A stretch of DNA of 64,000 nt. Source: Anaerolinea thermolimosa (lineage in GTDB: Bacteria > Chloroflexota > Anaerolineae > Anaerolineales > Anaerolineaceae). The stretch spans positions 48,449 to 112,448 of the forward strand of contig NZ_DF967965.1 of assembly GCF_001050195.2 (NCBI RefSeq). Reading direction: 5' to 3'. A program made the translations under genes and the position numbers. Below the pieces are notes generated by a model that did not search any database, was not told the DNA's origin, and worked only from the letters and a program-made list of their open reading frames with translations. Shown here one piece after another: positions 1-64,000 of the stretch (its first letter is position 1; each line of letters starts with the position of its first letter).

Positions 1-45
1 AACGCCCCGGTCGGGCGCACAACGCCCTCACGCCGGGGCGTTGTG
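1..45. other. Two mutually exclusive hairpins
   Basis: Bases 1-10 pair perfectly with 33-42 (10 bp), and bases 18-27 pair perfectly with 36-45 (10 bp). The two 3' arms overlap, so only one hairpin can form at a time. No T-run follows on the + strand. On the minus strand the element lies about 40 bases downstream of the promoter at 91-120, in the leader or first codons of a gene that continues off the window. An attenuator-like role is an inference; the window edge prevents testing it. Confidence 0.45.
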
Positions 46-90
46 TTTGAGGCATTCAGTTGGATGTAGGTTTGGGAAGGTGCTACGGGG

Positions 91-120
91 AGTATAGCAC
101 AAGGTATTACATGTTGTCAA
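91..120 (-). promoter_or_regulatory. Strong sigma-70 promoter reading leftward
   Basis: On the minus strand a perfect -35 TTGACA (120-115) is followed after 18 bp by the -10 TATACT (96-91). Predicted start of transcription is near 84, toward a gene outside the window. A minus-strand ATG at 55-53 opens a frame to the window edge, but it lacks a Shine-Dalgarno site and is not called as a gene. Confidence 0.7.
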
Positions 121-133
121 TACTTGTAATACC
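103..133. promoter_or_regulatory. 9-bp inverted repeat bracketing the -35 box (operator)
   Basis: GGTATTACA (103-111) and TGTAATACC (125-133) are perfect inverted copies 13 bp apart, so their centres are 22 bp (two helical turns) apart. They flank the TTGACA box of the leftward promoter. This is the geometry of a repressor operator. The tandem-HTH protein encoded just upstream is the obvious candidate to bind it, but that link is inferred. Confidence 0.6.
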
Positions 134-144
134 ATAAAGTAAAA

Positions 145-166
145 AAAAGAGCCTTTAGGCTCTTTT
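145..166 (-). terminator. Intrinsic terminator of the HTH gene
   Basis: AAAAGAGCC (145-153) pairs with GGCTCTTTT (158-166) around a 4-base loop. On the minus strand a run of T follows. It overlaps the stop codon of the HTH gene (165-167). Confidence 0.85.
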
Positions 167-647
167 AAATTTGCGGTCGTAACAGTCCTGTTTTTGGTTT
201 ATATGGAAGGCCTTTACTATCAAACAACCATTTCCCTTGTCCCTTCCGTTGTTTATATATCTCAGCACAATAAGCCACGTCTTGCTCATTGAGGAATATT
301 TTTTCACCACCAGATACTACTGCTCGCCTTATTTCTGTAATAATACCCTTCTTGTACCAGCGAAATAAAGTGACTTGTGGAATATTGTATTTAGTTGCCG
401 CCTCTGATAAGCCTATTTCAACATTATTCAGGTATGCGTACTTTTTCCACTCCGGCAAATCCTCTTTGCGGAGGCCTTTTTCCTGGATAGCTTCACCTCG
501 CACTTCATCTTCGTTCACGACCATTTCTCCCGCGATCACTCCCGCCCTGATTTTACCTTTCTCAATCAGGGCCCGCAAGCGAGCCTCGTCCAGCCCGTAC
601 TTGCGGGCGGCTTCGGAAACCGGGAGAAACGTGGGGAGTGTAACCAT
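165..647 (-). CDS. Tandem MerR/excisionase-type HTH DNA-binding protein
   Basis: A 160-residue cytoplasmic protein with two helix-turn-helix units of the MerR/excisionase (HTH_17) kind: one near residues 8-50 (SEAARKYGLDEARLRALIEKG) and one near 80-125 (SEAATKYNIPQVTLFRWYKKG), followed by a basic tail. The ATG at 647 has GGAGG six bases upstream. The gene ends in its own terminator, and 30 bases beyond that lies a strong leftward promoter inside an inverted repeat, so it probably regulates the next gene to the left. The second half and the flanking DNA are clearly more AT-rich than the rest of the window, which may mean acquired DNA. The target and ligand are unknown; it could also be an excisionase-like factor of an element mostly outside the window. 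Confidence 0.7.
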   Translation of the reverse strand: MVTLPTFLPVSEAARKYGLDEARLRALIEKGKIRAGVIAGEMVVNEDEVRGEAIQEKGLRKEDLPEWKKYAYLNNVEIGLSEAATKYNIPQVTLFRWYKKGIITEIRRAVVSGGEKIFLNEQDVAYCAEIYKQRKGQGKWLFDSKGLPYKPKTGLLRPQI

Positions 648-678
648 AACCTGCCTCCATTAACAGGACACGGACGAG

Positions 679-750
679 TGGGCCCGGCAGGGTTCGAACC
701 TGCGACCAAGCGGTTATGAGCCGCGCGCTCTGCCACTGAGCTACGGGCCC
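679..750 (-). tRNA. tRNA with anticodon CAU (tRNA-Ile2 favoured, elongator Met possible)
   Basis: Minus-strand cloverleaf: 7-bp acceptor stem GGGCCCG/CGGGCCC, D arm GCTC...GAGC, anticodon loop CTCATAA with C34-A35-T36, T arm GCAGG TTCGAAC CCTGC, discriminator A. No 3' CCA is encoded. The top pair of the anticodon stem is a C27-T43 mismatch. A CAU tRNA can be initiator Met, elongator Met or lysidine-modified Ile2. The paired 1-72 end and single G-C pairs in the anticodon stem speak against initiator. C4-G69, C5-G68 and C29-G41 resemble the E. coli Ile2 tRNA recognised by TilS, so Ile2 is favoured, without certainty. Confidence 0.9.
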
Positions 751-813
751 TGGAAGGGCGATCATCTGATAAAGAACCGCGCGCTCAGCTCCCTGAGGGG
801 ATTCTCTTTACAA

Positions 814-819
814 ATTATA
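814..819 (-). promoter_or_regulatory. Candidate -10 box for the tRNA gene
   Basis: TATAAT on the minus strand lies about 65 bases upstream of the tRNA 5' end. No good -35 is visible. The 140-base gap 751-890 holds this box and the divergent lldP -10 box; nothing else is evident. Confidence 0.4.
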
Positions 820-877
820 ACATCAGATCACTCTCTGTAGCCCCGAAAATTTCAGACGCTTCTCTCGGAGTGCGTAG

Positions 878-883
878 TATAAT
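878..883 (+). promoter_or_regulatory. -10 box of lldP; leaderless arrangement
   Basis: TATAAT at 878-883 is followed after seven bases by the ATG at 891, so transcription would start at or next to the start codon. The -35 region is weak. Confidence 0.6.
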
Positions 884-890
884 ACCGCCC

Positions 891-2468
891 ATGCCTCTCA
901 ACTTGCTTACATGGCTGCTGGCATTTTCGCCGGTGATTATTGTGCTTGTGCTCATGCTCGGTCTTCGTTGGGGGGGGAGTAAGGCGGGGGCCATTGCCTG
1001 GTTTGTTGCCGTTCTGGTGGCGTTTTTCTTTTTCGGCGCGAATCTACGCCTGATCGCGTACACGCAGGCCAAAGCCATTCTGCTCAGCCTGGATGTCCTC
1101 TATATTATCTGGACGGCTCTTCTGCTTTATCATATTGCCGATGAATCGGGCACGGTGCGCATGATCGGTACCATGCTCCCGGCCCTCACCCCCGACCGCA
1201 CCATGCAGGGTCTGTTGCTCGGATGGTTGTTTGCTTCCTTTCTGCAGGGCATGGGAGGGTTCGGCGTACCAGTGGCGGTCTCTGCACCGTTGCTGGTAGG
1301 GCTGGGGTTCTCGCCGGTGCAGGCAGTGTTAATGTCCTGTATCGGGCATGGCTGGGCGGTTAATTTTGGATCGCTGGCCACTTCTTTTCAAACCCTGCTG
1401 GCCGTAACCAATCTGCCGGGTACATTGCTCGGGCCGCCTTCAGCTGTGTTGCTGGGCATCTCTGCCCTGCCCTGCGGCCTGATTGTGGCTTTCATCGGCG
1501 GGGGATGGCAGGGGGTCAGGCGTACTTTCCCGGCGGTGTTGTTGCTGAGTGTGGTGATGGGCCTGACGCAATATGGGCTGGTGGTGGCCCGGGTGTGGAC
1601 GCTGGGGGCAACCGGGGCTGCGCTGGTCGGGCTGGTGGTGGGTTTTGCGCTCACCCGCCTGCCAGCTTATCGCCAGACCAACGGGCAAAGCCTGACTTCC
1701 CAGGTAGATGAAAATGGTCGGCGGAGATCGTTGCCCGTAGCCTTCTCGGCATACGCCATTCTGGTCGTCCTGGCTTTTGGCATTAACCTGATTGAACCTT
1801 TACGGGCATTTCTGGACCGCTTTCAATTTACCCTGCAATTCCCCGAACTGCGCACCGCACTCGGCTGGGTTAACCCGGCGGAAGCCGGACGAAAAATTGA
1901 CCTTCTGGGGCACCCGGGAGCGGTCTTGTTTTATTCATCCTTGCTGGCAGCGCTTATTTACCAGCGGGCGGGGTATTTCCGCCCTGGGGCATGGAAGCGT
2001 ATTCTCACCCCGGTGTTGCGTGGAGCGGTCAATTCCAGTCTGGGAATCGTCGCCATGGTGGGAATGGCGGTGATCATGTCGAACACGGGAATGACCAACT
2101 TGCTGGCTGAAGGGTTGAGCCGGAATTTTGGGGCGGAGTTTTATCCCCTGGTGGCACCATTCCTGGGGGCACTGGGGGCATTTATCACAGGGAGTAATAA
2201 CAACTCGAATGTGTTATTTGCACTGTTGCAGATGCGCACCGCTGAACTGCTCAAATTGAGTGTGCCACTGATCCTGGCGGCACAGACGGCGGGAGGGTCG
2301 CTCGGCTCTATCATGGCACCGGCCAAGGTGATCGTTGGATGCTCTACGGTGGGGCTGGGAGACAACGAGAGTGTGGTAATGCGCCCAATTTTATTCTACG
2401 GCCTGTTACCTGTGGCCGGAGTAGCCCTGCTCACGGTCCTTTTTCTCTGGCTTGGGGTGTGGTCATGA
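891..2468 (+). CDS. lldP: L-lactate permease (LctP family)
   Basis: A 525-residue integral membrane protein of the lactate permease family, expected to import L-lactate (possibly glycolate) by cation symport. Many hydrophobic helices run along its whole length; the conserved family block FLQGMGGFGVPVAV lies near residue 120, and SNNNSNVLF near 440. The length matches the family (about 530-560). A GTG at 870 could extend it by seven codons, but it would lie upstream of the -10 box TATAAT (878-883), so ATG 891 with a leaderless mRNA is preferred. The stop overlaps the start of a small membrane protein by 4 bp. Regulation is not visible beyond the promoter. Confidence 0.9.
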   Translation: MPLNLLTWLLAFSPVIIVLVLMLGLRWGGSKAGAIAWFVAVLVAFFFFGANLRLIAYTQAKAILLSLDVLYIIWTALLLYHIADESGTVRMIGTMLPALTPDRTMQGLLLGWLFASFLQGMGGFGVPVAVSAPLLVGLGFSPVQAVLMSCIGHGWAVNFGSLATSFQTLLAVTNLPGTLLGPPSAVLLGISALPCGLIVAFIGGGWQGVRRTFPAVLLLSVVMGLTQYGLVVARVWTLGATGAALVGLVVGFALTRLPAYRQTNGQSLTSQVDENGRRRSLPVAFSAYAILVVLAFGINLIEPLRAFLDRFQFTLQFPELRTALGWVNPAEAGRKIDLLGHPGAVLFYSSLLAALIYQRAGYFRPGAWKRILTPVLRGAVNSSLGIVAMVGMAVIMSNTGMTNLLAEGLSRNFGAEFYPLVAPFLGALGAFITGSNNNSNVLFALLQMRTAELLKLSVPLILAAQTAGGSLGSIMAPAKVIVGCSTVGLGDNESVVMRPILFYGLLPVAGVALLTVLFLWLGVWS

Positions 2469-2662
2469 ACGGAGTTCCGCCCAATTCCAATTCTTCGTGG
2501 CGTAAGAAATACCGGCTTCAGGTGCAATTGGTGGCATTGATCCTGGCAGTAACAGCGAGTTTTGGGCTCTATACCGCGGCCCAGAACGGGGATTCATTCT
2601 GGAGCGGGGCGTGGTTGGCAACGCTCGCTCTCAGTATGTTGCTTACTGGCCTGGTGGGATAA
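2465..2662 (+). CDS. Small two-helix membrane protein coupled to lldP
   Basis: A 65-residue protein whose ATG overlaps the lldP stop codon as ATGA, which suggests translational coupling. After a short basic polar N-terminus (SSWRKKYRLQ) come two hydrophobic stretches, near residues 18-36 and 45-63. The function is not recognised. Its position suggests an accessory or stabilising subunit of the permease, but this is only inferred from coupling. The open frame extends further upstream inside lldP in another frame; that part is taken as a shadow. Confidence 0.6.
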   Translation: MNGVPPNSNSSWRKKYRLQVQLVALILAVTASFGLYTAAQNGDSFWSGAWLATLALSMLLTGLVG

Positions 2663-2690
2663 GTAAGATACCATGCTCTATATAATTCAG

Positions 2691-2719
2691 AAAGCGGGTG
2701 CCAGAGGGGCACCCGCTTT
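2691..2719. terminator. Shared terminator hairpin between convergent genes
   Basis: A perfect 12-bp stem, AAAGCGGGTGCC (2691-2702) with GGCACCCGCTTT (2708-2719) and a 5-base loop. It sits between the lldP operon and the convergent nitroreductase gene. The arms end in AAA/TTT, giving short T-runs in both directions. Confidence 0.75.
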
Positions 2720-2723
2720 GAGA

Positions 2724-3239
2724 TTAGTATTGTTCCCAGTGCACTCTGTCTTCGCGGTATTGGGTACGCGGAGGCTTCTCTTCTGCGGGGTAGCCCACGA
2801 GAATGACCCCCAGGGGAATCACCCCCTCGGGCAGGCCAAGGACTTTCTGCACTGCCTGGACACGTTCAGTCACGGGATACACACCCGTCCAAACGGTTCC
2901 AAGCCCCAGGCCGGTAGCGGCGATGAGCAGGTTTTCGGTGGCGGCGGAACAATCCTGCACCCAGTAACTGCCGGTTGGTTCATTCTGCGCGCGTTCGGGC
3001 ACCCCGCAAACCACAATCGCGGCGGGGGCGTTGTATCGCGCGTAGGGTAGCACGGCCTGGAGTTCAGCCATACGTTCGGGGCGGGTGACGACTACAAACT
3101 CCCAGGGCTGCTTGTCGACGGCAGAGGGCGCTGCCATGGCGGCGCGTAACAGGTCTATGAGAAGTTCGCGGGGCACGGGGCGCGGTTGATACTGGCGAAT
3201 GCTGCGCCGGGAAAAGATAAGCTGCAAAACGTCTTTCAT
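2724..3239 (-). CDS. Nitroreductase family protein
   Basis: A 171-residue FMN-dependent oxidoreductase of the nitroreductase family. The N-terminal RRSIRQY motif (residues 11-17) and the APSAVDKQPWEFVVV segment match the FMN-binding part of the family, and the C-terminal half contains the GLGLGTVWTGVYP block. The size is typical of short family members. The physiological substrate cannot be told; such enzymes reduce nitroaromatics, quinones or flavins with NAD(P)H. The ATG at 3239 overlaps the stop of the upstream HAD gene by 4 bp (ATGA) and has GGGAGG upstream, so the two are translated as a pair. Confidence 0.85.
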   Translation of the reverse strand: MKDVLQLIFSRRSIRQYQPRPVPRELLIDLLRAAMAAPSAVDKQPWEFVVVTRPERMAELQAVLPYARYNAPAAIVVCGVPERAQNEPTGSYWVQDCSAATENLLIAATGLGLGTVWTGVYPVTERVQAVQKVLGLPEGVIPLGVILVGYPAEEKPPRTQYREDRVHWEQY

Positions 3240-3955
3240 GGTTCCCTCCCTTGTGATGAATGATTAACCTGGCCGTTGAGCAGGGCAGGTAATTCTTCCA
3301 GATGATGAATTTCGAACCTGGCCGGATACAGAGGCTGAGGTGGCAGGTAGCGCGGGTTGTACCAGCAGGCATCCAGACTGTACTGCAAAGCTCCCTGAAT
3401 ATCGGAAGTCAGGCCATCCCCGATGACCAGGGCTTGCTCCCGGGGGGGATTTCCCAGCTGAGCGAAGAGCGCATCGAAGAAGGCCGGATCGGGTTTGGCC
3501 GCACCAATTTCTTCAGAGATGGCGATAACTTCAAAAAAACGAGCCATTCCGGCGCGTTGCAGGCGCGGGCGCTGTACATCTTTGAGGCCGTTGGTGATGA
3601 GTGCCAGCCGGTAGACTGGCTTGAGAGCCTGCAAAGTTTCAACGGCGCCGGGCATCAGATCGGTGCCGTGAGAAAGGTTGAGGAGATAGCATGTAGAAAA
3701 TTCGAGCGCGTCGGCGTGAACCTCGATGGCCTCCAGAAGGCGCGCGAAACGTTCGACGCGGAGGCGTTCAGCAGAAATTTTCCCGGCCTCGAATGCTTCC
3801 CATACCTCCGCGTTGAAGCGGCGGTAGAGAGACCCGTAGGCCGGCTGGTATGGGATATTTAATTGCCGAAAGGTGGCCAGGAGGGCCTTTTCTTCGGCCC
3901 TGTCGTAATCAAAAAGCGTGCCGTCGGCATCGAAAAGTAACCAGGTATAGGGCAT
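3236..3955 (-). CDS. HAD hydrolase, YjjG-like pyrimidine nucleotidase
   Basis: A 239-residue haloacid-dehalogenase-fold phosphatase. Motif I is FDADGTLFDYD near residues 8-18 (nucleophile and acid/base Asp), motif II is the ALITNGL segment, and the motif III/IV region contains GAAKPDPAFFDALF and VIGDGLTSDIQGA. The N-terminus is close to YjjG, a house-cleaning pyrimidine 5'-nucleotidase, but family members differ in substrate, so the reaction is inferred. The minus-strand TATAAT (3967-3962) ends six bases before the ATG, and no Shine-Dalgarno site is possible: a leaderless gene. It is followed with 4-bp overlap by the nitroreductase. Confidence 0.85.
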   Translation of the reverse strand: MPYTWLLFDADGTLFDYDRAEEKALLATFRQLNIPYQPAYGSLYRRFNAEVWEAFEAGKISAERLRVERFARLLEAIEVHADALEFSTCYLLNLSHGTDLMPGAVETLQALKPVYRLALITNGLKDVQRPRLQRAGMARFFEVIAISEEIGAAKPDPAFFDALFAQLGNPPREQALVIGDGLTSDIQGALQYSLDACWYNPRYLPPQPLYPARFEIHHLEELPALLNGQVNHSSQGREP

Positions 3956-3961
3956 GAGGTA

Positions 3962-3967
3962 ATTATA
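3962..3967 (-). promoter_or_regulatory. -10 box of the HAD/nitroreductase operon; leaderless
   Basis: TATAAT on the minus strand with exactly six bases between it and the ATG at 3955. No clear -35 element. Confidence 0.6.
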
Positions 3968-3997
3968 ACCAGAAGCGCCCCTCCCTGGAGATGGAAA

Positions 3998-4723
3998 TCA
4001 TCCCGGCGAAACGGTCTGGTGAGTGACGTTCCTTCTGACCGGATCGATTTGCCGGGTGGCCAGAAGGAATCCGGTAAACATCACTGCGGCACCGATTAAT
4101 TCAGAAAGATACAGCGCATCTACCAGCCCGGCTTTGACCAGTGACCCTGCCATGGCCGGAGAGAGTGCTCCCGCGGCGATGAGGATATTTCCGAGCACGC
4201 GGTTGAAGAGCACCTGCTTTCTCCAGAAAAGAAATGCCGAGTAAATGGCGCCGCCGACCATGGCCAGTGTGCCATAAATATTCAACAGGATGGTCAGAGC
4301 GGTGATGATTCCACTGCGCACCAGAATCTCTTTATATTGACTGGATACAGGCAGGGCGGGTTGAAACGACCCTGCTGCCGAGGTGATGGGCGCCGCGGCC
4401 AGGAAAAGCACCGCTGCCAGTGAAACTACTCCCAGGGCCAGAGTCAGCCCGCGGGCGATTCCCGCACGGCGCACGAGCAGGTGGATGGTGCCCTGCCCGA
4501 GCCAGGCTGCGGTCAGCATGGCACCCGAAAGGTACCACAATTTAAGCACCAGAGGGTTGAAACTGATGGAGAGGAGCACTTCCGAGAGCGTGCCGAGGCC
4601 ATACAGGAATAACCCGATGGACCAGAGTAAAAGATGGAGGCCACGTCGATTCAGATAGCGGAGAAAAACGGCGACGGTGAAGGCGAAAGTAACTGCAGTT
4701 GAGGCGAGGGGTAAGGGGTTCAT
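3998..4723 (-). CDS. Seven-helix membrane protein of unknown function
   Basis: A 241-residue protein with about seven hydrophobic segments spread over its length and short charged loops such as RYLNRRGLH and VRRAGIARG. The C-terminus RQIDPVRRN is basic and likely cytoplasmic. No family was recognised. The ATG at 4723 has GGAGG six bases upstream. It begins 14 bases after a 57-residue membrane protein, which itself overlaps the MerR-like gene, so the three probably form one transcript under the palindrome-rich promoter at 5539-5566. A sensory or envelope role is possible, but nothing in the sequence decides it. Confidence 0.6.
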   Translation of the reverse strand: MNPLPLASTAVTFAFTVAVFLRYLNRRGLHLLLWSIGLFLYGLGTLSEVLLSISFNPLVLKLWYLSGAMLTAAWLGQGTIHLLVRRAGIARGLTLALGVVSLAAVLFLAAAPITSAAGSFQPALPVSSQYKEILVRSGIITALTILLNIYGTLAMVGGAIYSAFLFWRKQVLFNRVLGNILIAAGALSPAMAGSLVKAGLVDALYLSELIGAAVMFTGFLLATRQIDPVRRNVTHQTVSPG

Positions 4724-4737
4724 GCAACCTCCATGGG

Positions 4738-4911
4738 TTAAGGATTGGGGGTGAGACCGGTAACCGAACCTATCACGATGGCGAGGGTGAGAAGTAACCC
4801 CAGGGTAAGAATCCCCAGGAAGACGGGTATGAGCCAGCGGCTCACGCCTGAGGCTTTAAAGCGATGAGAGCGGCGCGGGGGTTCAGGGAACATGTCGTTC
4901 GCGTTGGTCAT
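4738..4911 (-). CDS. Small single-helix membrane protein
   Basis: A 57-residue protein: a polar N-terminus with PEPPRRSHRFK, then one strong hydrophobic helix near residues 26-50 (LIPVFLGILTLGLLLTLAIVI). Its ATG at 4911 lies inside the 3' end of the MerR-like gene in another frame; an alternative ATG at 4893 would also overlap. No good Shine-Dalgarno site is visible, so translation is probably coupled to the upstream gene. The function is unknown. Confidence 0.5.
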   Translation of the reverse strand: MTNANDMFPEPPRRSHRFKASGVSRWLIPVFLGILTLGLLLTLAIVIGSVTGLTPNP

Positions 4912-5515
4912 AATGATCCAGAATGGCAATCAATACCTGATCCGAAAAATGAGAAAACCTTTGCAGTAAAGCATTCCAGGCGACCGGCGAGGTGATACAG
5001 GCAGATTGATAGGCCTTTCCCAGGGCTTCGAGCACCTGTTGCCGGAAAAAGAGAAAGACCTGGGCGGCTTCTTTGACCGTCAGACCCAGCCTGCGGCAGT
5101 GTACCGCATATTCAAACCCAAGTGCACCCGCCTGAGCTACTGATTCTTCCCCTTCTACCGTCAGGTAAGCTACCAGCGTGCGTGCCAGGTTCCGGCCACT
5201 TTCCCGAAAGTACGCCCGGGTACCGGTGTCCATGCGAAGGAACCAGGTTTCCTTCTCCAGCGAGAGTTCCTGAATCTGCAATCGCACTGAACGGAGAATT
5301 TCTTGCAGGAGGTAAGAGGTATCTATGGCCTCAGCACTGATGCGCGACTTTTGCCACAGTTCGATTTCGCTCAGCAGATAGCGGCGATGACCTCCACTGG
5401 TCAGGTGGACGGGGAGTTTCCCTTCATTGGACCACTTTCGCACCGTACTGGTGTGCACCCCCAGCAGGGCTGCGGCATCACTGAGGCTTAACCATCGTTG
5501 ATCTGACATTGTCAT
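4883..5515 (-). CDS. MerR-type HTH regulator with RsbRD-like helical domain
   Basis: A 210-residue regulator. Residues 8-55 form a MerR/HTH_17 DNA-binding unit (SLSDAAALLGVHTSTVRKW, then a wing SGGHRRYLLSEIELW). Residues 65-205 are all-helical, and the stretch GALGFEYAVHCRRLGLTVKEAAQVFLFF resembles the N-terminal helical domain of RsbRD-type stress regulators, which is an input domain in other proteins. The signal is unknown. ATG 5515 or ATG 5509 may start translation. The promoter upstream contains one palindrome in its spacer and a second one abutting the -35 box, which suggests autoregulation. It leads an operon with two membrane proteins. Confidence 0.7.
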   Translation of the reverse strand: MTMSDQRWLSLSDAAALLGVHTSTVRKWSNEGKLPVHLTSGGHRRYLLSEIELWQKSRISAEAIDTSYLLQEILRSVRLQIQELSLEKETWFLRMDTGTRAYFRESGRNLARTLVAYLTVEGEESVAQAGALGFEYAVHCRRLGLTVKEAAQVFLFFRQQVLEALGKAYQSACITSPVAWNALLQRFSHFSDQVLIAILDHYDQRERHVP

Positions 5516-5538
5516 CCAGGTCAGGCAAATTGACCCTC

Positions 5539-5566
5539 ATTGTATCGCTGATAAATCAGAGTTCAA
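5539..5566 (-). promoter_or_regulatory. Promoter of the MerR-like operon
   Basis: On the minus strand TTGAAC (5566-5561) and TACAAT (5544-5539) are separated by 16 bp. This is close to the sigma-70 consensus and correctly placed for the MerR-like gene starting at 5515/5509. Confidence 0.65.
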
Positions 5567-5580
5567 TGTAGATTTCTACA
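5548..5580. promoter_or_regulatory. Two palindromes in the MerR-like promoter
   Basis: CTGATAAATCAG (5548-5559) is a perfect palindrome located exactly between the -35 and -10 boxes. TGTAGATTTCTACA (5567-5580), with perfect 6-bp arms, abuts the upstream edge of the -35 box. MerR proteins classically bind spacer palindromes, so the first is the better candidate for autoregulation; the second may be an independent site. Confidence 0.55.
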
Positions 5581-5603
5581 GATTTGGATGAGAAGTTATT
5601 AAT

Positions 5604-5638
5604 AAAAAGCACGCCCGGTGGTGCATTACCGGGCGTGC
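5604..5638 (-). terminator. Intrinsic terminator of the sigma/FecR operon
   Basis: GCACGCCCGGT (5609-5619) pairs with ACCGGGCGTGC (5628-5638). On the minus strand the 11-bp stem is followed by TTTTTATT. Confidence 0.9.
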
Positions 5639-5666
5639 GGTTTCTATCTACTGGAAGCCCTGAAGA

Positions 5667-7340
5667 TTACGGTTTCTTGTTGGGTTTGGGCTTCTGAGTG
5701 GGCTTCTCACGAGGCGGTTGGGCGGTGGATTGGGCTTCAAGGGCCTTTTTAATGTTGCCCCAGCCCATGCCTGAAGCGCGCATGGCGAACACTTCGGTGA
5801 CGGGTTTGCCGCTCTGAATGGCCAGCTCGTAGGCCAGATCAATTTCGCCAAAACCATAGCCCTGGCAGAACCAGCTCATGATCTCATTGTAAGAGACGCC
5901 CCAGCGGGCTGCGAGTTTCAAGCCTTCTGGATGTTGCCATGTTCCATTCTCACAACCGGCGCGGTTACTTTCCAGGGTGGGTTCGGGGGTCAGGGTGGGT
6001 GTGGCTTCAGGAGTTTCGGTGATTTCAGGTGTGGGAGCCTCAGAACCTTCGGGAGTGGGAGTTTCGGACTCTTCGGGGGTGGGGCTTTCTTCTGCCGTGG
6101 AGGTTGGGGTAGGTGTGGGGTGCTCTTCGTTTTCCAGCGCCTCAATTTCCTTAGCCAGCCATGAGCCATCGGGCTGGATGAGGTAGTTCACGCTAACCAC
6201 GTCCCCAACTGAAAGATCGCCATCGATTTCTGTTTCGTGGTTGACCAGCACGGTCTTGCCGCCGATGATCCAGCTGGAATCGCCGATGGACTCAATGACC
6301 CCTGTGAACCGCAGTTTCACCTGCTCGTTCTTGGCGTAAGTGACTCGGTCGGCCAGGTAGGTTCCATCCGGGAGAATGCGGCCGCGAATGACAACCCAGT
6401 CGCCCGGCTGGAAGCCAGTGGTCAGGGACGAAGCTACAGTAACAGGGGTGCCGCCCACCACCCAGCTTTCGCCCTCCATGGATTCGATCGGCCCTTGAAT
6501 GTAGAAGGCGTAGGAGGGATCTTCGGGAGTGCTCTGAGGCTCTACCAGTGTGGCCTGCCCGGCGGTCAGGAAGACCGTCGCTCCCTGCTGGGAGACTGCC
6601 ACTTTACCGTGATCCACGCTGTAATAGACACCATCTGTGGGATCGACATCTACCCCAAAGACGGTACCATGCACCTCAGCCATACCTGCAGGTGTTTCCA
6701 CCCGGTAGAAGGCATTTTTGTTTTGGAAGGGAACGACCCGGTGATCGGTCTGGCCGTAAAGCTGACGCAGTTGTACTTTGAGAACCTTTCCCCAACTACC
6801 GGAAAGGGCCTCGATGAGCACAGCAGAGTCCGCCTCAAGCAGGGTCTGGCTGCCTTCAAAGTAGACCAGCCGGGCGCTTGAATCGGGCCGGGTGCGTACC
6901 ACTTCACCCTGATGGATGGATTGACCCTCGGTGGCAATCGTCCAATCTCCGGCTTCTGGCGACGAGGCTACCTCAACCACACCTTGAACATCGGTGAGGG
7001 TGGCGGCGCGGGCACTGGCAGGCGCACGGAAGACCAGCACCGCCAGCAGGGCGAGAAGCGCCACCCCTGCCAGTCCCAGAGAAGTGGCCATGCGGGGCCA
7101 TTTCAGTGAGCGATGGGTGGCCTGCCCTTTTTTCGCGGTATTCAGCACACGTTGTCGTTGTGCGTGGGCTGATGCCGGTTGTAACCGGGGGTGATCGAGG
7201 TTGCGGATGGCGGCAGCGGTTTGCACCAGAGACGCCAGTTCGTGGTTATCCGGGGGAAGAGATGCCAGCACCTGATCCAGGGGCTGGCCCGAGTCCAGTT
7301 GACGCAGGGCTTCTTCGAGCAAGCTATCGGTTTGATCCAT
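5667..7340 (-). CDS. FecR/DUF5666 membrane protein, candidate anti-sigma factor
   Basis: A 557-residue protein: a short cytoplasmic N-terminus (about 80 residues), one transmembrane helix (SLGLAGVALLALLAVLVF, near 85-105), an extracytoplasmic FecR domain (about 115-260), two DUF5666-like beta units (each with the pattern SW(V/I)(V/I)GG ... GD ... PDG), a Thr/Pro/Glu-rich linker, and a C-terminal helical unit with WFCQGYGFGEI. The ATG at 7340 lies inside the end of the sigma-factor gene, in another frame, preceded by GGAGG; an in-frame extension further upstream is a shadow. In known systems FecR proteins control a cognate sigma factor from the membrane. This layout, sigma then FecR protein, supports that role, but no TonB receptor is present. 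Confidence 0.75.
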   Translation of the reverse strand: MDQTDSLLEEALRQLDSGQPLDQVLASLPPDNHELASLVQTAAAIRNLDHPRLQPASAHAQRQRVLNTAKKGQATHRSLKWPRMATSLGLAGVALLALLAVLVFRAPASARAATLTDVQGVVEVASSPEAGDWTIATEGQSIHQGEVVRTRPDSSARLVYFEGSQTLLEADSAVLIEALSGSWGKVLKVQLRQLYGQTDHRVVPFQNKNAFYRVETPAGMAEVHGTVFGVDVDPTDGVYYSVDHGKVAVSQQGATVFLTAGQATLVEPQSTPEDPSYAFYIQGPIESMEGESWVVGGTPVTVASSLTTGFQPGDWVVIRGRILPDGTYLADRVTYAKNEQVKLRFTGVIESIGDSSWIIGGKTVLVNHETEIDGDLSVGDVVSVNYLIQPDGSWLAKEIEALENEEHPTPTPTSTAEESPTPEESETPTPEGSEAPTPEITETPEATPTLTPEPTLESNRAGCENGTWQHPEGLKLAARWGVSYNEIMSWFCQGYGFGEIDLAYELAIQSGKPVTEVFAMRASGMGWGNIKKALEAQSTAQPPREKPTQKPKPNKKP

Positions 7341-8025
7341 GGTTTTCCTCCATCGATTCGAGGAGCGTGCGCAGATTGATGAGTGCCCGCCGCTGGAGGC
7401 CTTTGATGGCATCTTCGCTTCGATGCAGGGCGGCGGCTACTTCGGCGAGGGGCATTCCTTCCACAAAGCGCATGAGCACCACATCGCGCTGATCATCAGG
7501 CAGGCGAGAGAGAGCCTGGCGCAGCAGTTCGCCGGTGAGCTGGCGCTGAGCAACATCTTCGGGGTGCTCACCGTCTGCAGGGAAAACCTCTTCCAGGGGT
7601 TGGACGGGGCGGTTGCGATTGCGCCGGTAATGGTCAATGGCCAGGTTGCGGGCGATCTGGAATAACCAGGTGCGAAACGAAGCCGTACCCACCCTGAAGT
7701 TCGGAAGTGCCTCCAGCATTTTGAGGAAGACATCGCCGGTGAGGTCTTCGGCTGCCCGCAAGTCTCCGGTGCGATAAGCCAGGTAGCGAAAAATGCTCTG
7801 GTAATGGCGCTCGTAAAGCTGGCCGGTGGCTTCGGTGCTGCCACGTTGTGCCCGGGTGACGAGGTCGGGAAGGGTTCTGGTCTCGATCAAGGTGCGCGAA
7901 TCCTCAAGGTTTCTTATAGATTCAAACGCAGGACGGAGGAAAAAGAGTCGTGTGTGAACAAATTTCAGCGGGTGTGCGGTGGGTTCGTTGAAAAAGACCG
8001 AAAAAACAGGTATCGAATCGGTCAA
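7324..8025 (-). CDS. ECF-type RNA polymerase sigma factor
   Basis: A sigma-70 family protein of up to 233 residues. Region 2 contains IFRYLAYRTGDLRAAEDLTGDVF and FRTWLFQIARNLAIDHYRR. Region 4 contains LPDDQRDVVLMRFVEGMPLAEVAAAL followed by the recognition helix SEDAIKGLQRRAL. The longest frame begins with TTG at 8025, but its first 40 residues do not look like a sigma factor; a TTG near 7890 with GAGG upstream would give a normal ECF length of about 188. The 3' end overlaps the start of the FecR/DUF5666 gene by 17 bp, so the two are co-translated and likely form a sigma/anti-sigma pair. Confidence 0.85.
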   Translation of the reverse strand: MTDSIPVFSVFFNEPTAHPLKFVHTRLFFLRPAFESIRNLEDSRTLIETRTLPDLVTRAQRGSTEATGQLYERHYQSIFRYLAYRTGDLRAAEDLTGDVFLKMLEALPNFRVGTASFRTWLFQIARNLAIDHYRRNRNRPVQPLEEVFPADGEHPEDVAQRQLTGELLRQALSRLPDDQRDVVLMRFVEGMPLAEVAAALHRSEDAIKGLQRRALINLRTLLESMEENHGSNR

Positions 8026-8126
8026 AAATGGGTTATGATCATATCATCATTTTTCGCAATGTTCATTGTAAACCCAGATTCGCCCGTTCAGGGAAGACCT
8101 CATCCTATCTCTCAAGAGGTGAAAAT

Positions 8127-9224
8127 ATGAGCCCCATTAAGCGCGTCCATAATTTCAATGCTGGACCATCGATCCTTCCGCTGCCCGTTCTGGAAAGGGC
8201 CCAGGCCGAACTGCTGGATTATGCGGGTACGGGTATGTCGGTCATGGAAATGAGTCATCGCTCCAAAGAATTCGAGGCCATTATTCAAACGGCCGAGGCC
8301 GATCTGCGCGAGCTGATGGGTATCCCGGCAAATTATAAAGTGATGTTCCTGCAGGGTGGCGCGAGCCTGCAATTTGCCATGGTGCCGATGAATTTGCGCC
8401 CTGCGGGTGCCTCGGCTGATTATATTGTCACGGGTTCGTGGAGCCGCACTGCCATGAAAGAAGCCGCCAAGCTCGGTGCGGTACGCACAGCTTTCAATGG
8501 AGAAGGGGAAAATTACACCCGTCTTCCGGCTGAAGGGGAGCTCTCTTTTGATCCGAAGGCGGCGTATGTGCATTTTTGCCATAACGAGACGATCCACGGC
8601 GTGGAGTTTAAGAGCGAACCGGCGGTTCCCGAGGGCGTGCCGCTGGTGTGTGATATGTCTTCCGATTTTTTAAGCCAGCCGGTGGATGTTTCTAAGTATG
8701 GGCTGATTTACGCCGGCGCGCAGAAAAACGCCGGCCCCGCAGGGGTGACGATTGTCATCATTCGTGAGGATTTGCTGGCGCGCGTGCCCGGCAACCTGCC
8801 CGCTCTTCTCAACTACCAGGTGATGGCCGAGAGTGGTTCTCTGCACAATACACCGCCCTGCTTTGCTATTTATATGGTGGGGCTGGTGTTGAAGTGGTTG
8901 AAAGACCTGGGCGGTTTAAACGCCATGTATGAGATCAACCGGGAAAAAGCCGAGATGATTTACAAAGCCATTGATGGGAGCGGCGGCTATTACCGCGGCC
9001 ATGCCGTGCCAGAGGCGCGCTCGATCATGAATATTCCTTTCCGTATGCCCAGCGAAGAACTTGAAGACCTCTTTGTCAAGGAAGCCAAGAAGGCAGACCT
9101 GGTGGGGCTTAAGGGGCATCGCTCGGTAGGCGGTTTGCGCGCTTCGATCTACAACGCGCTACCGGTGGAGTCGGCCCGTGCTCTGGTCGAGTTCATGGCT
9201 GATTTTCAGCAGAAGCACGGATAA
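8127..9224 (+). CDS. serC: Phosphoserine aminotransferase
   Basis: A 365-residue PLP enzyme of the class V aminotransferase fold, converting 3-phosphohydroxypyruvate and glutamate to phosphoserine in serine synthesis. The N-terminus FNAGPSILPLPVLERAQ and the segments MEMSHRSKEF and FLQGGASLQFAMVPMN are diagnostic of SerC, and the PLP lysine lies in YAGAQKNAGPAG. The length matches E. coli SerC (362). ATG 8127 follows GAGGTG with good spacing; the longer open frame upstream starts before the promoter-like TATGAT at 8034 and is rejected. It is transcribed alone and convergent with the helicase gene. Confidence 0.95.
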   Translation: MSPIKRVHNFNAGPSILPLPVLERAQAELLDYAGTGMSVMEMSHRSKEFEAIIQTAEADLRELMGIPANYKVMFLQGGASLQFAMVPMNLRPAGASADYIVTGSWSRTAMKEAAKLGAVRTAFNGEGENYTRLPAEGELSFDPKAAYVHFCHNETIHGVEFKSEPAVPEGVPLVCDMSSDFLSQPVDVSKYGLIYAGAQKNAGPAGVTIVIIREDLLARVPGNLPALLNYQVMAESGSLHNTPPCFAIYMVGLVLKWLKDLGGLNAMYEINREKAEMIYKAIDGSGGYYRGHAVPEARSIMNIPFRMPSEELEDLFVKEAKKADLVGLKGHRSVGGLRASIYNALPVESARALVEFMADFQQKHG

Positions 9225-9243
9225 ACTGATCTGTGAAATGTGA

Positions 9244-9280
9244 AAACGGGGTTTGCGCCATTGAAACGCAAACCCCGTTT
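9244..9280. terminator. Bidirectional terminator between serC and helicase
   Basis: AAACGGGGTTTGCG (9244-9257) pairs with CGCAAACCCCGTTT (9267-9280), a perfect 14-bp stem with a 9-base loop, between two convergent genes. T-runs are short on both sides. Confidence 0.8.
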
Positions 9281-9300
9281 GATTTAAGCAGGTGAGACGA

Positions 9301-10551
9301 TCAGTTCCATCGACTGCGGCTGGTTTTACCGACCGGGCGGTGGTTGTAGGGCTGTCTGCCGCTGGGCGGTGTGCTCCGGCGCGTGGCCGATGGCCCTTTG
9401 TCCTCACGGCGCGGGGCGGGTGGGTTGAGGGGCTGCGGCTCGAATCCGTCCAGCGTGCGCCTTTCGAGAGGACGACCGATCAGGCGTTCTATGGAGCGCA
9501 CCATGGGGGTGTCTTCAGGGGTGACGAGGGAATACGCTGTACCATGGTGAGCCATGCGGCCGGTACGGCCAATGCGGTGGGTGTAAGCGTCAGTAGTATC
9601 GGGAAGATCAAAGTTGATAACATATGCGATCTGCGATATGTCGATCCCGCGGGCGGCAATATCGGTGGCTACCAGCACACGCACTTTCCCGTTGCGGAAC
9701 CCTTCCATGGCTTCCTGCCGGCGGCTCTGCGATAGATTGCCCTGTAACGAGGCGGTAGCGAACCCTTCGCGGGCGAGTACTTCGGCCAGTTTACTGGCGC
9801 GATGTTTGGTGCGGGTGAAGACCAGCACCTGCCCATCGCCCGACTGGTGTAATAAAGCTTTGAGTAATTCCACCTTATGGGCCTGCTCTACCGGATAAAT
9901 GGCATGGCTGACCGATTCTACCGGGCGAGAAGCGCCGATCTCCACGGTTACCGGCTGTTTGAGGATGTCTCTGGCAAGCGAACGGATTTCGTCGGGCATG
10001 GTGGCAGAGAAGAGCAACGTCTGATGGTTGGCGGGCAGCGCGGCGAGGATGCGCCGGATATCGGGCAGGAAGCCCATATCAAACATCATATCGGCTTCGT
10101 CGATCACCAGTACCTCGACCGTGCTGAGGTTGACCACTTTCTGGTTCATCAAATCCAGTAAACGCCCGGGACAGGCTACGGCAATCTCAATTCCACCCCG
10201 CAGGGCTCGAATCTGAGGGACAGGGCTGACCCCGCCGTAGATTGTCTGACTGCGCAGGCGGGTCTGTTGCCCCAGGGTGTGGATGGCGGTGTGGGTTTGC
10301 TGGGCCAGTTCACGGGTGGGAGAAAGAATGAGCGCGCGGAGCTGTCGGCGCGGGCCGTGCATCAGGCGTTCGAGAATTGGAAGCACGAAGGCGGCCGTTT
10401 TGCCGGTGCCGGTTTGAGCCAGGCCCAGCACATCACGCCCCTCCAGAATGGGAGGTATACTGCGCATTTGGATTGAGGTGGGAGTGGAGTAACCAACAGC
10501 ACGGATGCCCGCGTGAATCTGCGGGTGAAAAGCAAAAGTATCGAAGTTCAA
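9301..10551 (-). CDS. DEAD-box RNA helicase (RhlE-like)
   Basis: An ATP-dependent RNA helicase of 416 residues. All motifs are present in order: Q motif GYSTPTSIQ, motif I AQTGTGKT, Ia PTRELAQQ, II DEAD, III SAT, IV VLVFTRTKH, V ATDIAARGID and VI HRIGRTGR. A basic Pro/Arg-rich tail of about 50 residues follows. It probably remodels rRNA or mRNA, as RhlE does. The chosen start is TTG 10551, because AAAGGA lies six bases upstream and the N-terminus NFDTFAFHPQIHAGI then matches the family; an in-frame TTG at 10569 would add six residues. Confidence 0.9.
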   Translation of the reverse strand: MNFDTFAFHPQIHAGIRAVGYSTPTSIQMRSIPPILEGRDVLGLAQTGTGKTAAFVLPILERLMHGPRRQLRALILSPTRELAQQTHTAIHTLGQQTRLRSQTIYGGVSPVPQIRALRGGIEIAVACPGRLLDLMNQKVVNLSTVEVLVIDEADMMFDMGFLPDIRRILAALPANHQTLLFSATMPDEIRSLARDILKQPVTVEIGASRPVESVSHAIYPVEQAHKVELLKALLHQSGDGQVLVFTRTKHRASKLAEVLAREGFATASLQGNLSQSRRQEAMEGFRNGKVRVLVATDIAARGIDISQIAYVINFDLPDTTDAYTHRIGRTGRMAHHGTAYSLVTPEDTPMVRSIERLIGRPLERRTLDGFEPQPLNPPAPRREDKGPSATRRSTPPSGRQPYNHRPVGKTSRSRWN

Positions 10552-10682
10552 AAGAGGTCCTTTAGGCAAAATTGAGCCAAGGCGAACCTCAGCCCATCCC
10601 CGTCGAAAGAGATAAAAACTATCTGATTTCGCGCGGATGAGTCAGTATATCATAGAAATTTCGATTTGGGGAAAGATTGTGC

Positions 10683-10688
10683 TAGAAT
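10683..10688 (+). promoter_or_regulatory. -10 box of the nucleoside hydrolase/ECF operon; leaderless
   Basis: TAGAAT with seven bases to the ATG at 10696. The -35 region is weak. Confidence 0.5.
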
Positions 10689-10695
10689 GATGTGC

Positions 10696-11649
10696 ATGGC
10701 CTCCCGTCGAATCCTGATAGATACGGACCCGGGTATTGATGATGCACTGGCGATTTTGCTGGCGCTGGCATCCCCTGAGGTGCAGGTAGAAGGCCTGACG
10801 GTGGTGCATGGGAATTGCTCCAGCTGGCAGGGGGCGCAAAATGCCCTCGCTGTGCTTGAACTGGCGCATGCGGCTGAAATTCCGGTGGCAGTTGGCTGTG
10901 ATCGCCCTCTGGTGCAGCCCTCTTTGCTTGCCCCCGAAACGCACGGTGAAAGTGGGCTGGGATATGCCCGCCTGCTCGCTCCGGCTACCCCGCTCCATCC
11001 CATGCACGCGGTTGATTTCTTAATCGAACGGTTGCTGGCCGCCCCCGGGGAGATTACCCTGGTGTGTATTGGGCCGCTGACCAACCTGGCGCTGGCGATG
11101 CGCCGCGAACCACGTATCATTCCGGCCATTGCCGAATTGATCATCATGGGTGGGGCGATTCGTCATCAGGGGAATACCACCCCTCTGGCGGAGTTCAATG
11201 TGTACGTCGATCCTCACGCGGCACACATTGTTTATCACAGTGGCGTGCCCCTGACTCTGGTTCCCCTGGATGTCACCTATCAGTGTATCCTTACCCCGGG
11301 TGACGTGGCGCGCCTGCTCAAAATTGCTTCTCCCATTCCGCGATTTATCGCCGATGCCACTCGCTTTTATATGGAGTTCCACGACGCCTACCAGAAGATC
11401 GAGGGCTGTGTCATCAACGATCCACTGGCGCTGGCGCTCCTTTTTGCGCCGGAGCTGTGTGTGTACGAAGAACACTTCGTGGATGTGGATATTCAGGGGG
11501 GCGTTTCCATGGGGAAGACGTTTGCCGACTTTTACCGCATGACCGGAAACCCACCCAACATGAAGGTGGCACTTGGTGTGCGTGGAAGGGATTTCATCGA
11601 GCTTTTCATCGAGCGCATGGAACAGTTGAGCAGAAAAATCGCCGACTGA
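10696..11649 (+). CDS. Inosine-uridine-preferring nucleoside hydrolase
   Basis: A 317-residue enzyme of the IUNH family that splits nucleosides into free base and ribose. The Ca-binding motif DTDPGIDDALAI sits near residues 8-19; the fold continues with GPLTNLALAM, the MGGAIRHQGN block and NVYVDPHAAHIV. The C-terminal metal/substrate Asp is in CVINDPLAL. The length is typical (about 310-320). ATG 10696 is chosen because it lies seven bases after a -10 box; ATGs at 10687 and 10690 fall in or against that box. It is first in a transcript that continues with a complete ECF transporter, which suggests uptake and breakdown of a nucleoside or a related compound. Confidence 0.9.
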   Translation: MASRRILIDTDPGIDDALAILLALASPEVQVEGLTVVHGNCSSWQGAQNALAVLELAHAAEIPVAVGCDRPLVQPSLLAPETHGESGLGYARLLAPATPLHPMHAVDFLIERLLAAPGEITLVCIGPLTNLALAMRREPRIIPAIAELIIMGGAIRHQGNTTPLAEFNVYVDPHAAHIVYHSGVPLTLVPLDVTYQCILTPGDVARLLKIASPIPRFIADATRFYMEFHDAYQKIEGCVINDPLALALLFAPELCVYEEHFVDVDIQGGVSMGKTFADFYRMTGNPPNMKVALGVRGRDFIELFIERMEQLSRKIAD

Positions 11650-11734
11650 GTGGCGTGACTCTGGGGTGATTTACGGGTTTTTTTCCATAACCGGTCTGTT
11701 CTTCCGTTTTTTTTCCTTTTTTCAGGAGGGCCTC

Positions 11735-12487
11735 ATGAAATTGCTCGAGTCGATTAAAAAGGACTTCAATACGATGACCTGGGTGCTCATCCCGGTGGCG
11801 ATTGCCATCAATGTGGTCATCGGGCAAATTGTGGTTTTGCTTAAATTGCCAGTGTTCCTGGATTCCATCGGCACCATGCTGGTGGCGGTGGTTTGCGGGC
11901 CGTGGGCGGGTGCACTTACGGGAACCCTTTCCAACATTATCTGGGGTCTGGCGATTGATCCCAGTGCGTTTCCGTGGTTCCCGGTGGCACTTTTCATCGG
12001 TTTTGTCACCGGATGGTGCGCACAGGGCGGTCTGTTCCGCAACACCTGGAAGGTGGCCATTACCGGTTTCATCGTGGCGCTCACTGCGGCCGCGGTTTCG
12101 ACGCCGATCAGCGTATACCTCTACGGAGGAATCACGGCCAGCGGTTCCAGCATCATTACAGCGTATCTGCTGCAGACCGGGCGCGATTTACTCACCTCGG
12201 TGCTCAGCACCAACTTCCTGGTAGAGCCGGTGGATAAAATTTCCACGGCTTTCCTGGCTTTTGCCATCCTCCGCGGGCTATCAGCGCGGTATCTTGCCCG
12301 CTTCCCACGTGCCGGGAATGCCACCCCTGAGAAGGATGATCGGCGCGCGCTGTTCATCGGTGTGGGCATCTTCGTTGTCCTGGCTATTCTGGTTGCCAAT
12401 CTGATTAACCCGGCTTTCCTCTGGATCGGTCTGGGGGTGGCCGTGGTGGTGATTGGGGTGGGTCTCCTCTCTTCTCGCATTCGGTAG
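11735..12487 (+). CDS. ECF transporter S component (substrate-binding subunit)
   Basis: A 250-residue membrane protein with about six hydrophobic helices; the segment LDSIGTMLVAVVCGPWAGALTGTLSN fits the S-component family of energy-coupling-factor vitamin/nucleobase importers. A second conserved stretch is GRDLLTSVLSTNF. The C-terminal region adds an extra pair of helices. ATG 11735 follows AGGAGGG. It is embedded between a nucleoside hydrolase and the T and A subunits, so it gives the transporter its specificity; a nucleoside or nucleobase is the inferred ligand. No exact family with known substrate was recognised. Confidence 0.75.
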   Translation: MKLLESIKKDFNTMTWVLIPVAIAINVVIGQIVVLLKLPVFLDSIGTMLVAVVCGPWAGALTGTLSNIIWGLAIDPSAFPWFPVALFIGFVTGWCAQGGLFRNTWKVAITGFIVALTAAAVSTPISVYLYGGITASGSSIITAYLLQTGRDLLTSVLSTNFLVEPVDKISTAFLAFAILRGLSARYLARFPRAGNATPEKDDRRALFIGVGIFVVLAILVANLINPAFLWIGLGVAVVVIGVGLLSSRIR

Positions 12488-12501
12488 GGAAAGGTCTGCG
12501 T

Positions 12502-12535
12502 TGCGGGGGGCTGACTCCTTTTAAAGCCCCCCGCA
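12502..12535 (+). other. Intercistronic hairpin between S and T subunit genes
   Basis: TGCGGGGGGCT (12502-12512) pairs with AGCCCCCCGCA (12525-12535), a perfect 11-bp stem with a 12-base loop and no T-run. It touches the Shine-Dalgarno region of ecfT, so it may affect mRNA processing or ecfT translation rather than terminate. Confidence 0.55.
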
Positions 12536-12545
12536 GAGGTTTCTC

Positions 12546-13322
12546 ATGCGCGAACGGCTCTCGTTCTATATTCAACGCCACAGCCCTATCCATCGCCTGA
12601 ACCCGTTCACAAAGCTCACACTGGCCTTCGCGCTGGTGTTGATTTCTTTTTTCAGCCCGTGGTACTGGACGGCCCTTTGCCTGATTCTGCTGGTGATTTT
12701 CCCACTGGCGATCATCGGGCGGGTGGGGCGGGAATTTTTTGCCGCGGCGCTTCGTCTGCTTGTGCCAGTGACCGGTTTTATCTTCCTCATGCAGAGCCTT
12801 TTCTTGCCCGGCGGAGAAACGGTGCTTTTCCGGTTCTGGTTCCTCAGGGTGACGCTGGAAAGCGTTGCCAGAGCTTTTTTAATTTCCATGCGCATTTTTG
12901 GAATGGTCTCGTCTTTCATCTTGTTTTTACTCACCACGCATCCCAGTGAATTAATGACCGACCTCACCCGCCGGGGCTTACCGGGAACGGTCGCTTATGT
13001 GATTATTTCCACGCTGCAGATTCTTCCGCAGATGCAGGCCAAAGCACAGACGATCATCGCCGCCCAACGTTCGCGCGGTTTGGCGGTGGAAGGGTCGTTC
13101 ATCCGCAGGGTGCGGGCGCTGGTGCCGCTGGTAGGGCCGCTGGTTTTTGGTTCGCTGGTGGAGGTGGAGGAACGTGCCATTGCCATTGAAGCGCGGGCTT
13201 TTTCTGCAACCGGGCCGAAAACTTCTTATCGTGAGATTGACGACACCCCCTTTGACCGTACTGTACGCTGGTTAATGGTGGCGCTGGTGGTGCTTTCTCT
13301 GGCGGCACGGTTCTTTGGCTGA
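12546..13322 (+). CDS. ecfT: ECF transporter T component (EcfT/CbiQ family)
   Basis: The 258-residue scaffold subunit of an ECF importer, linking the S component to the two ATPases. It has an N-terminal HRLNPFTKL segment typical of the family, about five to six membrane helices, and two cytoplasmic coupling motifs near the C-terminal half: AAQRSRGLAVEGSF and the second one within EERAIAIEARAF (Ala-Arg-containing coupling helices). It has GAGG upstream of ATG 12546, directly after an 11-bp hairpin. The gene ends 13 bases before the first ATPase. Confidence 0.9.
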   Translation: MRERLSFYIQRHSPIHRLNPFTKLTLAFALVLISFFSPWYWTALCLILLVIFPLAIIGRVGREFFAAALRLLVPVTGFIFLMQSLFLPGGETVLFRFWFLRVTLESVARAFLISMRIFGMVSSFILFLLTTHPSELMTDLTRRGLPGTVAYVIISTLQILPQMQAKAQTIIAAQRSRGLAVEGSFIRRVRALVPLVGPLVFGSLVEVEERAIAIEARAFSATGPKTSYREIDDTPFDRTVRWLMVALVVLSLAARFFG

Positions 13323-13335
13323 GGGAGGACAGTTC

Positions 13336-14193
13336 TTGGTTATTGTCGATTTGCAGCACGTCACCTATCGGTATCCGATGACCGAACAATCGGCACTGGA
13401 GGATGTTTCTCTGCATATAGAAGAAGGGGAGTTCGTGGCCGTTATTGGCCCCAATGGTGCGGGAAAATCAACCCTGTGTTATACCGTGGCCGGTTTCATT
13501 CCCCACTTTTTTAAGGGGGAACTGGAAGGCACGGTGGAGGTGGCGGGTGTAGAAAGCCGCCAGGCCAGCCTGGAACAGCGGGTGCGCAGTGTGGGGCTGG
13601 TTTTCCAGAATCCGTTCAATCAGATTTCGGGCGCAAAATATACGGTTTTTGAAGAAATTGCCTTTGGTCTGGAGAATCTGGGGGTGAGTCGAGCGGAGAT
13701 GCCCGCGCGGGTGGAGCAGGTCATGGCTCTGACTGGCATCACCGATCTGGCGGAACGATCGCCTTATGCTCTTTCGGGTGGTCAACAGCAACGGGTGGCG
13801 CTGGCTTCAATCCTGGTGATGGAGCCGAAAGTGCTGGTGCTGGATGAGCCGACCTCTCAACTCGACCCGGTTGGTACGCGCGAGGTCTTCGGGGTGATCC
13901 GAAACATGGCTCTGAGGGGGATGACGGTATTAATGGTGGAGCATAAACTGGAATGGGTGGCCGCCTTTGCCGACCGGGTCATCGCCCTCGAAAACGGGCG
14001 TATTCTTGCCGAAGGCACCCCCGCCGAAGTGCTTACCGACGAACGTTTGCTGGAGCACCATTTTGGCTTCTCGCGTTATACCCTGGCTGCCCGTGAAGGC
14101 AGAAAAGAGGCCCTTTGGCCGCCTGACCGGCGCCTTCCGGTGACGCTGGATGAGGCAGAGACGGGCTTTCGCGAAGGACTGAGAAGGCCATGA
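13336..14193 (+). CDS. ecfA: ECF transporter ATPase 1
   Basis: A 285-residue ABC ATPase of an ECF importer. Walker A is GPNGAGKST, the Q loop is FQNPFNQ, the signature LSGGQQQR is intact, Walker B is VLVLDEPTSQLD, and the H loop is VEHKLEW. TTG 13336 is the preferred start: GGGAGGA lies six bases upstream, and the protein then begins with the usual beta strand (VIVDLQHVTYRYP). An upstream in-frame start at 13315 would overlap ecfT by 8 bp. The stop overlaps the second ATPase gene by 4 bp (ATGA). Confidence 0.9.
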   Translation: MVIVDLQHVTYRYPMTEQSALEDVSLHIEEGEFVAVIGPNGAGKSTLCYTVAGFIPHFFKGELEGTVEVAGVESRQASLEQRVRSVGLVFQNPFNQISGAKYTVFEEIAFGLENLGVSRAEMPARVEQVMALTGITDLAERSPYALSGGQQQRVALASILVMEPKVLVLDEPTSQLDPVGTREVFGVIRNMALRGMTVLMVEHKLEWVAAFADRVIALENGRILAEGTPAEVLTDERLLEHHFGFSRYTLAAREGRKEALWPPDRRLPVTLDEAETGFREGLRRP

Positions 14194-15038
14194 ACATTGA
14201 AGTCGAAGATCTTCACTTCAGTTATCCCGGTGGGGTAGAGGCGCTCCGCGGCATCACCCTGCGCATAGAGGGTGGCGAGCTGGTGGCGATGGTGGGGCAG
14301 AACGGATCGGGGAAAACCACCCTGGTGAAGCATTTCAACGGGCTATTACAGCCATCTCGTGGTTGTGTGCGGGTGGGCGACTGGGATACCCGTACGGTTT
14401 CGGTGGCTCGCCTGGCCTCAAGGGTGGGTTATGTATTTCAGAACCCGGATGATCAGCTTTTCTGCAAAACCGTGGCTGAAGAAGTGGCCTTTGGGCCGCG
14501 TAACCTGGGGTATGCCCCGGAGAAGGTGGAACAACTTGTTCGCCGTGCCCTTGCATGGACCGGACTCACCGGGCGAGAAGGTACCAACCCCTATGATCTT
14601 TCTCCCACCTGGCGAAAAATGGTTGCCCTGGCGGCGGTGCTTTCGATGGATACCCCGGTTGTGATCTTTGACGAACCCACTACCGGCCAGGACTGGCAAA
14701 GTGTGGCGCGCATGGCCAGGGTCATCGCGATGCTGAGAGAAGAGGGGAAGACGGTGATCACCATCACCCACGACATGGATTTTTGCGCCGAGAACTTCAC
14801 GCGGGTCATTGCACTGGGGGGCGGGCAGGTGCTGCTGGATGGCCCCGCGGATGAGGTGCTGGGAGAAGCCGAAATCCTGGCGCAGACGTTTGTGGAGCCT
14901 CCACAACTGGTGCGGCTGGCCAGACGGTTGGGATGGAAAGAGACCCCTCTCACCATCCCGGTTTTTCTGGATGCCTGCCGCCGCTCTGTGCGAAAAGAGG
15001 ACGGCGCGGATGGAGCGGAGAGAAGGTTCGATACCTGA
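14190..15038 (+). CDS. ecfA: ECF transporter ATPase 2 with degenerate signature
   Basis: A 282-residue ABC ATPase, partner of the preceding one. Walker A GQNGSGKTT, Q loop FQNPDDQ, Walker B VVIFDEPTTGQD and the H loop THDMDF are intact. The ABC signature LSGGQ is replaced by LSPTWRKM in the correct position before the helix leading to Walker B. In ABC dimers each ATP is held between one subunit's Walker A and the other's signature, so one of the two sites should be degenerate. The ATG overlaps the previous stop codon. The asymmetry is read directly; its effect on transport is inferred. Confidence 0.85.
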   Translation: MNIEVEDLHFSYPGGVEALRGITLRIEGGELVAMVGQNGSGKTTLVKHFNGLLQPSRGCVRVGDWDTRTVSVARLASRVGYVFQNPDDQLFCKTVAEEVAFGPRNLGYAPEKVEQLVRRALAWTGLTGREGTNPYDLSPTWRKMVALAAVLSMDTPVVIFDEPTTGQDWQSVARMARVIAMLREEGKTVITITHDMDFCAENFTRVIALGGGQVLLDGPADEVLGEAEILAQTFVEPPQLVRLARRLGWKETPLTIPVFLDACRRSVRKEDGADGAERRFDT

Positions 15039-15147
15039 ATAGGCTCTTTCCTTTTTAAGCCTGTAGTACACTTTAAACGGGAAAAGTTCACATTCCTGAA
15101 TCACCGACATCACTGTGTTAAGGTTGTACTTCACAGGAGTTAACCCC

Positions 15148-18100
15148 ATGGAACAGATTCGTAAAGATTTCTTGACCCCTCCTGCTACCTTTCGAGGGGC
15201 GCCTTTCTGGTCGTGGAATGATCGCCTGCAGGTGGATGAGCTGGTACGGCAGGTGCAGGATATGAAAGCCCATGGTATGGGCGGGTTCTTCATGCATTCA
15301 CGAGAAGGGTTGGAGACCCCTTACATGGGCCCGGAATGGATGGAGTGCATTCGCCAGACGGTGCAGGCGGCTCGGCAGGCCGGGATGTATGCCTGGTTGT
15401 ACGATGAAGACCGCTGGCCTTCGGGCTTTGCGGGGGGGCTGGTGCCGGCGCGCGGCGGCGATGCCTTCCGGGCAAAGATTCTCTCGGTGGAAGAATGCTC
15501 CAGCCTTCCCCCCGATGCGGATGAGGCGCTGGCGCTTTTTGCGGCAGTGATTGATGGAAGTGAAATCAGAGCCGCCCGCAGGTTGACTTCAGCGCAGGAA
15601 CAGCTTCAGCCGGGTGAGGTGGCTTTGATCTTCCGGCGCGAGATTTCGGGCCCGAGTGAGTGGTTCAACGACGATGCCTATGCCGATAACCTCAACCCCG
15701 ATTCGGTGGCGGCATTTCTGGACATCACCTACGAGGCTTATCGGAAAGAGGTCGGTGAGGAATTTGGCCGGGCGGTGCCGGGGATTTTCACCGATGAGCC
15801 GAATATTTTCAGCCACCATTCACCGGCCGGGCGGCGGGCGCTTCCCTGGACAGATGGTCTGGTGGAGATGTTCCGTGAGCGCCGCGGCTGGGACCTGCTG
15901 GATGGTCTCCCCTGGCTTTTTTACGATGGTGAACCGGCCGCCAGGGTTCGGCATGACTTCTGGTATACGATCAGCCAGCGTTTTACCGAAGCCTATTCCA
16001 GACAACTGGGGGAGTGGTGCGAGGCCAACGGGCTGGCATTTACCGGTCATTACCTCAACGAGGCCGAAATGGGGCACGGTATTTTGCGGGGCGGGGCGAT
16101 CATGCCGCATTACCGTTACCAGCAGGTGCCCGGGATTGACATGCTCACCGAGCAAAACCACGAGTTCATCACCATTAAGCAATGCAGCAGTGTGGCCAAT
16201 CAATTTGGGCGGCGCCGGGTGCTCTCTGAAACGTATGGCTGTTCGGGCTGGGAGTTCACCTTTGAAGGGCAGAAGTGGAATGGTGACTGGCAATACGTGC
16301 TGGGGGTGAACCTGCGCTGTCAGCACCTGGCGCTGTACTCCCTGCGCGGCTGTCGCAAGCGGGATTACCCCCCGTCCTTCAACTACAACACCACCTGGTG
16401 GGAATACAACGGGGTGGTTGAAGATTACTTTGCCCGCCTGGGGAGTATTTTAAGCAGGGGCCACGCCGTGCGCGATGTGCTGATGATCCATCCGGTATCG
16501 ACGGGTTGGATGATGCTGGGCGAGGGGGAAGAACGGGTGCAACAGGTGAACGCCTTTGGTGAACGGTTGAATACCTTTGTTCAGGCTCAGCTTGCCACGC
16601 ATTACGATTTTGACTTCGGCGATGAGCAGATCATGGCTACCGATGGGATCGTGGAAGGGAACCAGATTGGCGTGGGCCGGGCTCGTTATCGGGTGGTTGT
16701 CATCCCCCCCGAAACCAGAACTCTGCTGCCTTCCACGGTGGCATTGCTCACCCGCTTCCTGGATGCTGGCGGTGCAGTGCTGGGTTTTGAACCCCTGCCC
16801 GATTGTGTGGGTGCTGTTTCTGACCCACACCTTGCAAAATTATGGCAAAAGCCCGGGGTGACCGTGCTGAAAACCCCTGCTCAACTCAACCGTGCTCTCG
16901 AGGCGCTCCTTCCGCGGCGGATTTTGCTGGTGACCCCTCAGGGCCAGCAGGCCGCCCGCCTGCTCACCATGCAACGTAAAATGGAAGAGGGAATGGCTTT
17001 CTTTGTGGTCAATAATGACCGCCACCAGAGCTACCGGGTGAGTGTGGCGCTGGAAGCGGGAGAGTTTGTTGAGGGGTGCCTGGAAGAGTGGGACGCTCTC
17101 ACCGGTGAAACGCGCCCTGTGGAGGCGACTCTGCGTGATGGGATGTTCCACTTTGAAGCCGAATTTGCCCCGGCGGGTTCGCGGTTGTATATGATCTCGC
17201 GCTCTCCAGCCGGAGCGACCCGGCCCGGTGAGGGAGCGCGTCGGGGTGATGTACGGCAGGTGCAAACACCGGCGCGTGTGTGCTATGCCGGGCCATCGTT
17301 TGAGTTCAGCCGCACCGATCCCAACCTGCTCACTCTCGATTTCTGCCAGTGGCGGGTGAAGGGTGAAGCATGGTCTGAACTGATGCAGGTGTGGCAGGCG
17401 CAGGACGAGTTGCGCCGCAGACTGGGTATGCGTTCAATTTATTACAACGGCCTTCCTCAGCGTTACCGCTGGGCGCTGAACCCTCACCCTGGTGATGGAA
17501 CGCCCATGGAGATGCGGTTCACTTTCAAGGTTGAGGTTGTACCGCAAAAGCCGGTGTATTTGCTTCTGGAGAGGGCCGAACTCTTTGAGATCATGCTGAA
17601 CGGCCAGCCTGTCTCTGCCAGCTCTGTGGGATGGTACCTGGATCGTGCCTTCAAGAAAGTGCTTCTTCCGGCACTGCAAAAGGGAGACAATGAGCTGGTG
17701 ATCTCCTGCAGTTACACTCAATCCATGGAGCTGGAAGACTGTTACCTGCTGGGCGATTTTGGTGTTTCACTCGACCGGGTGATGGTTGCTGAACCGGAAC
17801 GGCTGCACACCGGGGATTGGACTGCCCAGGGGTACCCGCACTACGCCGGCGGGATGATTTACCATGCCCGCGTGGAATTTTCTCCCGGAGAGCGCGTATT
17901 TCTCCACCTTGGACCCTTCAGCGGGGTGCATGTGGTGGTGCACGTCAATGATCAGAAGGTGGGGCATATTCCGTGGCGGGCGGCGAACGGACTGGAACTC
18001 ACCCGCTTCCTTCAGCCCGGAGAAAACCGGGTTGGGATCGAGGTGGTCAGCAGCCCGCGCAACATGCTGGGCCCACTGCACCGTGCCCCTGAACATGAAC

Positions 18101-18213
18101 CCTGGACGGACTGGCGATCCTTCCGGCGCACGGATGAAAGCTTCACTCCGGATTACGTGTTCTGGCCGTGGGGATTGACCGGGCAGGTGCGTTTTATTGT
18201 TCAAAGATCATAA
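15148..18213 (+). CDS. Large GH106-like glycosyl hydrolase
   Basis: A 1021-residue protein. The first 60 residues contain FRGAPFWSWNDRLQVDEL and GMGGFFMHSREGLETPYMG, a signature of the large GH106-like family that includes alpha-L-rhamnosidases. A TIM-barrel catalytic part fills the first half (DEDRWPSGFAGG, FTDEPNIF), a beta-rich middle follows, and the last 200 residues look like a galactose-binding-like sandwich (LHLGPFSGVHVVVHVNDQKV). No signal peptide is visible, so it probably acts inside the cell on imported oligosaccharides. Rhamnosidase activity is a family-level inference. ATG 15148 follows AGGAG; an upstream frame extension is rejected. A weak terminator lies downstream. Confidence 0.75.
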   Translation: MEQIRKDFLTPPATFRGAPFWSWNDRLQVDELVRQVQDMKAHGMGGFFMHSREGLETPYMGPEWMECIRQTVQAARQAGMYAWLYDEDRWPSGFAGGLVPARGGDAFRAKILSVEECSSLPPDADEALALFAAVIDGSEIRAARRLTSAQEQLQPGEVALIFRREISGPSEWFNDDAYADNLNPDSVAAFLDITYEAYRKEVGEEFGRAVPGIFTDEPNIFSHHSPAGRRALPWTDGLVEMFRERRGWDLLDGLPWLFYDGEPAARVRHDFWYTISQRFTEAYSRQLGEWCEANGLAFTGHYLNEAEMGHGILRGGAIMPHYRYQQVPGIDMLTEQNHEFITIKQCSSVANQFGRRRVLSETYGCSGWEFTFEGQKWNGDWQYVLGVNLRCQHLALYSLRGCRKRDYPPSFNYNTTWWEYNGVVEDYFARLGSILSRGHAVRDVLMIHPVSTGWMMLGEGEERVQQVNAFGERLNTFVQAQLATHYDFDFGDEQIMATDGIVEGNQIGVGRARYRVVVIPPETRTLLPSTVALLTRFLDAGGAVLGFEPLPDCVGAVSDPHLAKLWQKPGVTVLKTPAQLNRALEALLPRRILLVTPQGQQAARLLTMQRKMEEGMAFFVVNNDRHQSYRVSVALEAGEFVEGCLEEWDALTGETRPVEATLRDGMFHFEAEFAPAGSRLYMISRSPAGATRPGEGARRGDVRQVQTPARVCYAGPSFEFSRTDPNLLTLDFCQWRVKGEAWSELMQVWQAQDELRRRLGMRSIYYNGLPQRYRWALNPHPGDGTPMEMRFTFKVEVVPQKPVYLLLERAELFEIMLNGQPVSASSVGWYLDRAFKKVLLPALQKGDNELVISCSYTQSMELEDCYLLGDFGVSLDRVMVAEPERLHTGDWTAQGYPHYAGGMIYHARVEFSPGERVFLHLGPFSGVHVVVHVNDQKVGHIPWRAANGLELTRFLQPGENRVGIEVVSSPRNMLGPLHRAPEHEPWTDWRSFRRTDESFTPDYVFWPWGLTGQVRFIVQRS

Positions 18214-18329
18214 GTTCCGCAGGATGGGTGATGGCGGGGAGAAATTCCTGAACGAAGCCATCATCCATCCCGGGCAGGAACAAGATCAATATCGAGGGGC
18301 TTCTCTGACCGGTACGCTTTGCGAGCCGC

Positions 18330-18348
18330 CCCGTTGAGACGGGTTTTT
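18330..18348 (+). terminator. Weak terminator after the GH106-like gene
   Basis: CCCGT (18330-18334) pairs with ACGGG (18339-18343), followed by TTTTT. The stem is only 5 bp. Confidence 0.4.
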
Positions 18349-18524
18349 CTTCTGCACTGGCGCTTTGCCTGTGGATGAAAAAGGTAGCGCTGGTATGGGC
18401 ATATCTGCGCGAGCAGATCAAGATGGGTGACCTTTATGCCATGCTGTTCACCAGTGCCATCGCCGAAGGAAAACGCAGAAGCGGAGACCGCAAAAGTAGT
18501 TGGAGAAATAGAAGCCTTTGTTGC

Positions 18525-18530
18525 TATACT
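18525..18530 (+). promoter_or_regulatory. -10 box of arfB; leaderless
   Basis: TATACT with six bases to ATG 18537; a partial -35 (TGGAGA, 18501-18506) lies 18 bp upstream. Confidence 0.55.
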
Positions 18531-18536
18531 TTGCTT

Positions 18537-18956
18537 ATGATTGAGGTGAGTCCTTCGATAAAACTGGACGAGAGCGAATTGCAGTTCGACTATATCCGCG
18601 CCCCTGGCCCCGGCGGGCAAAATGTGAATAAAGTTTCCAGCGCGGTACAGCTTCGGTTTCATGTAATTCGTTCTCCCTCTCTGCCGCCTGAAGTAAAGGA
18701 ACGGTTAGCGCGCCTGGCAGGACGAAAGATGAATGATGCGGGGGTGTTGATCATCGAGGCTCATGCCTATCGCACCCAGGAGCAGAATCGCGCCGATGCC
18801 ATCCGGCGGCTGGTAGCGCTGATTCGAAAAGCCAGCCAGGTTCCCCGGGTTCGGAAACCCACGCGGCCGTCAGGCGCCGGGAGAGCCCGCGAAAAAGCCC
18901 ATCGCAGTCGGATCAAAGCCATGCGCCGGCTTGATCTCCATGACTGGGAAGAATGA
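18537..18956 (+). CDS. arfB: Ribosome-rescue peptidyl-tRNA hydrolase ArfB
   Basis: A 139-residue protein of the release-factor-like ArfB (YaeJ) family. It has the catalytic GGQ motif in the usual context (RAPGPGGQNVNKV, residues 21-33) and a basic C-terminal tail rich in Arg/Lys (KPTRPSGAGRAREKAHRSR), which in ArfB enters the empty mRNA channel of stalled ribosomes. It lacks the codon-recognition domains of full release factors. The length equals E. coli ArfB (140). The ATG lies six bases after a -10 box, so the mRNA is probably leaderless. It sits alone between glycan genes and is not obviously related to them. Confidence 0.9.
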   Translation: MIEVSPSIKLDESELQFDYIRAPGPGGQNVNKVSSAVQLRFHVIRSPSLPPEVKERLARLAGRKMNDAGVLIIEAHAYRTQEQNRADAIRRLVALIRKASQVPRVRKPTRPSGAGRAREKAHRSRIKAMRRLDLHDWEE

Positions 18957-18975
18957 ACCGGGAGGTGATGAGGAG

Positions 18976-20064
18976 ATGAGGCAGAGATTGGAAAGAGTGT
19001 TTCTCTGCGCGGCACAAAAACTCCGCCGTCTGGTGAGGGAACATCCCGATCAATTTCCTATGTACACCACCGGCGGGAAGTGGGACTTCAGCGGTGAGGT
19101 GTGGACCAACTGGTGCGAGGGGTTCCCTGGAGGGCAGTTCTGGCTGCTCTACCAGCATACCAGTGAGCCTGAATGGCGCAGGCTTGCTGAACATTATGCG
19201 CGGCTCATCGAAGGACGAAAAACCGACCGGAACGTACACGATCTGGGCTTTCTGTTCTGGCCAACCTGGAAACCCTGGTATGACCTGACCGGAGACCCGG
19301 AACATCAGGCGGTGCTCATCGAAGCCGGACAGACGATGGGGTTGCGCTATCGCGAGAAGGGACAGTATTTGCATTCTTTCCTGGCTGAAAACAGCCTGTT
19401 TATCGATATCATGATGAACGTTGGGATCGTGTTTTACGCCGCCCGGCAGACAGGGGATACGGCGCTGGAAGAGAAGGCGCTCCGTCACTGCCTGACCACC
19501 CGCCGAACCCTGGTGCGCGGTGACGGCTCTACTGCCCATGAGGGTATCTTTGACCCGGAGACGGGAGAATTCCTGCGGCAGTCAACCCAGCAGGGATGGC
19601 GGAGTGACTCGAGCTGGGCAAGGGGGCTTGCGTGGGCGCTGTATGGTTTTGGCACCGTTTACGGCCTTACGGGTGATCCCCGTTTTTTAGACACAGCTGA
19701 AGCCTGTGCTCGTTATTATATGGAGCGAACCCCCGCGCATGGCGTCCCGCCGAATGACTGGGATGAACCCGATCCGCTCTATCCTTATGAAAGTTCGGCG
19801 GCGGCCATTGCGGCGAGTGGTCTGCTTCAACTGGCCGGGCTGAGCCCTGCGCGACGGCCTGCCAGCGTCTACCGGGAATATGCCTTGCAAATTCTTGATA
19901 CATTGTGCGAGCCCGAATTTCTGGCCCTTGAGGAACGTGAATGGGACGGGGTGCTCAAACACGGCATTTACCATCTTCGCAAAGGGCTGGGCGTGGATGA
20001 ATCGGTCATGTGGGGAGATTATTTCTTCCTTGAAGCCTGTTTCAGGGTGCTGCATGGAGATTAA
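18976..20064 (+). CDS. GH88 unsaturated glucuronyl hydrolase
   Basis: A 362-residue enzyme of glycoside hydrolase family 88. These hydrolases remove the 4,5-unsaturated uronic acid left at the non-reducing end by polysaccharide lyases. The (alpha/alpha)6-barrel motifs are present: NVHDLGFLFW with the first catalytic Asp, NSLFIDIMMN with the second, and SSWARGLAWALYGF, which fits GH88 better than GH105. There is no signal peptide, so it is cytoplasmic. The start is ATG 18976, with GGAGG ten bases upstream. It overlaps the next gene (SDR) by 11 bp, so the uronic acid product is probably passed on to a reductase step. Confidence 0.85.
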   Translation: MRQRLERVFLCAAQKLRRLVREHPDQFPMYTTGGKWDFSGEVWTNWCEGFPGGQFWLLYQHTSEPEWRRLAEHYARLIEGRKTDRNVHDLGFLFWPTWKPWYDLTGDPEHQAVLIEAGQTMGLRYREKGQYLHSFLAENSLFIDIMMNVGIVFYAARQTGDTALEEKALRHCLTTRRTLVRGDGSTAHEGIFDPETGEFLRQSTQQGWRSDSSWARGLAWALYGFGTVYGLTGDPRFLDTAEACARYYMERTPAHGVPPNDWDEPDPLYPYESSAAAIAASGLLQLAGLSPARRPASVYREYALQILDTLCEPEFLALEEREWDGVLKHGIYHLRKGLGVDESVMWGDYFFLEACFRVLHGD

Positions 20065-20827
20065 ATCGGCACTGGTAACCGGTGGAAGCCGTGGTATTGG
20101 CCGCGCAATTGTTCTGGCGCTGGCTGCCCGTGGCTGGCAGGTGGTGTTCAGTTACCTTGCGCATGCAGAGGCCGCTGAAGAGACGCGCCGCGCCGCCGTA
20201 AATGGAGGAGGGCGGGCGCTGCCGGTGCAGGCGGATGTCTCCGAAGAGACCGGGCGAGAGCACCTCATCCAGACGGTGCTGGATTCTTTCGGAAGGGTGG
20301 ATTTGCTGGTCAACAACGCCGGAATAGCCCCGCGTGTACGCACCGACCTGCTGGAGGTGAGTGAAACCAGTTATGATGAGGTGATGACCACCAATCTCAA
20401 AGGGCCGTTCTTCCTCACCTGCCGGGTGGCGCGCGTGATGATGGCTCAGGCAGACCGGGAAGATGGCCTCACCCCGGCGATCATCAATATCGGCTCGATC
20501 TCGGCGTATACCTCCAGTGTGAACCGGGCCGAGTATTGCCTCTCGAAGGCCGGAATGGCCATGATGACCCGTCTTTTTGCCGACCGCCTGGCGGAGGAGG
20601 GCATCAGAGTCTATGAGGTGCGCCCCGGCATCATTGCTACCGAGATGACCGCCGGGGTGCGGGAAAAATATGATCGGTTAATCGACGGAGGGCTGCTCCC
20701 CTTGCGCCGCTGGGGACAACCCGATGATGTGGCGCGGGCGGTGGTCATGCTGGCCGAAGGTGCCTTACCCTACTCCACCGGTGAAGTCATTAATGTGGAT
20801 GGTGGTTTTCATCTGCGGCGTCTGTAA
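20054..20827 (+). CDS. Short-chain dehydrogenase/reductase
   Basis: A 257-residue NAD(P)-dependent oxidoreductase of the classical SDR family. The cofactor motif [10 protein letters not shown] is at residues 9-18, NNAG near 90, the catalytic Ser in [11 protein letters not shown], and the catalytic Tyr/Lys as YCLSK. It resembles FabG-type 3-ketoacyl reductases and sugar/uronate SDRs. The tight overlap with GH88 makes a sugar or uronate keto substrate more likely than fatty-acid synthesis; this is inferred from context. ATG 20054 is used; the longer open frame overlapping the GH88 gene is a shadow. Confidence 0.85.
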
Positions 20828-20853
20828 TTACTGTCATGCGTGGAGATGAAAAT

Positions 20854-22281
20854 ATGCCCTATCCGAAGATTGCATCTTTGCGTAAACCGGCGGCTTTTCT
20901 GGCGCGGCTGGAGGAACTCGGATTGGAACTGCCCTTTGACGAGGTGATCGAGCCGGCGCCGGCTTCACCCCTGGCCCGGCCTCTTCAGGTAGATGGCCTG
21001 GAGGTAGGCAATCGGTTTTGTGTGCTGCCCATGGAAGGGTGGGACGGTACCCCGGAGGGGCGACCCACGCAGCTCACGCTGCGCCGCTGGCGCCGCTTTG
21101 GTCAAAGCGGGGCAAAGCTGATCTGGGGTGGTGAGGCGGTTGCCATTCGCGCAGATGGGCGTGCCAACCCCAACCAGCTGATGATTCATCGGGAGACCCT
21201 GGCCGATTTAGAAAATCTGCGTAAAGAACTGGTAACCGCGCATGAGGAAGCATACGGTTCACGGGCCGGGCTGGTGGTGGGTTTGCAGCTGACTCACTCC
21301 GGGCGTTATGCCCGCCCTCAAGGCAAACCCGCGCCGCGCCTTGCTTACGATCATCCTCTGCTCAATGAACGGGTTGGGTTGCCTTTCCCATCACGGAATG
21401 TGATGAGCGATGATGAGGTGGATGAGATCATTGAAGATTTTATTCGGGCGGCCGTGCTGGCTGAAGAAGCAGGCTTTGATTTTGTGGACATCAAGCACTG
21501 CCACGGGTATTTACTGCATGAATTTCTGAGCGCAGTTGACCGTCCCGGGCGGTATGGGGGCAGTCTGGAAAACCGCACCCGCCCGGCGCGTGAAATCATC
21601 CGCGGAATCAGACAACGGGCGCCCGGTCTGCGGGTGGGGGTACGGCTGAGTGCGTTTGATTTTTTACCCTTCCAGCCCGGGCCTGAGGGGACGGGTACGC
21701 CCATGCCATGGCAGGGGGTTTACCCTTATGCTTTCGGGGGAGATGGCACAGGGCTTGGTATTGACCTGCGGGAACCGGCGGCCTTTCTTTCCATGTTGCA
21801 GGCGTGGGGGGTCAGACTGATCTGTATCACTGCTGGCAGTCCGTATACCAACCCGCACATCCAGCGTCCGGCGTATTTTCCGCCCTCCGATGGCTATCAG
21901 CTTTTCGAGGACCCGCTGGTGGGCGTTGCCCGTCAGATACAAGTCACAGCGGCCCTCAAGGCGAGTTTTCCCGGATTAACCATGGTGGGGTCGGCTTATT
22001 CGTACCTGCAGGAATATATACCCCATGTGGCGCAGGCCGTGGTGCGCCGTGGCATGGCCGACCTGGTGGGGCTGGGCAGGTCAATGCTGGCGTATCCACA
22101 GCTCCCGGCAGACGTGCTTTCGGGTCGGGGAGTACAGCGCAAATATCTCTGCCGCACGTTCAGTGATTGCACCACCGCCCCACGGCACGGGCTGGTCTCT
22201 GGCTGTTACCCGCTGGATGATTTTTATAAGTCGCGCCCGGAGAATGAGCTTCTCAATCAGATCAAGTATCCTCAGGGATGA
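20854..22281 (+). CDS. NADH:flavin oxidoreductase, old yellow enzyme family
   Basis: A 475-residue FMN-dependent TIM-barrel oxidoreductase. The family block [15 protein letters not shown], the active-site region [18 protein letters not shown], and [17 protein letters not shown] all match old-yellow-enzyme proteins. It is longer than typical single-domain members (about 370) because of insertions and an N-terminal extension, but it lacks the C-terminal NAD-binding half of dienoyl-CoA reductases. The C-terminus has a [14 protein letters not shown] segment with two Cys. ATG 20854 follows GGAGATG. It is placed directly after the SDR and may reduce an alpha,beta-unsaturated intermediate from unsaturated uronides; this is a guess from position. 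Confidence 0.8.
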
Positions 22282-22348
22282 TCTCAGCGGTGGCAGGCAG
22301 CCGTTCTGACCCTGAAAGCCTTTGGAGCGGCGTGGGGCGAAAGGATGA

Positions 22349-23941
<1,593 letters not shown>

Positions 23942-23953
23942 TCCATAGTATGT

Positions 23954-23985
23954 ACAGGCGAGGCCTTTGACCGGGCCTCGCCTGT
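23954..23985 (+). other. Intercistronic hairpin after GH51
   Basis: ACAGGCGAGGCC (23954-23965) pairs with GGCCTCGCCTGT (23974-23985), a perfect 12-bp stem without a T-run. It may be a processing or mRNA-stability element between the GH51 and alcohol dehydrogenase genes. Confidence 0.55.
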
Positions 23986-24007
23986 GTGGAAAGCAGGTGC
24001 TGAGAAG

Positions 24008-25036
24008 ATGAAAGCGGTACGGCTGGTAGAGGTGGGAAAGCCTCTTGAATTACACCAGGTGCCCATCCCATCGGTAGGGGAGCATGATGTGCTGGTGCGG
24101 GTGCGCGCTGCCGGAATTTGCCATTCGGATGTGCATTATCGCGCCGGGAAATCTCCCGTGTACCCGTTGCCCATGACGCTGGGGCATGAGGTGGCCGGTG
24201 TGGTAGAAGCCGTGGGGCGGGAGGTCAGGCGCGTCAGGCCGGGAGACAGGGTGTGTCTTCATTACATGGTGACCTGCGGGAATTGCTTTTACTGCAGTGC
24301 CGGCAGTGAGCAGTTCTGTGAAAGCGGGCGGATGATCGGCCATTACACCGATGGTGGTTACGCTGAGTTCATTGCCGTGCCTGAACGCAATGCAGTGCTC
24401 CTGCCGGAGGAAATTTCGTTTGAGCAGGGAGCCACACTGATGTGCGCCTCGGCCACTGCCCTGCATGCTTTGCGAAAATCGCGCCTGCGGGGTGGTGAGA
24501 CGCTGGCAGTTTTTGGTGTGGGCGGACTGGGCTACTCGGCGATTCAGCTGGGACGGGCGTTCGGCGCGCGTGAAGTCTTTGCAGTGGATATCTCGGAGCA
24601 CAAACTGAGCCTGGCTGAAAAAGTGGGCGCCACGCCGGTGAATGCGGCCCGCACCGACCCCGTCGAAGAGATTCGTCGGCTCACCGGCGGGTATGGGGTG
24701 GATGTGGCGCTGGAATTGATTGGCTTGCCCATCACCATGGAGCAGGCATTACGTTCACTGGCGGTTTTCGGGCGGGCGGTGATCGTTGGGATCAGTGACC
24801 GTCCCATTTCTGTGGATACATACCGCGAGTTGCTTGGCCCTGAGCGTGAGTTGATTGGCTCAAACGATCATTTGCTTCAGGAACTCCCGTTGTTGATCGA
24901 ACTGGCACGGCGAGGGGCACTCGACCTTTCGGAGGTGGTGTCGCGCACAATCCCGCTGGAAGCCGGGGCCATCAATGCGGCACTGGATGATCTGGAGCAT
25001 TTCAGTGAGCATGTACGCACCGTTATCGTCCCTTAA
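24008..25036 (+). CDS. Zinc-dependent alcohol dehydrogenase
   Basis: A 342-residue medium-chain dehydrogenase. The catalytic zinc ligands lie in AAGICHSDVH and LGHEVAG, and the structural zinc loop is CGNCFYCSAGSEQFC (four Cys). The NAD-binding motif is FGVGGLGYSAIQLG, followed by an acidic residue (AVDIS), which points to NAD. It acts on an alcohol or polyol; position between arabinofuranosidase and arabinose isomerase suggests a sugar alcohol, without proof. ATG 24008 has AGGTG upstream. It is read in the same direction as its neighbours with short gaps, so it is likely part of the arabinose transcript. Confidence 0.88.
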   Translation: MKAVRLVEVGKPLELHQVPIPSVGEHDVLVRVRAAGICHSDVHYRAGKSPVYPLPMTLGHEVAGVVEAVGREVRRVRPGDRVCLHYMVTCGNCFYCSAGSEQFCESGRMIGHYTDGGYAEFIAVPERNAVLLPEEISFEQGATLMCASATALHALRKSRLRGGETLAVFGVGGLGYSAIQLGRAFGAREVFAVDISEHKLSLAEKVGATPVNAARTDPVEEIRRLTGGYGVDVALELIGLPITMEQALRSLAVFGRAVIVGISDRPISVDTYRELLGPERELIGSNDHLLQELPLLIELARRGALDLSEVVSRTIPLEAGAINAALDDLEHFSEHVRTVIVP

Positions 25037-25077
25037 AATCGGCGGTCTCTTCTTTTTCTTAGAACAGGAGGTTTGCC

Positions 25078-26445
25078 ATGATTGATCTGAAGCAATATGA
25101 AATCTGGTTTGTCACGGGCAGCCAGAGCCTTTATGGGCCGAAAACCCTTGAACAGGTGGATGCCCATTCGCAGACGATTGCACGTGCTCTGGATCAGGCA
25201 CCACAAATTCCGGTGCGGGTGGTAGCCAAACCCGTCCTGACGACTCCGGAGTCGATTTATCATCTCTGCCAGGAGGCGAACGCCGCGCCGCTGTGCGTGG
25301 GCCTGGTGACCTGGATGCACACATTTTCGCCTGCCAAGATGTGGATCGCCGGGCTGAATGCCCTGCGTAAACCCTTCGCGCACCTGCACACGCAGTTCAA
25401 CCGCGATATTCCCTGGGATGAGATTGATATGGATTTTATGAATCTCAACCAGTCGGCGCACGGGGACCGCGAGTTTGGGTTCATTGGTTCGCGCCTGCGG
25501 CTGGAGCGCAAGGTGATTGTGGGCCACTGGCAGGATGAAGAAGTGCGTGATCGCCTGGGAGCCTGGGCGCGTGCAGCCTGCGGCTGGCATGAGATGCAGG
25601 GAATGAAGGTGGCCCGATTTGGTGACAATATGCGCGAGGTGGCCGTTACCGAGGGTGACAAAGTAGAAGCGCAAATTCGCCTCGGTTATTCGGTCAACGG
25701 GTATGGCGTAGGCGAGCTGGTGAACTACATTAACCAGGTGAGCGATGCCGAAATTGACCGCCAGCTGAAGGTGTACGAGGAAAGTTATGTGCTGGCTGAG
25801 GCGCTGAGAAAGGACGGCAGTCAGCGGGCATCGCTGCGTGAATCGGCGCGCATTGAGCTGGGAATGCGGGCTTTCCTGGAGCAGGGTGGGTTTAAGGCTT
25901 TTACCACCACCTTCGAGGATCTCTATGGAATGGCTCAACTACCCGGCCTTGCGGTACAGCGATTGATGGCCGATGGCTACGGCTTTGGGGCAGAAGGCGA
26001 CTGGAAAACTGCCGCGCTGGTACGGGCGATGAAGGTGATGGCCGCAGGCCTGCCCGGTGGAACTTCCTTTATGGAAGACTACACCTATCATTTCAACCCG
26101 GCGGGGATGAAGGTGCTCGGTGCACACATGCTGGAGGTGTGCGCCTCGATTGCCGAGGGGAAGCCCTCTCTGGAGGTTCACCCGCTGTCAATTGGCGGCA
26201 AGGCCGACCCCGCACGGCTGGTATTTAACGTAAAGCCAGGTCCGGCAATCAATGCCTCACTGATTGATCTGGGTAATCGTTTCCGCATGATCGTCAACGA
26301 TGTGGAGGTGGTGCCGCCCGATGCTCCTTTGCCGAAACTGCCCGTGGCGCGGGTGGTGTGGGCGCCAAAACCAAACCTTAAAGTGGCCGCCGCGGCCTGG
26401 ATTTTAGCGGGTGGTGCACATCATACCAGCTTCAGCCAGGTTTAA
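25078..26445 (+). CDS. araA: L-arabinose isomerase, truncated by a tandem duplication
   Basis: AraA converts L-arabinose to L-ribulose. The frame encodes 455 residues starting at ATG 25078 behind AGGAGG, with family blocks [43 protein letters not shown] and [10 protein letters not shown]. Immediately after the last block it reaches a TAA created by a 550-bp direct repeat (25889-26438 and 26439-26988). Because 550 is not a multiple of three, the second copy is read one base out of frame. Removing one copy restores a 501-residue protein, the usual length of AraA (500 in E. coli). The metal-binding blocks remain, but the last 47 residues are lost, so activity is doubtful. An assembly error is the main alternative. 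Confidence 0.9.
25889..26438 (+). repeat. Tandem duplication, copy 1 (550 bp)
   Basis: Identical, as far as can be read, to 26439-26988. The start and end of each copy share the dinucleotide GG (25889, 26439, 26989), so the junction has only 2 bp of homology. Confidence 0.95.
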
Positions 26446-26988
26446 GGCTTTTACCACCACCTTCGAGGATCTCTATGGAATGGCTCAACTACCCGGCCTT
26501 GCGGTACAGCGATTGATGGCCGATGGCTACGGCTTTGGGGCAGAAGGCGACTGGAAAACTGCCGCGCTGGTACGGGCGATGAAGGTGATGGCCGCAGGCC
26601 TGCCCGGTGGAACTTCCTTTATGGAAGACTACACCTATCATTTCAACCCGGCGGGGATGAAGGTGCTCGGTGCACACATGCTGGAGGTGTGCGCCTCGAT
26701 TGCCGAGGGGAAGCCCTCTCTGGAGGTTCACCCGCTGTCAATTGGCGGCAAGGCCGACCCCGCACGGCTGGTATTTAACGTAAAGCCAGGTCCGGCAATC
26801 AATGCCTCACTGATTGATCTGGGTAATCGTTTCCGCATGATCGTCAACGATGTGGAGGTGGTGCCGCCCGATGCTCCTTTGCCGAAACTGCCCGTGGCGC
26901 GGGTGGTGTGGGCGCCAAAACCAAACCTTAAAGTGGCCGCCGCGGCCTGGATTTTAGCGGGTGGTGCACATCATACCAGCTTCAGCCA
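26439..26988 (+). repeat. Tandem duplication, copy 2 (550 bp)
   Basis: Exact direct copy of 25889-26438. No insertion sequence, terminal inverted repeat or target-site duplication flanks it. Perfect identity means either a very recent event or an assembly artefact. Confidence 0.95.
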
Positions 26989-27133
26989 GGCACTTACTGC
27001 TGAGCATATCGAAGATTTTACGGCTATGGCAGGGATTGAGTTCCTGCGCATCGGCGAAGATACCCGGCTTGAGGAGTTCAAGAAAGAATTGCGCTGGAAT
27101 GAGGTGTATTATCACCTCGCCAGAGGGTTTTAA
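26446..27133 (+). pseudogene. araA: Displaced 3' part of araA
   Basis: The second copy of the duplicated segment plus the unique 3' end of araA, in a frame shifted by one base relative to the start codon. It ends with the normal AraA C-terminus ([22 protein letters not shown]). No start codon with a Shine-Dalgarno site was found for independent translation of this part. A terminator follows at 27142. Confidence 0.8.
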
Positions 27134-27141
27134 GCGTATCG

Positions 27142-27165
27142 GGGGCGGGCCTTCCCGCCCCTTTT
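27142..27165 (+). terminator. Intrinsic terminator after araA
   Basis: GGGGCGGG (27142-27149) pairs with CCCGCCCC (27154-27161) around a CCTT loop, followed by TTTT. Confidence 0.85.
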
Positions 27166-27209
27166 GCGTCAGCCTGGGGCTGATGGGAGGCTTTTTAAGG
27201 AGGGTATTT

Positions 27210-29603
27210 ATGGATCTCCCAACCTATCAGGATGATGATTACCCGCGAAAATTCCTGCAGGGAAAAACGATTTTCCCTGAAGACAGTCGGATTTTTCATC
27301 GTGTGGGGTACACCTATGACCACGCGGTACGGATCGCAACAGCCACCATTGAAGAGGGGCGCTTTTTTGCGGGGTTAACCCTTGCTTCGGGGGCACAGGC
27401 GGGTTTTTCGGTGGAAGGGATCACTCCGCAGGTACTGCGGCTGCGGTTCTGGCAGGGGCAGCCAGCTTTTGCGGATGCCAGCCCCATGCTGGTGCCGCGA
27501 GAAGCCCCGCCCCCACCCCTGCAGGTGAGAGAAGATGAGAAGGCGTGGGAGATTGGCCTGGGAGATTACCGCCTGTGGGTGGCAAAAGCTCCCTTCAGCC
27601 TGCTGTTGCTTTCGCCGACAGGAGAACGGATCTTTGAGAGTGAAACCGAGACCCTGGTAGGGCTGCTTACGGCTCCGCCTTTTGGTTTTCGCCGGAGAGA
27701 AGGAGAAGATTGGGCCTTCTTGAGCTGGCGGATGAGAAACCAGGATCGCTTTTATGGCCTGGGCGAAAAATTCACCCGTTTTGAGAAGACGGCTACCCGT
27801 GCAACGATCTGGGAAGCCGATACCTGCGGTTCTAACACCACAGATCTGAGCTATAAGGCCGTCCCGGTGCTCTTTTCGACCGCTGGCTGGGGGTTGATGC
27901 TGCACAGTGCCTATCGTTCTTTCTGGGAGGTGGGGTCCTTTTCCTACGCTACGGGGGCGCTGATGGTGGAGGAGCCGCAATTGGACCTTTACCTGATGCT
28001 TGCCCCCACCCTCAAAGAGCTCACGCGCCTCTACACTGACCTGACCGGGAAACCCGCTCTGTTGCCCAGGTGGGCGCTGGGGGTCTGGATGAGCCGCGCG
28101 GCTTACCCGAACCGCAAGGTCATGACCGCAGTGGCCGAGCGTTTGCGCGCCGAATCTATTCCCTGCGACGTGTTCTCGGTAGACCCCACCTGGATGAAAA
28201 AGGGGTATTACAACGAAATCGGCGTGGAAGTGTGTGACTTTTCGTGGAATACAGCCGGATGGGGTGAGCCGGAAGACTTCTTCTCTGACTTCGCCGCCCG
28301 GGGTTTCAACATTTGCCTGTGGATTAACCCCTACCTGCCTCACGACAGCCCACGATTTGCTGAAGCCCGTGACCGGGGATTCCTTGTTAAAGATTCTCAC
28401 GGGGGAATTTCGGGGCTGGAACTGGGATTGCAGGCGGGGATTGTGGACTTTACCAACCCCGAGGCGAAAGCCTGGTGGCAGGGGTGGCTCAAAGACCTGC
28501 TCCGCCGGGGAGCCTCGGCCTTCAAAGTGGATTTCGGAGATCGTATCCCTGAGGATGCGGTATTTTTCAACGGGAAGAGCGGGCGAGAGATGCATAATCT
28601 CTATGTCCATCTTTATGCCGAGACGGTTTTTGAGGCAGTGAGAGCGGTAAAGGGGCAGGGAGTGATCTGGCGCAGGCCGGGGTACATTGGCAGTCAGCGT
28701 TACCCGGGATCGTGGGCCGGTGATACTCAGGTAACCTGGGAAGGAATGCGTGGCGCACTGCGGGGAGGGCTTTCAGCGGCGTTCACCGGTGAGGCTTTCT
28801 GGAGTCATGATACAGGCGGTTTTGTGGGGGCGCGACCCTCTGAAGAACTGTATATCCGCTGGGCACAGTTTGGACTGCTTTCGCCGCTGGCTCGGTTCCA
28901 TGGCACGACGCCGCGTGAACCATGGGAATTTGGCCCCACTGCCCTGAAAGTAGTGCGTGATTATGCCCGTCTGCGGTATTCCCTTATGCCTTATCTGCTG
29001 GCACAGGCATGGGAAGCCGCTTCAGATGGAATGCCCATCTTGCGCCCGATGGTCTTTGAGTTTCAGGGAGAACCCGGCGTAGATTCCATCGATGATCAGT
29101 ACTTGCTGGGCTCTGATTTGCTGGTGGCACCGGTCTTTCAGGAAGGCGCACGAGAACGGGTGGTGTACTTTCCGCGGGGGGTCTGGAGGCAGTTTGAAGA
29201 TCCGGGGGTGTGCTTTGAGGGACCGGGGTACCACCGTGTGCCCGCCCCCCTCGAACGGGTGCCGCTCTTTGTGCGCCAGGGGGCGTTGATTCCACGCTAT
29301 GCCGAAGTTCCTCAACACCTCAAGGGCACGCCGCCTTCACGCTGGGAGGTTGATCTTTACCCCGGTGACGAAACACGTACGCTGGTGATTCCGGAGGATG
29401 GGGGTGAGGTGAGGTTGCGTTCGGTCACCGGCGCGGGGCAGATTCATTTTCAGGTAAGCCCTGCTCCGCTTTCAATCATGCTGCGCCTGCCCGGAAGGAA
29501 GCTTGCTGCCCGCTCAGGCTGGGAGGAAACGCCAGAGGGGGTGCCAGTTTTACGACTCGATGCTTCGGCCGGGGTTGATCTTTGGATCGAGATCAACGAT
29601 TGA
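27210..29603 (+). CDS. GH31 alpha-xylosidase
   Basis: A 797-residue glycoside hydrolase of family 31. The nucleophile lies in FKVDFGDRIPED (Asp 441), and the context, including FFNGKSGREMHN, closely parallels the alpha-xylosidase YicI of E. coli (772 residues); the acid/base region is WAGDTQVTWEGMRGALRGGLS. An N-terminal beta domain and C-terminal beta-sandwich fit the family. There is no signal peptide. It would release xylose from isoprimeverose or xyloglucan oligosaccharides, consistent with the arabinose genes beside it. ATG 27210 follows AAGGAGGG; the upstream open frame, which runs through the araA 3' end, is a shadow. Confidence 0.9.
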   Translation: MDLPTYQDDDYPRKFLQGKTIFPEDSRIFHRVGYTYDHAVRIATATIEEGRFFAGLTLASGAQAGFSVEGITPQVLRLRFWQGQPAFADASPMLVPREAPPPPLQVREDEKAWEIGLGDYRLWVAKAPFSLLLLSPTGERIFESETETLVGLLTAPPFGFRRREGEDWAFLSWRMRNQDRFYGLGEKFTRFEKTATRATIWEADTCGSNTTDLSYKAVPVLFSTAGWGLMLHSAYRSFWEVGSFSYATGALMVEEPQLDLYLMLAPTLKELTRLYTDLTGKPALLPRWALGVWMSRAAYPNRKVMTAVAERLRAESIPCDVFSVDPTWMKKGYYNEIGVEVCDFSWNTAGWGEPEDFFSDFAARGFNICLWINPYLPHDSPRFAEARDRGFLVKDSHGGISGLELGLQAGIVDFTNPEAKAWWQGWLKDLLRRGASAFKVDFGDRIPEDAVFFNGKSGREMHNLYVHLYAETVFEAVRAVKGQGVIWRRPGYIGSQRYPGSWAGDTQVTWEGMRGALRGGLSAAFTGEAFWSHDTGGFVGARPSEELYIRWAQFGLLSPLARFHGTTPREPWEFGPTALKVVRDYARLRYSLMPYLLAQAWEAASDGMPILRPMVFEFQGEPGVDSIDDQYLLGSDLLVAPVFQEGARERVVYFPRGVWRQFEDPGVCFEGPGYHRVPAPLERVPLFVRQGALIPRYAEVPQHLKGTPPSRWEVDLYPGDETRTLVIPEDGGEVRLRSVTGAGQIHFQVSPAPLSIMLRLPGRKLAARSGWEETPEGVPVLRLDASAGVDLWIEIND

Positions 29604-29688
29604 GGTCAGTAATCGAAATGAGGGGATTTAAGAGTCTACAACATCCAGAAGAGGTTGTCTGACCAGGTCCTATAAGCAGGAGGCAAAA

Positions 29689-30822
29689 ATGGTTGAGCTC
29701 ACGAAGAAGGAACGATTGATGCGACAGGTGCGGGGGTTAGAAGTCGATCGTGTGCCTACCATTGGAGGCTGGATCGGCGGTGGCCGGGTGCTGGCGCGGA
29801 TTGCGGGGATGGATGAAAGGGAGTATCTGGCTGACCCGGAGCGCGCTGTCATTGCGGCCCACCAGGCCCTGGATGTGGACGGTATGGTACAGCCGGTCAT
29901 TCCGCTGGGGTTGGATCAGATCCGCACCGGGCTGGTACAGGAGGAAAGCTTCAGGGGGGTGGAACCGGAAGAAGTGCTGGAGCTGGCAGAGATGTACCCG
30001 GATTCGGAGAAGGAAATCCTTGCCACGTTCGATGCTGTCGCTGCCGAAGAACGCTACCGCGATTATTTTGAACGTGCCTTTCAGAATTGGGGAGGCATCC
30101 AGCCGGTGCCGAACTTCTGGGAAATGGGGGGGCATTTTCCTTTGTATACCGAAGTGGGCTATACGGCCTTCTGGACGGCCTGTGCGCTTTACCCGGAAGC
30201 TGTAGGAAAGATTTACTGGGCGCGGGCGGTACAATCACGTGAACGGGCGAAAATTCTGGTTAAACTCTACCGGGAATATGATCTGGTTCCGATCATGTTC
30301 TGTGGAGAAGATCTGTGCAACAACAGCGGGCCGATGGTTTCACCGACTTTTCTGCGACGCTATTACTTCCCAACGGTCAGGATGATTGTCGAGCCGCTGG
30401 TGGATGCCGGTGTGCGCCTGGTGCATCATTGCGATGGCGATGTGCGCCCACTGCTCTCAGATTTTATAGAGATTGGATTTAGCGGATTGCAGGGATTTCA
30501 GTACGAACTTGGGATTGATCTGTGCGAGCTGCGTGGTTTACGCAGCCGCATGGGAGAAGAATTGCTCTTATTCACGGGGTTGAGCGTTTCACGTACGCTG
30601 CCGTTTGGAACGCTGGAAGATGTGCGGGAGGAGATTGATTACTTCCTGGATTGCACGGATGGCGGCAGGGGAATGTTTCTTTTTACCAGTAATGTGACCG
30701 GTGTTGAGACGCCTCCCGAAAACCTGGTGGAAGCTTACCGCTATGTGCGCACCCGTAAGCCAGGTGTGCTGGGGAACCCCCCCAGGCGGGAGTGGCCGTG
30801 GAGGGTGAAACACGGGGAGTGA
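29689..30822 (+). CDS. URO-D family protein, methyltransferase-like (MtaA/CmuA type)
   Basis: A 377-residue TIM-barrel protein of the uroporphyrinogen decarboxylase superfamily. The N-terminus KERLMRQVRGLEVDRVPTI and C-terminus GTLEDVREEIDYFLDCTDGG ... PPENLVEAYRYV are characteristic. The segment VHHCDGDVRPLLSDF contains a His-x-Cys-type motif at the place where MtaA/CmuA methyltransferases bind zinc, and there is no other heme gene near, so true HemE is unlikely. The methyl donor or acceptor is unknown. The ATG follows GGAGG. It is followed 21 bases later by a ZIP metal transporter. A related barrel is fused to the LacI regulator at 38250. Confidence 0.8.
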   Translation: MVELTKKERLMRQVRGLEVDRVPTIGGWIGGGRVLARIAGMDEREYLADPERAVIAAHQALDVDGMVQPVIPLGLDQIRTGLVQEESFRGVEPEEVLELAEMYPDSEKEILATFDAVAAEERYRDYFERAFQNWGGIQPVPNFWEMGGHFPLYTEVGYTAFWTACALYPEAVGKIYWARAVQSRERAKILVKLYREYDLVPIMFCGEDLCNNSGPMVSPTFLRRYYFPTVRMIVEPLVDAGVRLVHHCDGDVRPLLSDFIEIGFSGLQGFQYELGIDLCELRGLRSRMGEELLLFTGLSVSRTLPFGTLEDVREEIDYFLDCTDGGRGMFLFTSNVTGVETPPENLVEAYRYVRTRKPGVLGNPPRREWPWRVKHGE

Positions 30823-30843
30823 CCGGTCAGGAGAGAGAGGAAA

Positions 30844-31659
30844 ATGGTATTCGAAGGATTTGCATCGTTGAACCCTGTTTTACAGGCCCTGCTGGGCACC
30901 CTTTTTACCTGGGGTGTGACGGCCCTGGGGGCGGCAGGTGTGTTTTTCTTCAAGAGTATTCGCCAGCGGGTGCTCAATTCCATGCTCGGTTTTGCCGCCG
31001 GGGTAATGATTGCCGCAAGTTTCTGGTCGTTGCTGGCCCCGGCGATACAGATGGCCGAAGAGAGCGGTGGGCCAGCCTGGATGCCAGCGGTGGTCGGGTT
31101 CTTACTCGGCGGGGTGTTTTTGTGGGTGGTGGATCGGCTTCTGCCGCACCTGCATATCGGGATGGCACTTGACCAGGCTGAAGGGATCAAGACGCGCTGG
31201 CAACGCAGTGTTTTACTGGTGCTGGCTATCACGCTCCATAACATTCCAGAGGGGCTGGCGGTGGGTGTGGCCTTCGGGGCAGTGGCCGCCGGTTTGCCTG
31301 CGGCCACCCTGGCCGGAGCTTTGGCGCTGGCACTCGGAATTGGTATTCAAAACTTCCCGGAAGGGGCGGCGGTATCGATCCCGTTACGCCGCGAAGGCAT
31401 GAGCCGCTGGAAGAGCTTCCTCTACGGGCAGGCTTCGGGCATGGTGGAGCCGGTGGCGGGGGTGCTGGGAGCGGCGCTGGTGTTGCTCATCCGCCCGATT
31501 CTTCCCTATGCCCTGGCATTTGCGGCGGGAGCGATGATCTATGTGGTGGTGGAGGAGATCATCCCTGAGGCACAGCAGGAGAAGGATACTCATGCGGCTA
31601 CCTTCGGGGCTATGCTCGGGTTTGCCCTGATGATGCTTCTGGACGTTGCGCTGGGTTAA
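30844..31659 (+). CDS. ZIP family metal transporter
   Basis: A 271-residue membrane protein with eight hydrophobic segments. The metal-site motifs of helices 4 and 5 are intact: [15 protein letters not shown] and [14 protein letters not shown], followed by EEIIPEA in the last third. This is the GufA/ZupT-type branch that imports zinc or other divalent ions. The central loop [16 protein letters not shown] carries His residues. ATG 30844 has GAGAGAGG upstream and is only 21 bases after the URO-D-family gene, so the two are probably co-transcribed. Confidence 0.9.
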
Positions 31660-31675
31660 CAACCCGCCCGTGTAT

Positions 31676-33772
31676 TTACTGGAAGAAAGCGCGAAACACC
31701 CCGGAAGAGGCCGTACAGTAGTACACATAGTGTGGGTTATTGGGGTCAACCACGATGGCTTTGATTCCCAGCCATTCCAACCCGGCCGGGCCGGGGTTCC
31801 AGGTGTTGCCGCCATCGGTAGAGAAGTAGGCCCCGCTGTTGGAACCGGCAAAGATCCACCCTGGCCGTGAGGGGTGGGGAGTGATTGCCGTGACCACTAC
31901 ACCGCTCAGACCGCGTAAGCTCCATTCACCGTTGCCAGTTTTGCTGAAGACCCCTTTGCTGGTAGCTGCGAAGAGAGTGCCCGGGTCATCGGGGGAGAAG
32001 GCCAGCGTGTAAGGGATAGCCCCTGGCAGGCTGGTATCTACCCAGGAGGCCCCGGCATTTTCGCTTAACTTAACCGTTCCGCTGACGCTGGTAGCCGCGA
32101 AGACCCGGCTGGGATTGGCTGGGTCTACCGCCAGCCCCCACACTGTTTGCCCTCCAAGCCCTGCCGCTGACCATGTGCTCCCGCCATCGGTACTGCGGTA
32201 CACGCCGTTCCCGCCACTGCCAAGGTAAGCGATGTTGCTGCTGGAGGGGGCAAATGCCATCGAGAGCAGCGCACCGCCGGGTACAGCCTGGGGCTGGAGG
32301 AGCAGATCGGTTTCGTCGGGCGGGAGAAGTTCCTGAATCTCGTTCCTTGGGCTGAGCGGATGGGCGGCTATTTCACCTGCGGGGGTGGGCGGTACTTCCT
32401 GCAATTTGGACCAGGTCGTTTCGGTGTTCAGATTGATGCGATATAGTCCGCTGGCCTGAGTGAGAGCAAAGAGCAGGCGTGGGTTCTGGGGATGTTGCAG
32501 CAGAAGATTCACAGTATCTGCCGGGAGGCTGCTACCCACCGGTGCCCACGAAGCGCCCAGGTTGGTGGTGCGTAATACACCCTGGGCGCCGATGATCAGG
32601 CTGGCCGGGTCGCCGGGAAAGCCCACCAGCGAAGAGACGCCGATCTGCGAAAGCCCCTGGTAGCTGGCGGCCCAGGAATTACCTCCATCGGTGCTACGGT
32701 ATAACCCGTTGCTGACAAGCCCGGCATAGATCAGGTTGCTGTTGGCCGGGTTGACCGCTACGCTGTAAACCCACTGGTTCCCGAACCCGACGGAGCTCCA
32801 GCTTTCTCCGCTGTTGGTCGAGCGCAAGACCCCTCCAGAAAAAGTGGCGGCAAACAGACGGTTGGGGTTGTTTGGATCGATCGCCAGCCCCATGCTGTAA
32901 ATTTTGCTGTCGATGATGCCATCGGTAATCAGTCGCCACAGGTTGGCATCGGTCGTGGTTTTGAACAGCCCGCTGCGATGCCAGACGCCGTAAAATGCGG
33001 TGCTCGGGTTGCGGTAGCGCGGATCAAACACCACTGCCCGGCCAGAAAAGTCGGTGATGCCATTGTTTGCAGCGCTCCAGCTATCGCCGTAATTCAGGCT
33101 ACGGTAGACTCCGTATTCGTGGGCTGCGGCAAGGATGAAGTTGGGATCTCGTGGGAGGACAGCCAGTGAATAAACCCAATCCTGCTGGTTTGCTCCGCCA
33201 ATGTTCTGCAAGACCGCGCGCCAGCTGGCCCCGCCATTTTCACTTTTATAGACGATACCGCTCCATGGCGGGTTGCCACGGCTCATGGCACGCGTGGCTG
33301 CGTAAAGGCGGTTTGGGTTTTCGGGGTCGATGGCAATAGCGTACACGATGGCTCCACCCTGCAGCCCGTTGCTGGCCTGAACCCAGGATGCCCCGCCATC
33401 GGTGGATTTGAAGATCCCATCTCCATAGGTGCCCGCATAGACGTTAAGCCCGTTGCGAGGGTCAACGGCCATCGAATTGATATAAAGGTTCCATAAACCG
33501 CTCCGTGCGGGTGACCAGCTGACCCCGGCATCGGTGCTTTTGTAGACCCCTGCTCCCCAGGTGCCAGCATAGATGACCGACCCGTTGGTTGGGTCCGGGG
33601 TAATGACCACAACACTGCCGCCGAAAGGTCCCATCCAGAGGGGTGGCTCACTGCGCATGATCACTGGCAGGTAAGCCTGGAAGGGTGGTGGATCGGCCTG
33701 AGTGGAGGTCGGGGGAGCACTCAGCAGGAGAAGAAGCAGGAGAAAACCAGTGGAAAAGCGGAATCGGAGCAT
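31676..33772 (-). CDS. Secreted Asp-box (BNR/sortilin-like) beta-propeller protein
   Basis: A 698-residue protein with an N-terminal signal peptide (RFSTGFLLLLLLLSAPPTST, residues 4-23) and then AYLPVIMRS, a short hydrophobic motif of the kind often seen near the ends of secreted Chloroflexota proteins. The rest is a chain of more than ten repeats with the Asp-box pattern S-x-D-x-G-x-(S/T)-W (for example STDGGASW, STNSGESW, STDGGSTW), interleaved with VDPxNPxxxYA strands. Such propellers bind glycans or proteins; sialidase-type catalytic residues were not identified. ATG 33772 directly precedes the signal peptide; 31 upstream in-frame codons are rejected. Confidence 0.85.
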   Translation of the reverse strand: MLRFRFSTGFLLLLLLLSAPPTSTQADPPPFQAYLPVIMRSEPPLWMGPFGGSVVVITPDPTNGSVIYAGTWGAGVYKSTDAGVSWSPARSGLWNLYINSMAVDPRNGLNVYAGTYGDGIFKSTDGGASWVQASNGLQGGAIVYAIAIDPENPNRLYAATRAMSRGNPPWSGIVYKSENGGASWRAVLQNIGGANQQDWVYSLAVLPRDPNFILAAAHEYGVYRSLNYGDSWSAANNGITDFSGRAVVFDPRYRNPSTAFYGVWHRSGLFKTTTDANLWRLITDGIIDSKIYSMGLAIDPNNPNRLFAATFSGGVLRSTNSGESWSSVGFGNQWVYSVAVNPANSNLIYAGLVSNGLYRSTDGGNSWAASYQGLSQIGVSSLVGFPGDPASLIIGAQGVLRTTNLGASWAPVGSSLPADTVNLLLQHPQNPRLLFALTQASGLYRINLNTETTWSKLQEVPPTPAGEIAAHPLSPRNEIQELLPPDETDLLLQPQAVPGGALLSMAFAPSSSNIAYLGSGGNGVYRSTDGGSTWSAAGLGGQTVWGLAVDPANPSRVFAATSVSGTVKLSENAGASWVDTSLPGAIPYTLAFSPDDPGTLFAATSKGVFSKTGNGEWSLRGLSGVVVTAITPHPSRPGWIFAGSNSGAYFSTDGGNTWNPGPAGLEWLGIKAIVVDPNNPHYVYYCTASSGVFRAFFQ

Positions 33773-33870
33773 AGGCAGGGTTGACCCGGGTAGTAAAATA
33801 AGGATAGAAGGAATGATGCAAGGAGTGTACCAGAATTCCGGGCTTAAATTGGGGAGAGGACGCAAAACCT

Positions 33871-34383
33871 ATGGAAATTGAACTGCGAGGGGCAGAGATC
33901 AATGACAAGCCGGTGTTACGTAATCTGTTCGAACTTTATCAGTATGATTTCAGCGAATATGAGAACAGCGATGTAGACGAACATGGTCTGTATGGCTACC
34001 GTTATCTGGATCATTACTGGACAGAACCAGGGCGTTACCCGTTTTTAATCCGGGTAGATGGCCGCCTGGCGGGGTTTGTTCTGGTGCGCGAGCTTCATGA
34101 GGGGCATGGCAGCCCCACTCATTCGATTGCTGAGTTCTTTGTGATGCGTAAATACCGCCGCAGGGGGGTGGGGCGAGAGGTAGCGCGAAGGATCTTTGAT
34201 CAGTTTCCGGGGCGGTGGCGGGTGGCGATCGAAAAGAACAACCTGCCAGCTCAGTCGTTCTGGCACAGGGTGATCGAGGAATATACCGGGGGAGATTTTG
34301 AGGAAATGCGCCTGGAGGGGGAAGAATGGAGCGGGGTGGTATATGTCTTCCGTACCGAAGGCGGTGCGGGCAGGTTTGAGTAA
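33871..34383 (+). CDS. GNAT family N-acetyltransferase
   Basis: A 170-residue acetyltransferase of the GNAT fold. The acetyl-CoA loop is within RKYRRRGVGREVARRIFDQF (R-R-x-G-V-G), preceded by strand beta-4 IAEFFVMRKY; the C-terminus has NNLPAQSFWHRVIEEY, typical of the family. The substrate is unknown. ATG 33871 has GGGAGAGGA upstream. It is transcribed alone between the divergent Asp-box gene and the sugar ABC operon, with no functional link visible. Confidence 0.85.
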   Translation: MEIELRGAEINDKPVLRNLFELYQYDFSEYENSDVDEHGLYGYRYLDHYWTEPGRYPFLIRVDGRLAGFVLVRELHEGHGSPTHSIAEFFVMRKYRRRGVGREVARRIFDQFPGRWRVAIEKNNLPAQSFWHRVIEEYTGGDFEEMRLEGEEWSGVVYVFRTEGGAGRFE

Positions 34384-34440
34384 GGGGTCCGTCCCTTCTT
34401 TTTTTTACATTATGCCCCGATAAATTGGTCACAAAAGTAC

Positions 34441-34469
34441 TTGAATCGGGTTGATGAAATCGATACAAT
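34441..34469 (+). promoter_or_regulatory. Promoter of the sugar ABC operon
   Basis: TTGAAT (34441-34446) and TACAAT (34464-34469) with the optimal 17-bp spacing. The expected transcription start is near 34476. Confidence 0.75.
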
Positions 34470-34482
34470 GTAATCGTTACCG
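34469..34482 (+). promoter_or_regulatory. LacI-family operator-like site
   Basis: TGTAATCGTTACCG fits the TGnAAnCGnTnnCA pattern of LacI/CcpA-type operators at all but the last position, and contains GTAA-TCG-TTAC. It covers the predicted transcription start directly after the -10 box, ideal for repression. The LacI-type regulator at 38250 is the likely binder (inferred). Confidence 0.6.
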
Positions 34483-34560
34483 TTTAATCCTTTTCATAAA
34501 AGGGTGAACGGGTTTTCAGATCTACCTTATTCAAATTCACCAGAGGGTTACAGTTTGAAT

Positions 34561-36126
34561 ATGCCGGATAAAAACCCGGAAGATTATCTGGTGCTCATGC
34601 AGGGCATTGACAAGCATTTTCCAGGTGTGCATGCCCTGAATCAGTGCCGCTTCGACCTGAAGCGTGGAGAGGTACATGCTCTCGTGGGCGAGAACGGCGC
34701 GGGAAAATCTACGCTGATGAAAGTCCTGGCGGGGGTTTACAAAAAGGATGCTGGCAGGATATTCGTCCGGGGGCAAGAAGTGGAGATTCCCAATCCGCGG
34801 GCCGCGATAGACCTGGGGATCAGCACCATTCATCAGGAACTCAACCTTATTCCCCACCTGACGGTGGCGCAAAACATTTTTATTGGGCGTGAGCCGAGGC
34901 AAAAGATTCGCTTCTTGCTGGATGATAAAGCGATCAATGAGAAGGCCCAGCAGGTATTCGATATGATGCATTTGAAGCTTGAGCCAGGCACCCTGGTGGC
35001 GAATCTGACGGTGGCCAAGCAACAAATGGTAGAAATTGCCAAGGCGCTTTCTCTGAATGCTGAAGTGCTCATTATGGATGAGCCTACTGCGGCCCTTACC
35101 GAGGCAGAAATTGAAGAGCTCTTCCGAATCATCCGCAAACTGCGAGAGCAGGGAGTTGGGGTGATCTACATCTCTCATCGCCTGGAGGAGCTCAAGCAGA
35201 TCTCCGACCGGGTCACGGTGATGCGGGATGGACATACCATTGATACGGTGAATACACAGGATGCCACCATTGATCAGATTATCAGTATGATGGTGGGCCG
35301 CACCATTTATGAAGCTGCTCCTGATGTGCCGGAACATCAGGAGGAAGAAGTGGTGCTTGAAGTGAGGAATCTTAGCCGCGGGAATGTGATTAAAGATGTC
35401 AGCTTTAAGCTAAAGAAAGGTGAAATCCTGGGGTTTGCCGGTCTGATGGGTGCGGGGCGTACCGAAGTGGCGAGGGCCATTTTTGGAGCTGACCCGGTGG
35501 ATTCAGGGGAGATTTATGTGCATGGGCGGAAGGCGGTCATTCGAAGCCCCAAGGACGCCGTGAAGTATGGCATTGGATATCTTTCGGAAGACCGGAAACG
35601 CTTTGGCCTTACCCTGGACCTGGATGTGGAAAATAACATGGTGCTGGCCACTTTCCGAAAGTTTATGGGAGCCCTGGGCTGGGTGAACGACTCAAAGATC
35701 CATCAAACGGCCAACCATTATGTGCAGGCCCTTTCCATTAAAACCCCCAGTGTGCAGCAGAAGGCGCGCTATCTCTCCGGAGGGAACCAGCAAAAAGTGG
35801 TTATCGGAAAGTGGCTCACCTGCGATACCGATATTTTGATCTTCGACGAACCCACCCGCGGGATTGACGTGGGGGCGAAGAGTGAAATTTACCGACTGCT
35901 CAACGAACTGGCTCACCAGGGCAAGTCGATCATCATGATTTCTTCGGAATTGCCGGAAATTTTAAGAATGAGTCACCGTATTGTGGTCATGTGTGAAGGC
36001 CGGATCACCGGCGAGTTGAGCAGTGCTGAAGCCACACAGGAGAAAATCATGAAACTGGCCACTCAGCGCGGTGTCGTCATGCGAGACAATGGCGTGGCCT
36101 TACCCCAGAACAATGGAGTTGTCTAA
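34561..36126 (+). CDS. Sugar ABC transporter ATPase (RbsA/MglA type)
   Basis: A 521-residue protein with two fused ABC domains, as in ribose/galactose-type importers. Domain 1 has Walker [10 protein letters not shown], a variant signature [15 protein letters not shown], and Walker [12 protein letters not shown]. Domain 2 lacks a normal Walker A (GLMGAGRTE) but has signature LSGGNQQKV and Walker [12 protein letters not shown], the usual asymmetry of this family. ATG 34561 is preferred; the in-frame GTG at 34504 lacks a Shine-Dalgarno site. It is the first gene of an operon behind a LacI-type operator, followed by permease and binding protein. Confidence 0.9.
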
Positions 36127-36129
36127 TCC

Positions 36130-37122
36130 ATGATCCACAGTTTGCTGGCACGCGGGAGTTCTATTTTTCGTTCGTCTGCGATGCAGAGAGTGTTAGCCTT
36201 TGGAGGGTTGATTGTCCTGTTTGTGGGGTTCTCTCTGGCATCGCCCAACTTCTTCAATTTTGAGAATATCAAAGGTATTCTTCTGGCAACTGCAGTGAAT
36301 GGTGTCCTGGCGCTTGGTTCAACCTTTGTGATCATCACCGCAGGGATTGACCTTTCCGTGGGTACGGTGATGACGTTTTCGGCAGTGATGACCGGCGTCT
36401 TTATTACTTTCTGGCATTTACCTGTACCGCTGGGGGTGCTGGCGGGGCTTTCGGCGGGAGCTCTGTGCGGATTTCTCAATGGCACCATGGTTTCACGCAT
36501 GCGGTTGCCGCCTTTCGTGGCTACACTGGGGATGCTTTATGCTACCAAGGGGCTTTCGCTGGTTATTTCGGGGCTGAAACCCATTTACTTCACTGACACC
36601 CCCGAATTTGCCACGATTTCGATGGGATCGATTCTTGGGATGATTATTCCGGGGTTTGATATCCCTAACGCCGTCCTGATTCTCTTCGGTGCCGCCATTC
36701 TGGCGAATTTGATTCTCACCAAAACGGTCATTGGCCGTTATACCTTTGCCATTGGCAGCAATGAAGAGGCCACGCGGCTTTCGGGTGTGAATGTTAATGC
36801 CTGGAAAACCGTGATTTATACCATGTGTGGCATCTTTGCCGGTTTAGGGGGAGTGTTGATGGGGGCGCGTCTGAATTCGGCCCAGCCAGCGCTCGGGGCC
36901 GGGTATGAACTGGATGCTATTGCCGCGGCAGTGATCGGTGGCACATCGTTGAAAGGTGGCGAGGGGACCATTGTGGGAACCATCATCGGGGCTTTTGTGA
37001 TCAGCACGTTGGCTAACGGGTTACGTATTCTCTCGGTTCCCCAGGAGTGGCAGATTGTAGTCACAGGGGCGATTCTGGTCATGGCGGTGTACATGGATAA
37101 TCTGCGCCGCCGCAAGGAGTGA
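36130..37122 (+). CDS. Sugar ABC transporter permease (RbsC type)
   Basis: A 330-residue membrane subunit with eight to ten helices. The family blocks LALGSTFVIITAGIDLSVG (residues about 58-76), GTSLKGGEGTIVGTIIGAFV and the LNGTMVSRMRLPPFVATLG loop identify the ribose/xylose/allose class. It begins three bases after the ATPase stop codon. A homodimer of this protein would form the channel for the sugar delivered by the binding protein 77 bases downstream. Confidence 0.93.
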   Translation: MIHSLLARGSSIFRSSAMQRVLAFGGLIVLFVGFSLASPNFFNFENIKGILLATAVNGVLALGSTFVIITAGIDLSVGTVMTFSAVMTGVFITFWHLPVPLGVLAGLSAGALCGFLNGTMVSRMRLPPFVATLGMLYATKGLSLVISGLKPIYFTDTPEFATISMGSILGMIIPGFDIPNAVLILFGAAILANLILTKTVIGRYTFAIGSNEEATRLSGVNVNAWKTVIYTMCGIFAGLGGVLMGARLNSAQPALGAGYELDAIAAAVIGGTSLKGGEGTIVGTIIGAFVISTLANGLRILSVPQEWQIVVTGAILVMAVYMDNLRRRKE

Positions 37123-37138
37123 AGCTTCCTGTTCTTCG

Positions 37139-37164
37139 GTTAAGCGCTCTTTTCGGAGCTTAAC
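37139..37164 (+). other. Intercistronic hairpin before the binding-protein gene
   Basis: GTTAAG (37139-37144) and CTC (37147-37149) pair with GAGCTTAAC (37156-37164) leaving a 2-base bulge. No T-run follows. Such hairpins often protect or separate the highly expressed binding-protein message; the role here is inferred. Confidence 0.4.
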
Positions 37165-37199
37165 AGCCAACCAACTATTTTGTTGAGAGGAGGATTGTT

Positions 37200-38174
37200 A
37201 TGAACAGATCGAAGTGGGTTTATGTTTTGATCGCCCTGCTGGTGGGTGCACTGGTGGTGAGCGCCTGTGCTCCTGCCGCGACCCCAACACAGTCTGCGGC
37301 GAAAAAGCCGTATATCGCGATCATCTCCAAGGGGTTCCAGCATCAGTTCTGGCAGGCGGTCAAGGCGGGCGCTGAGAAGGCTGCAGCAGAATTCAACGTG
37401 GAAATCACGTTTGAAGGACCGGAAAGCGAAGCCATGGTTGATAAGCAGATGGAAATGCTTCAAACTGCCATCGATAAAAAACCGGCTGCCATTTGTCTGG
37501 CAGCGGTTGATAGCAAAGCGGCTATCCCTCTGCTGGAGAAGGCCAAGGCAGCCAATATTCCTATCATTGGCTTTGACTCCGGTGTGGATAGCGACATTCC
37601 TCTGACCACCGCGGCCACCGACAACATTGCCGCCGCTGCTCTGGCCGCCGATAAAATGGCTGAGCTCATTGGTGGTGAGGGCGAAGTGGCTGTGATTGCT
37701 CACGACCAGACCAGCCGAACCGGGATTGATCGGGTGAAGGGCTTTACCGATCAGATCAAAGCGAAATATCCCAAGATCACCATTGTGGATATTCAATACG
37801 GCGGTGGTGATCAGCTGAAATCCACTGATATTGCCAAAGCCATCATTCAGGCACACCCGAACCTCAAAGGGTTCTTTGGGGCGAATGAGGGTTCGATCAT
37901 TGGTGTTCTGAACGCCGTGAAAGAGTTGAAGAAGGAAGGCCAGATTGTGGTGATCGGGTATGACTCCGGTCAGCAGCAGATCGATGCCATCCGCAGTGGT
38001 GTTGAGGCGGGGGCGATCACCCAGGATCCCATCGGGATCGGGTATAAATGCGTCGAAGCCGCAGTCAAGGCGATAAAAGGCGAGACCCTCCCCAAGACCA
38101 TTGATACCGGCTTCCACTGGTACGACAAGAACAACATCGACTCCGAACAGATTAAACCGTTGCTCTACAAGTAG
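37200..38174 (+). CDS. Sugar ABC transporter substrate-binding lipoprotein
   Basis: A 324-residue periplasmic-binding-protein of the ribose (RbsB-like) class, anchored as a lipoprotein: basic N-terminus, hydrophobic segment and lipobox VSAC with Cys 23. The mature part starts YIAIISKGFQHQFWQAVKAG and contains GFDSGVDSD and the hinge-side block GFFGANEGSIIGVLNA. The sugar cannot be read from the sequence; the surrounding L-fucose isomerase and the kinase suggest L-fucose, L-rhamnose or an oligosaccharide. GAGGAGG lies upstream of the ATG. A terminator follows at 38206. Confidence 0.9.
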   Translation: MNRSKWVYVLIALLVGALVVSACAPAATPTQSAAKKPYIAIISKGFQHQFWQAVKAGAEKAAAEFNVEITFEGPESEAMVDKQMEMLQTAIDKKPAAICLAAVDSKAAIPLLEKAKAANIPIIGFDSGVDSDIPLTTAATDNIAAAALAADKMAELIGGEGEVAVIAHDQTSRTGIDRVKGFTDQIKAKYPKITIVDIQYGGGDQLKSTDIAKAIIQAHPNLKGFFGANEGSIIGVLNAVKELKKEGQIVVIGYDSGQQQIDAIRSGVEAGAITQDPIGIGYKCVEAAVKAIKGETLPKTIDTGFHWYDKNNIDSEQIKPLLYK

Positions 38175-38205
38175 CCTGTTGTCCCTGATTTGACGTTTCT
38201 TCGGT

Positions 38206-38240
38206 GGGGGCTGCCTTTCTGGTGCAGGGCAGCCCCCTTT
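38206..38240 (+). terminator. Terminator after the ABC operon
   Basis: GGGGGCTGCC (38206-38215) pairs with GGCAGCCCCC (38228-38237); TTT and an A/T-rich stretch follow. The TATAAA directly after it (38240-38245) may be the -10 box of the regulator gene. Confidence 0.7.
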
Positions 38241-38249
38241 ATAAAAATC

Positions 38250-40250
38250 ATGGTTACGATTCACGATGTTGCACAGAGAGCGGGCGTTTCTCCGGTGACG
38301 GTGTCACGGGTGATTAACGGCGTGGCCAATGTCAACCCTGAAACGCGCGCGCGGGTTGAAAGGGCGATCCGCGAGCTGGGTTACCTGCCCAACCGTGCCG
38401 CCCGCAGCCTGCGCGTGCGTCAGACGCACACCCTGGCCCTGCTGGTGCCCGATATTACCAATGCTTTCTGGACGACGGTAGCGCGTGGGGTAGAAGACGC
38501 GGCGCAAACACGAGGGTATTCCGTGCTTCTCTGCAATACCGATGAAAACCCGGTAAAGCAAAGCAGTTACCTGGAGGCTGTGCTTCAGCAACGGGTAGAC
38601 GGAGTGGTTCTGGCCCCCTGTGATACTGACCCATCGCGCCTGGCTGCGTTGCAAATTCACCAGACACCGGCAGTTTTAATCGATCGGCGGGTAACCGGCT
38701 GGGATGGCGACTGGGTCATCAGTGATTCACTTGGGGCGGCGCGGGCGCTGGTGGATCATCTTGTGCGCCTGGGTCGCAGAGCGATTGCCATGGTCACCGG
38801 GCCGCGGGGAGCTTCCACAGCTGAAGACCGGGTTGCGGGGTACAGGCTGGCTCTGCTCTCAGCCGGTTTAGCGTTTGATCCGCGCCTGGTGCGATATGGC
38901 GAGTTCCGCGCTCCCTCAGGGCGAGAGCAAACCCACCGGATGCTCGATGAGGGGTTGCGCCCGGATGCCATCCTGGCGGCCAATAACGTGCTGGCGATGG
39001 GGGTGTTGGAGGCCTTGAATGAACGGGGCTTGCATGTTCCCCAGGACATTGCGCTGGTTTGTTTTGATGAATTGCCTGACCTGGCAAAGTTCTTCCCGTT
39101 TTTAACCGTGGCGGCTCAACCGGCTTACGATATGGGGCTCAATGCTGCTCAACTGTTGCTGAGCCGTATTGATGCCGCCGGGCCGTTGCAACCACGGCAG
39201 GTTGTTTTACCGGTTCGGCTGGTATTACGTTATTCCTGCGGGCGCCTCCTTCAGCAAGAAGAAGTGAGCCCCAAAATTCTGGAGAATCGGAGTGAATCGG
39301 TCATAGCGCGCCCGCTTTTACGGAACGAAGTCAGCCTTCTGGAATCAGAGGGGGGCGAAGGTCTTCTGGCTTCGGTGCGTTCCTTCCGGCAGGCGGGGCG
39401 CTCGCTCCTCTCTCGCGTTCTCTATGGCGAAGCTGTAGAACGGATTCCCTACCTGGAACTGGATTTCCCCGGCCAGGCAACCCTGGAATATGTACTTGAA
39501 CGTGCCCTGGCTGAAGAAGTGGACGCTCAAAATGTCTCACCGGAGGACTGGCTGGGGTTTGCTTTACGTGCGGGGGTAGATGCCATTCCGTGTCTTTTGT
39601 TCTCGCATCGTACCGGAGCGTTACCTCCCGTTTTTGAATGGTTATATCGAATCGAGAAATATATGCGGGCGGCTCAGAACAGCGGGGTGGAGGTGTATCT
39701 CAGTCTGCTCGTGCCGGAACAATGCGTGGCACAGCCTTCCGGCAGAGGAGAGGAATGTACGCCGCACCTGGTGACCGCCCTGCGGACAATCTGTGATCGC
39801 TTTGCTGAGGATCTTCCGCTGGTCATGCTGCGCGGGCTACCCGGGCATGCTCTGCAGGCAGAGGTACTTGCCGGGTTGATTGCCCCGATGAAAGAACATG
39901 CCATTCCGACAGCAGTGGAACTCCCTGTCCAATCGGCGGGTTCTCTCGCCTCTCTGGTGCGGGCGGGTGTCACGGCGGTTGTTGCGGCGGGTTATCCACT
40001 GGAAGAGCTGGCGGCTCTCAAACGTGCATGTGGGGAGCAGCTGGTTGTGGTGGGCGGCCCCCTGGCGGTATGGATGCGGGGCTCACGCCGGGAAGTCGAG
40101 CAAGTGGTGAAGGATTATTGCACAGCGCTTTCTCCGGGTGGGAGATGTGTATTTTCAATCAGGCAAAGTATCTCCGGGGAGATTGCCCCTGAGCCTTACA
40201 GCTGGATGTTGCGAACATTACGGGCTTTTCATGGAGAAAATTCATTTTAA
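38250..40250 (+). CDS. LacI-type regulator fused to a URO-D-like barrel domain
   Basis: A 666-residue protein, twice the length of a normal LacI repressor. Residues 1-60 are a standard HTH plus hinge helix (TIHDVAQRAGVSPVTVSRV ... NRAARSL). Up to about 345 there is the periplasmic-binding-protein-like sensor (LALLVPDITNAFW, VCFDELPDLAKFF). From about 390 to the end comes a domain that follows the URO-D pattern: LLSRVLYGEAVERIPYLEL at its start, LKRACGEQLVVVGGPLAVW, and LSPGGRCVFSIRQSISGEIAPEP near the end. The His-x-Cys motif of active relatives is replaced (LPVQSAGS), so it is probably a ligand-sensing or structural module. ATG 38250 gives the normal LacI N-terminus. The likely target is the operator at 34469. 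Confidence 0.8.
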   Translation: MVTIHDVAQRAGVSPVTVSRVINGVANVNPETRARVERAIRELGYLPNRAARSLRVRQTHTLALLVPDITNAFWTTVARGVEDAAQTRGYSVLLCNTDENPVKQSSYLEAVLQQRVDGVVLAPCDTDPSRLAALQIHQTPAVLIDRRVTGWDGDWVISDSLGAARALVDHLVRLGRRAIAMVTGPRGASTAEDRVAGYRLALLSAGLAFDPRLVRYGEFRAPSGREQTHRMLDEGLRPDAILAANNVLAMGVLEALNERGLHVPQDIALVCFDELPDLAKFFPFLTVAAQPAYDMGLNAAQLLLSRIDAAGPLQPRQVVLPVRLVLRYSCGRLLQQEEVSPKILENRSESVIARPLLRNEVSLLESEGGEGLLASVRSFRQAGRSLLSRVLYGEAVERIPYLELDFPGQATLEYVLERALAEEVDAQNVSPEDWLGFALRAGVDAIPCLLFSHRTGALPPVFEWLYRIEKYMRAAQNSGVEVYLSLLVPEQCVAQPSGRGEECTPHLVTALRTICDRFAEDLPLVMLRGLPGHALQAEVLAGLIAPMKEHAIPTAVELPVQSAGSLASLVRAGVTAVVAAGYPLEELAALKRACGEQLVVVGGPLAVWMRGSRREVEQVVKDYCTALSPGGRCVFSIRQSISGEIAPEPYSWMLRTLRAFHGENSF

Positions 40251-40262
40251 CAGGAGGTTCTG

Positions 40263-42059
40263 ATGGCTGTCTTTGACACAACCAACCGATGGGTGGGTAG
40301 CCTGCCAAAGATTGGCATTCGCCCCACCATTGATGGACGTTTGAATGGGGTGCGCGAGTCGCTGGAAGAGCAAACGATGAACATGGCGCGGGCCGTGGCA
40401 CGCCTGCTCAGTGAAAACCTGCGTTACCCCAACGGTGAACCAGTTTCGTGCGTGATCGCGGATAGTACGATTGGGGGGGTGGTCGAAGCCGCGCGTTGCG
40501 CCGAAAAATTTGCCCGTGAAGGGGTGGGGGTTTCGATTACGGTGACCCCGTGCTGGTGTTATGGTTCTGAGACGATGGATATGGACCCTCTTACTCCAAA
40601 AGCGGTGTGGGGGTTCAACGGCACCGAGCGCCCCGGTGCGGTGTACCTGGCGGCGGTGCTTGCAGCGCATAACCAGAAGGGCCTGCCGGCCTTCAGTATC
40701 TATGGGCGCGATGTGCAGGATGCCGGTGATCCCACCATTCCCCCGGACGTGCGAGAAAAACTGCTGCGGTTTGCCCGCGCGGGCCTGGCCGCGGCCATCA
40801 TGCGTGGGAAGAGCTACCTCTCGCTGGGCGGGGTTTCGATGGGTATTGCCGGTTCCATCGTTGATCAGAGTTTCTTTGAGAGTTACCTCGGGATGCGGGT
40901 AGAAGTGGTGGATATGACCGAGTTCGTCCGCCGCATTGAAGAGGGGATTTACGACCCTGTGGAATATGATAAAGCTCTGGCCTGGACAAAAGCCAAATGT
41001 AAAGAGGGACGTGACCATAACCCGCCCGACAAACAGCGTACACGGGCGCAGAAAGATCGGGACTGGGAAATGGTGGTGAAGATGGCACTCATCGGGCGAG
41101 ATTTAATGGTGGGAAACCCCCGTCTGGCCGAGCTGGGGTTCGGCGAAGAGGCGCTGGGGCACAATGCCATCGTGGCCGGGTTCCAGGGGCAGCGCCAGTG
41201 GACGGATCACTTCCCCAACGGGGATTTCATGGAGGCTATCCTGAATTCCTCTTTTGACTGGAACGGCATTCGTCAGCCATTTGTGTTCGCCACCGAAAAC
41301 GACAGCCTGAACGGCGCGGCGATGCTCTTTGGCCACTTGCTGACCAATGCGGCTTCGATCTTTGCCGACGTGCGAACCTACTGGAGCCCCGAGGCCGTGA
41401 AACGGGTGACGGGGTATCAGCTCACAGGCCTGGCAGAGGGGGGCGTGATTCATCTGATCAACTCCGGGGCAGCCACGCTGGATGCCACCGGGGCCTTCAA
41501 ACGTGATGGCCAGCCGGTGATGAAGCCCTTCTGGGAGATCACTCCCGCTGAGGTAGAAGCCGCCCTGGCGGCTACCACCTGGTACCCGGCCAATACGGGG
41601 TACTTCCGGGGCGGAGGGTTCTCATCGGGCTTCCTCACGCGGGGGAGCATGCCGGTGACGATGCTGCGGATTAACCTGGTCAAAGGGCTGGGGCCGGTTC
41701 TCCAGCTTGCTGAAGGCTGGACGGTAGATTTACCGGAGGAAGTGCACCGGGTGCTCAATGAGCGCACCGATCCCACCTGGCCGACCCACTGGTTTGCACC
41801 GCGCATCACCGGGGCGGGGGCCTTCCGTGATGTTTACTCGGTGATGGCCAACTGGGGGGCGAACCATGGTGCTGTAAGCTACGGGCATATCGGGGCCGAT
41901 CTGATCGCTCTGGCGTCTATCCTGCGCATCCCGGTGTGTATGCATAATGTGCCCGTAGAACGCATCTTCAGGCCCAGCGCCTGGAGCGCTTTTGGCACGG
42001 CTGACCCGGAAGGAGCCGACTATCGGGCCTGCGCGACCTTTGGCCCGCTCTACGGGTAA
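40263..42059 (+). CDS. fucI: L-fucose isomerase
   Basis: A 598-residue enzyme converting L-fucose to L-fuculose (also D-arabinose). It matches E. coli FucI (591) along its length: [53 protein letters not shown], and the metal-site blocks ATENDSLNG and [18 protein letters not shown] precedes the ATG, 12 bases after the regulator stop codon, so both are probably on one transcript. A strong terminator follows. No fuculose-phosphate aldolase or lactaldehyde reductase is found in the window. Confidence 0.97.
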
Positions 42060-42078
42060 TTTGAGTTGAGGCTATAAT

Positions 42079-42121
42079 GGATGGCAGTGGCTTTGGAGAA
42101 TGAGCCGCTGCCATCCTTTTT
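42079..42121 (+). terminator. Strong intrinsic terminator after fucI
   Basis: A 14-bp stem, GGATGGCAGTGGCT (42079-42092) with AGCCGCTGCCATCC (42103-42116) including one G-T pair, followed by TTTTT. A TATAAT at 42073-42078 lies directly before it; without a -35 this is probably chance. Confidence 0.9.
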
Positions 42122-42140
42122 GTCAACCACGGAGGGATGA

Positions 42141-43625
42141 ATGACGACTTCATTGCGCTATCTGGCGTTTGATCTGGGGGCGGAGAGCGGGCGCGCCATG
42201 GGGGCTTCGTTTGATGGTGTACACCTCGCTGTGGAGGAAGTGCATCGTTTTGCCACCGGGCCGGTGCGCGTGCTCGATAGCCTGCACTGGGATGTACTTC
42301 GCTTCTGGAGCGAAATGCAAAGCGCGCTTGGAAAGGCCAGTCGGCTGGAAGGGGCAGACCTGGCCAGCCTGGGGGTAGATACCTGGGGGGTCGATTTTGC
42401 CCTGCTGGCCGCGGATGATACCCTGCTGGGAAATCCCTATCATTACCGTGATAGCCGCACCAATGGGATGATGGAAGAAGCTTTCCGAAGAGTCCCGCGG
42501 GCCGAAATTTACCGGCAGACGGGGATTCAGTTCATGCAGTTGAATACCCTGTATCAGCTTCTGGCCATGGTGAAAGCCGAATCGCCGGTTCTCAGGGCGG
42601 CCAGCACATTGTTAACCATGCCCGATCTGTTTAACTTCTGGCTCAGTGGAGTCAAGACGAACGAGTTTACCAATGCTACCACCACCCAGTGCTTTAATAC
42701 ACTTCAGAATGCCTGGGCGACCGATCTGCTGGAGCGACTCGGTATTCCCACCGGGCTTTTTCAGAAGGTCACCCAGCCCTGCACGGTGCTGGGGATGCTT
42801 CGCCGTGCCGTGGTAGAGGATGTGGGTTGCCAGCCGATACCGGTGGTGGCCGTGGGCAGTCACGATACTGCCTCGGCGGTGGCGGCGGTTCCGGCAGAAG
42901 GGCGTGACTTTATCTACATCAGTTCGGGCACCTGGTCTCTGATGGGGGTGGAGAACCCGGCGCCGTTGATCAATGAGCAAACACTGGCGTATGATTTCAC
43001 GAATGAAGGCGGCCTCAACCATACTTTTCGCTTTTTGAAGAACATTATGGGCATGTGGTTGTTACAGGAGTGCCGCCGCGAATGGGCGCGCGAAGGGCAA
43101 AGTTATTCCTACGATGAGCTGACCGAGCTGGCCCGCCAGGCTCGTCCACTGCAGGGGCTGGTTGTTCCTTCAGACGGACGCTTCCTGCCGCCAGGGCCGA
43201 TGGCGGAACGCATCCGCGCCTTTTGCCGCGAGACGGGCCAGCCTGTGCCGGAGACTCACGGAGAGGTGGCGCGTTGTATTCTGGAGAGCCTGGCGCTCGA
43301 ATATCGCTGGGTGGCTGAAAAACTGGAGCTTCTCAACGGGCGGCGCTTCCCTGTGATTCATATCTTCGGGGGTGGCTCTCGCAACCGATTGCTGAATCAG
43401 TTTACGGCGGATGCCGTAGGCTGCCCGGTGGTAGCCGGGCCAGTGGAGGCTACGGCTGTGGGGAATGTGCTGGCACAGATGATCGCGCTGGGGCATATTG
43501 CCTCGCTGGAAGAAGGACGCGCCATCGTTCGTCGTTCCTTCGAGGTGAGTGTTTTTGAACCCCGGGAGAAGGCTTCCTGGGATGATGCCTACGAACGGTA
43601 TCTTCGTTTGAAGAAGGCCGATTAA
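42141..43625 (+). CDS. Rhamnulokinase-family sugar kinase (probable fuculokinase role)
   Basis: A 494-residue carbohydrate kinase of the FGGY/ASKHA superfamily. It resembles rhamnulokinase RhaB: FDLGAESGRAM at the N-terminus, LGVDTWGVDFALL, YRDSRTNGMM, SGIQF-like TGIQFMQLNTLYQL, and TNATTTQ; the C-terminal ATP-binding part has HIFGGGSRNRLLNQFTADA. In family terms it would phosphorylate L-rhamnulose, but no rhamnose isomerase is present and fucI is the preceding gene, so L-fuculose is the probable substrate (inferred). GGAGGG lies upstream of the ATG. It begins 20 bases after the fucI terminator, and the promoter for this block is not obvious. Confidence 0.88.
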   Translation: MTTSLRYLAFDLGAESGRAMGASFDGVHLAVEEVHRFATGPVRVLDSLHWDVLRFWSEMQSALGKASRLEGADLASLGVDTWGVDFALLAADDTLLGNPYHYRDSRTNGMMEEAFRRVPRAEIYRQTGIQFMQLNTLYQLLAMVKAESPVLRAASTLLTMPDLFNFWLSGVKTNEFTNATTTQCFNTLQNAWATDLLERLGIPTGLFQKVTQPCTVLGMLRRAVVEDVGCQPIPVVAVGSHDTASAVAAVPAEGRDFIYISSGTWSLMGVENPAPLINEQTLAYDFTNEGGLNHTFRFLKNIMGMWLLQECRREWAREGQSYSYDELTELARQARPLQGLVVPSDGRFLPPGPMAERIRAFCRETGQPVPETHGEVARCILESLALEYRWVAEKLELLNGRRFPVIHIFGGGSRNRLLNQFTADAVGCPVVAGPVEATAVGNVLAQMIALGHIASLEEGRAIVRRSFEVSVFEPREKASWDDAYERYLRLKKAD

Positions 43626-43645
43626 GCCCCTGAGAGGAGGGAAAT

Positions 43646-45580
43646 ATGTATTTCGGCGTGCAGTATTATCCGGAACAGTGGCCAGAGTCGCGCTGGCCTA
43701 TCGACGCCGCCATGATGCAACGTGCCGGAGTGAATACAGTGCGCATGGGTGAGTTCGCCTGGAGCGCGTATGAACCGCGTGAAGGGCAGGTCGATTTTCG
43801 CTGGATGGATCGCGCCATTCAACTGCTCAACGAGCATGGCATTCGGGTGATCATGTGCACCTGTTCGCGCACGCCGCCGCCCTGGGTGTTTAAGAAATAT
43901 CCCGGCGTGGCCAATACGCGTTTTGATGGTCATGTTAACCGGTATGGCCAGCGATATACCGTGGGACTGGCGCATCCTGAGTTCATCGCGCTGGCCGAGC
44001 GGATTGACCGGGCAGTCATCGAGCATTTCGCCGGTCATTCGGGAATCATTGGCTGGCAGGTAGATAACGAAGTGGGAGGGTTCAACGACTGCTACTGCGA
44101 GCGTTGTCTGCGGACATTTCAGGATTATCTGCGGGATAAGTATGGTACGGTTGAGCGGCTTAACCAGAGCTGGGGAGAGCATTTCTGGTCGTTCCATTTC
44201 AGCGATTTCGATGAAGTGCCTCTGCCAGCCAACAACCCCCAGCTGGCGCTGGAGTATCGCCGATTTATGTCTCACCTGAATGTGGCGTTTACCCGCTGGC
44301 GGAGTGAGCTGATTCACCAGCTTGACCCGGGGAAATTCGTGACGACCAACTTTCAGTCGTTTACGATCAAGCATACCGATTACTTCAAGATGGCCGAAGT
44401 GATCGATCTGCCGGGGATGAACCATTACCCGCCGCGTTCCCCGGAATTGATCCTGGACTATTACCGCGGCGCCAGGGGGAAGATGATTGTGCTGGAGCAG
44501 TTAAGCCGCCTGGCCTTCTGTGACACTGGCGAAGGCTGGATGCGCCTGTGGGCATACCGTGCTCTGGCTCATGGGGCTTGCGGCACCATTTTCTTCCGCT
44601 GGCGAACTGCCCGCTACGGCCAGGAACAACACGCCGATGGTATTCTGCCCCACGCCGGGCAGGAAAACCGCCGTTACCGCGAGCTGGCACGCATGGGGGC
44701 AGAATTGAAAACGATGGGTGAACGTATCGATGCCACCCATGTTGAGGCCAGGGTGGCCCTGTTGATGGGGTATGAGAGCCGCTGGGCCATGGAAGCCGGC
44801 CTTGACCTGCCGGATATGCAGGGACATCTGGATGTGATCCGTTTCCATGAAGATTTACTGCGTAAAAACGTCACAACTGATGCGCTTGACCCGCATGGCG
44901 ATCTTTCCCGTTATCAACTGGTCATTGCACCTCGTCTCTGGCTGGTGGATGAAGGTATTGCGGCCAATTTGCGCGCTTTTGTGGAGCGGGGCGGGGTGCT
45001 TTGTCTTACAGCGGCCTCGGGCGTGGTGGATGAATTTAACAAGAGCTTCGATACCCCTCGCCCAGGGCCACTCGCCGAAATCGCGGGGGTGGAGATCAGT
45101 GATCTCTCGCCTCTGGAAAAGCCGGTGAGGTTGAGCAGTGCAGTGCTCCCCGCACTGGAAGGGGCGCAGGCCACGGTGATGGCTGATGAAATGCACCCCA
45201 CCACGGCGAAGGTGCTTGCACGTTATGCCTCGGGGTGGCGCAAGGGATTACCCGTGTTGACCGAAAACCGCTGGCATGGGGGGCGGGTGTTCTACCTGGG
45301 GACAGTGCTCGAAGGTGCAGCATTGAGCGCGCTGGTGGGGTACCTTCTGCGCGTGGCAGGGGTTCAGCCTGTGCTTGAGACACCCCCCGGCGTGAGGGCA
45401 TACCAGAGGGTGGGAGAGGCTGAACGGCTCCTGTTCCTGATCAATGAAAATGAGGAGCCACGCTCCCTCGTACTGCCTGAAGGCTGGCGGGATGCATTCA
45501 CCGGAATGCCGGTGGAGGTGGTTGAGATCGGCGGAGTGGATGTGCGGATTCTTTCCCAATCTGACTTTCAGGTACAATAA
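43646..45580 (+). CDS. GH42 beta-galactosidase
   Basis: A 644-residue intracellular beta-galactosidase of family 42. The N-terminus YFGVQYYPEQWPESRWP and RMGEFAWSAYEP are family hallmarks; the acid/base Glu is in WQVDNEVGG (residue 142), and the nucleophile in MIVLEQLSR. A trimerisation (flavodoxin-like) domain, around residues 390-590, and a small beta C-terminal domain complete it. The family acts on galactosides from plant, milk or mucin glycans. AGGAGGG precedes ATG 43646, 20 bases after the kinase, so it belongs to the same operon. Confidence 0.93.
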   Translation: MYFGVQYYPEQWPESRWPIDAAMMQRAGVNTVRMGEFAWSAYEPREGQVDFRWMDRAIQLLNEHGIRVIMCTCSRTPPPWVFKKYPGVANTRFDGHVNRYGQRYTVGLAHPEFIALAERIDRAVIEHFAGHSGIIGWQVDNEVGGFNDCYCERCLRTFQDYLRDKYGTVERLNQSWGEHFWSFHFSDFDEVPLPANNPQLALEYRRFMSHLNVAFTRWRSELIHQLDPGKFVTTNFQSFTIKHTDYFKMAEVIDLPGMNHYPPRSPELILDYYRGARGKMIVLEQLSRLAFCDTGEGWMRLWAYRALAHGACGTIFFRWRTARYGQEQHADGILPHAGQENRRYRELARMGAELKTMGERIDATHVEARVALLMGYESRWAMEAGLDLPDMQGHLDVIRFHEDLLRKNVTTDALDPHGDLSRYQLVIAPRLWLVDEGIAANLRAFVERGGVLCLTAASGVVDEFNKSFDTPRPGPLAEIAGVEISDLSPLEKPVRLSSAVLPALEGAQATVMADEMHPTTAKVLARYASGWRKGLPVLTENRWHGGRVFYLGTVLEGAALSALVGYLLRVAGVQPVLETPPGVRAYQRVGEAERLLFLINENEEPRSLVLPEGWRDAFTGMPVEVVEIGGVDVRILSQSDFQVQ

Positions 45581-45640
45581 AAGCAACTCAGATCACGTAC
45601 ATCTGTTCTTCTCATCCTGTTTTCTCCCTGGAGCTGGTCT

Positions 45641-46903
45641 ATGACACAATCTTCTCAACCGGTGACGGCAGTGGTGGTGGGCGCCGGTGGGCGCGGCATC
45701 ACTTACAGCCTTTTTGCCCTGCAACACCCGGAGCGTCTGCGTATTGTGGGGGTGGCTGAACCGCGGGAATGGAACCGAAACCACATGGTGGCGCTCCATC
45801 ACCTGAAACCAGAAAACGTCTTTACCGACTGGCGCGACCTGGCTGCCCGCCCACGGATGGCGGACGCGGTGATCATCGCCACTCAGGATCGGATGCACGC
45901 CGATCCGGCGGAGGCGTTTGCGGCGCTGGGTTATGCCATTCTTCTCGAAAAGCCCATGGCTCCTAACGAAGCCGATTGTGTACGCATTGTGAACGCGGTG
46001 AAGCGCCATGGTGTGCTCTTTGCCGTCTGCCATGTACTGCGCTATACCGGCTACACGCGCGCATTAAAAAAGCTCCTGGATGACGGCGCGGTGGGAGAGG
46101 TGATCAGTATTCAGCATCTTGAACCGGTGGGTTACTGGCACCAGGCGCATTCCTTTGTGCGCGGTAACTGGCGCAATTCTCAGGAATCTTCACCCATGCT
46201 GTTGTCCAAGTCGTGTCATGATCTGGATTGGATGCGGTACATTATGGGGAGGTCTTGCCGCTCGGTCTCTTCTTTTGGTGAGCTGACCCATTTTAAAAAA
46301 GACCAGAAACCCCCCCAGGCCGGAAATGCCATCCGCTGCCTGGAATGCGATTATGAACCGCAATGCCCTTACTCTGCAAAAAAGATTTACCTGGGGCGGC
46401 TGGCTCGCGGCGAGACGGGCTGGCCGGTGGATGTGGTGGTGCCCGAACCCACGGTAGAGAGCCTCACCGAGGCTCTGCGTACCGGTCCTTACGGGCGGTG
46501 TGTTTACGAATGCGATAATGATGTGGTGGATCACCAGGTTGTCAACCTGTTGTTTGAGGGCGGGAAGACAGGGGTATTCACCATGACGGCCTTCAACCGG
46601 TCGGCGCACCGAAAAACTCGCATCTTTGGCACCCGCGGAGAAATTTTCGGTGATGGCGAACGTATTGAGCTGTTCGATTTCCTTACCGATCAGACGCAGA
46701 TCATTGAAACCGAGAGCCCCGATGGCAGCATCCTCGGTGGGCATGGGGGCGGCGACTACGGTCTGATGGATGCATTTGTTTCGGCAGTGGCCACCGGAGA
46801 CCAGAGCCTGATCCTTTCCGGGGCGGACGAGTCCCTCGAGACGCATCGGATGGTCTTTGCCGCCGAACGGGCGCGGGAAGAACACCGGGTGGTTGATCTG
46901 TGA
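45641..46903 (+). CDS. Gfo/Idh/MocA family oxidoreductase
   Basis: A 420-residue NAD(P)-dependent sugar dehydrogenase-like protein. The Rossmann motif is VVGAGGRGITYS (residues 12-23), the EKPMAPNEAD block carries the conserved Lys, and the alpha/beta substrate domain follows. A Cys-rich segment, CLECDYEPQCPYSAKKIY, occurs near residue 227, as in some relatives acting on aminosugars or inositols. The exact reaction is unknown. Its stop overlaps a possible GTG start of the kinase gene downstream (GTGA), and it stands between galactosidase and hexosamine genes. Confidence 0.88.
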   Translation: MTQSSQPVTAVVVGAGGRGITYSLFALQHPERLRIVGVAEPREWNRNHMVALHHLKPENVFTDWRDLAARPRMADAVIIATQDRMHADPAEAFAALGYAILLEKPMAPNEADCVRIVNAVKRHGVLFAVCHVLRYTGYTRALKKLLDDGAVGEVISIQHLEPVGYWHQAHSFVRGNWRNSQESSPMLLSKSCHDLDWMRYIMGRSCRSVSSFGELTHFKKDQKPPQAGNAIRCLECDYEPQCPYSAKKIYLGRLARGETGWPVDVVVPEPTVESLTEALRTGPYGRCVYECDNDVVDHQVVNLLFEGGKTGVFTMTAFNRSAHRKTRIFGTRGEIFGDGERIELFDFLTDQTQIIETESPDGSILGGHGGGDYGLMDAFVSAVATGDQSLILSGADESLETHRMVFAAERAREEHRVVDL

Positions 46904-46923
46904 AAGCCGCCGGGTGGTCAGGG

Positions 46924-48045
46924 ATGACTGACGCTCTCCATTCTGCTCTGGCTGAGGTTGGGGCGCACTTCCAGGTGGAGGGTGAATTCAAAGAAGCGCG
47001 CCCTTACGGGAATGGGCACATTAACGACACCTACCTGGCGCTTTATGATTCGCCTTATGGGATGCGCCGGTATGTGCATCAGCGGATTAATACCCACGTG
47101 TTCCGCGAACCCGAAAAGGTGATGGAGAATATCCGGCGGGTGACGGAGCACATTCGCCACCTGGTGATTGCGGACGGGGGTGATCCTGCCCGTGAGGTTC
47201 TCACCCTCATTCCGGCGCATGATGGATCCTTCACCTGCCGGGATGCATTCGGTCAGGTCTGGCGCACGTATGCCTATATTGACCGCACCCAGACCTTTGA
47301 TGTGCCGCCCGATTTGCACACGGTGTATCAGGCGGCGTATGCGTTTGGGCATTTTCAACGTCAGCTTGCCAGCCTGCCTGGCCCATCTCTGCACGAGACC
47401 ATCCCGGGTTTCCATCATACGCCATCCCGCTTTGAGGCTTTTGTGCGCGCCGTCGAGGCCGATCCCCTCAACCGCGCCGCCCGGGTGAAAGGAGAGATTG
47501 CTTTCCTGTTGAGGCGCGAGGCCGATGCCCCCGTTATTGTGGATTTGCTTGAACAGGGACGCCTGCCTGAGCGTGCCACGCACAATGACACCAAAATTAA
47601 CAACGTCCTCTTCGATGAGTTGACCGGCCAGGGAATTTGTGTCATTGATCTGGATACGGTGATGCCCGGCTCGGCGCTTTATGACTTTGGGGATATGGTG
47701 CGTGCGGCTGCCTCTCGCAGTGCTGAAGATGAACCTGACGCATCACGTGCCGGTTTTGACCTGGCGCTCTTCACCCAGCTGGCGCGTGGTTATGTGCATG
47801 CCACGCGAGATTTTCTCACTTCTGCCGAGTTTGAATTGCTGGCTTTTTCGGCCCGGTTAATCACATATGAGCAGGCCCTGAGGTTCCTGACGGATTACCT
47901 CAACGGCGATGTTTATTACAAAGTGGCGCATCCGTCTCAGAACCTCGACCGTGCCCGCACACAAATAGCCATGCTCGCTGAGATGGAAGACCAGGCCGGA
48001 CTGATGGAAGCCATAGTGGAGCGTTGCCGCAACGAGAAGGAGTAG
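46924..48045 (+). CDS. nahK: N-acetylhexosamine 1-kinase (NahK-like)
   Basis: A 373-residue aminoglycoside-phosphotransferase-fold kinase. It parallels bifidobacterial NahK along its whole length: EARPYGNGHINDTYL at the N-terminus, the catalytic loop RATHNDTKINNVLFD, the metal-binding segment CVIDLDTVMPGSALYDFGD, and RFLTDYLNGDVYYKVAHP. NahK phosphorylates GlcNAc or GalNAc at C1 so they can enter the nucleotide-sugar or lacto-N-biose pathway. ATG 46924 matches the family N-terminus; a GTG at 46900, overlapping the previous stop, would add eight residues. A GH20 hexosaminidase, which would supply its substrate, starts five bases downstream. Confidence 0.85.
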   Translation: MTDALHSALAEVGAHFQVEGEFKEARPYGNGHINDTYLALYDSPYGMRRYVHQRINTHVFREPEKVMENIRRVTEHIRHLVIADGGDPAREVLTLIPAHDGSFTCRDAFGQVWRTYAYIDRTQTFDVPPDLHTVYQAAYAFGHFQRQLASLPGPSLHETIPGFHHTPSRFEAFVRAVEADPLNRAARVKGEIAFLLRREADAPVIVDLLEQGRLPERATHNDTKINNVLFDELTGQGICVIDLDTVMPGSALYDFGDMVRAAASRSAEDEPDASRAGFDLALFTQLARGYVHATRDFLTSAEFELLAFSARLITYEQALRFLTDYLNGDVYYKVAHPSQNLDRARTQIAMLAEMEDQAGLMEAIVERCRNEKE

Positions 48046-48049
48046 AAAA

Positions 48050-49612
48050 ATGCCCGCATATCCCCCGATTTTACCCCGCCCCCGCCACCTGACTCCCCGC
48101 GAGGGACAGTTCACCTTCACTGCCCAGACTGCCCTGCTGGCGGATGAGGCGGCAGAAGGCGTGGCGGCTTTTTTACGAGATAACCTGGCGCGTGTTGCCG
48201 GTATCAGGCTTATGCCGGGCAATTCCAGCGGTAACCGGGTTGAGTTCCGGCTGGATGAAGGCCTGGCTGCGCTTGGTGAGGAAGGTTACCGGCTGGAGGT
48301 ATCTCCACAGCGCATCCTGGCGCGCGCACCTGCCCCCCGTGGACTGTTCTATGCGCTTCAAACCCTGCGACAGTTGCTCCCGGTGGAGATTTACAGCCCC
48401 ACCCTTCAGCCGGGCATTGAATGGTGTGTGCCATGTGTGGAAATCGAAGACCGGCCACGCTTTTCATGGCGCGGAGCGATGCTGGATGTGGCGCGACATT
48501 TTATGCCCCTGGAGTTCATTTTTCAATGGATCGATTTGCTTGCTCTGCATAAGATGAATCGCTTCCACTGGCATTTGACTGACGATCAGGGCTGGCGTAT
48601 CGAGATAAAGAAGTATCCGCGCCTTACAGAGGTGGGTGCCTGGCGAAAGCAGACCATGGTGGGACATTTTGATGGCCAGCTTGAGGGCCTGGTATTTGAC
48701 GGCATTCCTCATGGAGGTTTCTATACTCAGGAGGAAATACGCAGGGTGGTTGAGTATGCACGGGCGCGCTTCGTGCAGGTGGTGCCTGAGATTGAGATGC
48801 CCGGCCACAGCCAGGCGGCGATTGCCGCCTACCCGTATCTGGGCAACACCGGAGAAGCGGTAGAGGTGAGCCAGGTATGGGGGATCCATGAGCACGTGTT
48901 CAATGTGGAGGAGCGTACTTTCCAGTTCCTCACGGATGTGCTGGAAGAGGTGCTCGATCTGTTCCCCGGTGCGTTTATTCACGTCGGGGGAGACGAATGC
49001 CCCAAAAAGGAATGGCGTGAAAGCCCCTCAGCGCAGGCGCGCATGCGGGAACTGGGCCTGAAAAATGAGGATGAACTGCAGAGCTGGTTCATCCGCCGCA
49101 TTGACCGCTTTCTGACGGAGCAGGGCCGTCGGCTCATCGGCTGGGATGAGATTCTGGAAGGTGGGCTGGCCGAAAATGCCGCGGTCATGTCGTGGCGTGG
49201 AGAAGAAGGCGGCATTGCCGCTGCCAATGCCGGGCACGATGTGGTTATGGCGCCCTATACCTTTACCTACCTGGATTACTACCAGTCTGAAGACCGTGCC
49301 AGAGAACCGCTGGCCATCGGGGGCTACCTGCCGCTGGAAAAGGTGTATCTCTACGATCCTCTCCCGGCGGCCATCGCCCCCGATCAAGCGCACCACGTTC
49401 TCGGTACTCAGGCGCAGTTATGGACGGAGTATATTGCCACCCCACAGCATTGCCAGTACATGGCTTTCCCTCGCCTTTGTGCGCTTGCCGAAACTGCCTG
49501 GTTGCCGCCCGAACAAAAAGACCTGGCGGATTTTAAACGGCGGTTGCGCACGCATCTCCGGCGGTTGGATGTGCTGGGGGTGGCTTACCGCAGGCCAGAT
49601 GACCCGGACTGA
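48050..49612 (+). CDS. GH20 beta-N-acetylhexosaminidase
   Basis: A 520-residue family 20 glycoside hydrolase. After an N-terminal alpha/beta domain (GEEGYRLEVSPQRILARAPAPRGLFYA), the barrel starts with RFSWRGAMLDVARHFMPLEFI. The family's catalytic Asp-Glu pair is HVGGDECPKKEW (D315, E316); the HLTDDQGWR block binds substrate, and the final part supplies LWTEYIATPQHCQYM. It removes terminal GlcNAc or GalNAc. No signal peptide: it acts on imported oligosaccharides and feeds the kinase encoded just upstream. The stop is adjacent to the stop of the convergent mannonate-dehydratase-like gene, with no gap. Confidence 0.95.
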   Translation: MPAYPPILPRPRHLTPREGQFTFTAQTALLADEAAEGVAAFLRDNLARVAGIRLMPGNSSGNRVEFRLDEGLAALGEEGYRLEVSPQRILARAPAPRGLFYALQTLRQLLPVEIYSPTLQPGIEWCVPCVEIEDRPRFSWRGAMLDVARHFMPLEFIFQWIDLLALHKMNRFHWHLTDDQGWRIEIKKYPRLTEVGAWRKQTMVGHFDGQLEGLVFDGIPHGGFYTQEEIRRVVEYARARFVQVVPEIEMPGHSQAAIAAYPYLGNTGEAVEVSQVWGIHEHVFNVEERTFQFLTDVLEEVLDLFPGAFIHVGGDECPKKEWRESPSAQARMRELGLKNEDELQSWFIRRIDRFLTEQGRRLIGWDEILEGGLAENAAVMSWRGEEGGIAAANAGHDVVMAPYTFTYLDYYQSEDRAREPLAIGGYLPLEKVYLYDPLPAAIAPDQAHHVLGTQAQLWTEYIATPQHCQYMAFPRLCALAETAWLPPEQKDLADFKRRLRTHLRRLDVLGVAYRRPDDPD

Positions 49613-50605
49613 TTAATCCTCCTCCCTGGAGTTGTAGACTGCCTCGCGCAACCCTTTGATGTAGCCGATGGCAAACAGGCGCCCGATGGAAGAATAAGCC
49701 GGGTTGTCGTTGCTGTCTCCTTCCATGGTCGGCACGTGGTCGGGGCGCAGTACTCCTTCAAAGCCGATGTCTTTGTAGGCTTTCATGCACTCCAGCATGT
49801 TCGTCTTGCCTTCATCGTGGAAGGTCTCGACGAAATTTTCTGCCGTCCCGCGTACATCACGGAAGTGGGCGAAGAAGATCTTCCCCTGCTTTCCAAAATG
49901 ACGGATCACACCCGGCAGGTCATCGGTCATCAGGGTGAAGTTCCCCTGGCAGAGGGCGATGCCGTTCACCGGGCTGGGGTAAAGATCGAGCAGGCGCTGG
50001 AAGTTTTCGACACTGCGCATGATGCGCCCCAGACCGCGGATGGGCGAGAGGGGCGGATCATCGGGGTGCATGGCCAGCAAGACCCCGGCTTTCTCGGCTT
50101 CCGGCACCACGGCGCGGAGGAAGTACTCCAGATTCTTCCACAGTGTTTCTTCGCTTACCTCACCATACTCGGTCAGGGGGGCATTTTTCATCAAATTGTG
50201 ATCGTAGGCGGTAGCCAGTGCACCGCCCCGTGCGGGAGCCGTGGTAGATGTGCGCAACCAGTTGAACACGGGCATCCATTCATAACAATAGACGGGCACG
50301 CCAAGCCTTCCAAGGTTGCGGATGAGGGTGATGGTGTATTCGATCTCTTCGTCCCGTCCGGGCAATCCCAGCTTGGCTTTGTTCGTGGGGGGGCGGCTTT
50401 CGAGCACCGCCAGTTTGAAACCATAATCCTCATAGGCCGTTTTGACATGAAGCAGGGGCATGTAGGCCCAGGGCAGTTCCTCTTTGGGAACATTCAATCC
50501 GCGGCTGAAATCCATGCCGCCCACCACGTATTTGATGCCCACCTGTTTGACCATTCTCCACAGGGGAGAAGGGCGCGGCGGCAATACCTCGGCGATTTTA
50601 ATCAT
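49613..50605 (-). CDS. uxuA: Mannonate dehydratase-like enzyme (UxuA family)
   Basis: A 330-residue TIM-barrel protein of the UxuA family, which dehydrates D-mannonate to 2-keto-3-deoxygluconate. Characteristic segments are [47 protein letters not shown] and [14 protein letters not shown], including the His/Asp metal ligands. It is slightly shorter than E. coli UxuA (394), as are many family members. ATG 50605 follows GGAGGGG at six bases; the five upstream codons are rejected. It would process the uronic acids freed by GH88. It is downstream of the serine hydrolase gene on the same strand. Confidence 0.8.
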
Positions 50606-50653
50606 AGGGAACCCCTCCAAAAATAAGAATAAAGCGCTCCAGATTTACCGGAG

Positions 50654-51850
50654 TTACGCAACCAGTGCCTGATAAACAGCATTCTTAAAATCTTCCGTCA
50701 CCGGAAGCACGAAACCGGGCATGTACTGGGTCATTAAAATTCCGAGCAGATCTTCCCGGGGGTCAACCCAGAACCAGGTGTTGGCGGCTCCCCCCCAGCC
50801 CCAGTTGCCTGCTGAACCATAACCCTGGCTGCCGGCCACATCCAGCAGTACTGAACCTCCCAGTCCAAACCCGTTGAAGGGTTCATCGGGTTTACGGCCA
50901 TTGCCCGGCAAATGATTCATCATCATCAATTCCACCGTTTTTGGCGCCAGCAAACGGGTGCCATCCAGAATGCCGCGGTTGAGAATCATTTGGGCAAAGC
51001 GCAGATAATCTGCTGTGGTGGAGACCAACCCTCCGCCCCCTGAGGCCACTTTGGGCTTCCGCAGGTAACTGGAGTCGGTAGCCGAATCGATGACTTTCAG
51101 ACCTCCGCCTTCTGCCGGGCCATAGACGGCCGTCAGGCGGCTGGCTTTTTCTTCGGGGACGTAAAAGCCGGTATCTTTCATTCCCAGAGGGGCGAAGATG
51201 CGCTCTTCCAGGAACACTTCAAAGGGTTTTCCGGATACCACCTGCACCAGATACCCCAGCACGTCGGTGGCCATGCTGTATCGCCAGGCTTCACCGGGGT
51301 GATGGGCCAGGGGAAGACTGGCAATGGTCTCGATCATGGTTTCCAGTTTCACATCGGGGTCGGTATCCATGCGCTTCCACACTTTTTCACGGTAAAGCTC
51401 GTCTACCGGGGAGCGCTCATCGAACCCGTAACTGAGGCCCGCCGTATGGGTGAGCAGGTCGCGGATGGTGATCTCGCGCCGGGCGGGCACCAGGTCGTAG
51501 TCAGCATTACCGCGCGGCTGGTACACTTTCATGTCCTTGAAAGCTGGAATGTAGCGCGAAACCGGGTCTCCCAGCCTGAAGTGGCCTTCCTCGAAAAGCA
51601 TCATCACTGCAGTGCTGGTGATGGGCTTGCTCATGGAATAAATGCGGAAGATGGCATCCAGGCTCATTTCTTTGTTATTCTCGCGATCCATCCAGCCAAC
51701 CTTTTCCAGGTGAACCACCTGCCCGTGACGGGCGACGAGGGTGATGATTCCGGCCATGAGGTTGCGGTCGACGTAGCGCTGCATGGCTTCCTTCACCCGC
51801 TGTAAACGGCGAGGGTCAAAGCCAACGGATGCGGGGTCTGTTGTGTGCAT
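50654..51850 (-). CDS. Serine hydrolase, class C beta-lactamase family
   Basis: A 398-residue protein of the beta-lactamase/esterase family VIII fold. The nucleophile motif SMSK is at residues 72-75; the second motif is the Tyr in WRYSMATDVLGY; the C-terminal part contains GLGGSVLLDVAG and WGGAANTWFWVDP, as in EstB-type esterases. There is no signal peptide, so a cytoplasmic esterase or amidase acting on substituted sugars is more likely than antibiotic resistance. ATG 51850 has AAGGAG upstream. A 7-bp hairpin in its leader (51872-51893) is noted. It is transcribed toward the uxuA-like gene, 48 bases away. Confidence 0.85.
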   Translation of the reverse strand: MHTTDPASVGFDPRRLQRVKEAMQRYVDRNLMAGIITLVARHGQVVHLEKVGWMDRENNKEMSLDAIFRIYSMSKPITSTAVMMLFEEGHFRLGDPVSRYIPAFKDMKVYQPRGNADYDLVPARREITIRDLLTHTAGLSYGFDERSPVDELYREKVWKRMDTDPDVKLETMIETIASLPLAHHPGEAWRYSMATDVLGYLVQVVSGKPFEVFLEERIFAPLGMKDTGFYVPEEKASRLTAVYGPAEGGGLKVIDSATDSSYLRKPKVASGGGGLVSTTADYLRFAQMILNRGILDGTRLLAPKTVELMMMNHLPGNGRKPDEPFNGFGLGGSVLLDVAGSQGYGSAGNWGWGGAANTWFWVDPREDLLGILMTQYMPGFVLPVTEDFKNAVYQALVA

Positions 51851-52057
51851 GAGTTATTCTCCTTGGTTTTTCCAACCCCTATCTGAGGGTTGGAGCGATG
51901 AACTCGAATCATTGTACTCCCGATTCTCCATAATCTCTCCGGGTGCAGACCACTTTTTGAGGTTGTGTTGAGGGTGAGGGTTATCTCTCTAACGGAGGGT
52001 GGAGGATGATACAATTAATGATATTGTTCCTCTTTTAACTCCAAATAAGGAGCATCT

Positions 52058-53500
52058 ATGGTCCAGACCCGTATTACCCTGGCATATGGCGATGGCATTG
52101 GGCCGGAAATTATGCGCGCGGTGCGGCGGATTCTCGAGGCCGCAGGCGCGCCACTGGTTTATGACGTGGTTGAGATGGGTGAAACTGTGTATCGGCGAGG
52201 GGTGCTTTCAGGCATTCCACCTGAAGCCTGGGAGGTCATCCGTGCGAACCGTGTGCTCCTCAAAGCTCCCATGACTACCCCGCAAGGGGGTGGTTACAAA
52301 AGCATCAACGTGACCCTGCGGATTTCACTGGGACTGTTTGCCAATGTGCGACCGTGCAAGGCGTATGCCCCCTTTGTCACTTCTTTGCACCCGGGCATGG
52401 ATGTGGTGATTATCCGTGAAAACGAGGAAGATCTCTACGGGGGAATTGAACACCGCCAGACACGTGAAGTGACCCAGGTGCTCAAATTGATCTCTTACCC
52501 CGGCACCCATTCTATCGTCCGCTATGCTTTTGAATATGCCCGGGCTTATGGACGCCGCAAGGTGACCTGTATGACCAAAGATAACATCATGAAGATCACC
52601 GATGGGCTTTTCCATCGCGTCTTTCGTGAAATTTCTCAGGAATACCCTGATATTCAGGCTGAACATCAGATCATCGATATTGGCGCGGCGCGGCTGGCGG
52701 CTGCCCCCGAAACACTGGATGTTATTGTTACCCCCAATCTCTATGGAGACATTCTCTCTGATGTGGCGGCACAACTTACCGGCTCGGTGGGGCTGGCTGG
52801 CTCATCCAACATCGGACGCGAAGCCGCCATGTTCGAGGCGATTCACGGCTCTGCCCCCGACATCGCCGGGAAGGGCATTGCCAACCCGTCCGGGCTGCTT
52901 CAGGCGGCGGTGCAGATGCTGGTGCACGTGGGGCAGGGTGAAACTGCCGCGCTGATCAACAACGCCTGGTTGTGCACGCTGGAAGATGGCATTCACACTG
53001 CAGATATCTACCGGGAGGGGCTGAGCCGCAGGCGGGTAAACACCGATGCCTTTGCCGATGCTGTCATCGAGCGACTGGGCCGCGAGCCTGAACGGCTGCG
53101 CCCGGCACGTTTTCAGCAGGCCAGCATTAGCATTGGGGGAGCGCCTGAACGCACTGCGCGCAAGGCATTGTGCGGGGTAGACGTTTTCCTTGACTGGAGC
53201 GAAGGAGAACGCGACCCCGCCCGGCTGGGGCGCCAGGTGGAGGGCCTGGTTTCATCTCCGTTGAAACTGCAGATGATCACCAACCGGGGGGTGAAGGTCT
53301 ACCCGGAAGGCCTGCCTGAAACTTTCCGCACCGACCACTGGCGCTGCCGTTTTGTTGCTGAAGATGGCGGCGAGATCGATTTTTCGCGAGTGATAGACCT
53401 GCTCTGGCGCCTGCACCAGGCGGGGCTGGAGGTGATCCAGACTGAAAACCTCTACACTTTCGATGGAGAAAGGGGCTATTCGCCGGGGCAGGGGGAATAG
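52058..53500 (+). CDS. Thermus-type isocitrate dehydrogenase, predicted NAD-dependent
   Basis: A 480-residue beta-decarboxylating dehydrogenase. The first 330 residues give the common fold: GDGIGPEI, IIRENEEDLYGGIEH with the catalytic Tyr, MTKDNIMKITDG with the catalytic Lys, and NLYGDILSDVAAQLTGSVG. The last 140 residues form an extra domain (LKLQMITNRGVKVYPE ... DHWRCRF ... FDGERGY) known from Thermus isocitrate dehydrogenase. At the cofactor loop it has HGSAPDIAGKGIANP: Asp-Ile, where NADP enzymes have Lys-Tyr, so NAD use is predicted. Homoisocitrate or isopropylmalate as substrate is less likely because of the C-terminal domain. The ATG follows AAGGAG; TACAAT at 52010 may be the -10 box. 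Confidence 0.85.
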   Translation: MVQTRITLAYGDGIGPEIMRAVRRILEAAGAPLVYDVVEMGETVYRRGVLSGIPPEAWEVIRANRVLLKAPMTTPQGGGYKSINVTLRISLGLFANVRPCKAYAPFVTSLHPGMDVVIIRENEEDLYGGIEHRQTREVTQVLKLISYPGTHSIVRYAFEYARAYGRRKVTCMTKDNIMKITDGLFHRVFREISQEYPDIQAEHQIIDIGAARLAAAPETLDVIVTPNLYGDILSDVAAQLTGSVGLAGSSNIGREAAMFEAIHGSAPDIAGKGIANPSGLLQAAVQMLVHVGQGETAALINNAWLCTLEDGIHTADIYREGLSRRRVNTDAFADAVIERLGREPERLRPARFQQASISIGGAPERTARKALCGVDVFLDWSEGERDPARLGRQVEGLVSSPLKLQMITNRGVKVYPEGLPETFRTDHWRCRFVAEDGGEIDFSRVIDLLWRLHQAGLEVIQTENLYTFDGERGYSPGQGE

Positions 53501-53512
53501 CTCTGTGCCACC

Positions 53513-54016
53513 TCAGGGGGTGTAGAGCTGAAGCACCCCAACGTCGACGGTCTGGTTGGGAATGACCCGAACCGGCACGGTCACCCCGCTGACCCCGGGA
53601 AGCTCCACCACCACCCGCCGGGTTCCGGCAGGTACCTGCGGCAGGGTAAATTCACCCGAAGGCCCGGTGAAGGTCTGCACGCCATCCAGTCCTTCAACGC
53701 GCACCACCACGTTCATGATGGAAATACCCGCGAAGTTGGTCACCCGTCCAGTGACTGTGCCGGGCGGGCCGACGGGGCGGGATTCGAGGGATTGCACCAT
53801 GCCCAGGATGAGCAAAACAGTGACAAGCACACTGCCCACTGCCGCCCCGCTCAGCCGCAGGGCATGAAAGAGCCGCCTGCGTTGATAGGGTGAAAGCCTG
53901 CGCCGCTCGGGTGGAGTGCTGGCCGAGGTCTCTACCTGTTCGCGGGCGGCCTCACGCAGGGCGCGCAGGTCGTTTTCGTCTGGAATATCAACAGAGGGAG
54001 GTTTTTCGGTGCTCAT
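53513..54016 (-). CDS. Membrane-anchored protein with carboxypeptidase-regulatory-like domain
   Basis: A 167-residue protein: a charged cytoplasmic N-terminus of about 50 residues, one transmembrane helix (AAVGSVLVTVLLILGMV, near 57-75), then an extracytoplasmic beta-sandwich with GTVTGRVTNFAGISIMNVVV and GPSGEFTLPQVPAGTRRVVV, typical of carboxypeptidase regulatory-like folds. The ATG overlaps the stop codon of the pilin-like gene by 4 bp (ATGA), so they are translated together and may form one surface structure. The precise role is not known. Confidence 0.7.
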   Translation of the reverse strand: MSTEKPPSVDIPDENDLRALREAAREQVETSASTPPERRRLSPYQRRRLFHALRLSGAAVGSVLVTVLLILGMVQSLESRPVGPPGTVTGRVTNFAGISIMNVVVRVEGLDGVQTFTGPSGEFTLPQVPAGTRRVVVELPGVSGVTVPVRVIPNQTVDVGVLQLYTP

Positions 54017-54756
54017 GGGTTCGGCTCAATTCGGACGTTATCGATGGCTCCGGCAGAGCCGTTGTTCACTGCCCCCGCCCCGCCGGAGGGAATGGGGCTG
54101 GGGTCGTTATAGCGGATGACCAGGGTGCCATTGAGGCTGACTTCAATCTGGCTGCCGCTCACCTTTACCTGCAGGGCGTTCATCTTTTCGGGGTTAACCC
54201 CAACACTGGCCACGGCCAGTGACGGATACCATACGCCGTTTTGCATTTTGGCCAGCTCAATGATCCCGTTGGTATTGGGGATAATGGCGTAGTAATTCTT
54301 TTCATCCTGAAAGCGCACCACTGCCTGGGTAACCTGACTGGCTGACTTCTTCCCACTTTTGAGGGTGATCAAATCAACCGAGTAGGTATAGTCGGGCAGG
54401 GGAACCTTGACCCAGGCAAGGGAACCCTGCCCGGCGCTCTGGAACAGGCCGTCTTTTACCAGCCAGTTGCCATTGGCGATGTTCCAGTCCAGCCCGGCTT
54501 TATCAAGGAAATCATCCACCAGGGCAATGAAGAAATCACCCGGGGAATCCATGGGGGAGGGGGTTTCTTCCACAATCGGGTTGGGTTCCTCTCCACCAGA
54601 GGTGGGTTGTTGGAACAGGCGCGCCAGGGCGTCACGCACGCCGCCGCCCAGGAACCATAAAGCCAGAATGGTCAGCCCTGCCATTAATAGAATAATCAGG
54701 GCATACTCCAGGACCGATTGGCCTCTTTCGGAGTTCCGAAAATACCTTTGATTCAA
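54013..54756 (-). CDS. Flp/TadE-like pilin segment fused to a lectin-like domain
   Basis: A 247-residue surface protein. Residues 10-36 (ERGQSVLEYALIILLMAGLTIL) match the cleavage-and-helix region of Flp/TadE-type pilins, including the Glu five residues after the expected cleavage position. After a Pro/Glu linker, residues 75-245 form a beta-rich domain (NIANGNWLVKDGLFQSAG, ALQVKVSGSQIEVSLNGTLV, GGAGAVNNGSAGAIDNVRI) like laminin-G/concanavalin-type carbohydrate-binding sandwiches. Flp pilins are normally under 80 residues, so the fusion is unusual. The start is TTG 54756 with GGAAGG upstream. No pilus assembly genes are present in the window. Confidence 0.7.
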   Translation of the reverse strand: MNQRYFRNSERGQSVLEYALIILLMAGLTILALWFLGGGVRDALARLFQQPTSGGEEPNPIVEETPSPMDSPGDFFIALVDDFLDKAGLDWNIANGNWLVKDGLFQSAGQGSLAWVKVPLPDYTYSVDLITLKSGKKSASQVTQAVVRFQDEKNYYAIIPNTNGIIELAKMQNGVWYPSLAVASVGVNPEKMNALQVKVSGSQIEVSLNGTLVIRYNDPSPIPSGGAGAVNNGSAGAIDNVRIEPNP

Positions 54757-54792
54757 TTCCGCTTCCTTCCCAGCCGCATGTTTTTGTTTCTC

Positions 54793-54820
54793 ATTTTAAA
54801 ACAAACAACGGGGGTGTCAA
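54793..54820 (-). promoter_or_regulatory. Strong promoter of the pilin-like operon
   Basis: On the minus strand a perfect TTGACA (54820-54815) and TAAAAT (54798-54793) with 16-bp spacing; predicted start near 54786, thirty bases before the TTG start codon. Confidence 0.75.
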
Positions 54821-54842
54821 CTTACAAATAAGTCAGGAGGTA

Positions 54843-54870
54843 AAACAACAGGCCGCACCGGCGGCCTGTT
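54843..54870 (-). terminator. Intrinsic terminator of icd
   Basis: AACAGGCCGC (54847-54856) pairs with GCGGCCTGTT (54861-54870) around a 4-base loop; on the minus strand GTTTTA follows. Confidence 0.8.
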
Positions 54871-54899
54871 CTGATATGAGACAGCGTCCAGAAACCTTC

Positions 54900-56186
54900 T
54901 CAATCATCCATGTGCCGGATGATGGCCTGCCCGAACTCTGAGCATTTCAACAGGGTGGCGCCTTCCATAAGGCGGTGGAAATCATAGGTAACGGTTTTTG
55001 CCGCAATGGCGCCTTCCATACCGCGAAGGATCAGGTCAGCGGCTTCTGCCCAGCCGAGGTAACGGAGCATCATCTCTCCTGAAAGGATGACCGAACCAGG
55101 GTTGACCATGTCTTTGTCGGCATACTTGGGCGCGGTGCCGTGGGTGGCTTCGAAGACAGCGTGGCCGGTATCGTAGTTGATGTTGCCACCCGGGGCAATG
55201 CCAATTCCCCCCACCTGGGCGGCCAGCGCATCCGAAAGATAGTCGCCGTTCAGATTCATGGTGGCCAACACGTCGAAGTCACGGGCACGGGTGATGGTTT
55301 GCTGGAAGACGATATCGGCAATCACATCCTTGATGAGGAGTTTTCCTTCTTTCAGGGCAGCTTCCTGTTCGGCGTTGGCGGCTTCTTCGCCTTTTTCGGC
55401 GCGGGTGCGCTCCCACTGCGCCCAGGTATAGACCTGCTGGGCAAATTCGGTCTCAGCCAGTTCATAGCCCCAGTTGCGGAAGGCGCCCTCGGTATATTTC
55501 ATGATGTTGCCTTTGTGCACCAGGGTGACGCTCCGGCGTTTGTTTTCCAGTGCATACCGGATGGCCGCCCGCACCAGCCGGAAGGTGCCCTCTCTGGAAA
55601 TCGGCTTGACTCCGAACCCGGCGGTATCGGGGAAACGGATTTTGGCGTATTCCTTGGGAAAATGCTCCTGCAACAGGCGTTTGAAGGCAGCATTGGCCTC
55701 GGTGCCAAATTCAAACTCGATGCCGGTGTAGATATCCTCAGTGTTCTCGCGGAAGATGACCATGTCCACATGTTCGGGGTGCTTTACCGGTGAGGGCACC
55801 CCCGCAAAGTACCGCACCGGGCGGAGACACACGTACAGGTCGAGTTCTTTCCGCAGGGCTACATTCAACGAGCGAAAGCCGCCCCCGATGGGCGTGGTGA
55901 GCGGGCCTTTGATGCCGACCAGGTAGGTACGGAAGGCCTGCACGGTTTCTTCGGGCAGCCATGTGCCCAGCTGGGTAAACGCTTTTTCACCGGCCAGCAC
56001 TTCCATCCAGGCGATGCGCCGCGCCCCATGGTAGGCTTTCTCCACCGCGGCATCGAACACCGCCACCGCCGCCCGCCAGATATCCGGGCCGGTGCCGTCG
56101 CCCATGATGAAGGGGATAATCGGGTTGGATGGCACCTTCAAGGCGCCATTGACCATTTGGATGGGTTCTCCGTTTGGTGTACTCAT
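54900..56186 (-). CDS. icd: NADP-dependent isocitrate dehydrogenase (E. coli type)
   Basis: A 428-residue isocitrate dehydrogenase of the TCA cycle, similar in length and sequence to E. coli Icd (416). It has GDGTGPDIW, the substrate loop [28 protein letters not shown] with the catalytic Tyr, and [15 protein letters not shown] with the catalytic Lys. The cofactor loop [17 protein letters not shown] has the Lys-Tyr pair that selects NADP. ATG 56186 follows AAGGAGG; 63 upstream in-frame codons are rejected. TAAAAT on the minus strand just upstream of the ribosome site may be its -10 box. It has its own terminator. Confidence 0.95.
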
Positions 56187-56389
56187 GATTCCTCCTTGGT
56201 GGGGTAATTTTATCCCATTTTCTCTTTCCTTTAAGAGGATGGGCTGGTTATAGTTTTTGCCCCTGGGGAGGCGGGTTTCCATGGGTTTTACAGGCTGGCC
56301 TGGCTCTTCAGGGGTTTTGCACCTTGCAGATGTGTTAACTGCATTCTGTGCGGGGGAGATTAAAATAAGAACCATCTGGACAATGGATT

Positions 56390-58891
56390 ATGCCTGACTC
56401 TTCCCGTGTTTTTTTGCCTGCCTGGCAAAAAGTGATGCTCCTTTTCAGCGGGGCGTATCTTTTTGCCAGTGTGGGTATGGTATGGTTTGTTTCACAGCCC
56501 GACCTCAAACGCCTTTTTTCTGATATTCTTGCCCCGCTGGGTGGTCTGGCCTCAGCGGGGGTTCTCTTCTGGGTAGCCTGGAGGCTGAAGCGGCGTTCGC
56601 GCCGCCTGGGACTGGCCTGGGCGGTTTTTGCGGCCGGGGTGCTGATGAGCGGGCTGGGCGAAGTGGCCTGGTCTGTGCTGGAAATGACTTCCGGTGAAAT
56701 CCCGTTCCCATCGATTGCGGACGCCCTCTACCTGTGTAATTATCCTCTCTTCCTTCTGGGGGTGCTCCTCTATCCGCGAAAACCGCTGCGCCTGGCGGAA
56801 GCCATTCAGGGAATTCTGGATGCCGGGGTGGTGATCCTGGGCGGGGTGGTCAGCATTGTGATGTTTGTGCTCACCCCTCTTCAGCAATCGCTCGCCGGGC
56901 AATCGTGGTTTGAACGGGTGGTTTCTCTGACCTACCCGATGGGGGATATTCTGATTTTCTCGGTGGTTATTGTGCTGCTCTACATGCAACCAGCCGATCA
57001 CCGGCGGCTTTCGCTCTCCCTTTTTGCTTTTGGCTTGCTCTTGTATCTGGCGGCTGACCTTGCCTTTGTTTTTCAATCCACGGCAGGGGTGTATCAGACG
57101 GGCGATTTCCTCGATCTTTTATGGAACGTGGCTTACCTGTGCTTTGCGTGGAGCGGACTGCATCTGCTGCTCCCATACAAGGAAAAGCAGGCAGGGTTGG
57201 AGGTAAACTCATTCCTGGGGCGTGGGCTTCAGCACATCGCTTTGCACTGGGACAACTACTTGCCCTATCTCTGGCTGTTCGGGGGGTTCGCCCTGCTCAT
57301 TCCCAGCCATAAAGAACGCATCCCGGTGCAATTTGAGACACTGGTGGCCATGATCGGAGGGATGATTTTCCTGGTCATGATCCGGCAGATTCTCTCTCTC
57401 AAGGACAATATTGACCTCAACCGCCGGCTCAACCACGCGATGGAGATGCTGAGCAGACAGTCGATGGAACTGGTGAAGGCCAACCGTGAGCTGGAAAAGC
57501 AGATCCAGGTGGAGATGGAAACCAAGCAACAGCTCAGTTATGCCGCCACGCACGACCACCTCACCGGGTTGCCCAACCGCACCTTTCTCATGGATTATCT
57601 GAACATTGTCCTGCGGCAGATTTCTTCAGGCTCTGGTGAGACGAGTGCGTTGATGTTTCTGGATTGTGACCGGTTTAAACTGGTCAATGACAGCCTGGGG
57701 CACATTGCCGGAGACGAATTGCTGGTGGCAGTGAGCCAGCGCATTCAGAAATGTCTGCGCAGTTCTGACCTGGTGGCGCGCCTGGGGGGCGATGAATTTG
57801 TCATCCTGCTAATGAATACCAACGGCCTTTCGGGAATCGAAACCGCCGCCCGCCGGATTGTGGAAGCGCTCAGTAAACCTTTCACGTTGAAAGGGCAAGA
57901 GGTTTTCATCGGGGCCAGCATTGGGATCGTCTGGAATTTGAGCCTGTATCAAAACCCTGAGGATGTTCTGCGCGATGCGGATCTGGCCATGTATCGGGCC
58001 AAGGAACGGGGCAGGTCGTGTTACGTCTTCTTTGATCCGGCTCTGCGCGATCGGGCGATTGATCACATCACGCTGGAGGCTGACCTGCGCTATGCGTTGA
58101 GCCGCCAGCAGTTTGAGCTGTATTACCAGCCGATCGTTGAACTGTGCAGTGAGCGCATCGTGGGGCTTGAGGCCCTCCTGCGCTGGAACCATCCCCGGCG
58201 CGGGTTGATTTCACCGGCCAGCTTTATCCCCCTGGCCGAGCAAAGCGGGCAAATTCTCTCCATTGGCGAGTGGGCGCTCGATGAAGCCTGCCGACAATTC
58301 TCGTCCTGGTTGCAGGCGGGGTTGGCTCCCGATGAAAGTTTCGTCAGTGTCAATATTTCCACAGCCCAGTTCCTTGATGTGCGTTTTCATGAAATTGTGC
58401 GTCAAACCCTCCTCAAGTATGGCCTGCAGAGCCATCATCTAAAGCTGGAAGTCACCGAGTCGGTCTTTCTCAATAATGTAGACGCGGTGGTGCATGTGTT
58501 CAACCGGCTGGAAGAGATGGGGGTGGAATGCATGCTGGATGATTTTGGCACCGGCTATTCCTCGCTGGGGTATTTACAGCATTTTTCCATCAAGACGCTC
58601 AAGATCGATCAAAGCTTCATCTGGGCCATTGACCATGCCAGCCGCAACAATCTCATCAGCGCTATCATGGCAGTGGCGAGAGAATTGAAGATGCAGACCA
58701 TTGCTGAGGGCATCGAGACCACCACCCAGCGTGATTTTCTGCAACGCCTGGGATGCACCCTTGCTCAGGGGTATCTTTTCTATCATCCGCTCAAAGCCGG
58801 GCAGGTTGAAGGATTGCTGACCCAGACTCAGCGAACTTTTCCACTTTCCCCTTACGCCGATCCGGCCGGGTGGGCTGAACCCGTGGATTAA
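56390..58891 (+). CDS. Membrane-bound GGDEF-EAL cyclic-di-GMP enzyme
   Basis: An 833-residue protein. The first 310 residues contain about nine hydrophobic helices of an unassigned membrane sensor, then a short coiled coil (about 340-385). The diguanylate cyclase domain begins HDHLTGLPNRTF and has an intact GGDEF motif (about residue 467) with the inhibitory I-site RSSD five residues before it. The phosphodiesterase domain has EALLRW (about 593), VTESVFLNN, DDFGTGYSS, KIDQSF, IAEGIET and AQGYLF, all catalytic positions. Both activities are possible. ATG 56390 has no Shine-Dalgarno site; a GACAAT five bases upstream would suggest a leaderless start, weakly. It is divergent from icd. Confidence 0.93.
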   Translation: MPDSSRVFLPAWQKVMLLFSGAYLFASVGMVWFVSQPDLKRLFSDILAPLGGLASAGVLFWVAWRLKRRSRRLGLAWAVFAAGVLMSGLGEVAWSVLEMTSGEIPFPSIADALYLCNYPLFLLGVLLYPRKPLRLAEAIQGILDAGVVILGGVVSIVMFVLTPLQQSLAGQSWFERVVSLTYPMGDILIFSVVIVLLYMQPADHRRLSLSLFAFGLLLYLAADLAFVFQSTAGVYQTGDFLDLLWNVAYLCFAWSGLHLLLPYKEKQAGLEVNSFLGRGLQHIALHWDNYLPYLWLFGGFALLIPSHKERIPVQFETLVAMIGGMIFLVMIRQILSLKDNIDLNRRLNHAMEMLSRQSMELVKANRELEKQIQVEMETKQQLSYAATHDHLTGLPNRTFLMDYLNIVLRQISSGSGETSALMFLDCDRFKLVNDSLGHIAGDELLVAVSQRIQKCLRSSDLVARLGGDEFVILLMNTNGLSGIETAARRIVEALSKPFTLKGQEVFIGASIGIVWNLSLYQNPEDVLRDADLAMYRAKERGRSCYVFFDPALRDRAIDHITLEADLRYALSRQQFELYYQPIVELCSERIVGLEALLRWNHPRRGLISPASFIPLAEQSGQILSIGEWALDEACRQFSSWLQAGLAPDESFVSVNISTAQFLDVRFHEIVRQTLLKYGLQSHHLKLEVTESVFLNNVDAVVHVFNRLEEMGVECMLDDFGTGYSSLGYLQHFSIKTLKIDQSFIWAIDHASRNNLISAIMAVARELKMQTIAEGIETTTQRDFLQRLGCTLAQGYLFYHPLKAGQVEGLLTQTQRTFPLSPYADPAGWAEPVD

Positions 58892-58975
58892 TTTCCCATC
58901 CTGGCGTTTCTCGCAGAAGGCTGGCTGTGTTATCATAGGTCAGTCTTTCTATTTTTTTCTTTCCGGAGAACGCCC

Positions 58976-59758
58976 ATGCCTTCTTCCCTGCAGCCTGTCC
59001 TCGACTTTATCACCGAGACGGCCTATCTGGCCGGCAGACTCACCCTGGCCTACTTTCAGACGGGTGTTCAGGCCGATTACAAGGCCGACCGAACCCCGGT
59101 GACCCTGGCCGATCGCGCCGCTGAGACTCTCATCCGCAGGCGGATCGAGGAACGCTTTCCGGCAGATACCATCCTGGGCGAAGAATTTGGCCAGTCGGAG
59201 CGACCTTCGGCCAGCCGATGCTGGTTTATTGACCCGATTGACGGGACGAAATCGTTCCTGCGGGGCATTCCCCTGTACGCAGTGCTGATTGGGCTGGAGG
59301 TCGAAGGGCGGGTGGTAGCCGGGGCGGCTTACTTCCCCGCCATGGATGAAATGCTGGCCGCCGCGGATGGCCTGGGTTGCTGGTGGAATGGCCGCCCGGC
59401 GCGGGTTTCTCAGGTGAACCGCCTGGAGGGCGCCTGGGTAACCAGCACTGACCCACTGAGTTTTGATAAAACCGGCAAGCGCGCCGCCTGGGAGCGGCTG
59501 AAACAGGCCGCTTACCACCGTGGGGGGTGGGGAGATGCCTACGGCTACCTGCTGGTGGCCACCGGGCGCGCCGAGGTCATGCTTGACCCGATCATGGAAA
59601 GCTGGGATTGCGCCCCATTCCCGCCCATTTTCCGTGAGGCGGGCGGGTATTTTGGAGACTGGAAAGGTCAGGAGACCATTTACGCCCGCGAGGCGCTGGC
59701 CACCAGCCAGGCTCTTCTACCCGAGGTGCTCGCTCTGCTCAATGCTGAGGCTGACTGA
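58976..59758 (+). CDS. hisN: Histidinol-phosphatase (inositol monophosphatase family)
   Basis: A 260-residue Mg-dependent phosphatase of the inositol monophosphatase fold. Metal ligands are in ILGEEFG and WFIDPIDGTKSF, and the C-terminal ESWDCAP. The segment GGWGDAYGYLLVATGRAEVMLDP is characteristic of the HisN group, which removes phosphate from histidinol phosphate in histidine synthesis. The ATG has CCGGAGAA upstream; TATCAT at about 58934 may be the -10 box. Its 3' end overlaps the convergent MFS gene by 20 bp, with no room for a shared terminator. Confidence 0.88.
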   Translation: MPSSLQPVLDFITETAYLAGRLTLAYFQTGVQADYKADRTPVTLADRAAETLIRRRIEERFPADTILGEEFGQSERPSASRCWFIDPIDGTKSFLRGIPLYAVLIGLEVEGRVVAGAAYFPAMDEMLAAADGLGCWWNGRPARVSQVNRLEGAWVTSTDPLSFDKTGKRAAWERLKQAAYHRGGWGDAYGYLLVATGRAEVMLDPIMESWDCAPFPPIFREAGGYFGDWKGQETIYAREALATSQALLPEVLALLNAEAD

Positions 59759-61184
59759 TGCTGGCGCCGGGTTCTCTTACCTGTGACAGGGCCAGGTTCG
59801 AGAGGAGGAATAATGCTCCCAGAATCGCCAGGAGCAGGGTATAGCCGAACTGATCGGCAATAGGGCCGCCCAGGTATGCTCCCACGGCCCCTGCCCCGGC
59901 CCCGGCCAGGTTGGAAAGCCCCAGTAAAGCCCCTGTCCGGGCGGGTGAAACAAGCCGGGTGCCCAGCGCCCAGCTGGCGGCATAAAACAAACCTACGGCG
60001 GCTCCGAACATTCCCCCGCTGGCATACACCCAGCCGGGAGCAGGCGCCAGGATCACCCCCGCCGTTCCAAGAGCACCCAGCAGGCTGCTCCAGACCACGA
60101 GCGGCTTTTTGGCCATGTGGTCGGCCAGCCAGCCGCCGATCAGCGCCGTGCTGAGGGTAAATATCCCGGCGATGAAAAGAACCCCTGCCACCGGGGCGGC
60201 GGCGTGTTCTCCGCGCCACTGGGGAAATTTTTCCTGAAAGTAAAACAACAGAAACCCCCCGATATTGTTGGAAGCCGTCAGCCACGCCAGGCGGTTAATC
60301 ACCCACCAGGTGAAGGAGTGATTTCCGTCCGAATGAAAGGCTCCGCCCAGGGCCACGCGCAATCCCAGCCAGACGCCTGCTCCCACACTGAGGGCCATCG
60401 CCGCCAGCCCGATCCCGCCACCCGCGATGAACCTGGAGGCACTTCCCGGCCCCTGGATCAGGGAAAGGAGAGCTTTTACCCCGGCTCCGGCTCCCAGAAT
60501 AACCCCGGCGAAGACTGCCGTCATGCCCACCAGGCGGGCCAGGGGCTTCCAGAATGCCCGGGATTCATCCGCTACCCAGGGTTCTTCCGGCACGGTCATG
60601 GTTATCATCATGCAGACCAGCATACATCCCACCAGAACGATCAGCGCCGTCATCATCTGACCCTGAGCGATGAGTCTGCCGGTGACGAGTGCAACGAACA
60701 GAAGTGGCAGGGGAACCTCAAACCATACCTTCACCCCCGAGGCCAATCCGCGATGCTCTTCAGGCACAAGATCGGGGATGAAGCTGAGAGTGGCCACATT
60801 GGAGGCATTTGAGGCAACCATGGAGAGCACATACAGTGTCAGGAGCAGGCTTACCCCTTCTCTGCCCTGTATGCCGGCTAACATCCCCATGCCCAGTAAA
60901 ACGATGCCTTCGAGAATCGTACCGGCGGCGATATAAATCCGCCGCCGACCCCAGCGTGAACGGGTGCGGTCTGAAATCATTCCGAAGAATGCCTGAGCCA
61001 GCAGTCCGGCCAGAAGTGCCCACAGGCGAATCGTCCCATACGTGGCCCCTTTGATGTCTTCTCCCACAAATTGTTGCACAAGCAGAGGCACCACCAGCGG
61101 CGCCAGGGTTTGCGAACGGGCACTTAAGGCAAAGAAATGGATATTGATCCTGACGTAATCCAATCCTTTTAATGAATGCGGCAC
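59739..61184 (-). CDS. MFS transporter (sugar:cation symporter-like)
   Basis: A 481-residue carrier with twelve hydrophobic segments. The loop SDRTRSRWGRRRIYI after helix 2 is like motif A of the major facilitator superfamily in the GPH (glycoside-pentoside-hexuronide) branch. The middle loop is long and the second half repeats the pattern with GGWLADHMAKKPLVVW. The substrate is unknown. The GTG at 61184 is the first start of the frame, with GAGGGAA only two bases upstream; a TTG a few codons later is possible. No regulatory site is visible. It overlaps the 3' end of hisN. Confidence 0.85.
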   Translation of the reverse strand: MPHSLKGLDYVRINIHFFALSARSQTLAPLVVPLLVQQFVGEDIKGATYGTIRLWALLAGLLAQAFFGMISDRTRSRWGRRRIYIAAGTILEGIVLLGMGMLAGIQGREGVSLLLTLYVLSMVASNASNVATLSFIPDLVPEEHRGLASGVKVWFEVPLPLLFVALVTGRLIAQGQMMTALIVLVGCMLVCMMITMTVPEEPWVADESRAFWKPLARLVGMTAVFAGVILGAGAGVKALLSLIQGPGSASRFIAGGGIGLAAMALSVGAGVWLGLRVALGGAFHSDGNHSFTWWVINRLAWLTASNNIGGFLLFYFQEKFPQWRGEHAAAPVAGVLFIAGIFTLSTALIGGWLADHMAKKPLVVWSSLLGALGTAGVILAPAPGWVYASGGMFGAAVGLFYAASWALGTRLVSPARTGALLGLSNLAGAGAGAVGAYLGGPIADQFGYTLLLAILGALFLLSNLALSQVREPGASISQPQH

Positions 61185-61272
61185 GCTTCCCTCGAATGCA
61201 ATAACCCCGAACCGGGCTCATCGATGGTTGTAAATTTTGGCGGGTTGTCTGGATGCCTGCTTGCGCCGGGTT

Positions 61273-61911
61273 TCAGCCGGTGAGCAGGAAATATACCGTT
61301 CGGATGGGAGGAATGAGCAGGGTGCCGAACACATCGATTCCCAGCATGGGCAGGCCAAAAAGAAGAACGAGAAGGATGAGCGGCCCATAAGGGCGGATAC
61401 GCTCCAGGGTTTGTGCCCAGGAGGGGGGAAAGAAATACTCGGCCACTTTATCGCCGTCCAGCGGGGCCAGAGGAATAAGATTGAAAAACGCCAGGATCAG
61501 GTTGAGAAAAATGAACTGGCTGAGAAAGCTGTAAAGGGTGCCTTCAAACCCGCTGCCGAACAGTGGATTGAGCAGGCCCAAACGCAGAGGGATGGCCGCC
61601 AGTGCCGCGAGTAAAAAGTTCGAGAGCGGACCGGCCAGTGAAACCAGCATGTAGGCCGCCGGAGAACGCTTCCCGAGTGCATAAGGATTAACTGGCACCG
61701 GCCTGGCCCAGCCGAACCCGGCAAACACCATCATCAGCGAACCGAGGGGGTCGAGATGGGCCAGAGGGTTGAGAGTAAGCCGTCCGTGCATCCGCGGAGT
61801 GGGGTCGCCGAGGGCATCGGCGGTTTTGGCGTGGGCAAATTCATGAAAGGTCAGAGCAATCACCAGGGTGATGAGACGCGAAAGGAGGGTCAGAGGGTCG
61901 AGGTTAAGCAT
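61273..61911 (-). CDS. Site-2 protease family zinc metallopeptidase
   Basis: A 212-residue membrane protease of family M50. Zinc ligands are HEFAH (residues 23-27) inside the first hydrophobic helix, and the third ligand lies in NLIPLAPLDGDKV. Five to six hydrophobic segments fit the compact SpoIVFB-like rhomboid-sized branch without PDZ domain. Its target, likely a membrane-anchored regulator, is unknown. It is divergent from the DUF951 gene, and the two -10 boxes lie in one inverted repeat (61953-61979). Confidence 0.9.
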   Translation of the reverse strand: MLNLDPLTLLSRLITLVIALTFHEFAHAKTADALGDPTPRMHGRLTLNPLAHLDPLGSLMMVFAGFGWARPVPVNPYALGKRSPAAYMLVSLAGPLSNFLLAALAAIPLRLGLLNPLFGSGFEGTLYSFLSQFIFLNLILAFFNLIPLAPLDGDKVAEYFFPPSWAQTLERIRPYGPLILLVLLFGLPMLGIDVFGTLLIPPIRTVYFLLTG

Positions 61912-61952
61912 GGGAAATCTCTTTTCAGAGGAGCGCCAGTAAAAGGTAAAGA

Positions 61953-61979
61953 GATTATACCATCTCGAATGGTATAATC
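61953..61979. promoter_or_regulatory. Symmetric divergent promoter in an 11-bp inverted repeat
   Basis: GATTATACCAT (61953-61963) and ATGGTATAATC (61969-61979) are perfect inverted copies around CTCGA. Each arm holds a TATAAT: minus strand 61959-61954 for the protease, plus strand 61973-61978 for the DUF951 gene, whose GTG follows six bases later. One regulator or one polymerase could control both directions. Confidence 0.7.
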
Positions 61980-61984
61980 AGTTC

Positions 61985-62194
61985 GTGCTACCCGACCTGA
62001 AACTGGAAGACGTGGTAACCCTGAGGAAACCCCACCCCTGCGGCGGGTATCAATGGAAGGTTGTGCGGCTGGGGGCAGATATTGGTCTGGAGTGTCTTAA
62101 GTGCGGGCGGGTTGTTTTACTCACCCGGCGTGAACTGGCGCGGCGGGCTAAGAAGATCGAACGAGGAGGTGAGCATGAGCCAGCCCGGAGCTGA
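61985..62194 (+). CDS. DUF951 family protein
   Basis: A 69-residue protein of the DUF951 family: [40 protein letters not shown]. The Cys residues in HPCGG and CLKCG suggest a small metal-binding or nucleic-acid-binding beta barrel; the biochemical function of the family is unknown to me. The start is GTG 61985, six bases after TATAAT, so the mRNA has no leader. The 3' end overlaps the start of the glycosyltransferase gene by 20 bp and contains its ribosome site. Confidence 0.88.
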
Positions 62195-63311
62195 GCCGCG
62201 GCGCATCCTCTTTTTGTTTTCCGATACAGGCGGAGGGCACCGCAGTGCCGCCGAAGCGATCATTGAGGCGCTCAATCTGGAATTCCCGCGCAAAATCACC
62301 TGTGAAATGGTGGATATTTTCAAAGAATATGCGCCGCCTCCGTTCAACCTGGCTCCGCGCATTTACCCTCCCCTTTCACGGCTTCCGCGCGTCTGGGGGA
62401 TGGGCTATCGATTAAGCGATGGCCCGCGCCGGACGCGTTTTTTTTATAACGTCATCTGGCCGTATATCCGACGAAACCTGCGCACCCTGCTGGAGGAGCA
62501 CCCGGCCGATCTGGTGGTTTCAGTGCACCAGCTGATCAATGTCCCTGTGGCACGGCTGGTTTCGATGCACAGGTTGCCTTTTATTACCGTGGTGACCGAT
62601 ATGGTGACCACCCACGCCGCCTGGTATGCCACGCGGGCCACGCACGTCATCGTCCCGACTGAAGAGGCTTTCAGGAATGGGTTGAAGGTCGGGATGAAGC
62701 CAGAACAGATGACCGTCATCGGGATGCCGGTGGCGGATCGGTTCTGCCAGCTCCAGGATGCCCGGCCAGTACTGCGCGCCCGACTGGGTTGGCCAGAAGA
62801 CCTGCCCGTCATCCTGATGATGGGAGGCGGAGAAGGAATGGGCCCGCTGGAAGAAATGGCAGAGGCGATCGATGATTCGGGGGTGAAAGCGGCCCTGGTG
62901 GTGGTTACGGGGCGCAACCGGGTGTTACGGGCTCGATTGGAACAGCGGCGCTGGAAGATTCCGGCTTTCATTTATGGTTTTGTGCATGAAATGCCGGCCT
63001 TCATGCATGCGTCTGATATGCTGGTGACCAAAGCCGGGCCGGGGACGATCAGCGAAGCATTCATTGCGGGACTGCCGATGATCCTCTACAGCAAGATGCC
63101 CGGGCAGGAGGACGGGAACGTCACCTTTGTGGTGGAAAGTGGAGCCGGGGTGTGGGCTCCGGAACCTGCCGAGGTGGTGGCGACGGTACGCTGCTGGCTG
63201 GAGCGCCCCGAAGAACGCTGGCGGGCGGCGCATGTTTGCAGGACGCTGGCCCGTCCGCAGGCCGCCCGGGAGATCGCCCGTCTGCTGGCCAGGCAGGTGG
63301 ATGTGAAGTAA
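62175..63311 (+). CDS. MGDG-synthase/MurG-like glycosyltransferase
   Basis: A 378-residue GT28-fold glycosyltransferase. The N-terminal half has [19 protein letters not shown] and [14 protein letters not shown], matching monogalactosyldiacylglycerol synthase and UgtP-type lipid glycosyltransferases; the C-terminal half has the nucleotide-sugar loop [20 protein letters not shown]. It probably glycosylates diacylglycerol at the membrane. ATG 62175 follows GAGGAGG; a longer upstream frame, which overlaps the DUF951 gene, is rejected. Confidence 0.85.
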
Positions 63312-63355
63312 TCCCCGCCCCCGGGCAGGGCGGACATGCTCAGTCATTTCTGTCT

Positions 63356-63361
63356 TATAAT
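63356..63361 (+). promoter_or_regulatory. -10 box of tsaE-tsaB; leaderless
   Basis: TATAAT with six bases to ATG 63368; a partial -35 (GGACAT, 63332-63337) lies 18 bp upstream. Confidence 0.6.
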
Positions 63362-63367
63362 GGGTTT

Positions 63368-63862
63368 ATGCCGATCCTGGATGCCCATACCTTTGAATTT
63401 CTGAGCCGCAGTGCCGAGCAAACCCGCCGGCTGGGAACGCGGCTGGGTTCGTTGTTGCAGCCGGGTGATCTGATCTGTCTGTCGGGTGATCTGGGCAGTG
63501 GAAAGACCACTCTGGTGCAGGGAATTGCCCAGGGTTGGGGCTCGCTGGATGCTGTTTCCAGCCCCAGTTTTGTACTGATTAATGAATACCGGCGGCCGGG
63601 CGGGCAGATTCTCTACCACATGGATGCCTATCGCCTGCGGGATGCGCTGGAAGCCGAAGATCTGGATTTGATTTCGATTATGGAGCATGGGGCACTGGTG
63701 CTGGAATGGGCGGATCGGATTCGCTCGATTTTACCCCCTGAGCGGATGTGGGTGGAACTGCGCTGGGTGGCTGAAGAACAGCGCGGAATGGTGTTCCGCG
63801 TTTTCGGCCCGCGGTACGAGGCGTTGTTGAACGGCTTCAGGCAGAAAGCTTTTGGAGGATGA
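63368..63862 (+). CDS. tsaE: tRNA t6A synthesis ATPase TsaE
   Basis: A 164-residue P-loop ATPase needed with TsaB and TsaD to make N6-threonylcarbamoyladenosine on ANN-decoding tRNAs. Walker A is GDLGSGKTTL (residues 41-50), followed by VSSPSFVLINEY, the HMDAYRL block and LVLEWADRI, all typical of TsaE. ATG 63368 lies six bases after a -10 box and agrees with the family length; the longer frame upstream is a shadow. tsaB begins two bases after its stop codon. Confidence 0.93.
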   Translation: MPILDAHTFEFLSRSAEQTRRLGTRLGSLLQPGDLICLSGDLGSGKTTLVQGIAQGWGSLDAVSSPSFVLINEYRRPGGQILYHMDAYRLRDALEAEDLDLISIMEHGALVLEWADRIRSILPPERMWVELRWVAEEQRGMVFRVFGPRYEALLNGFRQKAFGG

Positions 63863-63863
63863 T

Positions 63864-64000
63864 GTGCTGCTGGCTGTAGATACATCCACGCAATGGATCG
63901 GGCTGGCGCTTTACGATGGCGACCGGGTTCTGGGAGAAGCCGGGTGGATGACCCGCGGGCACCACACAGTGGAGCTGGCCCCGGCTGTGGCGCGCCTGCT
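63864..64000 (+). CDS. tsaB: tRNA t6A synthesis protein TsaB (partial, runs off the window)
   Basis: The first 45 codons of TsaB: LLAVDTSTQWIGLALYDGD and the MTRGHHTVELAPAV segment match the N-terminal actin-like fold of the family. The start is GTG 63864, with GGAGGA four bases upstream at the end of tsaE, so the genes are coupled. The rest lies beyond base 64000. Confidence 0.88.
   Translation, partial: MLLAVDTSTQWIGLALYDGDRVLGEAGWMTRGHHTVELAPAVARL

Follow-up and report, generated by a model that had tools for sequence, protein, structure and literature searches.

A LacI-type regulator carrying an eroded URO-D-type barrel in a putative L-fucose operon of Anaerolinea thermolimosa, and its relatives in Anaerolineae

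The window, that is, the whole stretch of Anaerolinea thermolimosa DNA that was analysed, has a length of 64,000 nucleotides. It contains a fusion gene flanked by rbsB upstream and fucI downstream; a kinase gene and a GH42 gene follow. The features of this locus are as follows:

34441 to 34469, + strand: promoter-like sequence TTGAAT-17-TACAAT before the operon (9/12 matches; 1 found vs 0.5 expected in shuffles, weak alone)
34455 to 34482, no strand assigned: double LacI-type operator, TGAAATCGATACAA abutting TGTAATCGTTACCG, overlapping the -10-like hexamer (position weight matrix, genome search and flanks)
34504 to 36126, + strand: rbsA-type sugar ABC transporter ATPase, gene 1 (Pfam, NCBIfam)
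36130 to 37122, + strand: sugar ABC permease, gene 2 (Pfam)
37200 to 38174, + strand: sugar-binding protein, gene 3 (RhaS and D-allose SBP as best NCBIfam models, both under their cut-offs)
38250 to 40250, + strand: LacI–URO-D fusion regulator of 666 aa, gene 4 (single open frame, ATG at 38250 to stop at 40250)
38256 to 38393, + strand: LacI helix-turn-helix of the fusion, residues 3-48 (PF00356, E 5.3e-19, 68.2 bits vs a cut-off of 27)
38424 to 39242, + strand: periplasmic-binding-protein-like sugar sensor, residues ~59-331 (PF00532 109.7 bits, PF13377 113.5 bits; modelled fold)
39243 to 39398, + strand: linker, residues ~332-383 (alignment; low-confidence stretches in the full-length model)
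39399 to 40247, + strand: eroded URO-D-type TIM barrel, residues 384-666 (283 residues), H-T-D-G lost (homology via relatives, model)
40263 to 42059, + strand: L-fucose isomerase FucI, gene 5 (TIGR01089, 1067.5 bits, cut-off 850)
42141 to 43625, + strand: rhamnulokinase-like FGGY sugar kinase, gene 6 (516.7 bits, slightly short of the 527.95 cut-off)
43646 to 45580, + strand: GH42 beta-galactosidase, 20 bp behind gene 6 (Pfam)

The GH42 gene perhaps belongs to the same transcription unit as the operon. The fusion is part of a carbohydrate island (22361-31659 and 43646-49612) coding for an arabinofuranosidase, AraA, GH31, GH42, a Gfo/Idh/MocA oxidoreductase, an APH-family kinase and GH20.

Concerning the start of the fusion, an alternative in-frame TTG at 38190 would give a product of 686 aa; the ATG at 38250 is preferred because the conserved LacI start of the relatives aligns there. 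The LacI module is complete according to Pfam, with the helix-turn-helix (HTH), hinge and periplasmic-binding-protein-like (PBP-like) sensor over residues 1-331 and the Peripla_BP_3 match reaching residue 330. The protein thus shares the HTH, hinge and sensor of LacI/GalR repressors (its best NCBIfam models are RbsR, PurR and CcpA, all below their cut-offs); it differs from them in carrying an additional 283-residue barrel and in having two operators that abut. The C-terminus of LacI itself is a short tetramerisation helix. Beyond residue ~335 the protein has no Pfam or NCBIfam match of its own and no PDB sequence match, and its sequence misses the PF01208 cut-off, with no Pfam match to that family even at E<=1. 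The membership of its barrel in the URO-D family is drawn from homology through relatives and from the model.

The same architecture is found in at least 20 other genomes among the 396 sampled of the class. Matches at E<=0.001 occur in 57/396 class genomes, and in at least 20 besides the window's they lie within frames of 716-813 aa; when fetched and aligned, the proteins of all 20 relatives are full-length LacI–barrel fusions. The LacI part of the window has a median identity of 0.61 to the other fusions (21 compared) and its barrel 0.28, the medians among the other fusions being 0.67 and 0.48. When the residues beyond the LacI part were searched more narrowly, in 151 genomes ranging from the genus to the order, eight genomes other than the window's matched, all of them weakly (E 1.6e-4 to 8.6e-4); the eight genes all belong to the URO-D family (170-216 bits with a local URO-D profile), and at that threshold the same fusion was seen in no other genome of that sample. 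Used as a single-sequence query against the named genome collection, the window barrel found no relative. A profile of 21 fused barrels (A1) found 24 loci there, of which 16 matched through a fused barrel and the other 8 through a free-standing protein; by record titles, 22 are Chloroflexota, one Latescibacterota (a free-standing protein) and one Acidobacteriota, and many are the same contigs as our fusion loci (L039-L058), hence not independent. The Acidobacteriota locus (L070:9404-11053; CP070717.1, Acidobacteriota bacterium bin48) shows the end of a PBP-like LacI-type sensor (23.4 bits, below cut-off) followed by URO-D; its full architecture cannot be read because the preceding stretch is masked. 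Over 400 genomes of the phylum, A1 matches 33 at E<=1e-20. Among the phylum matches listed, G164 and the window's genome are the only verified fusions, and two long frames (L151, L156) are URO-D proteins without a LacI part.

These relatives also bear on the reading in which a frameshift or misassembly joined a lacI gene to a URO-D gene. Nothing found in the window speaks for such an artefact; the point in its favour is that unfused LacI and URO-D neighbours exist (L134, L143). The gene is one open frame and 20 homologous fusions with the same junction come from other assemblies, and since these are independent the artefact is refuted and keeps next to no probability.

Concerning the barrel, one homologous fusion (L045) was scanned with Pfam and matches URO-D (PF01208) at residues 394-731 with E 2.5e-18 and 66.7 bits, covering profile positions 4-345 of 346. 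The 666-residue LacI protein with a URO-D-type extension described by the sequence-only reading is therefore upheld by one frame, the Pfam LacI domains and a homologous fusion with a Pfam URO-D domain. The A1 profile matches solved UroD structures (3cyv, E 1.2e-9) and the chloromethane methyltransferase CdmB (9rui, E 3.5e-4). The model of the window barrel, which was built with the relatives' alignment and so depends on them, is a TIM barrel (pLDDT 80.7, pTM 0.84) of eight strands alternating with helices. The 22 best Foldseek matches are all UroD; 4ay7, a Methanosarcina methyltransferase which we take to be MtaA, comes next at rank 23. VIA-align of the model against UroD gives Z 22.1 and rmsd 3.4 A over 277 aligned residues; with 4ay7 Z is 19.8, and the first unrelated barrel reaches 16.2. 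A full-length model (pLDDT 79.2, pTM 0.76) contains the HTH, the sensor, a weak linker and the barrel. As modelled, residues 384-666 of the window protein are a URO-D-type TIM barrel, as the pattern of the sequence had suggested. The fold is common to the UroD superfamily (uroporphyrinogen decarboxylase, MtaA, CdmB), from which the fused barrel differs by being joined to a repressor and by having mostly lost the motif residues, the window copy being also ~70 residues shorter.

The operator was sought in 21 upstream regions (those of 19/20 relatives, L052 being left out, and two of the window) as palindromic halves of seven bases. The best half occurs in 13/21 of them vs a maximum of 2 in eight shuffles. 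When aligned, the operator of the family consists of two abutting 14-bp LacI-type sites, about TGAAAWCGATAYCA and TGATATCGTTTTCA, together 28 bp; the operator halves have a central CG and are of the TGnnAnCGnTnnCA kind, and the two sites lie 14 bp apart centre to centre. We take the TGnnAnCGnTnnCA kind with central CG to be the classical LacI-family operator form, and by its sequence the window has this LacI/GalR trait, a palindromic central-CG operator at its target operon (34455-34482). A position weight matrix made from 16 relatives' sites, the window site excluded, scores 34459-34478 at 20.6, while 60 shuffled windows reach at most 14.7; three of the 20 relatives (L043, L052, L056) have no good operator by the matrix. 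An earlier search for 16-bp CG/GC-centred near-palindromes over whole loci had given nothing convincing in common; the operator came from the upstream-only search.

Searched as a 20-bp core with at most one mismatch, the operator gives 28 sites in 17/21 genomes and its reversed control 0/21. Seventeen of the 28 lie at the fusion gene or at the head of its apparent operon. Five of the 11 further sites were read. The gene behind the site is fucI in G426, an Aldolase_II gene in G354, a URO-D gene in G250 and a Pterin_bind gene in G394; in G434 the site lies 515 bp before genes for an rbs-type permease and binding protein. At <=1 mismatch the window's genome matches the relatives' pattern once, at 34459-34478 before rbsA; a looser pattern at <=2 mismatches gives 12 forward and 15 reverse matches there, its control 2 and 2. 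Behind the one operator match of the window's genome, no methyl-transfer gene was found. Runs of two or more abutting LacI-type sites with a 14-bp period can be seen at window 34445-34482, L044:7497-7544, L054:579-612 and L058:8208-8241. Tandem operators also accompany a regulator of the family without barrel (L135) and an unfused one (L140), so the predicted side-by-side binding of dimers seems older than the fusion.

The neighbours of the fusion were counted by six-frame profile searches in the 20 relatives' loci, downstream meaning the same strand and <=200 bp away or overlapping. Directly downstream of the fusion, 11/20 loci encode a URO-D protein (in one case a fragment of 35 bits where the contig ends) and 4/20 a corrinoid protein, together 15/20; gene density alone would give 0.13 URO-D and 0.03 corrinoid among 20, figures which assume independent genomes and 1.1 kb per gene and, as several genomes share a family, hold as orders of magnitude only. 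For the link to an enzyme, these loci are stronger evidence than the nearness of the URO-D gene at 29689 in the window. FucI or an FGGY kinase directly follows the fusion in L046 and L047, and at 327 bp in L041; L040 and L043 have no URO-D, corrinoid, FucI or FGGY gene directly downstream. The downstream genes of L042, L057 and L058 overlap the end of the fusion by about 10 bp. Six-frame translation reveals URO-D genes in L039 and L042 and corrinoid genes in L050, L065 and L082. URO-D matches are numerous, 3-61 in each of the 21 genomes. PF02607 matches occur in 21/21 genomes, 1-13 each, and comprise corrinoid proteins and, by length, methionine synthases; the 64-kb window has no PF02607 gene.

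The free-standing proteins closest to the fused barrels (the sisters) lie beside a corrinoid gene in 5/8 loci (L059, L060, L065, L066, L082), and no corrinoid gene is found beside those of L064, L067 and L075. The sisters are probably methyltransferases, but the one scanned stays at 34-40 bits with MtaA/CmuA-type models, whose cut-offs are 235 and 244. In the fullest cluster (L045 and L059, on one contig) the fusion is followed by two URO-D genes, then by genes for a double solute-binding protein, two permeases and a corrinoid protein, and finally by the sister (L059:9977-11050). The double protein (L045:5829-8657) has ~930 residues with two solute-binding domains in tandem (SBP_bac_8, SBP_bac_1); with its homologues in L056, L057 and L044 it is present in 4/20 fusion loci.

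A stand-alone URO-D gene upstream in the window, at 29689, had been proposed to share a ligand with the fusion. The gene is real and a weak match (29.1 bits, cut-off 23.9; 20.2 bits, below cut-off, in the whole-genome search), and it has no special kinship with the fused barrels: in a tree of 53 URO-D domains it groups with other URO-D branches, on a long branch. The genome has 17 URO-D matches, 16 of them over cut-off, so with this tree position its nearness means little and we rejected it as a specific partner.

Looking at the active site, all eight sisters have H-T-D-G-K and, further on, H-P-I/V-E-P-E (8/8 each). Among the 22 fused barrels compared, the H is kept in 13 and the D in 4. The window barrel, which reads ELPVQSAG at that place, has E and P where H and D would stand; its H-T-D-G is entirely lost, and the active site earlier suspected to be dead is indeed so by this motif. 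The missing His-Cys motif on which that view had been based is truly absent from the window barrel (H-x-C is presumably the zinc motif of MtaA/CmuA-type proteins), but its nearest free-standing relatives have H-T-D-G (8/8) and not His-Cys. The motif is exactly HTDGK in L047 and H-x-D-G in L051, L055 and L058. With the motif so kept, some fused barrels might still be methyltransferases whose turnover itself sets repression; we consider this trigger-enzyme reading improbable for the family, as the D is lost in 18/22 fused barrels, that of the window included, and the H in 9/22.

The history of the two parts was followed in two trees. The LacI-part tree comprises 38 sequences: the fusions, barrel-less proteins and, outside, 11 unfused LacI proteins. 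The 21 fusions and five barrel-less proteins form one clade (100/100), within which the barrel-less ones are nested among fusions in three places, on branches of 97/90, 99/90 and 100/98. The tails of 4/5 have SLPL or SLPP, the start of the fusion linker, and the fifth has SLPS; because the linker start is kept, loss of the barrel is the simplest reading of these apparent losses, a tree alone being unable to separate gain from loss. Barrel-less orthologues (L136, L137, L139) also occur in the same fuc-type operons, where the barrel would accordingly be dispensable. In the 53-domain tree, the 22 fused barrels and the eight sisters make up a clade (100/100), outside which the remaining URO-D proteins encoded at these loci fall. 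Monophyly of the fused barrels is not required by this tree but is not rejected either (p-AU 0.107); most simply, the fusion would have happened once, in the ancestor of the clade. The window is placed near the base of the clade, unresolved, in the LacI-part tree, and among six rows at 100/100 in the barrel tree (with L044, L045, L046, L056 and L057). Its barrel has an end branch of 2.7, the longest of the fused ones (others 0.04-0.94), and with so long a branch neither tree is taken as its placement.

Around unfused LacI genes, a URO-D gene is present in 6/10 stretches fetched (L134, L140-L148), and the two genes are directly adjacent in L143 and in the window's own genome. The latter pair (L134:9185-11487; G000:C1:3231184-3233486) consists of an unfused URO-D of 395 aa, 17 bp, and an unfused LacI of 365 aa. 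This LacI is 50% identical to that of the window; judged by sequence, the pair is a separate-gene version of the fusion in the same genome.

None of the 22 fused barrels compared is as eroded as that of the window, which makes the window a poor type specimen. The window barrel keeps 48 of the 162 columns invariant in the sisters, with gaps in 27; the average for the 21 other fused barrels is 72%. The barrel could be vestigial or purely structural, sensing nothing, adding mass or dimer contacts and drifting to loss, fastest in the window. The nested barrel-less proteins, the long end branch, a barrel identity of 0.28 where the LacI part keeps 0.61, and the tandem operators of the barrel-less and unfused regulators are all in line with this. 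Other observations are set against it. There is no stop in the 283 codons of the window barrel; under simulated random mutation, the barrels of three relatives at a divergence of 0.2-0.55 gain 4.0-9.5 stops on average and the frame stays open in <=1.5% of runs, so the window barrel is probably retained as a protein domain. The close fused pair L050/L053 has a dN/dS of 0.05 for the barrel and 0.06 for LacI (dS about 1). Within the L048/L050/L053 lineage the barrel is at least as well conserved as the LacI part, but most of the other pairs compared have a faster-evolving barrel. Together with the strong link to URO-D and corrinoid genes, this leaves the vestigial barrel somewhat unlikely as an account of the family.

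The reading we prefer, with a probability of roughly 0.6, is that the fusion acts locally, as the repressor of an operon for L-fucose (or a similar deoxy-sugar), and that its barrel is a pseudo-methyltransferase sensor, eroding in the window. The LacI part very probably represses the rbsABC–regulator–fucI operon from 34455-34482, as inferred from the operator: dimers would bind the double site and block the promoter, and a sugar or its first intermediate would enter the LacI sensor pocket and release the protein. That the inducer would be a sugar follows from the LacI family and the operon content. The ancestor of the barrel would have been a URO-D protein associated with corrinoid proteins, probably a methyltransferase of the sister subfamily, and in the clade the barrel would act as a pseudo-enzyme sensor reading a methylated substrate or a corrinoid partner. 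The sisters beside corrinoid genes, the fusions before such genes and the catalytic residues lost while the barrel stays constrained in at least one lineage suggest this captured, inactivated methyltransferase used as a sensor, and sensing of two inputs by the fusion is plausible. Genes for methyl transfer and for fucose catabolism would then be switched in concert, e.g. on O-methyl-deoxyhexoses; as fucI and genes for an aldolase, a kinase and Pterin_bind stand behind the same operator, demethylation of such sugars is an attractive guess. In the window lineage the barrel, in frame and modelled as folded, would be on the way to the loss seen elsewhere, and as it is the most eroded and no methyl-transfer gene stands behind its operator, it may be a leftover.

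Corrinoid-dependent methyltransferase systems are organised as MTI–CP–MTII, e.g. cdmBCA, in the part of PMC13222342 consulted; the same part, on an acetogen with 26 such systems, describes the regulation of methylated-compound use as largely unexplored. The fusion clusters resemble these systems in the URO-D, corrinoid and (in one genome) Pterin_bind genes found in them or behind the operator, and differ in that genes of sugar uptake and L-fucose catabolism stand behind the same operator and in being known here from sequence. The main text of a LacI regulon survey (PMC4052901) does not contain the words 'fused', 'C-terminal domain', 'domain architecture' or 'fucose'. In a literature search with limited coverage of subscription journals, no published report of a LacI–URO-D fusion was found, which agrees with the novelty claimed for the architecture as far as publications go, the InterPro architecture lists lying outside that check; nor was any found, these journals being thinly covered, of corrinoid demethylation of methyl sugars or methylated deoxy-sugars. 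Both halves are of known kinds; the combination, the operator and the candidate regulon are not found in the literature searched.

The stages of such a history coexist among these genomes, from genes still separate to genes fused, and from a barrel without its active site to one that is eroded (as in the window) or deleted. This looks like an enzyme domain captured by the regulator of related genes. We tentatively propose a new class of LacI-type sugar repressor responsive to the state of methyl transfer, in which a captured, inactivated methyltransferase of a corrinoid system would read a methylated substrate or a (methyl-)corrinoid protein and so, in Anaerolineae, tie the anaerobic O-demethylation of methylated deoxy-sugars to the catabolism of L-fucose; this broader proposal is held with less confidence than the local reading. 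For the use of methylated compounds, the fusions supply a candidate regulator together with a defined operator and candidate target genes, and they point to methylated deoxy-sugars as a substrate class.
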